Shown: positions 1-35,537 of the stretch, in pieces
Position numbering within the stretch: position 1 is the stretch's first letter
Layout of the letters: the number at the start of each line of letters is the position of its first letter
IMG/VR virus record: IMGVR_UViG_3300027759_000231
Location: 1-35,537 of that record
Length of the DNA stretch: 35,537 bases
Source of the DNA: a virus
Strand: one strand, 5' to 3'
The notes under the pieces: model-generated
The model's input: the letters and a program-made list of their open reading frames with translations, nothing else
Databases searched by the model: none
Told to the model about the DNA's origin: nothing
Made by a program: the position numbers and the translations under genes

Positions 1-1227
1 ATCGGCGGCTCTGACCAAATTGACATTGACAAAGCAGATAAGGATCGCTACGGAATTACTAAAGGTCCAGAACAGTTTCGTGTAAAGACGCTACCTGTTA
101 CAGAAATTAACAAACGATTAAATGCCAAAGAACAAAAAATTGATCCAGAAAAGATTCCTAAACCAGTACATCCGTTAGCTGATGTATTATTAGAACAGGG
201 ACTATTACTCGACGATGCACGTGGTGTAACAACTACTTCTGCAAGACGAGAAGCTCCGAGTATGGTATTTGGAATTTCAACTCCCGGACCATTAGATAGA
301 AGACCTGGAGCCAAGCGATCTAAAATTGGTAGTATACAAAATCAAACACAAACCGCAGTACCAGTGAGTCGCCTCGGTGGCACACAGTTTGTTATGGACG
401 ATGGCGATGATAGATATCAGCGAGCAACACCTGCAGGTGGTCCTAACGGCGGCCCTGTAAAGTATACTGATCGTTTAGAAGCCAATGCCAATAAAGTAGA
501 GAAGGGCGAAAACCCTATACCTTATAATGAATACTTCCGTGTGCGTACTCGTACCGGACATCAACTATTGATGCACAACAGTGAAGATTTAATTTATATT
601 GCTAACGCGAGAGGTACAGCATGGATAGAGCTTTCGTCTAACGGTAAGATAGATATTTTTGCTTCAGACAGTGTTAGTATTCATACAGAAAATGATTTCA
701 ACTTCAAAGCAGACAGAGATGTTAATATTGAAGCAGGCCGCAACATTAACATGAAAGCAGAAACAGGCAGGATGCATGTTGAAACATTTACAGATTTAGA
801 ATTCCTTGTTAACAATGATGCAAAATTAACCGTAGGTGCTAATCTTGATATTCTTGTTGGAACAGATACTAAGATATCACAGACTGGAAATTTCGAAGTA
901 AACACCAACGGAGATAATAGACTTACCGCAGGACAAGATACCAGCTTTGGCAGCGGCGGCAATCATAAAGAATCAGCAGCGCAGATACACATGAACAGCA
1001 ACTTGCCAGCAGAGGCAGCAGTATCTGCTACTTTTGTAAAACCCTTGACACTAAACGCCAACCCCGCAACCAGCACAATAAAGTCGTGGGCTGATGCAAG
1101 ATATCAATCAGGAACCGTTGACAGTATTATGAAACGTGTGCCAATGCATGAACCTTGGTTACTTCACGAAAACCAAGCGCCAGCTCAGGTCACTCCAGAT
1201 AATACTGATCGAGATAATTCGGACTAA
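1..1227 (+). CDS. 5: gp5-like baseplate central spike/hub protein, 5' end outside window
   Basis: The frame is open from base 1, so the true start lies upstream; 408 C-terminal residues are visible. In T4, gp5 forms the trimeric spike under the baseplate hub that pierces the outer membrane; its C-terminal part is a triple-stranded beta-helix. Visible here: a linker rich in G, P and charged residues (about residues 85-170), then GHQLLMHN (186-193), then about 100 residues of short alternating-hydrophobic repeats (for example DVNIEAGRNINMKAE) typical of gp5/VgrG beta-helices. The tail contains the segment MKRVPMHEPW, which I recall from gp5 homologues of aquatic T4-like phages. No lysozyme domain is visible, but it would lie upstream if present. 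gp25 follows 3 nt downstream, as expected in a T4-type baseplate cluster. Confidence 0.85.
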   Translation: MGGSDQIDIDKADKDRYGITKGPEQFRVKTLPVTEINKRLNAKEQKIDPEKIPKPVHPLADVLLEQGLLLDDARGVTTTSARREAPSMVFGISTPGPLDRRPGAKRSKIGSIQNQTQTAVPVSRLGGTQFVMDDGDDRYQRATPAGGPNGGPVKYTDRLEANANKVEKGENPIPYNEYFRVRTRTGHQLLMHNSEDLIYIANARGTAWIELSSNGKIDIFASDSVSIHTENDFNFKADRDVNIEAGRNINMKAETGRMHVETFTDLEFLVNNDAKLTVGANLDILVGTDTKISQTGNFEVNTNGDNRLTAGQDTSFGSGGNHKESAAQIHMNSNLPAEAAVSATFVKPLTLNANPATSTIKSWADARYQSGTVDSIMKRVPMHEPWLLHENQAPAQVTPDNTDRDNSD

Positions 1228-1230
1228 CAT

Positions 1231-1668
1231 ATGACTAATAAATTATACAATCAAAAAGTAGTAGCCACTAATGTTGCGTCAGTTGGAGACAACGGCGGAG
1301 CATTTACCTATAAAGGGTTTAGTTCAAAAGAAACTAAACGCAACTATAAACTCTACGACATTGATCTTGTTAAACAAGATCTAATCAATCATTTTTATAT
1401 TCGCAAGGGCGAAAAGCTCGAGAATCCAGATTTTGGAACAATTATTTGGGATATGTTGTTTGAAAACTTTACTGAAGATGTTAAAACAATGATTGCTAAA
1501 GATGTAGAAGGAATTGTAAACTACGACCCCAGGATTGCGGTTAATGCTGTTACGGTCGACAGCACAGATCAAGGCATTAGAATCCAAGCAGATATAACAT
1601 ATCTTCCTTTTAACATCAACGAGCGTATGACTTTTGACTTTGATAAAAACAATTCTATCGTAAAGTGA
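1231..1668 (+). CDS. 25: gp25-like baseplate wedge protein
   Basis: 145 residues, close to the usual size of T4 gp25 (132 aa) and the wider gp25/lysozyme-like baseplate family. The family pattern is present: a start like VKQDLINHFYIRKGEKLENPDFGT (split here as VKQDLINHFYIRKGE and NPDFGT) followed by the segment WDMLFENF, then a C-terminal beta hairpin. In T4-type and other contractile systems gp25 forms the wedge core with gp6 and gp53 and contacts the first ring of sheath subunits. The protein has about 35 extra N-terminal residues before the family core. It starts at ATG 1231, 3 nt after the gp5 stop, with only a weak purine-rich ribosome site (CGGA). Its neighbours gp5 and gp6 support the assignment strongly. 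Confidence 0.92.
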   Translation: MTNKLYNQKVVATNVASVGDNGGAFTYKGFSSKETKRNYKLYDIDLVKQDLINHFYIRKGEKLENPDFGTIIWDMLFENFTEDVKTMIAKDVEGIVNYDPRIAVNAVTVDSTDQGIRIQADITYLPFNINERMTFDFDKNNSIVK

Positions 1669-1684
1669 CCACATTATTTTAGGT

Positions 1685-1692
1685 GGTAAATA
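1685..1692 (+). promoter_or_regulatory. weak late-promoter-like octamer before gp6
   Basis: GGTAAATA matches the last six bases of the T4-type late consensus TATAAATA. It lies in the 42-nt gap between gp25 and gp6. Transcription would begin at about 1698, almost on the AGGAA ribosome site of gp6, so the fit is poor. Listed as a weak candidate only. Confidence 0.2.
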
Positions 1693-1710
1693 TGATATCA
1701 GGAATAGAAA

Positions 1711-4700
1711 ATGACAACAACCAGCAGACAAAATAACTTAATTTTAAACCAAGATTGGACAAGGATCTATCAGACATTTAAAAATGCTGATTTCAAATCA
1801 TACGATTTTGAAAATCTTCGCAGAGTTATTATCACATATCTTAGAGAAAATTATCCTGAAGATTTCAACGACTATATCGAATCGTCAGAATATATGGCCA
1901 TTATCGATGCAGTCGCTTTCCTGGGCCAGAGTCTTGCTTTCCGTATTGATCTCGCCAGTCGAGAGAATTTCATCGAATTAGCAGAAACTAAAGAAAGCGT
2001 TCTACGTCTTGGAAGAATGTTGAGCTATAATGCCAAGAGAAATATTTCAGCCAGCGGATTATTGAAGTTTTCTACAGTAAGCACTACAGAAGAAATTCTT
2101 GACAGTAACGGAAAAAATCTTGCTAATCAGGTTATCACCTGGAATGATCCTACAAACACAAATTGGCTTGAACAGTTTATTCTTGTGTTGAATTCTGCAA
2201 TGTCAGACAATACAGAATTTGGTCGTAGCCAAGGATCTGCTACAGTTCAAGGAATTCCAACAGAACAATATAGATTTAGAACTACATCAAATGATGTGCC
2301 TATTTTTACATTTAATAAAACAGTAGCCGGTAGGGGCATGGCATTTGAAATTGTCAGCACTTCATTTAGAGGCAGCGAAAGTATCTATGAGGAACCTCCT
2401 GTTCCCGGTAATCAATTGGGCTTTGTTTATCGCAATGATGGAACTGGCCCTGCCAGTGCAAACACAGGATTCTTCTTTTTATTCAAACAGGGCAGTCTTG
2501 AGCTTGCTGACTTTTCAATCGATGTTCCGACAACTAACGAAAAAGTTGCGGTCAACGCCTACAATATTAATAACGATGATGTTTGGTTATTTAAATTAGC
2601 AGGCAATGGTGCACAACTTAATCGTTGGGCCAAGGTATCAAATCTTGTTGGCAACAATATTGCCTACAATAGTATTTCAAATAATATTAGAAATATTTTT
2701 TCAGTACAGACAAAAGAAAATGATCAAATTGATTTAGTATTTGCTGACGGTGTCTACGGTAATCTACCACAAGGTGCTTTTAGAATTTACTATCGAATCA
2801 GTAACGGCCTGTCATATACAATCGCTCCTACTGATCTACGCGGTATTAATATTGGAGTTTCATACTACGATAAAAAAGGATTGGAACATAAGCTAACAGT
2901 TGGCTTGGCGTTACAAACTACTGTGGCATCATCATCGCCGTCTGAATCGATCGATTCGGTTCGTAAGAATGCTCCGGCAACCTACTACACACAAAATAGA
3001 ATGATTACCGGAGAAGACTATAATCTTGCTCCGTTATCAAGTAGCCAAGATATTTTAAAAATTAAATCAATTAATAGAACCTCCAGCGGTATAAGTCGTA
3101 ACTTTGAAATTATTGATGCTTCTGGAAAATACAGTTCTGTTAATGTATTTGCTGACGACGGATTCATGTACAAAGAAGATACTGAACGTACTTTGAGTTT
3201 TAAATTTACCAGCAAGATAGATATTATCAATTTTATCAGAAATAACATTGAACCAGTATTTTCAAGCACCGATGTGTATAATTTTTATATTACCAAGTTT
3301 GATAAAATTTTGTTTGCCGATACAAACGTTGTTTGGCAAACAATAACCGGCGTTACCGGATCATCAACTGGATACTTTAAAAGTGTTATCGATAACACAC
3401 TGTTTAAAGTTGGATCATATTCTACAAACAACTTAAAATATGTTGTTCCCGGAGCCTTAATTAAATTTGTTCCACCGACTGGTTATGCTTTTAAGAAAGG
3501 CAAAATAGTTGTAGCAGATTCAAACGACAGCGAACAAACAGATAGACTATGGACAAAAGTGGTCAAAGTAGTTGGTGACGGTACAAATTCAGGACGTGGT
3601 GCTCTGGCATCAGGATTAGGCCCTGTGACCTTTAGTGATATAGTTCCAGTTGACACTTCAGGAGCAGTATTTCCTGTTGCTAAACGAATAGTACCTAAGT
3701 TTGTCAACGACCTACCTGCAGAAATCGAATCAGAAATCGTTAATCAATCATATCAAAATTTTAATTTTGCTCTACGCTATGACATTGAAAATACTGCATG
3801 GAAAGTAATTACCGCAGGCAATCTTGATTTAATATCTAATTTTAGCTTAGGCAAAGCAGGAGATTCAACTAACAATAGTCTTGATTCGTCTTGGATTTTA
3901 GCCTTTGTTAAACAGGCAGACAAATATGTAGTGCGTGTCAGAGGATTAAATTATGTATTCGGTAGTGTAGAACAAAATAGATTTTATTTTGATGCCAACG
4001 AAAAACAATATAATGATCAATTAGGAACAGTGGTCAAAGACCATGTCAAGGTATTGGGTATTAATAAAACCTATAATTCAGCCACTCCTATTAAAACTGA
4101 TTTTTCTTTTGAAATTGATGATACTATAAAATTTGATGACGGATATGAAAGCTCAGTTGAAATTAAGATAGCTTTCGCTGACAGCGACGATGACGGAGTT
4201 ATTGATAATCCAGAACAATTTGAACAAATTGTAGGAGAAGATGCTTCTTTGAACTATCTATTTTTTGTAGAAGCTCCCGATGCATCGGGAGCAACAGCTT
4301 ACGAGTTAGTTGATAATTCTACAGATACGATTTTAATTGAAGAAAAAGAATCAGCAATAGATTTTACAAATACCACAAAGTACCCAGACGGTCAGTTGAT
4401 ATATTTTTATGATATTGACGAAAACAGAATTAAGATGGTAAACAGAACAACTAATACATTAGATCTAAAGAGCAATTACAAAGGGCTTGTAGGACGTAGC
4501 AATTTAAAGTTTCAATATGTACACAATGCATCTGTTGATAGAAGAATCGATCCGAGCTCCAGCAATATCATTGATATTTTCTTAATGACAAGATCATATG
4601 ATAGTGCTTATAGGATTTATCTTGCAGGCGGCTCAACTACTGCACCAGAAGCTCCAACCAGCGATAGCTTAAGAATTACATTTGGAACAAAATTAAATGC

Positions 4701-5118
4701 AATCAAATCTATCAGCGACGAAATCATTTATCATCCTGTAAAATATAAAGTATTGTTTGGTGCTGCTGCTGATACAAAACTACAGGCAGAATTTAAAGTG
4801 GTTAAAAATCCAGCCTTGACTATCAGTGACAACGATTTGAAAGTACGAATTATCACAGCAATAACTACATTCTTTGATGTCAACAATTGGGATTTTGGTG
4901 ACAGATTTTATCTTAGTGAGCTGACAACTTATATTTTAAATCAAACAAGTCCTGCAATCAGTAACTTGACTATCGTTCCAAAGCAGGCAAGCCAATCGTT
5001 CGGTAGCTTATTTGAAATACAAAGCTCACCAGACGAGATTTTCGTAAGTGGTGCTACAGTTGATGATATAAAAATAGTTTCAGCAATCACAGTATCCGAA
5101 GTAAACACAACAGCGTAA
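1711..5118 (+). CDS. 6: gp6-like baseplate wedge subunit, long version
   Basis: 1135 residues against 660 in T4 gp6. The N-terminal 150 residues (DWTRIYQTFKNADF, FENLRRVIITYLRENYPEDF, SRENFIELAETKESVLRLG) match my memory of gp6 proteins of aquatic T4-like phages. The C-terminal part (about 1000-1110: KVRIITAITTFFDVNNWDFG, FYLSELTTYIL) is the BasePlate_J-like dimerisation region. In T4 gp6 dimers make the continuous ring that holds the wedges together and rearranges on sheath contraction. The extra length lies in the middle; it includes an acidic loop DSDDDGVID (residues 824-832) that looks like a calcium loop. ATG 1711 is preceded by AGGAA at 1700-1704, a good ribosome site. The gene also carries a 20-bp perfect palindrome (4273-4292). 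Confidence 0.88.
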   Translation: MTTTSRQNNLILNQDWTRIYQTFKNADFKSYDFENLRRVIITYLRENYPEDFNDYIESSEYMAIIDAVAFLGQSLAFRIDLASRENFIELAETKESVLRLGRMLSYNAKRNISASGLLKFSTVSTTEEILDSNGKNLANQVITWNDPTNTNWLEQFILVLNSAMSDNTEFGRSQGSATVQGIPTEQYRFRTTSNDVPIFTFNKTVAGRGMAFEIVSTSFRGSESIYEEPPVPGNQLGFVYRNDGTGPASANTGFFFLFKQGSLELADFSIDVPTTNEKVAVNAYNINNDDVWLFKLAGNGAQLNRWAKVSNLVGNNIAYNSISNNIRNIFSVQTKENDQIDLVFADGVYGNLPQGAFRIYYRISNGLSYTIAPTDLRGINIGVSYYDKKGLEHKLTVGLALQTTVASSSPSESIDSVRKNAPATYYTQNRMITGEDYNLAPLSSSQDILKIKSINRTSSGISRNFEIIDASGKYSSVNVFADDGFMYKEDTERTLSFKFTSKIDIINFIRNNIEPVFSSTDVYNFYITKFDKILFADTNVVWQTITGVTGSSTGYFKSVIDNTLFKVGSYSTNNLKYVVPGALIKFVPPTGYAFKKGKIVVADSNDSEQTDRLWTKVVKVVGDGTNSGRGALASGLGPVTFSDIVPVDTSGAVFPVAKRIVPKFVNDLPAEIESEIVNQSYQNFNFALRYDIENTAWKVITAGNLDLISNFSLGKAGDSTNNSLDSSWILAFVKQADKYVVRVRGLNYVFGSVEQNRFYFDANEKQYNDQLGTVVKDHVKVLGINKTYNSATPIKTDFSFEIDDTIKFDDGYESSVEIKIAFADSDDDGVIDNPEQFEQIVGEDASLNYLFFVEAPDASGATAYELVDNSTDTILIEEKESAIDFTNTTKYPDGQLIYFYDIDENRIKMVNRTTNTLDLKSNYKGLVGRSNLKFQYVHNASVDRRIDPSSSNIIDIFLMTRSYDSAYRIYLAGGSTTAPEAPTSDSLRITFGTKLNAIKSISDEIIYHPVKYKVLFGAAADTKLQAEFKVVKNPALTISDNDLKVRIITAITTFFDVNNWDFGDRFYLSELTTYILNQTSPAISNLTIVPKQASQSFGSLFEIQSSPDEIFVSGATVDDIKIVSAITVSEVNTTA
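4273..4292. repeat. 20-bp perfect palindrome inside gp6
   Basis: GCTCCCGATGCATCGGGAGC equals its own reverse complement. It encodes A-P-D-A-S-G-A within gp6. RNA or single-stranded DNA could form an 8-bp GC-rich stem with a TGCA loop. No T-run follows, so it does not look like an intrinsic terminator. Function unknown. Confidence 0.75.
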
Positions 5119-5129
5119 AGACTTAAAAT

Positions 5130-8100
5130 ATGGCAGATAAAAAATTTACAAAGAGTCAGTTACCAATTAGAAAAACAGTAGAATTATTACCTACAGTTTT
5201 TAGAACAGACACCAACGACAAATTTATGTCGGCAGTGGTTGATCCATTGGTTCAACCTGGAGTATTACAAAAACTCACAGGCTATTTTGGTAGAAGATAC
5301 GGAAAAACCTATAACGGTAATGATACCTATCTTGATACTGATCAAACTCTACGCAGCCGATATCAACTTGAACCTGGGGTAGTTGTTAGAAAAGATGACA
5401 AGATTGAAAGTTTTTACGATTATCTTGATTTTAAAAATCAATTAAAATTTTTCGGAAATACAAATGATCACGACGATCAAATAACGAGCCAAGAACACTA
5501 TTCTTGGAATCCTCCTATTGATTGGGACAAGTTTGTTAATTATCGTGAATACTATTGGGAGCCAAGCGGGCCGCCGGCTGTTGCAGTTTCAGGTCAACAG
5601 GCTACTGTTGTCAGCAAATATAAAGTAGCGTTAGGAGTAAATTCATTTATTTTTACACCTGATGCATACACTAACAATCCTACAATCACTTTGTATAGAG
5701 GACAAACTTACAAATTTTCGATTGATGCAGCAGGCGAAGGATTTGCTATTCGAACTAATTATGATACTGGTTCGTTGTTGTATAATCCTGCTAAAGAATA
5801 TGTTAAAGATCAACGAGCAATATACGACGGTAAGCTGTGGAAAGCAAAACAGACAATACCACCTCTTGATGGTAGCAGCATTGATCTTAATACACAAGAT
5901 TGGGAATTTATAGAATTAGTTTCTACAGGCACTGCACTTGATTATAGTCGCGGTGTAACTAATAATGGTATTCAAAACGGAACATTAACATTTGTTGTTC
6001 CTTATGACGCTCCTGACGTTTTGTATTATCAAGGTCTTGTCTCGCCAGATAGAGTTGGTCGATTCCTTATCACAAATATTGAATCCAATACTAAAATCAA
6101 TATCGATAAAGATATTATAGGCAAAGTAAATTACACCAGCAGCAATCGGGTTGAATTTACCAATGGCCTTGTTGTTGAATTTCTCGGACAGGTAACTCCG
6201 TCTATCTATGCACAAGATACTTGGATAGTAGAAGGTGTTGGCGAAGCAATTACACTTACTAAATTTTCAGATTTAGTTGTGCCAGCATTGGTAGTAGATG
6301 CTCCAGAAGTGGTATTTGATAACGAAGGATTTGATACTCAGCCATTCGATGACGCTGCAACATATCCTGTACAAAAAGATTATATTACGATTTCCAGAGA
6401 TAGTGTTGATAAAAATCCATGGAGTCGTTACAATCGTTGGTTCCATAGATCGATTCTTGAATATGCCTATTCTTCTCGTGGGCAGGACTTTCCGGCTACT
6501 GAATCAGCAAGAGCAAAGCGACCAATTATTGAATTTAATTCAAATATACAATTACACAATCACGGGTCTATAGCAAAAACAAACGTAGACTATGTTGACG
6601 ATTATACAACCGATATATTTTCGGTTATCGAAGGAAGTAGCGGCTATAATATCGATGGAGAAGCAATTTTTAAAGGCGCACGAATTTTAGTAATCGCCGA
6701 TAAAGATTCATTAGCCAATAACAAAATTTATCGTGTTGAGTTTATCACACACAACAGTAAACGTCAAATTACTCTAAAAGCAACTGACGATAGCGATTCG
6801 ATCATTGGTCAAGGTGTGTTAGTAAGACGAGGCAACAAAAATAAAGGGTTGATGTATCACTTTAACGGTACTAACTGGATATCAAGTCAAGCAAAGACCA
6901 AAGTAAATCAGCCGCCATTATTTGATGCTTTTGATGCTGACGAAGTAAGTTTTTCAGATCCGACTACATATCCAGTTAGCACATTCAACGGCACTAAATT
7001 ATTCAGTTATAAAATCGGCAACAGCAGAGTAGACTCAGAATTAGGATTTAGCCTAAGCCATCTTAATATCGACAATGTCGGCGATATTCAATTTAATTGG
7101 GATTGGGATACTGATCAATTTTTCTATACTATCAATAGAGTAGCATACTCTAAACAGATTTCTACAGGCTTCTATAAGTTTAATCCAAACAACGTATATG
7201 CCAATGGTTGGGTAAAAACCGATGCCACATACATACAGCCTATTATTGACAGTATTGTAATAGCAGAAGCTACTAATACTGTAACACTTACAACCATTGA
7301 TTGGTCCGCAATCACTGAGTCTACAAAGTTAATTATAAATCTCTATCATAATGGTAAGAAGATAACATCGTCTTATACACGAGAGTTTGGTAAGTTTACA
7401 TTTACAAAAACATTTGCAGTTGGCGATGTTATATCTATTAAAATTGTAACAGATTTAGAACCAGACACCGGATACTACAAAATGCCAGTCAGCCTGGAAA
7501 AAAATCCGTTAAATCAATCCCTATCAACATTTACCTTAGGTCAGGCATTAGATCATATTTCTACAGCGATAGAATTTAACACAGAGTTTGCAGGATCGAT
7601 GCCTGGAGTTTCTAACCTTAGAGATATCAACAATTATCAGCCCTACGGTATTCGATTTTTAAAACATTCAGGTTTAGCACCATTGGCTGTGAGTTTATTA
7701 TGCGACAAGACAATTAATCTTATTAAGTCAATCCAGCAGTCTAAAAAAGCCTATACGGATTTTAAAAATAACTTTATATCTCGATCGGCAGAGATGGAGT
7801 ACAATGAAAGTATCGCAGACTTTGTTGATGACATTATTTCAGATCTAACAAAAACAAAAACAGCAGACAGTCCATTTTCAGATTCTGATATGATCGGTAG
7901 TGGTGCTTTTACAACTATCACTTATACAGTAGATGACGTTGGAATTACTACATTTGCACTTTCTGAAAAATTTAGTCTTAACGAGTTAAGTCGCAGAGCA
8001 GTATATGTCTACATCAGCGGTAAACAACTATTAGTTAATCAAGATTATACTTTCAACGAAACATTTGGTTTCGTAAATATTTCTAAAACACTAAGAGAAG

Positions 8101-11100
8101 GTGATGTTGTTGAAATTAGAGAATATGTATCAACAGCATTTAATCACATTCCTCCAACCCCAACTTCTTTAGGATTGTATAAAAAATATACTCCTATGAT
8201 ATTTGTTGACGACACTTATCAAGAACCTAAGAAAGTAATACAAGGCCACGATGGTAGTATCATATTTGCCTTTGATGATTTTAGAGATGACCTATTATTA
8301 GAACTTGAATTAAGAATCTACAACAATATTAAACAGCAGTACGATCCTTCGGTATTTGATATTGATCTGGTTCTTGGCGGTTACTACGGCAATGCTCTTT
8401 ACAATAAAACACAATTAGATGATATTGTTAATCAAGAGTTTTTAAAGTGGATTCAAAATTCAAATATCAACTATACGCTTAATACCTATTTTGATACTGA
8501 AAATTCATTTACATATACCTACAGCAATATGACCAACCCAGAAGGAACTCAACAGTTACCTGGCTGGTGGAGAGGAGTCTACAAATGGGCTTATGATACA
8601 GACCGCCCACATCGCTGCCCTTGGGAAATGTTAGGATTCAGTGAAAAACCAACATGGTGGGAAAATCAATATGGTGTAGCACCATACACCTGTAATAATT
8701 TATTATTGTGGGAAGATCTGCGTGACGGTATTGTTCGTCAAGGTAATCGTGCGGGAACATATGATCGATATAAGCGTCCAACATTAATGAATCATATTCC
8801 TGTAGACGGCGATGGAAAACTATTAAGCCCGTTAGATTCAAACTTTGCTGGAAACTTTTCACTAACCTATAATCGTGGATCGTTCTCATTAGGCGATGTT
8901 AGCCCTGTTGAGTATGCTTGGAGATCGAGCTCAGAGTGGCCATTTGCTGTAATCATGGCACTGTGTTTAATGAAACCGTTTGAATTTATTACTGATAGCT
9001 TTGATAGATCAAAAACAAAAATTAACAAATTAAATCAAACTGTTAATAAAGTTACTGACTTATTTTCCACAATAACTGACATTGATGTACCGGCAGCAGG
9101 CGGCTACTTATCAGCTGGTTTAGTAAAATATCTTGCGAGTTATGTTAAATCAAAAGGCCTTCCGCTATCAGCACTTGAAGATAAGATAAAAAATCTCGAT
9201 GTAAATCTTTCAAATAGACTGTCGGGATTTGTCGACAAAGCTCAATTTAAATATCTGCTCGACAGCAAAAATCCTAAGGCCACAACCAGCGGAGTATATG
9301 TACCCGCTGAAAACTATGATATTATTTTTAATGTCAGTGCGCCAATCGCAACATTCTCTTACAGCGGAATTATTTTAGAAAAATCTGAAAACGGATGGAT
9401 AGTGTCTGGCTATGACGACATTCATCCCTACTTCAACTATTTTGCAGCAGCAGCGAATCAAACCGATCCCCTAATATCTGTAGGCGGAATCACAGAAACA
9501 TTTATTGATTGGACTCCTGCTAAAACATTTAGTAATGGACAGATTGCTCGTTATAGAGATTCTTTTTATCGTTGTATCAAGACACACATGTCTGGCCAAG
9601 AGTTTGAAACAACCTTATGGAAAAAACTGCCTAAACTACCAATGGTCGGTGCAGTTGAAGCATTACGAAGAAGACAATTTAATATAGGTCTTAAAAAACT
9701 CAGTTACGGAACACAGCTTGAATCTATTCAAGCAGTAATTGATTTTATCTTAGGTTACGAGCAATATTTAAAAAGCATTGGATTTGTGTTTGATCGATAC
9801 GATGCTACAAATAAAGTAGCACATGATTGGACGACCAGCTGTAAAGAATTTATGTTCTGGACCACATATAATTGGGCATCAGGCGCATTGATTACCTTGA
9901 GTCCTGGTGCAGAACGATTAGACATTACTGTACCTGTAGGAGTTGCTGATAATATTCTTGATGGATTCTATGACTATCAGGTATTGAAAGCTGACGGAAA
10001 ACCACTTCAGCCAAACTTTATAAATGTCAATAGAGGTTTTCAAAATATTACCATAGAGCCGACTAATACAACAGAAGGTCTGTACTATGTGAAAATCTAT
10101 CATGTATTGAAAGAACACGTTACTGTATTTTCTGACAGAACAGTGTTTAACGATATCATCTATGATAAGTCAACAGGATATCGCCAAGAAAGAATTAGAG
10201 CTCAGGGTTTCCGCACAGTAGACTGGGACGGCGATTATACCAGCCCAGGATTCTTATTTGATAATGTTAACATCAATGCATGGCAGCCGTGGACAGATTA
10301 TAAACTTGGCGACATTGTTGCCTACAAATCTTATAACTGGACCAGCTTGTCTAATCAGTACGGAGTGGAAACATTTGACGATACTAAATGGTCAAAATTA
10401 GATACCACTCCAGAAAAACAATTAGTAGCTAACTTTGATTATCGAATCAATCAAATAGAAGATTACTATGATGCAATTTCTGAAGGTGTTGGCGCGGTAC
10501 AGCGTGACCTGGCAAGACATACTGTGGGATATCAAACCAGAGAGTATTTACAAAATCTTTCATCGGATCCTGTAACACAGTTTTTATTATATCAAGGATT
10601 TATTAAAGAAAAAGGTACAGCTAATGCTATTACTAAAATCTTTGATAAACTAAGTCGCTCAAGTAGCGATAGTATTATATTAAATGAAGAATGGGCGTTC
10701 CGTGTAGGACGTCTTGGAGGCATCGATCAATTAACAGAAATTGAAATTCAATTAGCAAAAAATAAATTTTTAATCAATCCGCAACCTATATTGATTGAAT
10801 CATCAGTGCCTACAGTAATTACTGATCAATATTATCGATTGACAGGTTCCGATTTTACCATCGCCCCACTGCCGTTTACTCCGTATATTAATCCAGTGGA
10901 CCTTGCAGTTACTCCATCTCAAACAGCAGGATATGTAGCACCTTACATGCCGGAACATATATTTGCAAATCGTGATGCTATATTAACTTCTGGTAATATT
11001 GAATACATATTAGAAAATCACCATCTGTGGATTACATTTGATAATTATTCATGGCAGGTATTGCGTTTCAATGAAGCTCCACTTCTAACTATTACAGATA

Positions 11101-14100
11101 TTGTCAAAACAAATACAACAGTTGTTATAACTTTAGCAAGACGTCACGAAATAGCAGTTGATGATATTATTGGTATTAAAAATATTGTTAATCTTACAGG
11201 CTTCTTTAAGGTAACAGTCGTCGATACAAAATCAATAACTATAGAAGTTTCAGCTTCTGCACAAGATCCTCAATTTGATTCAAGCACACTTGAAAACCTA
11301 TGGGTGTTTACAGAAGCACGAGTTTTGTCATACGAAGCACTTGATCCACAAAAAGCAGCGTTGTTAAAAAATGGTTCAGCATTGTGGATTGATAATAACG
11401 GCAATGATCTTTGGGAAGCTATTGTAAAAATACAACAATATTCAAATAAAGAAATCATTGAATATGGAACTACTACTCCGATTTATTCAGGAACTAAAGT
11501 TTTATATGATGATAAATTAAAACAGACAATTTCAAGTATCCCAGGTTCGGGATATGTAATGACATATATTGAAACCCCAGCAGGGTTAGCACTCAAACAG
11601 ATCATTGCACCGCCGAGCGGATTTGAAAATAATGTTCTTGGATCCTTTGGCGTCAAGATGGCACTCAGCCCAGACAGCCGTTGGTTGATAATCTGTTCAC
11701 CACAGGCCAGCGGTGTTGCCAGCAACTATCGCGGAGTGTTCAATCCTGCTATCAGCTATATCGTAGACGATATTGTGTTGTATGCTGGTCGTCTATGGAA
11801 AGCTACAGCAGATGTCTATGGCGACGGTAGTTCGATTAATATTGCATCTGGCGATTGGGCTCCTGCTACAATAATTCCTGCCAATGCATCAGGCACTGAC
11901 GGCGGTTATACAAGACAGGGAATGATCTCTATATATGAATATGTAGATCAGCAATGGACACATAAAAATAGTTTTGTCAGCCCCAGACCAGCTGCAGATG
12001 AGTTATTTGGATCCGAAGTAACTATCGGTGTTTCTGGCAGTACTTATTATGTCGCAGTATCGGCTACTCAATCAGTAGATAATAGAGGCCGAGTATATCT
12101 TTATACATATACTGGCACCGAGTGGAGCCACTTAGAAAATTCTAACTACACCGGAATATACGACCCAGCGACAACCAGCTATCACTACGGTGATATTGTT
12201 TGGTACGATTCTAATCTTTGGTTGTGTCTTGATGATTCGACCGGTAACAGTGATGGTAGTACATTGACTGTTGATTCGTTAGGATGGAAAAAATTAGATC
12301 CTGTTTCAACACATTGCTCGTTACCGACTAATATTTCTTTAGAAGATGATGGATCAACATTATCAAACTTATTAGAACAACAAACAGATATAGGTAGTTT
12401 TGAAAATACTCAACTGGCAGAATTAATCAAAGCCGGTGATAAATTCGGTACAAGTTTAACGATGAACAGAGACGGCAGTATTTTAGCTGTCGGTGCGCCA
12501 TTTAGTGACGGGCAGTATTTTGCAAATTATAAGGGTGTATGGAGACCAGACATTGAATATGTCGAAGGAGATGTTGTAAAATATCAAACTTCCTATCATC
12601 GACTAATTCAAAGAATCGATGAACTTGACGGTTCTACAACACGCAGTTATAACGAATTACCAGATGCAGGATTACCATGGGATACTGTCGGTGACAGTAC
12701 AACTGAATCATGTGGTAAGGTCTTTATCTATCAACGGTCTGAGTTTGGAGTTTATAATCTTAAACAGACAATCACAGCGGGCACACTTGCATCATTCAGT
12801 GACATTGAATCCGGGCTAACAGTTAATATAGGTGATCAATTTGGTCATGCACTTGACATTGATTATAGCGGTTACACCTTAGTTGTAACAAGCCCACGTG
12901 CAGATTTAAACTATCTGAACCAAGGTTCTGCATTGGTATTGAGAACCGACGGATTAGCCAATGTTGAATATCGAGTAAAACAACAGCTCGAAAGTTTTGA
13001 AATTTATCCTAATGAGTATTTTGGTCAAAGTGTGGCAGTTACACCAGGCGCAGAAAAAATTGTAATTGGAGCAAAAAATTCTCCGTTTATATTACAAACA
13101 ACATTTGATGGCTATGCAGGAACGATTTGGGATTCTGGAAAAACTAAATTTACCTACACTCGTGGATTTGCAGGGGGGGTATATGTATTTGAAAAGAAAC
13201 ACGATACATATTTCTTAACTGAAAAATTAGAAGCTGAGATTTCACCATTTGAATCTTTCGGGTCATCTGTAGATTGCAGTTATTCAACAATCGTTGTAGG
13301 ATCTCCTGATTATATTAAACCTGTTGTAAATTCAGTAACAGGCGGTCGTACCTATACCGGACCTAAGGTTGGTATGGCACGAATATTCACAAAAGATCCA
13401 AATGTAGAATCCTGGCAAACAACTAATATTCAACAGCCTGTAGTAGATATTTCAACTATTAAGAGCATTGCATTATATGACAATATCAAAGATGTTAAAA
13501 TACAAGACATTGATTTTGTTGATCATGCAAAATTAAAAATTTTAAATGTCGCTGAACAAGAAATTAAATTTAAAACAAGTTATGATCCGGCTGTTTATTC
13601 TATAGGTACTACAGATCAAACTGTAGACGAAACTACAGCATGGACCAATAAACCTGTAGGACAACTATGGTGGGATCTTTCTACGGCTAAATGGGCGTAT
13701 TATGAACAGGGAGATGTATCATTTAGAGCATCGTCTTGGAATACATTGGCAGTAGGAGCCAGCATTGATGTATATGAGTGGGTAGAAACTGTATTATTAC
13801 CAAGCGAGTGGTCGGGATTAGCAGATACAAACGAAGGAACTGCCTTAGGAATTTCTGGACAGCCGTTGTATCCAAATGATGATGTCTATTCAATAAGAAT
13901 TTTATACAGTCCTGAAACTGGATTACCGACATCTACCTTATATTACTATTGGGTTAAAAATAAAGCAGTAACTCCTACTGGTATACCTGGCAGAAGGGTT
14001 TCGGCATCAACGGTAGCATCCTATATTCAAAATCCAGCAGGAACAGGCATTACATTTATTGCACTAATCGATGCAGATAAATTCTTGGCTTATAATTTTA

Positions 14101-17100
14101 AAACAGTATTAACATCAGATACTGCTGTATTGAATATTCAATATAGAAAAAATAATAAACAATTAAATCCTATCCACAATGAATATCAATTATTGACTGA
14201 AGGTGTGGCAGATAGTTTACCAGCAGAACGTCTTGAAGCTAAATGGATTGACAGTTTAGCAGGATCAGATGCCGCTGGCAATAGAGTTCCTGATCCTAAA
14301 CTACCTGCTAAACAGCGATATGGTCTAAGTTTTAGACCAAGACAAAGTATGTTCATGGATCGATTACCAGCATTAGAAATTGCTATAACGAATATCAACA
14401 CTGTGCTGGCAAAAGAGCCTTTTGCAGATACTGTTAATTTTGAATATTTAAATTTAGTAGATAGTGTCCCATCGGTTTTTCTAAACTTATATGATACAGC
14501 AGTTGAAACTGAAATAGATTTAGCCGCAGTAGGAACAACTCGTATCAAACCAGCGGTACTTTCTGTTAATATTATCAATGGTGAAATTGATACTATCGAC
14601 ATTATTGAACCAGGATTTGGATATAAAGTTCCGCCGCCAGTTGAATTTGAAGGCGACGGAGTGGATGCTGAGGCAGTTGCGTACCTTGATAGACAGGGAC
14701 AGATCATCCAAGTAATAGTAACACGTCGCGGTAAACGATATTCTACAGCAATCGCTAAGGTGCGCAATTTTTCAGTATTAGTATATGCTGACAGTACTGC
14801 TAATAATTTCTGGAGTATATATTCTTGGGACAGTGTGCGTAAAGTATTCTTTAGAACCGGATCCCAAGCATATGACACAAGAAGATATTGGAATTTAATT
14901 GATTGGTGGAAAGACGGATACAGTATTGTTTCCAGAATTGTTAAAGAAATTGCAAACACCACAATTGAACCAACAATTATACTATCAGTGGGCGACCTAC
15001 TAAGAATAAAAGAATACGCAGGCGGCGGCTGGGCAGTGTTTGAAAAAATCAGCGACACTGGAACTTTATTCTCTGACAGATATTCTATGGTAGGTAGAGA
15101 AGCTGGTACTATTGAAATCAGCACAGATCTTTACAAAACTTCAGTGACAGGAATTGGGTATGACAATACACAGGCATACGATTCAGTAATATATGATATT
15201 GAAAATTCTTTAGAATTGAGAAATATTCTCAAGGCAGTTAAAGAGGACATATTTATTGGTGATTATGCTGTTGAATGGAACAAACTATTTTTCAACAGCA
15301 TTAGACATGCGTTTGCAGAACAACAGTATATTGACTGGGCATTTAAAACCAGTTTCGTAAATGCCACACATAATATCGGAGCATTTGAACAAAAAGTTAA
15401 CTATAAGAATGATAACTTAGCCAGCTTCCAAGATTATATCAATGAAGTTAAACCTTATAGAACTACTATTAGAGAATATGTCAGTCGCTATGACACAATT
15501 GAAACAGCTCCTTCTGCGATTTCAGATTTTGATCTGCCAGCAACTTATTCTGCAGCCGAAGGAAAAATTGTTCCGATAACTTCAACAAGTGCTGAAGTAT
15601 TAACGTATCCTTGGAGATGGTGGTATACTAATCAAGGATATTCAATAACTGCTATTGAGGTATACAATCAAGGAACTGAATATTCTTCAGTTCCTACAGT
15701 GCTAATTGAGGGCAACGGTACTGGTGCAACAGCAAGAGCTTATATTTCAAACGGAAAAGTCGCAGGTGTTGAAGTATTAACACCTGGATCAGGCTACACC
15801 GCAGCACCAACAGTTACGATTGTTGGAGGTAATCCATCTACAGCAGTCAGAGCAAAAGCAGCAGCTATCTTAGGCAACGCCAGCATTAGAACTATGAATG
15901 TTGCAGTTAAATTTGATAGAATAGCAAAAACAGGTTTATATAATAATTTTTATCAAACTGAAACATTTATTGCGACTGGCTATAGTTCTGTATTTGAATT
16001 AAATTATGCGCCATCGAGAAATAAAAATCTTATCACGATATTGAAAAATGGCCAATTGGTATTGAATAATGAGTATTCTATCAGTTTATATTATTCAACA
16101 GCACCAGGTTATACCCTGTTGAAAGGAAAGATTGTATTTTCAGTAACTCCTGAAAAATCAGATGTAATAGAAGTTGTCTATGAAAAGAATGATTCGTTAT
16201 TAGACAGCATCAATAGAATTGAAAAATACTATAATCCTTCGGCCGGCATGAAAGGCAAAGAACTCGGACAATTAATGACCGGTATTGACTTTGGTGGAGT
16301 TCAGATCCAAGGTACCACATTTGATGTAACCGGTGGATGGGATGCCCTTCCTTGGTTTACAGACAACTGGGATAGTGTAGAATCGTCAGCTGACTATTAT
16401 GTAGTATGTGATGGCAGCACAACAACTATTACATTACCATATGTCCCAGCAGCCGGCCAAGAAATAACAATCTATATTAAACGTGCCGGAGAATCAAAAG
16501 CCAGACGAGTTGACGATCGTTATTATACCGATCAAGTAGATTCATCAACAGCAATAAATCCTAATGCTGAAATGCCAACCTTTATTGGTGACGGAGTATC
16601 TAAAGAAGTTGTAATCGGTATCTATATTCAAACCAATGTAGGCGATACTTTAATTTTCCGTCCTGTCGAAAGCGATGGCTCGGTGACAATTACTGATACA
16701 AATTTATTAGATACTAAACTTAGTGGTGGATCACTATCGGCCATGAGCGGAGCCTATGCTACTGCTACAGGCATGTCAGCAGAAGAAATATCAATAGACG
16801 GTGATAAATTTATTACCCCTGATCAAGTACCAGCTCCAGAAGAAAATGTACCAGGACAGGTTATTGATAGTCTAAGTATTAAAGTGTTTAATAACACCCT
16901 GTCTGGCACAGCACCGTTACAGGCTAAAATTATAAAAGGCAACGGTACTGATAGAACATTTGATATTGGTCTTACAATATTAGAAATTAATTCAATTTTA
17001 ATTTATGTTGATAAAATTAAAAAAGAAAATCTTACAGACTACGAAATAGATTTTATTAATAATCAAATAATATTCAACACAGCCCCAGCAGCAGCCGCAG

Positions 17101-18878
17101 TTATCGAACTTATTGCAATCGGTGTTGGCGGTGTGTCTCTGTTAGACTATCAAGAATTTATTGCAGACGGCAACACCACACTATTCCTAACCAGCGCAAA
17201 CTACAGTAATACTGCATCAATATATGTCACAGTTAATGGTGAATATCAGGATGTTGGATTTATCAATAGTACCGGGGTAGTTGACGCTGTTGATAAAACA
17301 TTAGTACAATTTGGTATCAAGCCATCTTATAGAGACGTTGTAAAAATAATCTGTCTTGGAGCGGGTATAGATACTGATTCTTCTGGAGTTAATGTAGTAA
17401 GAGTTAACAGACAGACGTTCGAATTCGAAGGCAGCACCCGAAATTATGACCTTGATAATTTTGTCAATTTAACAAGATCGTCAGCAAGAACTTCGATGAT
17501 TGTTGAGCTCAACGGCTATGCTTTAAGAGGCCCAGATACCGTGTACGCTATCTATGATGGAGTAACTAACGCATTCACTTTAGGTCTTGATCCGTTGGAA
17601 CCATCTGGAGCAATTTTAACCAGCAACATCAAGGTATTTGTTAATAACGAATTGAAAACAGTTATTCAAGACTATGTCTACGATGGTACAACAAAAATAT
17701 TGACCATCGAATCGTCGATATTAGAAATAGGTGATGCAATTAAAATTGAAAACGACTTTAGAGCCGAATACTATATCGAAAATAATAACTTGGTAATTAA
17801 CAATGATGTAGTTATGGATTATACCAATGAAACCAATAATGACATAATTGAAGTCACGTGGTTCGGAGAATATCCGTCGATGGACATGGTCAGTGACGAA
17901 TTTACTGGCGGCAAAGTAAATTATCCATTACCACAAACACCATTAAATTCATCTTATATCTGGGTATATAAGAACGGACAACGATTAACAGTTGACGTAG
18001 ATTATACAGTTTCTCTACCAAGAGGAGTTATGTATCTTACTGCATCATCAACAGCAGCCGATCTCATTAAAGTTGTAATGTTCGGATCTATAATCTATAG
18101 ATTCCCGAGTGCATTTGAACTGTCTAAAGACATGTTGAATATTCATCATTTCAATAGATACTCTACAGGTGCTGTACACTTGGCCACCACTCTAAACTAT
18201 TATGATCAAACAATTACAGTTGATGATGCTTCGATCCTAACAGATCCTATTCCTTCGAGAAACACCCCAGGTGTAATTCTTATTGCAGGCGAAAGAATCG
18301 AATATATGAATAAAACAGGTAATGTTTTATCACAGCTACGACGCGGCAGCCAAGGAACACCGATTAAAGAATTATATGCTACCGGAACCGATGTTGCGGA
18401 TGTGGGGCCAAATGAAACAATACCATACAACGAGACCCAAGGACGTGAGGATTTTATATCAGACGGTAGCAGTACACTAATTGGACCGCTGGAGTTTACT
18501 CCGTCGAAAGGAATAAGGTCTACATGGTATCGTTCAACAATACCTACAGACAACGGGCCCTGCGATCAAATTGAAGTTTTTGCAGGCGGCAGAAGATTGC
18601 GTAAAGATCCAATAACTGTTTATGACGAACAATTAGGATCCAGCAGCCCTGCTGCTGATAAGCAGATTGAAGCTGAATTCTCAGTAGATGGAACAACAGC
18701 ATATATTCGATTAACTAATGCAATTCCTGCAGGAACACGCATTTCTATTATTACAAGGACCGGTAAAATTTGGTATGAAAGAGCCGATACAACGGCAAGT
18801 AAGGGTGTTACCCTGCTTGAAAACAATACAGCTATTGCTAAATTCATAGCTCAGAAGACAACTAAATTGCCCGAATAA
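5130..18878 (+). CDS. Giant modular virion protein, 4582 aa (tail/baseplate-associated)
   Basis: One uninterrupted 13.7-kb frame, about 39% of the window. I recognise the type (very large tail proteins next to gp6 in aquatic T4-like phages) but cannot assign a T4 gene. Modules in order: a conserved N-terminus (about 1-160); a first carbohydrate-binding-like module (217-261); a Trp-rich block (from about 1144: WWRGVYKW, RPHRCPWEMLGF, TWWENQYG) that I recall as conserved; two more such modules (1458-1501, 1716-1757); an FG-GAP beta-propeller (about 2150-2760) containing three more; glycine-rich GSGYTAAPTVTI-type repeats (about 3150-3580); many small 'xVxVNGxxLxxxxDY' beta modules in the C-terminal third; and a C-terminal domain (about 4330-4582). 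No signal peptide or transmembrane segment is evident. It starts 11 nt after gp6 with a weak ribosome site (AAAGA). Likely roles are baseplate-periphery scaffold or long adhesin; this is inference from position and modules. Confidence 0.8.
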   Translation: MADKKFTKSQLPIRKTVELLPTVFRTDTNDKFMSAVVDPLVQPGVLQKLTGYFGRRYGKTYNGNDTYLDTDQTLRSRYQLEPGVVVRKDDKIESFYDYLDFKNQLKFFGNTNDHDDQITSQEHYSWNPPIDWDKFVNYREYYWEPSGPPAVAVSGQQATVVSKYKVALGVNSFIFTPDAYTNNPTITLYRGQTYKFSIDAAGEGFAIRTNYDTGSLLYNPAKEYVKDQRAIYDGKLWKAKQTIPPLDGSSIDLNTQDWEFIELVSTGTALDYSRGVTNNGIQNGTLTFVVPYDAPDVLYYQGLVSPDRVGRFLITNIESNTKINIDKDIIGKVNYTSSNRVEFTNGLVVEFLGQVTPSIYAQDTWIVEGVGEAITLTKFSDLVVPALVVDAPEVVFDNEGFDTQPFDDAATYPVQKDYITISRDSVDKNPWSRYNRWFHRSILEYAYSSRGQDFPATESARAKRPIIEFNSNIQLHNHGSIAKTNVDYVDDYTTDIFSVIEGSSGYNIDGEAIFKGARILVIADKDSLANNKIYRVEFITHNSKRQITLKATDDSDSIIGQGVLVRRGNKNKGLMYHFNGTNWISSQAKTKVNQPPLFDAFDADEVSFSDPTTYPVSTFNGTKLFSYKIGNSRVDSELGFSLSHLNIDNVGDIQFNWDWDTDQFFYTINRVAYSKQISTGFYKFNPNNVYANGWVKTDATYIQPIIDSIVIAEATNTVTLTTIDWSAITESTKLIINLYHNGKKITSSYTREFGKFTFTKTFAVGDVISIKIVTDLEPDTGYYKMPVSLEKNPLNQSLSTFTLGQALDHISTAIEFNTEFAGSMPGVSNLRDINNYQPYGIRFLKHSGLAPLAVSLLCDKTINLIKSIQQSKKAYTDFKNNFISRSAEMEYNESIADFVDDIISDLTKTKTADSPFSDSDMIGSGAFTTITYTVDDVGITTFALSEKFSLNELSRRAVYVYISGKQLLVNQDYTFNETFGFVNISKTLREGDVVEIREYVSTAFNHIPPTPTSLGLYKKYTPMIFVDDTYQEPKKVIQGHDGSIIFAFDDFRDDLLLELELRIYNNIKQQYDPSVFDIDLVLGGYYGNALYNKTQLDDIVNQEFLKWIQNSNINYTLNTYFDTENSFTYTYSNMTNPEGTQQLPGWWRGVYKWAYDTDRPHRCPWEMLGFSEKPTWWENQYGVAPYTCNNLLLWEDLRDGIVRQGNRAGTYDRYKRPTLMNHIPVDGDGKLLSPLDSNFAGNFSLTYNRGSFSLGDVSPVEYAWRSSSEWPFAVIMALCLMKPFEFITDSFDRSKTKINKLNQTVNKVTDLFSTITDIDVPAAGGYLSAGLVKYLASYVKSKGLPLSALEDKIKNLDVNLSNRLSGFVDKAQFKYLLDSKNPKATTSGVYVPAENYDIIFNVSAPIATFSYSGIILEKSENGWIVSGYDDIHPYFNYFAAAANQTDPLISVGGITETFIDWTPAKTFSNGQIARYRDSFYRCIKTHMSGQEFETTLWKKLPKLPMVGAVEALRRRQFNIGLKKLSYGTQLESIQAVIDFILGYEQYLKSIGFVFDRYDATNKVAHDWTTSCKEFMFWTTYNWASGALITLSPGAERLDITVPVGVADNILDGFYDYQVLKADGKPLQPNFINVNRGFQNITIEPTNTTEGLYYVKIYHVLKEHVTVFSDRTVFNDIIYDKSTGYRQERIRAQGFRTVDWDGDYTSPGFLFDNVNINAWQPWTDYKLGDIVAYKSYNWTSLSNQYGVETFDDTKWSKLDTTPEKQLVANFDYRINQIEDYYDAISEGVGAVQRDLARHTVGYQTREYLQNLSSDPVTQFLLYQGFIKEKGTANAITKIFDKLSRSSSDSIILNEEWAFRVGRLGGIDQLTEIEIQLAKNKFLINPQPILIESSVPTVITDQYYRLTGSDFTIAPLPFTPYINPVDLAVTPSQTAGYVAPYMPEHIFANRDAILTSGNIEYILENHHLWITFDNYSWQVLRFNEAPLLTITDIVKTNTTVVITLARRHEIAVDDIIGIKNIVNLTGFFKVTVVDTKSITIEVSASAQDPQFDSSTLENLWVFTEARVLSYEALDPQKAALLKNGSALWIDNNGNDLWEAIVKIQQYSNKEIIEYGTTTPIYSGTKVLYDDKLKQTISSIPGSGYVMTYIETPAGLALKQIIAPPSGFENNVLGSFGVKMALSPDSRWLIICSPQASGVASNYRGVFNPAISYIVDDIVLYAGRLWKATADVYGDGSSINIASGDWAPATIIPANASGTDGGYTRQGMISIYEYVDQQWTHKNSFVSPRPAADELFGSEVTIGVSGSTYYVAVSATQSVDNRGRVYLYTYTGTEWSHLENSNYTGIYDPATTSYHYGDIVWYDSNLWLCLDDSTGNSDGSTLTVDSLGWKKLDPVSTHCSLPTNISLEDDGSTLSNLLEQQTDIGSFENTQLAELIKAGDKFGTSLTMNRDGSILAVGAPFSDGQYFANYKGVWRPDIEYVEGDVVKYQTSYHRLIQRIDELDGSTTRSYNELPDAGLPWDTVGDSTTESCGKVFIYQRSEFGVYNLKQTITAGTLASFSDIESGLTVNIGDQFGHALDIDYSGYTLVVTSPRADLNYLNQGSALVLRTDGLANVEYRVKQQLESFEIYPNEYFGQSVAVTPGAEKIVIGAKNSPFILQTTFDGYAGTIWDSGKTKFTYTRGFAGGVYVFEKKHDTYFLTEKLEAEISPFESFGSSVDCSYSTIVVGSPDYIKPVVNSVTGGRTYTGPKVGMARIFTKDPNVESWQTTNIQQPVVDISTIKSIALYDNIKDVKIQDIDFVDHAKLKILNVAEQEIKFKTSYDPAVYSIGTTDQTVDETTAWTNKPVGQLWWDLSTAKWAYYEQGDVSFRASSWNTLAVGASIDVYEWVETVLLPSEWSGLADTNEGTALGISGQPLYPNDDVYSIRILYSPETGLPTSTLYYYWVKNKAVTPTGIPGRRVSASTVASYIQNPAGTGITFIALIDADKFLAYNFKTVLTSDTAVLNIQYRKNNKQLNPIHNEYQLLTEGVADSLPAERLEAKWIDSLAGSDAAGNRVPDPKLPAKQRYGLSFRPRQSMFMDRLPALEIAITNINTVLAKEPFADTVNFEYLNLVDSVPSVFLNLYDTAVETEIDLAAVGTTRIKPAVLSVNIINGEIDTIDIIEPGFGYKVPPPVEFEGDGVDAEAVAYLDRQGQIIQVIVTRRGKRYSTAIAKVRNFSVLVYADSTANNFWSIYSWDSVRKVFFRTGSQAYDTRRYWNLIDWWKDGYSIVSRIVKEIANTTIEPTIILSVGDLLRIKEYAGGGWAVFEKISDTGTLFSDRYSMVGREAGTIEISTDLYKTSVTGIGYDNTQAYDSVIYDIENSLELRNILKAVKEDIFIGDYAVEWNKLFFNSIRHAFAEQQYIDWAFKTSFVNATHNIGAFEQKVNYKNDNLASFQDYINEVKPYRTTIREYVSRYDTIETAPSAISDFDLPATYSAAEGKIVPITSTSAEVLTYPWRWWYTNQGYSITAIEVYNQGTEYSSVPTVLIEGNGTGATARAYISNGKVAGVEVLTPGSGYTAAPTVTIVGGNPSTAVRAKAAAILGNASIRTMNVAVKFDRIAKTGLYNNFYQTETFIATGYSSVFELNYAPSRNKNLITILKNGQLVLNNEYSISLYYSTAPGYTLLKGKIVFSVTPEKSDVIEVVYEKNDSLLDSINRIEKYYNPSAGMKGKELGQLMTGIDFGGVQIQGTTFDVTGGWDALPWFTDNWDSVESSADYYVVCDGSTTTITLPYVPAAGQEITIYIKRAGESKARRVDDRYYTDQVDSSTAINPNAEMPTFIGDGVSKEVVIGIYIQTNVGDTLIFRPVESDGSVTITDTNLLDTKLSGGSLSAMSGAYATATGMSAEEISIDGDKFITPDQVPAPEENVPGQVIDSLSIKVFNNTLSGTAPLQAKIIKGNGTDRTFDIGLTILEINSILIYVDKIKKENLTDYEIDFINNQIIFNTAPAAAAVIELIAIGVGGVSLLDYQEFIADGNTTLFLTSANYSNTASIYVTVNGEYQDVGFINSTGVVDAVDKTLVQFGIKPSYRDVVKIICLGAGIDTDSSGVNVVRVNRQTFEFEGSTRNYDLDNFVNLTRSSARTSMIVELNGYALRGPDTVYAIYDGVTNAFTLGLDPLEPSGAILTSNIKVFVNNELKTVIQDYVYDGTTKILTIESSILEIGDAIKIENDFRAEYYIENNNLVINNDVVMDYTNETNNDIIEVTWFGEYPSMDMVSDEFTGGKVNYPLPQTPLNSSYIWVYKNGQRLTVDVDYTVSLPRGVMYLTASSTAADLIKVVMFGSIIYRFPSAFELSKDMLNIHHFNRYSTGAVHLATTLNYYDQTITVDDASILTDPIPSRNTPGVILIAGERIEYMNKTGNVLSQLRRGSQGTPIKELYATGTDVADVGPNETIPYNETQGREDFISDGSSTLIGPLEFTPSKGIRSTWYRSTIPTDNGPCDQIEVFAGGRRLRKDPITVYDEQLGSSSPAADKQIEAEFSVDGTTAYIRLTNAIPAGTRISIITRTGKIWYERADTTASKGVTLLENNTAIAKFIAQKTTKLPE
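5779..5912 (+). other. Carbohydrate-binding-like module 1 of the giant protein
   Basis: Residues about 217-261 follow the pattern of small CBM5/12 (ChtBD3)-like domains: YNPAKEYV, then a hydrophobic-Y-D-G-K-LWKA strand, a Gly/Asp loop, and a closing Trp (QDWEFI). Further copies with the same layout occur at 9502-9632, 10275-10400, 11727-11868, 12147-12297 and 12528-12690. Known members bind polysaccharides through exposed aromatic residues; binding here is inferred. Confidence 0.5.
9502..9632 (+). other. Carbohydrate-binding-like module 2
   Basis: Residues about 1458-1501: FIDWTPAKTFSNGQIARYRD, then FYRCIKTH, closing with LWKKL. It keeps the W..xxY/F..G..v.Y.....y......W pattern of module 1, and lies in an otherwise unrecognised region of the giant protein. 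Confidence 0.45.
10275..10400 (+). other. Carbohydrate-binding-like module 3
   Basis: Residues about 1716-1757: AWQPWTDYKLGDIVAYKSYN, a short strand with WTSLS, and a closing TKWSKL. This is the clearest match in the set, with W-x6-Y-x2-GDIV-x-Y intact. Confidence 0.55.
11560..13420 (+). repeat. FG-GAP-type beta-propeller with inserted carbohydrate-binding-like modules
   Basis: Six blades of the giant protein carry the motif xFGxxxx...G..ivVgxP, with FG pairs near residues 2172, 2291, 2438, 2570, 2630 and 2709 (for example DKFGTSL...AVGAPFSDG and ESFGSSV...VVGSPDYI). Each blade ends with a G-x-V-x-I/V-Y strand (GRVYLYTY, GKVFIYQR, GGVYVFEK, GMARIFTK). A strand before the first FG (GYVMTYIE) could close the ring. 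This is the integrin-alpha N-terminal propeller pattern, although the DxDxDG calcium loops are mostly replaced. Carbohydrate-binding-like modules lie inside blades 1 and 3 and after blade 2 (11727-11868, 12147-12297, 12528-12690). Confidence 0.6.
15993..18090 (+). repeat. Array of small 'NG...DY' beta modules in the giant protein
   Basis: At least five copies of a 40-50 residue unit: a strand ending in V/N-N/K-G, a short turn, DY/EY, a second strand, then a closing 'D-x-I-x-V' strand. Examples are LITILKNGQLVLNNEYSI, SILIYVDKIKKENLTDYEI, NIKVFVNNELKTVIQDYVY and YIWVYKNGQRLTVDVDYTV. Two earlier copies lie near 7320-7455 and 7999-8130 (VYVYISGKQLLVNQDYTF). Such units are common in phage fibre shafts and probably build a long, rigid structure. 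Confidence 0.6.
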
Positions 18879-18881
18879 ATA
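18874..18881 (+). promoter_or_regulatory. T4-type late promoter candidate overlapping the giant gene's stop
   Basis: AATAAATA followed by C matches TATAAATA at 7 of 8 bases; the stop codon of the giant gene (18876-18878) is inside it. T4-type late promoters need only this -10 element, read by a gp55-like sigma with the gp45 clamp. Transcription would begin near 18887, which favours ATG 18907 over ATG 18886 for the next gene. Confidence 0.55.
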
Positions 18882-18906
18882 CACTATGGAATCAAAAGAG
18901 ACTAAA

Positions 18907-19551
18907 ATGCCAGAAAATAAAGATCAAAATACACAACAGCAAGCCCGCCCTAACGAAACAGGTGGCTTCCACTTTGAAGGACATATTAAGATATTTGATC
19001 CTCAAAGCGGTGAAGTTTTTATCGATAAACGCAATGCTATTCACTATGAAAACATGTCAGTAGCAATGGTAAACAGCTTGAGCAATCAAGGCCAAGGCAC
19101 CATTTACCAAATGGCATTTGGTACAGGCGGAACAACAGTAGATCCAACAGGACTTATTACATATCTAACACCGAATACCATTGGAGTTAATTCGAGTTTA
19201 TATAATCAAACCTATGCCAAAGTAGTTGATCAGAATAGTACAAATAATGCAGATCCTGTAAGAAATAAAATGGAAATCCGCCATATCAGTGGTGCAACAT
19301 ATAGTGATATTCTTGTAAGTTGTTTACTTGATTACGGTGAGCCAACTGATCAAGAAGCATTTGATAATTCGGTCGATTTAAGCGGTAACTTTGTTTTTGA
19401 TGAGCTTGGACTTAAATCATATAATCCTAACGGTGATGGCAAATTGTTGACTCACGTTATTTTCCACCCTGTACAGAAAAGTTTAAACAGACTTTTACAG
19501 ATTGATTATACAATCCGTGTACAGAGTTTAACTGGTTTCACAGAGGTATAA
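18907..19551 (+). CDS. Conserved putative virion structural protein
   Basis: 214 residues from ATG 18907. An in-frame ATG at 18886 would add seven residues, but it lacks a ribosome site and would sit at the predicted start of the late transcript, whereas 18907 has AAAGAG at 18895-18900. After a Gln-rich polar N-terminus come GGFHFEGHIKIFDPQSGEVF and RNAIHYENMSVAMVNSL, then a mixed beta region with YQMAFGTGGTTV and LIFDELGL-like segments (FVFDELGLKSY). I recall close relatives between the giant tail protein and the fibre genes of aquatic T4-like phages, annotated as structural; no biochemical role is known to me. It probably links baseplate and fibres, an inference from position. The collar fibre gene follows 3 nt later. 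Confidence 0.7.
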   Translation: MPENKDQNTQQQARPNETGGFHFEGHIKIFDPQSGEVFIDKRNAIHYENMSVAMVNSLSNQGQGTIYQMAFGTGGTTVDPTGLITYLTPNTIGVNSSLYNQTYAKVVDQNSTNNADPVRNKMEIRHISGATYSDILVSCLLDYGEPTDQEAFDNSVDLSGNFVFDELGLKSYNPNGDGKLLTHVIFHPVQKSLNRLLQIDYTIRVQSLTGFTEV

Positions 19552-19554
19552 TAA

Positions 19555-21684
19555 ATGCCATATATTGTTAATTTTACAGATAAAGATAATAAAACACCTA
19601 TTACGGTGTTTGATAACACCTCCAGTACAGATACCAGTTTAATATTTCCAGGACGAAATGTTACCGGTTATGGACAAATTATCGCTGAAAACTTTTTACA
19701 CTTATTAGAAAATTTTTCTTCATCGATGGAGCCAGTTAACCCAACAGAAGGGCAAATATGGTACGATAGTACTAACGGCTACTTACAATTATTCGACGGA
19801 ACTAACTGGAAAGCAGCATCAAATATCCAAAAATCCCCAACAGAACCATCTGTAGATAATTCTAAGACAGGCGAGTTGTGGGTTGACACAACTAATCAGC
19901 AGCTTAGATTATATACAGGCACACGTTGGATTCTTGTTGGACCAAGCGAAAGTACTGTTGACGGATTACGTTACGGCCCGGCAATTGAAAAAATCGCCGA
20001 CTCAGATAATACAGACAGAACAATTCTTGTATTCTATGTTGCAGACGTACCGGTAATTATTTTTAGTAAAGACAGCTTTACACCAAAAGTTACTATATCC
20101 GGTTATACATTTATTCAAGCAGGCATTAATGTTAATGTACCGACCACGTCTGCAGAGATTGCACAGTTTGCCGGCGGCCTATTACCAAAATTAATTGGTA
20201 CTGCATCATCTGCAGATGCCTTAAATGTAACAGATGCGGCCGGAGTTACTAAGGCTATCGCTGCTGGTAAATTCTTAAGATCTGATGTGGTCAATACTAC
20301 AGATTATCCGCTCAACATCAGATCAAACTCGGGCATTACATTGGGCATTGATGGATCGTTTGAAATATCAAATTCAGCTACAGCGGCTAAAATTTATAAT
20401 AAAACAGTCGGCAGTAGTTTAGACCTCCAGATTAATAGAACCGGAGTTCCTTATACAGTACTAAGAATTTTAGATAACAAGGTTGGTATCAATAAAGCAG
20501 TTCCTGAGCAATCGTTAGATGTTGACGGCAACGCAGCAGTAAGCGGAAACATATTTGTAACCAGCACTGAAGAAAGTACTAATTTAAACAGCGGTAGTAT
20601 ACGAACCGTCGGCGGCGTATCAATTACAAAAAATCTTAGAGTTGGCGGTGGTGTCGATATTGTCGGAACGACACAGGTTAATGATCTTCAGCCAAGAACT
20701 ACAGATACCTATGATAATGGTACTCCTTTAAAACGTTGGAAGACCGTTAGGGCTAAAACAGTTATAGCAGACTCTATCGAGGGAATTTTAAATGGTAACA
20801 TTAGTGGAACGGCTAATCAAGCATACAGTTTAAAAACAGTTACTACATTCCAACTCGCAGGAGACGTTATTTCCCCTGCAATTCAATTCGATGGGCAAGT
20901 AGGTTCCGCCACAAAGATTTTCAATACGTCTTTGACAGCTAATATTATTTCAGGCAAAGATGAACCGTTTCCAAATGTTTCTAAAACCAACGATTATGTT
21001 TTAACCTATCGTCCAAGCGCAGCTTCTGCTACATCTTCGGGATTATTAAAACAAACTCGCGATGCATTTATTGCCGACCTCGGTGTTCCGATTGGCGCAA
21101 TTTTACCTTATGCTGGTGCAAATGCGCCTTATGGCTATTTGTTATGTGATGGGTCTGAAGTTGAAAAAACAAAATATGCAGCCCTGTATGATGTGATCAG
21201 CACAACATATAATGGAACAACGGCCTTAAATGGAGTTAATACCTATAGATTACCAGACTTACGTGGACGCTTTGGTCTTGGTAAGGACAACATGGACAAC
21301 GCTACTACCGTTCCAAACAGCATTGGAGGCTATGTAGATGCCGGAGGCGGAACTGCTGATCGTGTTCCAGGAACTAAGGCAAGTATCTTAGGTGAAAGCG
21401 CAGGACAAAGTTCAGCAACACTAACATTAACTAATCTACCAGATCACGAGCATTCATTACAGAATGCCGGAGTTCAATACGCAGCAGTGCGTGTTGATAC
21501 TGCAATTAACCCGCCAGCGACTACCGGCGCAGGTCCTACAGCAATCGGCCAGGCACAGTATCTAAGTACATCAGGACCTATTAAAAAGCCAGATGCTGAA
21601 TTTAAATTAGGTCAACCGATTGGTATTATGAATCCATATCTAACAGTAAATTATATTATTAGATCTGGTCCTCCAGCATTTTAA
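19555..21684 (+). CDS. Tail fibre protein 1, with C-terminal tail-collar domain
   Basis: 709 residues; the ribosome site AGAGGT lies 7 nt before ATG 19555. The N-terminal domain (about 1-175) is shared with the three other fibre proteins here: GRNVTGYGQIIAENFLHLLE, EGQIWYDS, a second GELWVDTT, and FSKDSFTPK. The middle has shaft motifs (VGINKAVPEQSLDVDGNA, GGVSITKNLRVGGG). The C-terminus (about 510-709) is a phage tail-collar domain (T4 gp12 type): IGAILPYAGANAPYGYLLCD, YRLPDLRGRFGLGKD and LPDHEHSL, with the C-terminal NYIIRSG. The DHEH segment resembles metal-binding HxH motifs of T4 fibre tips. The collar domain suggests a short-tail-fibre-like receptor-binding role on the host surface. It is the first of four related fibre genes, which suggests variants for different receptors. 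Confidence 0.85.
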   Translation: MPYIVNFTDKDNKTPITVFDNTSSTDTSLIFPGRNVTGYGQIIAENFLHLLENFSSSMEPVNPTEGQIWYDSTNGYLQLFDGTNWKAASNIQKSPTEPSVDNSKTGELWVDTTNQQLRLYTGTRWILVGPSESTVDGLRYGPAIEKIADSDNTDRTILVFYVADVPVIIFSKDSFTPKVTISGYTFIQAGINVNVPTTSAEIAQFAGGLLPKLIGTASSADALNVTDAAGVTKAIAAGKFLRSDVVNTTDYPLNIRSNSGITLGIDGSFEISNSATAAKIYNKTVGSSLDLQINRTGVPYTVLRILDNKVGINKAVPEQSLDVDGNAAVSGNIFVTSTEESTNLNSGSIRTVGGVSITKNLRVGGGVDIVGTTQVNDLQPRTTDTYDNGTPLKRWKTVRAKTVIADSIEGILNGNISGTANQAYSLKTVTTFQLAGDVISPAIQFDGQVGSATKIFNTSLTANIISGKDEPFPNVSKTNDYVLTYRPSAASATSSGLLKQTRDAFIADLGVPIGAILPYAGANAPYGYLLCDGSEVEKTKYAALYDVISTTYNGTTALNGVNTYRLPDLRGRFGLGKDNMDNATTVPNSIGGYVDAGGGTADRVPGTKASILGESAGQSSATLTLTNLPDHEHSLQNAGVQYAAVRVDTAINPPATTGAGPTAIGQAQYLSTSGPIKKPDAEFKLGQPIGIMNPYLTVNYIIRSGPPAF

Positions 21685-21697
21685 ATAGAGACAAACA

Positions 21698-23518
21698 ATG
21701 GCATATCAGATTAATAAAACAGACGGAACGATTGTAGCAACAGTAGCTGACGGACAGATTGATCAGCTGTCTACAGATTTAACTCTCATTGGAAAAAATT
21801 ACAGCGGCTTCGGCGAATACTTTAACGAAAATTTAGTTAAGATGCTGGAAAATTTTGCCAGTACTACTCGACCAACGCATCCTATTCGAGGACAGATTTG
21901 GTATGATACTGCTGATTTAAAATTAAAAGTCTACAGCGGAACAGAATTTTTACCAGTGAGTTCTGCAACTATTGCTAACTCACAGCCAGCTACACTCGGA
22001 GTAGGAGACTTATGGTTCAATGATGTTGATAGTCAACTATATTTCTTTGACGGATCTACTCCTATCTTATTAGCACCTGCTTATTCAACAAGTCAAGGCG
22101 TCAGCGGAATCAAAGTTGAAAGTATTCTTGACACACTGAACCAAACTCGTGTTGTTACTTTATTTTACAACAACGGAACATTATTAGGAATATTTTCTAA
22201 AGATACGTTCACTCCAAAGAATGCTATTATTGGATTTAGCGGTTCTATTATTCCAGGATTTAATGCAGGTACACTATCGGGAATGAAATTTGCAGTAACA
22301 GTAACCAATTCAGAAAGCCTCGGCGGAGTTGCTGCCGCAACTTATGTTCGTAAGGATACATCAAATACGGTTGCTGGACAATTAAGTATTACAACAGACC
22401 TTGGTATTGTTCTTGGTAGTGCTGGGCAGGCAAACTTAAAAGTTAACAGCGGTAACGTTACTCTGTCAAACGCTTCAACAGACAATAATTTAATTTTAAA
22501 CGTTAGAAAAGGTATTGACCAAGAAGATGCTTTAACAATTTTAGCAGCTACTCGAACCATTGAATTATATAAAGGGTTTACGTCAAGCCAGGTCACCGTT
22601 GGTGGAAGTTTATTGGTTGAAGGTAATTTAACAGTCACAGGTAATACCACAACTGTTAATACTGAAGTGCTAACAGTTGAAGATAAGAATATTGTATTGG
22701 CCAGTCAGGGCGACAGCACAGTTGGATCTGATGAAAATGCAGACGGTGGTGGTATCATTCTGAAAGGAACTACTGATCACGAATTTTTATGGAACGGCCC
22801 TCAAACATCTTGGGACAGTACCGAGCACATTAATCTTGCTGTAGGAAAAGAATTTAAAATTAACGGAGTTACTGTTATTAATGGTAGTTCATTAGGTCCT
22901 GGAATTACTGCGATTCCTGGCGTAACATCTTTTGGTACACAGACAGTGGTTAACATTGGTCCAGGCGCACCTCCTGTGACTGAAATGAGATTACAGAATC
23001 ATAGAATCTCAACAGTATCCAGCAACTATGATATTGAATTAGCACCAGACGGCACAGGCAATGTTGCTCTTATCGGAAGTCCAAAGATTACTGGATTGGC
23101 AGACCCGACTGATGCACAAGATGCTGCTACCAAAGAATATGTAGATCAGACGATTGAAACACGTAGTCTTGCATTTAGCATGGACTTAACTGACGGTAAG
23201 CCAAATAGTTATATTATCAATCAAATCTTAAACAACCTTGCGCCGGTTGCCGAATATCGCAACGGTACGATCGCAAGGATTTTGTGTACACTGTTAAGCA
23301 ATTCAACAACTTCGTTAGATATCAATCCTTTGGTGTCAGAATCAACCTCATCATTTTTAACAGACTTGGCAGGTAGTACATCACCAGCAGTGGTCAACGT
23401 GTCTGTAAGTACAGCCACAGTATCTGCACCAAGTATTACAACAACACGTATTATTAAAGAATTCCAACTACTTGCAGGCGCCTGGACTTGGACTAACGAT
23501 ACAATATTGCCACCATAA
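21698..23518 (+). CDS. Tail fibre protein 2 (shared N-terminal domain)
   Basis: 606 residues, starting 13 nt after the previous stop; the ribosome site GAGA is modest. The N-terminal about 175 residues are the common domain (LIGKNYSGFGEYFNENLVKM, RGQIWYDT, FSKDTFTPK), presumably for attachment to a shared site on the tail. Residues about 299-375 contain a fibre module (VEGNLTVTGNTTTVNTEVL, VEDKNIVLASQGD, GGGIILKGTTDHEFLWNG) that I recall from aquatic phage fibres. At about 470-480 the phrase DAATKEYVD marks a typical coiled shaft-to-tip junction. The last 125 residues, rich in Ser, Thr and Val, form an unrecognised tip. No collar or protease domain is visible, so the receptor cannot be guessed. 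Confidence 0.8.
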   Translation: MAYQINKTDGTIVATVADGQIDQLSTDLTLIGKNYSGFGEYFNENLVKMLENFASTTRPTHPIRGQIWYDTADLKLKVYSGTEFLPVSSATIANSQPATLGVGDLWFNDVDSQLYFFDGSTPILLAPAYSTSQGVSGIKVESILDTLNQTRVVTLFYNNGTLLGIFSKDTFTPKNAIIGFSGSIIPGFNAGTLSGMKFAVTVTNSESLGGVAAATYVRKDTSNTVAGQLSITTDLGIVLGSAGQANLKVNSGNVTLSNASTDNNLILNVRKGIDQEDALTILAATRTIELYKGFTSSQVTVGGSLLVEGNLTVTGNTTTVNTEVLTVEDKNIVLASQGDSTVGSDENADGGGIILKGTTDHEFLWNGPQTSWDSTEHINLAVGKEFKINGVTVINGSSLGPGITAIPGVTSFGTQTVVNIGPGAPPVTEMRLQNHRISTVSSNYDIELAPDGTGNVALIGSPKITGLADPTDAQDAATKEYVDQTIETRSLAFSMDLTDGKPNSYIINQILNNLAPVAEYRNGTIARILCTLLSNSTTSLDINPLVSESTSSFLTDLAGSTSPAVVNVSVSTATVSAPSITTTRIIKEFQLLAGAWTWTNDTILPP

Positions 23519-23538
23519 TGAGATCAGGAGCGGCTTAA

Positions 23539-25788
23539 ATGTCATATACAATTAATAAATTCGGCGGAGAACAATTAGTAGTTTTACAAGATGGAACTAT
23601 TGATACTTCGACCACCCTGGGCCTTGTAGGTAGAAACTACGTAGGCTACGGCGAAACACAAAATGAAAATTTTGTCTGGCTGTTAGAAAACTTTTCTAAT
23701 TCAAATCCGCCAGCAAGACCATTGCAGGGTCAAACATGGTATAACTCCGACACTAAATTATTACACGTCTATGATGGCATAAAATGGGTAGTGGTCGGCG
23801 CAGCAGTTCTATCCTTGACACAGCCCGCAGATGCAGCACCGGGCGAACTGTGGATGAACACATCATCCAGTCAGTTATCTGTATGGGACGGCACAGCATG
23901 GAAATTTATCGGTCCTGAAGATACACCCGGATACGGAACTACTCGTGCAAAATCGACTACACTATTAGACGAAAACGATACTGCACATCCTGTTATACAA
24001 ATGATAGTAGATGGCAATGTTATTGCTATTGCTACCTCGACAGCATTTACAATTAAACCAACAATAGCTCCTGCAGGCTTTGCTAATTTAGTAGCAGGTG
24101 TTACTATGTCAACACTTAGAAAATTTGCAGGCAATCTACAGGGCACTGCAACTAAGGCCACACAATTAGAAACAATGAGAAATATCAACGGAGTACCATT
24201 TGATGGTTCTTTTGATATTACCATTAAATCAAGTACTACTAAGGGATTACTCAAAGGTGACTACATTGTAGGCTCAAACTTTGATGGTACTAATGAAACA
24301 ACATGGAGTGTAAATGCTTCATCAGAAAACTCTATCGGCAAAGTAGTAGCAAGAAATAGTGCTGGGGGATTTTCAGCAGGAACAATCAATGCAGATTTCG
24401 TTGGCGACTTAACAGGTGATGTTACATCAACAGGCAACAGTTATTTTAATACTATCTATGCCGCAGCATTTGTTGGACCAACACTAAGTGGTAATGCAGA
24501 TACTGCAACCCAATTACAAACAGCAAGAACTATCAACGGTGTATCATTTAACGGCACTGCAAATATTACTATTACGGCAAACGCTGAAACATTAACTGGC
24601 ACATACATCAAATCCAGCGTTACAGAATCCAGCCTTGTAGCGGTTGGCACATTACGAGATCTATCAGTGGCTAACGCTGGTATAACTTTAGGATCTGGTA
24701 ATCAGTTTAGATTGTTAGTTGATGGAACAACTCCAACTATTAGATCCAGTACCGGTACATTAAATTTTGACATGGGGTCTGCAGGACCTGATATTTCTTT
24801 TGTAAATGCCGGCACTTCTTTTTCATTGAGCGGTCCTTTAGCTCCAGCAATTATCGGCGATAATACTACAAACTTAGGTATTCCTGGATACAAATTTGAC
24901 AATATCTACGCCAACACTTTGGTCGGCAATGCACAAACCGCAACACTTGCAACATCTGCTTCAAACCTAACAGGCGGTGGCGCAGGCGCTATTCCGTACC
25001 AAACAGATATTGGCGCAACTACAATGTTGCCAGTAGGTCCAACAGGATATATTTTAAAAGCAGGTGCCGGCGGGACAATCACATGGTCAGCTCCAACATT
25101 TGAAGGGTTGACGCCTGGTGCATATTTGGCATTAAAGAATACACTTACTAATGCACCGTTACCGGATTATTCTACATCAGTACCAACAACAATTTATGTT
25201 GATGCTACAACAACTAATACAGCCAGCAAGGTTGTAGCACGTGATGCCAGCGGAAACTTTGCTGCAGGAACTATTACAGCAAGTTTAGCTGGCAATGCCG
25301 CAACAGCTACTAATGCTACCTATGCTACTTCCGCCGGATCAGCTACGACAGCAGTCACAGCATCTACAGCCGGCCTTGCTACTAATGCAGTATACTCGTC
25401 AACAAGATCAAACTTTGATGGCAGCACTGCTATAGCAACAACTCAATACGTTGATAATATGGTTAACTTATTATCTCCAGCAAGGATGATAGTCAGTTCG
25501 CCATATCCAAATCTAAGTTCTCCTGATGCACAGTATGCTGATTTGATCAATGCTTATATTCCAGCAAGTGCTGTAACAGTAGGCACGCTATTCCGATTTG
25601 TAATTAATGTAGTCTATGCTGGAACTAATACATCGGTAAGCGGTAGTCAATGGATTAATGCTTACCAGTGGGGAACATTAGGAGTAAGCGCCAGCACTAC
25701 TATATACAATAGCAGTACTGGATTTAGTTTACTCTATCAATCAAACGGCTCAAGTTGGGTCTATACAGGATCTTGGAGTTATGTGTGA
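23539..25788 (+). CDS. Tail fibre protein 3 (shared N-terminal domain, tail-fibre repeats)
   Basis: 749 residues; a strong ribosome site AGGAG (23526-23530) precedes ATG 23539 by 8 nt. The common N-terminal domain is present (LVGRNYVGYGETQNENFVWL, QGQTWYNS, PGELWMNTS). The shaft has copies of the classic tail-fibre repeat 'ATxLxtaRtINGvxFdGt' at about residues 203-225 (KATQLETMRNINGVPFDG) and 320-340 (TATQLQTARTINGVSFNG), and a weaker copy near 462. Glycine-rich GDLTGDV runs and an Ala/Thr-rich stretch before DGSTAIATTQYVD (about 630-640) mark the shaft end. The final 110 residues are a small aromatic-rich tip that I do not recognise. The oxygenase gene overlaps its stop codon (GTGA), so the two are probably translated together. 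Confidence 0.82.
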   Translation: MSYTINKFGGEQLVVLQDGTIDTSTTLGLVGRNYVGYGETQNENFVWLLENFSNSNPPARPLQGQTWYNSDTKLLHVYDGIKWVVVGAAVLSLTQPADAAPGELWMNTSSSQLSVWDGTAWKFIGPEDTPGYGTTRAKSTTLLDENDTAHPVIQMIVDGNVIAIATSTAFTIKPTIAPAGFANLVAGVTMSTLRKFAGNLQGTATKATQLETMRNINGVPFDGSFDITIKSSTTKGLLKGDYIVGSNFDGTNETTWSVNASSENSIGKVVARNSAGGFSAGTINADFVGDLTGDVTSTGNSYFNTIYAAAFVGPTLSGNADTATQLQTARTINGVSFNGTANITITANAETLTGTYIKSSVTESSLVAVGTLRDLSVANAGITLGSGNQFRLLVDGTTPTIRSSTGTLNFDMGSAGPDISFVNAGTSFSLSGPLAPAIIGDNTTNLGIPGYKFDNIYANTLVGNAQTATLATSASNLTGGGAGAIPYQTDIGATTMLPVGPTGYILKAGAGGTITWSAPTFEGLTPGAYLALKNTLTNAPLPDYSTSVPTTIYVDATTTNTASKVVARDASGNFAAGTITASLAGNAATATNATYATSAGSATTAVTASTAGLATNAVYSSTRSNFDGSTAIATTQYVDNMVNLLSPARMIVSSPYPNLSSPDAQYADLINAYIPASAVTVGTLFRFVINVVYAGTNTSVSGSQWINAYQWGTLGVSASTTIYNSSTGFSLLYQSNGSSWVYTGSWSYV

Positions 25789-26282
25789 TAGAAGTATCGT
25801 ATGTTGAGGATTATTGTAAAAATGTTGACGCTATAATTGATATGGTTGAGCAACATCAAGACAAGTTTCATTCAAGGAAGCCTGGGGAACAATACAATTT
25901 TTCTACCAACTACGGTGATAGTCAGTTAAGCAGCATGTTTGAATGGAACATGCCGGGAGAATTAAGGAAGTTAGTATTTGAATCAGTACCAAAGGAAGAC
26001 CGTAGTTGTGATGGTTTTGTAATTAACAAATATGATCCAGGTGATTATCTGTTAAGGCACAAGGACAGTGCCGGGGGATATTGGAAATTTAAGTTGATTT
26101 TTTTAAGATCAGACCGTCCGCATTTTGCTTGGTACGATGAAAGTAAGGTGCAACATTTAGTAGATGAAAAACCCGGCATGCTTTTAGTCATGCCAATTAA
26201 TTTAGAACATGAAGTAACAAAGATTGAAGAGGATGAAAGACCAAAATATAGCCTTGTGCTAACTTGGGGTAAAATATTATGA
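25785..26282 (+). CDS. 2-oxoglutarate/Fe(II)-dependent oxygenase (prolyl-hydroxylase-like)
   Basis: 165 residues from GTG 25785. This start overlaps the preceding stop (GTGA) and has GGAG 6 nt upstream; a TTG at 25755 has no such support. The family uses Fe(II), O2 and 2-oxoglutarate to hydroxylate proteins, nucleic acids or small molecules. The facial triad is visible: H92-x-D94 in LLRHKDS and H142 in LEHEV. The basic residue that holds 2-oxoglutarate would be K154 in PKYSLVLTW, where relatives often have Arg before Y/F-S. The length fits phage members of the family, which are frequent in T4-like aquatic phages. It lies between two fibre genes, so hydroxylation of fibre residues is a possible role, but no substrate can be read from the sequence. 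Confidence 0.82.
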   Translation: MIEVSYVEDYCKNVDAIIDMVEQHQDKFHSRKPGEQYNFSTNYGDSQLSSMFEWNMPGELRKLVFESVPKEDRSCDGFVINKYDPGDYLLRHKDSAGGYWKFKLIFLRSDRPHFAWYDESKVQHLVDEKPGMLLVMPINLEHEVTKIEEDERPKYSLVLTWGKIL

Positions 26283-26728
26283 CACAACAAATTGTAATTT
26301 TTGATAAAACAGGCAGTCACGCCATATCAGTGATGGATTATAGCGAACAATTTGCTACAAATTTATCCGCCACTAATGTAAAATACCGAGTTGAAAACAT
26401 TGGCTCAGAAGAATACTTTTGGGGAGATTTTGCAACAGGTAAAGTTTACGACAAACATGAAAAACCATTGATTGATGAGTTGGCCATTGACACTATTATC
26501 AACAAAGAAATTCTGGTTAAGTATCCTGTTCATGCACAGTTAAACATCATGGCAGATTGTATCGAAAAAGCCGGTATACCGTTGACTGCTGAATTTATTG
26601 AAATGCGTGATTTCATCAAACAAAAAGTTGAAAATCACAATACAGCAAAACAGGTATATCAAGAAAATCCAGACATTTACGCATTTTGGCCAAAACCGAA
26701 TGCTACTTTCGATCGTAACAAATACTAA
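26279..26728 (+). CDS. Probable tail-fibre assembly chaperone
   Basis: 149 residues, starting in a 4-nt overlap (ATGA) with the oxygenase stop; GGGG lies about 9 nt upstream. The N-terminal half is beta-rich with EEYFWGDFATGKVYD. The C-terminal half is helical with INKEILVKYPVHAQLNIMAD, then EFIEMRDFIKQKVENHN and AKQVYQENPD. I recall this C-terminal pattern from small proteins next to fibre genes in T4-like aquatic phages, which probably fold or trimerise fibres; that role is inference. There is no catalytic motif, signal peptide or membrane segment. Its stop codon overlaps a late-promoter candidate for the next fibre gene. Confidence 0.5.
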   Translation: MTQQIVIFDKTGSHAISVMDYSEQFATNLSATNVKYRVENIGSEEYFWGDFATGKVYDKHEKPLIDELAIDTIINKEILVKYPVHAQLNIMADCIEKAGIPLTAEFIEMRDFIKQKVENHNTAKQVYQENPDIYAFWPKPNATFDRNKY

Positions 26729-26734
26729 TAAATA
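26727..26734 (+). promoter_or_regulatory. T4-type late promoter candidate for fibre 4
   Basis: AATAAATA followed by C, 7 of 8 to the late consensus and identical over nine bases to the site at 18874. It overlaps the upstream stop codon (26726-26728). Transcription would begin near 26740, leaving a leader of about 17 nt with the ribosome site AGGGG (26745-26749) before ATG 26758. Confidence 0.55.
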
Positions 26735-26757
26735 CATTATCATTAGGGGTTAGAAGC

Positions 26758-28518
26758 ATGGCATATCAGGTAAACAAATTTAACGGAACATTAATAGCAA
26801 CGGTCGAAGATGGTGTGATCGATACTACTACTGATCTGCGTTTTATTGGTAAAAATTACGCAGGTTATGGTGAAGTTCAGAACGAAAATTTCCTACATTT
26901 AATGGAAAATTTTGCAAATACTACAGCACCTCCAAAGGCAGTTGTTGGTCAAATATGGTATGACAGTGCAAATAGCAAATTAAAATTTTATAATGGTTCT
27001 AAATTTAAGACAGCCAACGGTGCAGAAGTCAGCACAATTGCTCCAAGCGGATTAGCAGTTGGTGAGTTTTGGTGGGATAGCTCAGCAAAACAATTATATA
27101 CATACTCCGGAACAGATTTCGTATTAGTGGGCCCAGTAGCCAGTCCTGAGCTCGGTACAAGTTCAGTATCAGCAGTGGTTGTTAAAGATACCTTAAACAA
27201 TAATCACACTATCCTTAAGATGATTGCCAGCGGTGAAGTAGTAGCTTTGATCAATAATGATGATGCATTCACACTAAATCCGACATCTAAACCGCCAGAA
27301 TTAGTAAACTTTACTAACGGTGCTGTGAAAAAAGGTATTACCTTAAGATCTACAAATTCTTCAGGTGTAAGTTCAAACTACATCTATTGGGGAACAGCTT
27401 CAAACGCAGATAGACTTGGCGGCATTGCAGCAGATCAGTTCTTGCAGAAAGATGCACCGGAGCCGTTTGCCAATGAAATCTTCTTTAGCGACAATGGATT
27501 GACCATTGGTGATGGTAATGATTTCCGTGCATGGGTTAAAAACGGTGATGAAATCACACTTGAAAGCCAACAGGGCAACGACATTTATGTAAGAATCACA
27601 GTTACTGAAAATACAGACGAGAGAGATGTTGCAGTATTCAGCCAAACAGGTATTGCGCCTGGGCAAGATGCTGTCTACACATTAGGTAAGAGTGGAGCAA
27701 GATGGTCTAATGTCTATTCTCAAACATTCACTGGTGCATTAACAGGCAATGTAACTGGTAACGTAACCGGTAATACTGTTGGCAATTTAGTAGCAGCTGA
27801 TGCAACGGTAATGGTCAACGGTACTACAAAAGAAATTGGGTATGTTGGCGCAACTCTTAGAGGTACATTATTTGGTACTGTGTCTGGAGATGCTACTGGA
27901 CAATCAGGAGATTCGTTAAAACTCGCTGGAAAATCAGCATCGATCACAGTTACAGCCGCAACAGCAGAAATTCCAATTAGAGATACATCAGGTAATATCT
28001 ATGCTAACGGATTTAAAGGTATCGCTGATAAGGCAGATCAGCTGTTAGTCGGAGCATCATATAGATCTACTTCATTAGAAGCAGATGCTAACACAGTTGT
28101 AGCAAGAACAAGTTCCGGTGATATTAAAGCCAATATCATGTATGGTACTGCAACCTCTGCTCGTTATGCAGACTTAGCTGAAAAATATCTTGCAGATAAA
28201 GAATACGAAGTTGGCACAGTAGTTGTAGTAGGTGGCGAAAAAGAAGTAACAGCCAGTTCCTTCGGTGAGTTAGCAATTGGCGTAGTATCAGAAAATCCTG
28301 CTTATATGATGAACAGCGAACTTGTTGGTGGAACGTATATTGCTCTTAAAGGTCGAGTTCCGGTTAAAGTAACTGGCGCAGTTAAAAAAGGTGACAGATT
28401 AGTTGCAGGAGATTGGGGATGTGCCCAAGCCGCTGCCGATCGTTTAGATATTTTTGCAATTGCATTAGAAACCAGCGATGATACTGGTGTCAAGATTATA
28501 GAAGCAGTGGTACTGTAA
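26758..28518 (+). CDS. Tail fibre protein 4 with C-terminal Peptidase_G2-like domain
   Basis: 586 residues. The common N-terminal domain is intact (FIGKNYAGYGEVQNENFLHL, VGQIWYDS). The shaft includes TLGKSGARWSNVYS (about 309-322) and short tandem GNVTG repeats, typical just before such C-termini. The end (about 468-586: ARYADLAEKYLADKEYEVGT, VVSENPAYMMN, YIALKGRVPVKVTGAVKKGD, GVKIIEAVVL) resembles the Peptidase_G2/intramolecular chaperone domain, which helps the fibre trimerise and then cuts itself off. If so, the mature protein would be shorter than 586 residues. I cannot place the cleavage site from sequence alone. The gene has its own late-promoter candidate and ribosome site, separate from fibres 1-3. 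Confidence 0.75.
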   Translation: MAYQVNKFNGTLIATVEDGVIDTTTDLRFIGKNYAGYGEVQNENFLHLMENFANTTAPPKAVVGQIWYDSANSKLKFYNGSKFKTANGAEVSTIAPSGLAVGEFWWDSSAKQLYTYSGTDFVLVGPVASPELGTSSVSAVVVKDTLNNNHTILKMIASGEVVALINNDDAFTLNPTSKPPELVNFTNGAVKKGITLRSTNSSGVSSNYIYWGTASNADRLGGIAADQFLQKDAPEPFANEIFFSDNGLTIGDGNDFRAWVKNGDEITLESQQGNDIYVRITVTENTDERDVAVFSQTGIAPGQDAVYTLGKSGARWSNVYSQTFTGALTGNVTGNVTGNTVGNLVAADATVMVNGTTKEIGYVGATLRGTLFGTVSGDATGQSGDSLKLAGKSASITVTAATAEIPIRDTSGNIYANGFKGIADKADQLLVGASYRSTSLEADANTVVARTSSGDIKANIMYGTATSARYADLAEKYLADKEYEVGTVVVVGGEKEVTASSFGELAIGVVSENPAYMMNSELVGGTYIALKGRVPVKVTGAVKKGDRLVAGDWGCAQAAADRLDIFAIALETSDDTGVKIIEAVVL

Positions 28519-28519
28519 C

Positions 28520-29425
28520 ATGGCATCAGGCGATCAAATCTATGCGTTAGATTACAATACTATTCGCAACAAGGTTGCGTCTGTATTAGGAACCGGATCA
28601 GGCACAAGAGGTTATGGACAATCTTTAGTTAGTTCTGGAGTATTTGCCGGAAACCTTATAGCCAAAGCACACTGGGATAATTTACGATACGATATTGTAA
28701 ACGCTTATCTACATCAAACAGGGGTGTTACCGGCCGTAGTTGCAGTTAACTCTGGCGACTACGTTGGCTTTGGTGCAGGATATCCTAATAATAACTATGA
28801 TACACTTGCCGATCAATTAATACTCAATAGATTTTCAATAGGCGCTGGACAGTCGGTAGTAAGTTCAGTGGCAACTCAATCAAGAACAGGCGCTTGGGCA
28901 ACACGTTCGGAGTGTACACTAACGGTGACCTTTGCCAGTGCAGATCAAGCAAGATACTTCTTTAATAGTGGCGGTAAATTGAGATTTACCAGCTCCAGGA
29001 CAGGCGGGTCCGCAACCGCTCAAAATAATTCTTGGACAACTACGTTGAATACAACAATTGGAACTGTTGCATTTGGCGGAGTAACGCCAGACTTAATTAA
29101 TTTTTATTCGTTAACTACCAGTTATCAGCAGGTGTATCAAGCAGGATCCAGCGGAATATATACTCCAAACTACTACAGAATTGAAGCATTGTGTAATTGT
29201 TCTGGCGCAAATAATGCCACAGGTACAGCTAATATTGTAACATTCCGCATATCCTGGAATGATGGATATGTTGATACTGGTCCCGAACTACCGCCAGGCG
29301 ATTCAGTTGATGGTACATTGACAATAACTGTAGATGAATTTAAAGCAGTTGGCACAATGACACCCACTGGTGCATTTTCAATAACTTCTCCCGGATACTC
29401 GTTATCTGGTATATCAGCTTCATAA
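28520..29425 (+). CDS. Putative virion structural protein, tandem paralogue A
   Basis: 301 residues, starting 1 nt after the fibre 4 stop with a weak ribosome site. It shares a layout with the next gene: an N-terminal domain with DYNTIRNKVASVLGTGSG, RGYGQ and NAYLHQTG; a central beta domain with QARYFFNSGGKLRFTSS and NSWTTTL; a segment F-R-I-S-W-N-D-G-Y-V-D; and a C-terminal strand pair after PPGDSVDGTL. I recall similar proteins near the fibres of aquatic T4-like phages but know no function. The beta-rich sequence and lack of catalytic or export signals fit a virion decoration or fibre part. Confidence 0.65.
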   Translation: MASGDQIYALDYNTIRNKVASVLGTGSGTRGYGQSLVSSGVFAGNLIAKAHWDNLRYDIVNAYLHQTGVLPAVVAVNSGDYVGFGAGYPNNNYDTLADQLILNRFSIGAGQSVVSSVATQSRTGAWATRSECTLTVTFASADQARYFFNSGGKLRFTSSRTGGSATAQNNSWTTTLNTTIGTVAFGGVTPDLINFYSLTTSYQQVYQAGSSGIYTPNYYRIEALCNCSGANNATGTANIVTFRISWNDGYVDTGPELPPGDSVDGTLTITVDEFKAVGTMTPTGAFSITSPGYSLSGISAS

Positions 29426-29429
29426 GTTA

Positions 29430-29437
29430 GTTAAATA
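29430..29437 (+). promoter_or_regulatory. Weak late-promoter-like octamer between the tandem paralogues
   Basis: GTTAAATA followed by C keeps the TAAATAC core of the two stronger sites but matches the consensus at only 6 of 8 bases. Transcription would begin near 29443, leaving room for AAGGA (29444-29448) before ATG 29464, although that ribosome site is about 15 nt from the start. Confidence 0.3.
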
Positions 29438-29463
29438 CCCGACAAGGAAAAATTAAGTAAATT

Positions 29464-30417
29464 ATGCCTGTTAATGATAAAATTTTTAAAGCTGACTATA
29501 ATAATATTCGTAATAAAGTTACAGGAATATTAGGTACTGGCTCTGGAAACTCCGGGTACGGACAACCTGTAAGAAGCTCAGCAGTATCTGAGTCTGATAA
29601 AGTTACCATTAACGAATGGGGCGCTTTATATTATGATATTGTAAATTGTTATATTCATCAAACTGGTGCTGCTCCTGGATCACCATCATCGGCTGTAGAG
29701 AATGCTACGATCGCATATCGATCGACTCAGCCTAATTATCAATATGATGATTATGCAAATGTCATTGTTGCTAACAAATTTACTGTTGCGGGTTCTCAAA
29801 GTTTTACCACAGCCTACGGAACAACCAGTCGAACCTGGCCTGGAATATACGGAAGTTATTGGAATTCAACAATTTCCTGTACAATTACTGCTCAATGGCC
29901 AACGGCAGCCGCAGCAAGATATTTTTTCAACAGTGGCGGAGAAATTAGATTTAGTAGCTCGTTAACAGGTTCCACTGCTAATGCACAGACAATTAGTTGG
30001 ACTACTCTATTATCGGGAGCTGGAACAAAAGCATTTGGGGGTAATAAACCCGGAACCGGTACAAGCCCGTCTGATAATACTAACTTCTATAGATTAACCA
30101 ATGCGTATTCCGTCTGGACATCGAGTTCGGGTTCGGGTGCGTATACTTCTAACGTTTGGCGAATCCAAGCCAGATGTAACGTGGTTAATAATACCTCCGG
30201 CGGTGCAACACAAATTGAATTTTTAGTACAATGGATTGATGGATATGTTGATCCGTTTCCGCCAATTGCAGAAAACCCTCCGCCCGGTGACGAAGTTTAC
30301 GGAACTGTAAATCTTTCAGTTTCTACATTAGCAGCGACTGGCACATTACAACCTGCCGGAACGGGCGCATTCTCAGTAACTCAACCAACAATTACTCTTG
30401 GTGGCATCGCACCATAA
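29464..30417 (+). CDS. Putative virion structural protein, tandem paralogue B
   Basis: 317 residues. It matches the previous gene block by block: DYNNIRNKVTGILGTGSG, SGYGQ, NCYIHQTG, AARYFFNSGGEIRFSSS, ISWTTLL, V-Q-W-I-D-G-Y-V-D and PPGDEVYGTVNLSV. Between blocks the two differ widely, so the duplication is old or the domains are under strong diversifying selection. The 38-nt gap upstream holds a weak late-promoter-like site, and AAGGA is the only purine-rich stretch, rather far from the ATG. No function is known to me; a surface-exposed structural role is inferred. Confidence 0.65.
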   Translation: MPVNDKIFKADYNNIRNKVTGILGTGSGNSGYGQPVRSSAVSESDKVTINEWGALYYDIVNCYIHQTGAAPGSPSSAVENATIAYRSTQPNYQYDDYANVIVANKFTVAGSQSFTTAYGTTSRTWPGIYGSYWNSTISCTITAQWPTAAAARYFFNSGGEIRFSSSLTGSTANAQTISWTTLLSGAGTKAFGGNKPGTGTSPSDNTNFYRLTNAYSVWTSSSGSGAYTSNVWRIQARCNVVNNTSGGATQIEFLVQWIDGYVDPFPPIAENPPPGDEVYGTVNLSVSTLAATGTLQPAGTGAFSVTQPTITLGGIAP

Positions 30418-30423
30418 ACACGC

Positions 30424-30469
30424 TTCTCATTAATACAGCACTATAAATAAACTGCTATGTTAATGAGGA
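30424..30469 (+). promoter_or_regulatory. Hairpin that would hide the ribosome site in read-through RNA
   Basis: Arms TTCTCATTAATACAGCA (30424-30440) and TGCTATGTTAATGAGGA (30453-30469) pair over 17 positions with one mismatch (C30436/A30457) and two G-U pairs. The 12-nt loop holds the late promoter, and the 3' arm contains the Shine-Dalgarno TGAGGA of the gene at 30476. RNA that reads through from upstream would form the stem; RNA begun at the loop promoter would lack the 5' arm. No T-run follows, so it is not an intrinsic terminator. Confidence 0.7.
30442..30449 (+). promoter_or_regulatory. Exact T4-type late promoter, TATAAATA
   Basis: The only exact TATAAATA I found in an intergenic stretch of this window. 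It sits in the loop of the 30424-30469 hairpin. Transcription would begin at about 30455, two or three bases inside the 3' arm, and would serve the overlapping cluster from 30476 to beyond the window end. Confidence 0.75.
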
Positions 30470-30475
30470 CCTGTA

Positions 30476-30826
30476 ATGGAAGAACAACTTAAAAAAGCGT
30501 TAGACTTTTCAAACTATCGCCAAACTTTTTCAATCCAACGCCGTACACTTAAAGAAAAAATTGAAGCCAAATTAACCTATGGCTGCAATGGCGGTATCTT
30601 TAAGATTGATCGATCATTGATTACATTTGTCCAATTGCTAATAGATCAAGGTCGTGTCAGTGGAGTTCCACTAATTGATGCTAACGATAATCCAATTTTA
30701 ATTGACAACTTAGAAACATTTAGAGATGAAATCTTAGATCGTTATTTTACCTCTACACTTGAATACTATGAACAGTATCAAGATCTTAAAAAAAGCCGTT
30801 CGGTTGAAAAATTATTAGACCTATGA
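30476..30826 (+). CDS. Conserved small protein of unknown function, first gene of the overlapping cluster
   Basis: 116 residues, largely helical and charged. Recognisable blocks are LDFSNYRQTFSIQRRTLKEK, TYGCNGGIFKIDRSLITFVQ, LLIDQGRVSGVPLIDANDNP and the end KKSRSVEKLLDL. I recall close relatives in many aquatic T4-like phages, always without assigned function. There is no catalytic motif, signal peptide or membrane segment. The ribosome site TGAGGA (30464-30469) lies in the 3' arm of the hairpin described above, so its translation should depend on late transcription. The next gene starts in a 4-nt ATGA overlap, which suggests coupled translation. Confidence 0.75.
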   Translation: MEEQLKKALDFSNYRQTFSIQRRTLKEKIEAKLTYGCNGGIFKIDRSLITFVQLLIDQGRVSGVPLIDANDNPILIDNLETFRDEILDRYFTSTLEYYEQYQDLKKSRSVEKLLDL

Positions 30827-31686
30827 ACTGCGGCGCTCTAATATTTGCCCATAACAGTCGAGAAGTTGATTATGCATTAATTGCAATAATTTCTGGCGGA
30901 TTGGCCCGCAAGCATCTTAATGTGCCAGTGACATTAATCACCGATGCGTCAACAGAAGCATGGATGAAAGACTCTGGCACGTATCAAAAAGCCGTTGAAG
31001 TTTTTGATAAAATCATCCTTGTTGAAAAACCCAAGACAACAAATGCAAGAAGATTGCATGATGGTGCCAGCAATAAAACAGTTCCATTTGTAAATACCAA
31101 TCGCAGTTCGGCTTGGGATCTTACTCCCTACGATCGTACACTATTATTAGACAGTGATTTTTTAATTTTTTCAGATCGCCTAAATGAATATTGGTCAGTG
31201 GATGATGATTTTTTAATTGCTGGTACCGTAACGGACATCTATGATCAAAAAAGATTAGGCTATCACGACAGGTATGTTTCGGATACAGGAGTACATCTAT
31301 TCTGGGCAACCACTGTGATGTTTACTAAAAACGAACGAAGTAAATCGCTGTTTGACATGATCGACTATGTCAAGAAGAATTATGAATATTACGCAGATAT
31401 TTTTAGATTTGATCACAGACAGTTTCGCAATGATATTGCTTTCAGCGTAGCCAAACATATATTAGATGGATTTACTACAGAAGCAAAAATAACACTGCCG
31501 CCTCTATTGACAGCGTTAGATAAAGATATCCTGGTCAGTGTTGACACTAATGGAAAATTAACATTTTTGGTAACTCCAAATTCAGATAGTGAGTTTTGTG
31601 CTGCGACAATTAAAAATACAGACTTGCATATTATGAATAAACAAAGTATAATAAGAAATGCAGAATCGCTCATGACCCTAATATGA
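30823..31686 (+). CDS. GT8-like glycosyltransferase A
   Basis: 287 residues. The fold pattern is that of a GT-A nucleotide-sugar transferase: an N-terminal beta strand (GALIFAHN), REVDYALIAII, a strand ending VTLITD (about 36-41), and the metal/nucleotide motif D110-S-D112 in RTLLLDSDFLIF. The sequence layout parallels the next gene product, and both resemble GT8 (glycogenin-like) enzymes, which pass a sugar from a UDP-sugar to an acceptor. The acceptor could be a phage tail protein or a host glycan; nothing in the sequence decides. It has no membrane segment, so it is probably cytoplasmic. It overlaps its neighbours on both sides by 4 nt (ATGA). Confidence 0.65.
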   Translation: MNCGALIFAHNSREVDYALIAIISGGLARKHLNVPVTLITDASTEAWMKDSGTYQKAVEVFDKIILVEKPKTTNARRLHDGASNKTVPFVNTNRSSAWDLTPYDRTLLLDSDFLIFSDRLNEYWSVDDDFLIAGTVTDIYDQKRLGYHDRYVSDTGVHLFWATTVMFTKNERSKSLFDMIDYVKKNYEYYADIFRFDHRQFRNDIAFSVAKHILDGFTTEAKITLPPLLTALDKDILVSVDTNGKLTFLVTPNSDSEFCAATIKNTDLHIMNKQSIIRNAESLMTLI

Positions 31687-32522
31687 AATTTGGATACCTA
31701 TTAATAATTTCTGAAAACGCAGATGTAGACTATCTTCAAATGGCCTACGCACTGGCCTTGAGCATTAAGAATACACAGAAACCAGGATATGACCAAGTAG
31801 CATTGGTTACTGATAATCCCACTGCTGTGAATGAATTAAAATCTGCATGGGTGTTTGATCATGTAATTGCCTGGGATCAAGAAACATTCTGGGATGGTCG
31901 CAGTTGGATGGACACACTGTCACCGTTTGAAAATACAGTCTGTCTTGATGTAGATATGTTATTTCTCAGAGACTACAGTCACTGGATTGATTATTTTACT
32001 GAGAATACTGAGCTATACGTTGCTAACAACGCCTACACCTATAGAGGTGAATTAGTTGTAAGTGATGATTATCGAAGAACATTTACAAGAAACCAGCTGC
32101 CTAATCTATATTCTTTTTATACTTTCTTTAAAAAAGACAGTGCATTGGCAAAAGAATTTTTTACCTTAGGTAGATATATTTTAAAAAACCCAACAGAATT
32201 TTCTAATCATTTCTTATCGGAATTAAAACCAAAAGTAGTTGGTACAGACGAAGCGTTTGCATTGTCTGCTAAGATACTTGATATTGCAGATGAGATTGCA
32301 TATGATCTTGAATTTCCAAAAGTAGTTCACATGAAACCATTAGTACAAAACTGGCCATGGCCGGCAAACTTGTGGAGCGACCATGTAGGGTTCTATTTTA
32401 ATCGTAAAGGCAACTTAAAAATAGGCAACTATCAACAGTATGATATTGTTCATTATGTTGAAAAAGACAAAGTCACACCTGAGATGATTAATATTCTGGA
32501 GGAGATAGCATGGAAGAAATGA
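31683..32522 (+). CDS. GT8-like glycosyltransferase B
   Basis: 279 residues, paralogous in layout to the preceding protein: GYLLIISENADVDYLQMAYA at the N-terminus, VALVTDNP (39-46), and the DxD motif D89-V-D91 in TVCLDVDMLFL. The segment VGTDEAFALSAKI later in the chain fits the second acidic motif region of GT-A enzymes, and VVHMKP (His) is placed where GT8 enzymes have a metal-binding His. Metal-dependent transfer from a nucleotide sugar is therefore likely; the sugar and acceptor are unknown. The start overlaps the previous stop by 4 nt (ATGA). Two adjacent diverged transferases suggest successive steps on one glycan, which is inference. Confidence 0.68.
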   Translation: MKFGYLLIISENADVDYLQMAYALALSIKNTQKPGYDQVALVTDNPTAVNELKSAWVFDHVIAWDQETFWDGRSWMDTLSPFENTVCLDVDMLFLRDYSHWIDYFTENTELYVANNAYTYRGELVVSDDYRRTFTRNQLPNLYSFYTFFKKDSALAKEFFTLGRYILKNPTEFSNHFLSELKPKVVGTDEAFALSAKILDIADEIAYDLEFPKVVHMKPLVQNWPWPANLWSDHVGFYFNRKGNLKIGNYQQYDIVHYVEKDKVTPEMINILEEIAWKK

Positions 32523-33139
32523 TAGAATTTGAAGACTTTGTAAAAAACATACAGCTTCCTGAACTAACATATTCGGCAACATTTAATCCTACAACAGGCG
32601 CAGTGATTAGTGTGGGACCATCTCATGCGTTTGTTGATGAACAGCATAAAATTTCTTTAGACAGAGAGACAGCAGAGCAGATTATTGACGGTACTATAAA
32701 GGTTAATTCTTGTTTTGTAGACATCACCGGAGGCAAGTTAGAAATTGCAGAAATACAATCAGTTTATAAAATTGACGATGTGCTACATAGGATCATTGAA
32801 AAGAAATGGTCAGCGATAACTAAACCAGAAATTTATATTTCTTATGATAGAATTAAAAAAACACTGACTGTAGAATTAACCGAAGAATATTTTGGAACAA
32901 AAAAAGTTCCAAAAAAATATCATCCTATTAGTAAACGAAAAGTAATCTGGAGTGGCGAAACTGAAATGAGTTTTTTAATTACAGATTATAATGATCCAAA
33001 CATATTGTATAAGATGGTATCTCTTACAGTATCTGATCTTGTAGAAAAAAAGAAAATATTTAAAGATATCGAACTACCAGATAGGTTTAGCGTATACACA
33101 CGCCGTATCTTTAAAAATTATGTTTTAGGTGATCTATGA
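32510..33139 (+). CDS. Conserved protein of unknown function in the glycosyltransferase cluster
   Basis: 209 residues from ATG 32510, chosen because GGAGGAG (32498-32504) lies 5 nt upstream; an in-frame ATG at 32519 would be too far from it. The coding overlap with the preceding gene is 13 nt. The sequence is mixed beta: GAVISVGPSHAFV, a Lys/Ile-rich middle with KIDDVLHRIIEKKW, then SFLITDYNDPNILYKM and the end YTRRIFKNYVLGDL. I recall these blocks from other aquatic phages, without function. No catalytic motif is evident. Its place between two pairs of transferases suggests an accessory or acceptor role, which is a guess. Confidence 0.65.
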   Translation: MEEMIEFEDFVKNIQLPELTYSATFNPTTGAVISVGPSHAFVDEQHKISLDRETAEQIIDGTIKVNSCFVDITGGKLEIAEIQSVYKIDDVLHRIIEKKWSAITKPEIYISYDRIKKTLTVELTEEYFGTKKVPKKYHPISKRKVIWSGETEMSFLITDYNDPNILYKMVSLTVSDLVEKKKIFKDIELPDRFSVYTRRIFKNYVLGDL

Positions 33140-34023
33140 AAGTAATTGAGTTTGATATTATATTTTTAAGTTACGACGAGCCTAATGCTGATCTACACTA
33201 TGCAGATCTCTGCAACAAAGTACCTTGGGCTAAACGTATACACGGAGTTAAGGGCAGTGACCATGCACACAAGGCCGCCGCAGAATTAAGTGAAACTGAT
33301 TGGTTCATCACTGTCGATGCTGACAATATTGTAGATCCAAAATTCTTTGATCTGGATCTCGACATGAGCAATCCTAAGATACAGGTCTATGGCTGGTGCG
33401 GCTGCAATGTCATCAACGGTCTACGCTATGGTAACGGTGGATTGAAAATCTGGAAGAAAGATTTTGTATTGAATATGCGTACACACGAAAATTCAGACAG
33501 TGAGCGAGGACAGGTAGATTTCTGTTGGGAAGATGGATATCAGAATTTTCCAAGAGTTTACAGCAACAGTATTATTACAGGATCACCATTCCAAGCATGG
33601 AGAGCAGGATTCCGTGAAGGTGTAAAAATGACCTTACTCGACGGTGTTAAAGTTCCTCCGCAGGAAATTAAAGAACATATCTGGTGGCACAATATCCATA
33701 GACTGCGTATGTGGTCCACAGTAGGCGCACACGAAGAAAACGGATTATATGCAATCCACGGTGCAAGGCTCGGAACTTACATGACCAATTGTACAGATTG
33801 GGATTATGTACAGGTTAGAGATTTTGAAATATTAAAATCTATATACGAAGAAAAAGTAAATCACGATACACTTACTGATTGCATTGGACGATTGGGAGAA
33901 CAAATTAAACTTAATTTAGGTTTAGATTGGCCTAATTTTAATGCTCAGCAGAGCAGGTATATTTTAGATCTTTATGACGAAACTATTAATTTAGGATTAA
34001 CCTACTATCGCAATGATCTATGA
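33136..34023 (+). CDS. DAD-type glycosyltransferase-like protein C
   Basis: 295 residues. The N-terminal about 200 residues look like a GT-A (GT2-like) domain: FDIIFLSYDEPNAD, AKRIHGVKGSDHAHKAAAEL, and the acidic motif D61-A-D63 in FITVDADNIVD. Later blocks are NGLRYGNGGLKIWKKDF and SPFQAWRAGFREGVKM, then a His/Trp-rich segment (HIWWHNIHRLRMW). I recall this family as frequent in aquatic viruses and usually annotated glycosyltransferase, but activity is unproven. The next protein is its paralogue. The start overlaps the previous stop in ATGA. Confidence 0.65.
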   Translation: MKVIEFDIIFLSYDEPNADLHYADLCNKVPWAKRIHGVKGSDHAHKAAAELSETDWFITVDADNIVDPKFFDLDLDMSNPKIQVYGWCGCNVINGLRYGNGGLKIWKKDFVLNMRTHENSDSERGQVDFCWEDGYQNFPRVYSNSIITGSPFQAWRAGFREGVKMTLLDGVKVPPQEIKEHIWWHNIHRLRMWSTVGAHEENGLYAIHGARLGTYMTNCTDWDYVQVRDFEILKSIYEEKVNHDTLTDCIGRLGEQIKLNLGLDWPNFNAQQSRYILDLYDETINLGLTYYRNDL

Positions 34024-35086
34024 TATTTTTTACGTCAGCAAGAGTACTATTGCAGATGAAGATTGGCAACAATTTTCTAAGCGTTTTCCATTGGCACAAA
34101 AAATAGAAAATGTAAAAACCTTTACAGATATTCGATCACGAGCATTTACTAAAATGTTTTGGGTAGTATGGAATGACCTTGTTATTGCCGATGATTTTAA
34201 ATTTGATTATGTAGTACCTGAATGGGATAAAACTTTTATTCATGTTTTTAAAAACAAAGATTACTATGATGGTGTAACGCTATTTCCTAAGTCAGCAGAT
34301 TTTATTCAAAAAGAATTTGAAAATCGCTTTTTCATAAACAATAAAAAAGAAATTGACATTGTAGCATCAACTCCTAAACCGTTTGACATCGTGTTTATCA
34401 GTTACAACGAATCTAATGCAGATGTAAATTTTGCAGAACTTCAAAAACAGTTTCCAAGAGCAAAACGTGTACATGGAGTAAAAGGCATACATCAAGCTCA
34501 TATCAAGGCAGCAGAATTAGCCACCACAGAAATGTTATGGGTAGTAGATGCTGATGCTGTTATTGTAGATGGATTTGATTTTACAGTTGAACAGATACCC
34601 TATTACAGCAATAACGCTCGAAGAATGTTAAACACTACAGTTCATGTATGGCGCAGCCGTAATCCAGTTAACGGACTCGAATATGGATACGGAGGTGTAA
34701 AATTGTTACCGAGAAAACTAACTCTCGATATGGATGTCAACTCAACTGACATGACCACCAGCATCAGCAAATTGTTTAAGGCCATGCCATCAGTCAGTAA
34801 CATTACAGCATTTAATACAGATCCGTTTAGTAGTTGGCGTTCAGCATTTCGCGAATGTGTAAAATTATCATCACGAGTTATCGATGGACAAGTAGATGAA
34901 GAAACACAGAATCGATTAGATGCGTGGTGTACATTAGCGGATGATGTTGTCTATGGATTCCATGCCTATGCAGGGGCACTTTCGGGTAAGGCATACGGTA
35001 ACAAATATAAAAATGATCCCGAAGCATTAAAAAAGATTAATGATTTTGAGTGGCTAAAGGCAAGGTTCGATGAAGCTAAACATTAA
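34013..35086 (+). CDS. Two-domain glycosyltransferase-like protein D, first domain degenerate
   Basis: 357 residues. Residues about 124-357 are paralogous to the preceding protein: FDIVFISYNESNAD, AKRVHGVKGIHQAHIKAAEL, D179-A-D181 in WVVDADAVIVD, NGLEYGYGGVKLLPRK and DPFSSWRSAFRECVKL. Residues 3-105 repeat the start of the same domain in decayed form: YDIFYVSKSTIADEDW, FPLAQKIENVKTF, then WVVWNDLVIADDF, where the DAD motif has become W-N-D, and YYDGVTLFPKSADF for the glycine-rich block. The N-terminal copy probably lacks metal-dependent catalysis and may bind a partner or acceptor. It overlaps its neighbours by 11 nt upstream and 17 nt downstream. Confidence 0.65.
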   Translation: MIYDIFYVSKSTIADEDWQQFSKRFPLAQKIENVKTFTDIRSRAFTKMFWVVWNDLVIADDFKFDYVVPEWDKTFIHVFKNKDYYDGVTLFPKSADFIQKEFENRFFINNKKEIDIVASTPKPFDIVFISYNESNADVNFAELQKQFPRAKRVHGVKGIHQAHIKAAELATTEMLWVVDADAVIVDGFDFTVEQIPYYSNNARRMLNTTVHVWRSRNPVNGLEYGYGGVKLLPRKLTLDMDVNSTDMTTSISKLFKAMPSVSNITAFNTDPFSSWRSAFRECVKLSSRVIDGQVDEETQNRLDAWCTLADDVVYGFHAYAGALSGKAYGNKYKNDPEALKKINDFEWLKARFDEAKH

Positions 35087-35537
35087 AGGCAACGAGCTGG
35101 TTAAAATTAATGGACGATATCAGTCTAAGTATTTTCACGATGCTGGCAACGTATATGAAGAATTAAATAAAGTCAGTCCAAGTTTTTGTTTGGCTAAATG
35201 GTTCAATGTTAGCCTGCATATTCCTACAGGAAAGACACATAGCTGTTATCACCCACCTGCACATCAAATTCCCATAGATGAAGTGGTTATAGATGTCAGT
35301 GCTTTACATAATACCAAACATAAAAAACAACAGCGAAAGTTAATGTTAGAAGGTCAGCGACCAGACGAATGTAAGTTCTGTTGGCAAACAGAAGACAGCG
35401 GAGATCAATTAAGTGATCGAGCATATCGCAGCAAAGATGTCTACGAAGATGGGCTAATCGAAGAAGCACAATCTCTGGGCTTTGAAGGTAATGCTGTTCC
35501 TCGATATGTTGAAGTAAACTTTAACCAAGCCTGCAAT
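35070..35537 (+). CDS. Radical SAM protein with N-terminal twitch-like domain, 3' end outside window
   Basis: 156 residues are visible before the window ends; the gene starts at ATG 35070, overlapping the previous gene by 17 nt. Radical SAM enzymes use a [4Fe-4S] cluster to cleave S-adenosylmethionine and begin radical chemistry. The N-terminal part has Cys at 40, 59, 101 and 104 (FCLAKWFNVSLH, THSCYHPP, ECKFCWQTED), the layout of twitch/SPASM-type auxiliary cluster domains seen in phage proteins of this family. The sequence breaks off at VEVNFNQACN: C155 is placed as the first Cys of the CxxxCxxC motif, with the rest outside the window. The substrate is unknown; the cluster suggests a sugar or peptide modification. 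Confidence 0.75.
   Translation, partial: MKLNIKGNELVKINGRYQSKYFHDAGNVYEELNKVSPSFCLAKWFNVSLHIPTGKTHSCYHPPAHQIPIDEVVIDVSALHNTKHKKQQRKLMLEGQRPDECKFCWQTEDSGDQLSDRAYRSKDVYEDGLIEEAQSLGFEGNAVPRYVEVNFNQACN

Follow-up and report, generated by a model that had tools for sequence, protein, structure and literature searches.

A late promoter enclosed in a hairpin that covers the ribosome site of a 116-aa gene, found in the tail region of a T4-related phage and in its relatives, is real, conserved and covarying. We consider it likely that the late promoter sits within the segment encoding a hairpin that sequesters the Shine-Dalgarno (SD) sequence, as in T4 e and I-TevI, and that its purpose here is mainly insulation; the hairpin-promoter most probably works like the T4 e and I-TevI leaders, and its genomic context suggests a purpose other than that of T4. 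The DNA analysed (hereafter the window) is a virus record of 35.5 kb, with all of its tail-region genes on the + strand, among them those of a gp5-type hub, gp25, gp6 and several fibre proteins. A single 4582-aa ORF (5130-18878) also separates the gp6-type baseplate gene from the tail-fibre genes, and the long relative G001 carries a 4595-aa counterpart at the equivalent position. The gp6-type protein of the window matches phrog_10646 (E 1e-287), and its nearest cultured relatives, at about 35% identity, are found in jumbo phages, namely Sinorhizobium Phosso, Agrobacterium Atu_ph07, Salicola SCTP-2 and the Munch/BF group, while a search for close DNA relatives of the window in cultured phages gave none that was convincing. 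The host lineage of the device is a group of uncultured large T4-related phages.

In the window, the 5' arm of the hairpin (30424-30440, + strand) carries the anti-SD at its own 5' end and is supported by pairing, by folding and by the arm-swap test described below, and the 3' arm (30453-30469), supported by pairing and folding, contains the SD TGAGGA (30464-30469), 6 nt from the ATG at 30476. These 17-nt arms pair in register at 16 of their 17 positions, two G·U pairs included, the only mismatch being C30436·A30457, and the 12-nt loop between them (30441-30452) carries the gp55-type late promoter -10 element TATAAATA at 30442-30449. From the T4 rule we infer that late transcription starts about 6 nt past this motif, at 30455. 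The initial annotation had already given the arms, the mismatch, the two G-U pairs, the loop, the SD and the ATG, all of them correct on recheck, and had proposed folding the junction; 30415-30485 folds with a minimum free energy of -17.2 kcal/mol, whereas dinucleotide shuffles give -7.0 +/- 2.0 (z -5.2, none of 200 as low). The frequency of the motif was discarded as evidence, since one exact copy of TATAAATA in the window, against about five expected by chance, proves little alone, and for this reason the promoter reading leans on the conservation of TAAATA.

The 116-aa gene was located in 238 loci, from which 98 distinct junctions were analysed, and TAAATA is present in all 98 of them, nearly always 23-33 nt before the ATG. 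Accessibility was measured as the calculated free-energy cost of opening the SD, either in an RNA that retains the 5' flank or in an RNA begun about 6 nt past the motif, and each junction was compared with 60 control versions in which the 5' flank had been shuffled. The predicted cost in the window is 11.4 kcal/mol in the read-through RNA, 0.8 in the late RNA and 4.0 with a shuffled flank, and the corresponding medians of the 98 junctions are 8.0, 1.65 and 4.0 kcal/mol. When the 5' end of the window RNA was moved stepwise, the SD switched between starts at 30426 (8.7 kcal/mol) and 30429 (2.0 kcal/mol), RNAs begun at 30429 or later being predicted to have an open SD at a cost of 1.5-2 kcal/mol. 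In 64 of the 98 junctions the native masking was equalled by three or fewer of the 60 shuffles, where about six such junctions would be expected. The hairpin is thus widespread, but not universal, among homologous junctions: the initial annotation had held that homologues keeping the promoter and losing the pairing would speak against its reading, and about one-third of the junctions keep the promoter with no clear pairing. These exceptions are scattered over the tree, on which the masked or unmasked label changes at least 11-12 times, a count from a quick tree that partly reflects the sharp cut-off. In six loci (L005, L007, L014, L039, L222 and L254) a different hairpin, AAACTGCTAAT...TTAGGAGTTT, located 3' of ATAAATA, takes over the masking of the SD; its 5' arm spans the predicted start site, and initiation there would again truncate the hairpin.

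A single consensus structure on a MAFFT alignment was tried and dropped, given that bulges and registers differ between subgroups of junctions, and because of these differences we adopted an alignment-free arm-swap test, in which each 5' arm is folded with the promoter and 3' arm of every other junction. For the 54 junctions sharing less than 85% identity, the native combinations had a mean of -12.7 kcal/mol versus -7.4 for the permuted ones (z -13, with 0 of 10,000 permutations as low), and this test is conservative because the relatives left in the set flatter the swapped pairs. In a set of 34 strong homologous hairpins, two to four kinds of Watson-Crick pair occur at almost all paired positions, and pairing around the SD is among the most consistent. 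A test for pairing in the sense-strand RNA, comparing G·U with A·C appositions, gave 34 to 24, which goes in the right direction but is too slight to carry weight. The compensating changes in relatives that the initial annotation had proposed looking for were therefore found, and on these comparisons the compensatory change in the arms is real and indicates that selection keeps the pairing.

Four long relatives (122-186 kb) served as control genomes, in which the other ATAAATA motifs lying 18-36 nt before an ATG (n = 38) had a median opening cost of 2.25 kcal/mol, with none reaching 7. In these four genomes, ranking by opening cost puts the four junctions of the 116-aa gene on top, and none of the other late-promoter-like sites is as strongly masked. 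As positive controls, the known T4 leaders went from 14.8 in the read-through RNA to 2.9 in the late RNA (e) and from 11.8 to 0.3 kcal/mol (I-TevII), and T4 soc and 49 were missed, so the measure is not exhaustive for the known cases. A second hairpin candidate, at G001 168041(-), was rejected, having a strong stem with an unmasked SD (0.4 kcal/mol). We also observed that the leader of a 94-aa gene conserves ATAAATATATACGTGGTTAATTAGGA(A)CACGTATA, which makes a small palindrome about the SD within the late RNA itself, at G001 30390(+), G002 20350(+), G003 96886(+) and G004 4728(+).

The late transcription system that such a promoter calls for is represented in the lineage by a gp55-type sigma, encoded in all 10 long relatives, the 35-kb window itself containing no such gene; the profile of the relatives' proteins matches the solved T4 gp55 7d7c (E 3.6e-7), and a predicted structure of the gp55-like protein was too poor to use (pLDDT 64). 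This late sigma homologue, exemplified by L085 18838-19686 (G001 77338-78186), with homologues in the ten long relatives, has about 285 aa and combines a gp55-like C-terminal half with about 140 aa of conserved N-terminal sequence that T4 gp55 lacks, so that it could be extended or fused. Profiles for gp33 and gp45 (phrog_254, phrog_25387, phrog_223 and PF02916) matched nowhere, and absence of these factors is not thereby evidenced. ATAAATA is the late consensus of CBB/GAP32-type jumbo phages (PMC5259590) and NATAAATA that of cyanophages (PMC2984593), in both cases before structural genes. As a separate observation, facing pairs of ATAAATA about 15 nt apart occur in G001 (behind L009) at 83973(+)/84002(-), in G002 at 74408/74435, in G004 at 57489/57517 and in G009 at 58170/58191; in the three genomes with ORFs called, both facing promoters have an ORF downstream on their respective strands, and the pair of late mRNAs would overlap in antisense at their 5' ends.

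Among known systems, the closest likeness is with T4 e, where the DNA for the 5' side of a hairpin that sequesters the SD contains the late promoter TATAAATA, and where the late RNA is free and the read-through RNA masked about 100-fold (PMC3014915), a behaviour matched in our accessibility measure. However, e is one gene in an early transcription unit, whereas the junction described here has a tail and fibre (late) unit upstream and heads an overlapping multi-gene cluster. A late promoter together with a hairpin hiding the ribosome site in the longer RNA is also found at I-TevI, I-TevII, I-TevIII and segB of T4 and at mobE of Aeh1 (PMC2988022), and the masking in the I-TevII leader is reproduced by our measure, but those genes are homing endonucleases on early or middle RNA of host genes, in contrast to the conserved phage gene considered here, which is probably chaperone-like. 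The CBB/GAP32-type jumbo phages and the cyanophages share with it the late promoter motif before structural genes, and the available portions of those two reports mention no SD-masking hairpin (PMC5259590, PMC2984593).

Other readings of the junction have to be weighed against this one. An inverted repeat centred on a promoter, with only a small excess of G·U over A·C, might act at the DNA level as an operator for the promoter's regulator or as a cruciform, but the arm sequences diverge while the pairing persists, unlike an operator, the pairing is concentrated on the SD, and the subgroups differ in bulges and registers; we hold this to be very improbable. A stable stem between two gene groups could equally be a transcription terminator or an RNase processing site between two operons, a reading that we find hardly credible, given that no U-run follows the stem, that a terminator scan of the junction found nothing above shuffles, and that processing would need neither complementarity to the SD nor a promoter in the loop. 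Translational coupling, in our judgement improbable, would have the ribosome that terminates upstream open the base of the hairpin, such that translation of the 116-aa gene would depend on that of the fibre-type gene before it, with the promoter as a supplement. The structural-type gene upstream (29464-30417, + strand) indeed stops 58 nt before the ATG, and the stop-to-ATG distance is tightly kept, at 55-64 nt in most loci; in 54 strong hairpins, hiding 13 nt from the stop cuts the median cost from 10.5 to 3.6 kcal/mol, and with the ribosome placed the cost falls below 4 in 28 of them, so that about half would be openable. Nevertheless, 18 of these 54 stay closed (6 kcal/mol or more) with the ribosome placed, which means that the geometry is not conserved, the window itself retains 4.7 kcal/mol, and coupling leaves unexplained the late promoter in the loop of every junction.

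A role in timing only, as in T4, in which early or middle read-through RNA must stay untranslated, has its precedent in the known T4 cases, these being late genes on early or middle polycistronic RNA (PMC2988022, PMC3014915), and yet we regard it as rather unlikely here, in view of what lies upstream. On the same strand, the junction is preceded by baseplate and fibre genes that have a late-type promoter: the tail-fibre gene at 26758-28518 has AATAAATA at 26727-26734 (+ strand), and an NTAAATA placed 17-27 nt ahead of the ATG recurs at the fibre gene 2.7-5.6 kb upstream in 32 of the 34 distinct loci, the window being one of these 32. The two loci without this fibre promoter, L184 and L189, are sister sequences in which the SD is not significantly masked, and this coincidence counts as a single event and is only suggestive. 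In G001, a same-strand block exceeding 40 kb begins ahead of the gp6-type genes and extends without interruption past the junction as far as the cluster's end, its upstream part including gp6-, gp25- and fibre-type genes. A scan for early promoters at the junction found nothing above shuffles, and sigma-70-like sites upstream of it are not commoner than in shuffled sequence, although early promoters of the host may differ from this type. The RNA that reads through the junction is probably late too, coming mostly from tail-fibre promoters, and because of this we prefer insulation over timing. The initial annotation had described a T4-type device that holds the downstream genes silent until late transcription; its first part stands, with the SD predicted to be masked in the longer RNA and free in RNA from about 30455, with arms that covary and with a gp55-type sigma in the relatives, and its second part is only partly backed, since likely read-through starts at late-type fibre promoters and the hairpin would then act within late infection.

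What the hairpin would insulate is a cluster of seven overlapping genes, as the initial annotation had counted them, beginning with the 116-aa gene (30476-30826) and continuing with the ORFs starting at 30823, 31683, 32510, 33136 and 34013 (30823-35086, all on the + strand), and with another that starts at 35070 and runs off the end of the window. Homologues of each ORF tested occur in 221-238 loci, and at least several hundred homologues of the 116-aa gene are present in IMG/VR; for this gene and the next one, no convincing match was found among 50,697 phage records. The 116-aa protein, whose model is good (pLDDT 93.5), is similar to a viral protein that is uncharacterised (E 3e-6) and has a weaker resemblance to DUF4376 proteins. 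DUF4376 is the domain found at the C-terminus of tail-fibre chaperones in Alteromonas phages (PMC10579305, PMC7289586), and from this predicted fold the 116-aa protein is probably chaperone-like. ORF 34013 has weak glycosyltransferase-2 (GT2) similarity, and the cluster goes on in G001 with a weak radical-SAM match, a GDP-mannose dehydratase/epimerase and a 2-oxoglutarate oxygenase. A 21-nt inverted repeat (86%; 33048-33068 and 33106-33126) lies near the end of ORF 32510, shortly before the start of the next gene.

The mechanism that we propose is that a read-through RNA, having both arms, would hide the ribosome site of the 116-aa gene (at a predicted cost of about 11 kcal/mol), while an RNA begun in the loop, near 30455, would have no 5' arm and leave this site open (about 1 kcal/mol, predicted). 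Masking of the first site would probably dampen the whole cluster, because the downstream genes overlap. The output of the chaperone-like gene and the glycan cluster would then depend on the late promoter in the loop rather than on tail-fibre transcripts running in from upstream, and the amount of chaperone and glycan enzymes needed may differ from that of the fibres; shielding from pre-late read-through would be a possible second benefit. Tentatively, as a serious possibility, we put forward that within the late programme the cluster is insulated from abundant fibre mRNA, a timing device having become a stoichiometry device that is kept by compensatory change in an abundant uncultured lineage of jumbo phages.

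In summary, the T4 precedents rest on a handful of genes and their close relatives, and the present comparative evidence, taken from dozens of divergent sequences, indicates that a hairpin of this type is maintained by selection in phages that lack a cultured close relative. Its position, with late fibre genes on one side and a late cluster on the other, calls into question the usual explanation that late genes are kept quiet early, and the insulation of one late unit from another is an alternative that is directly testable.
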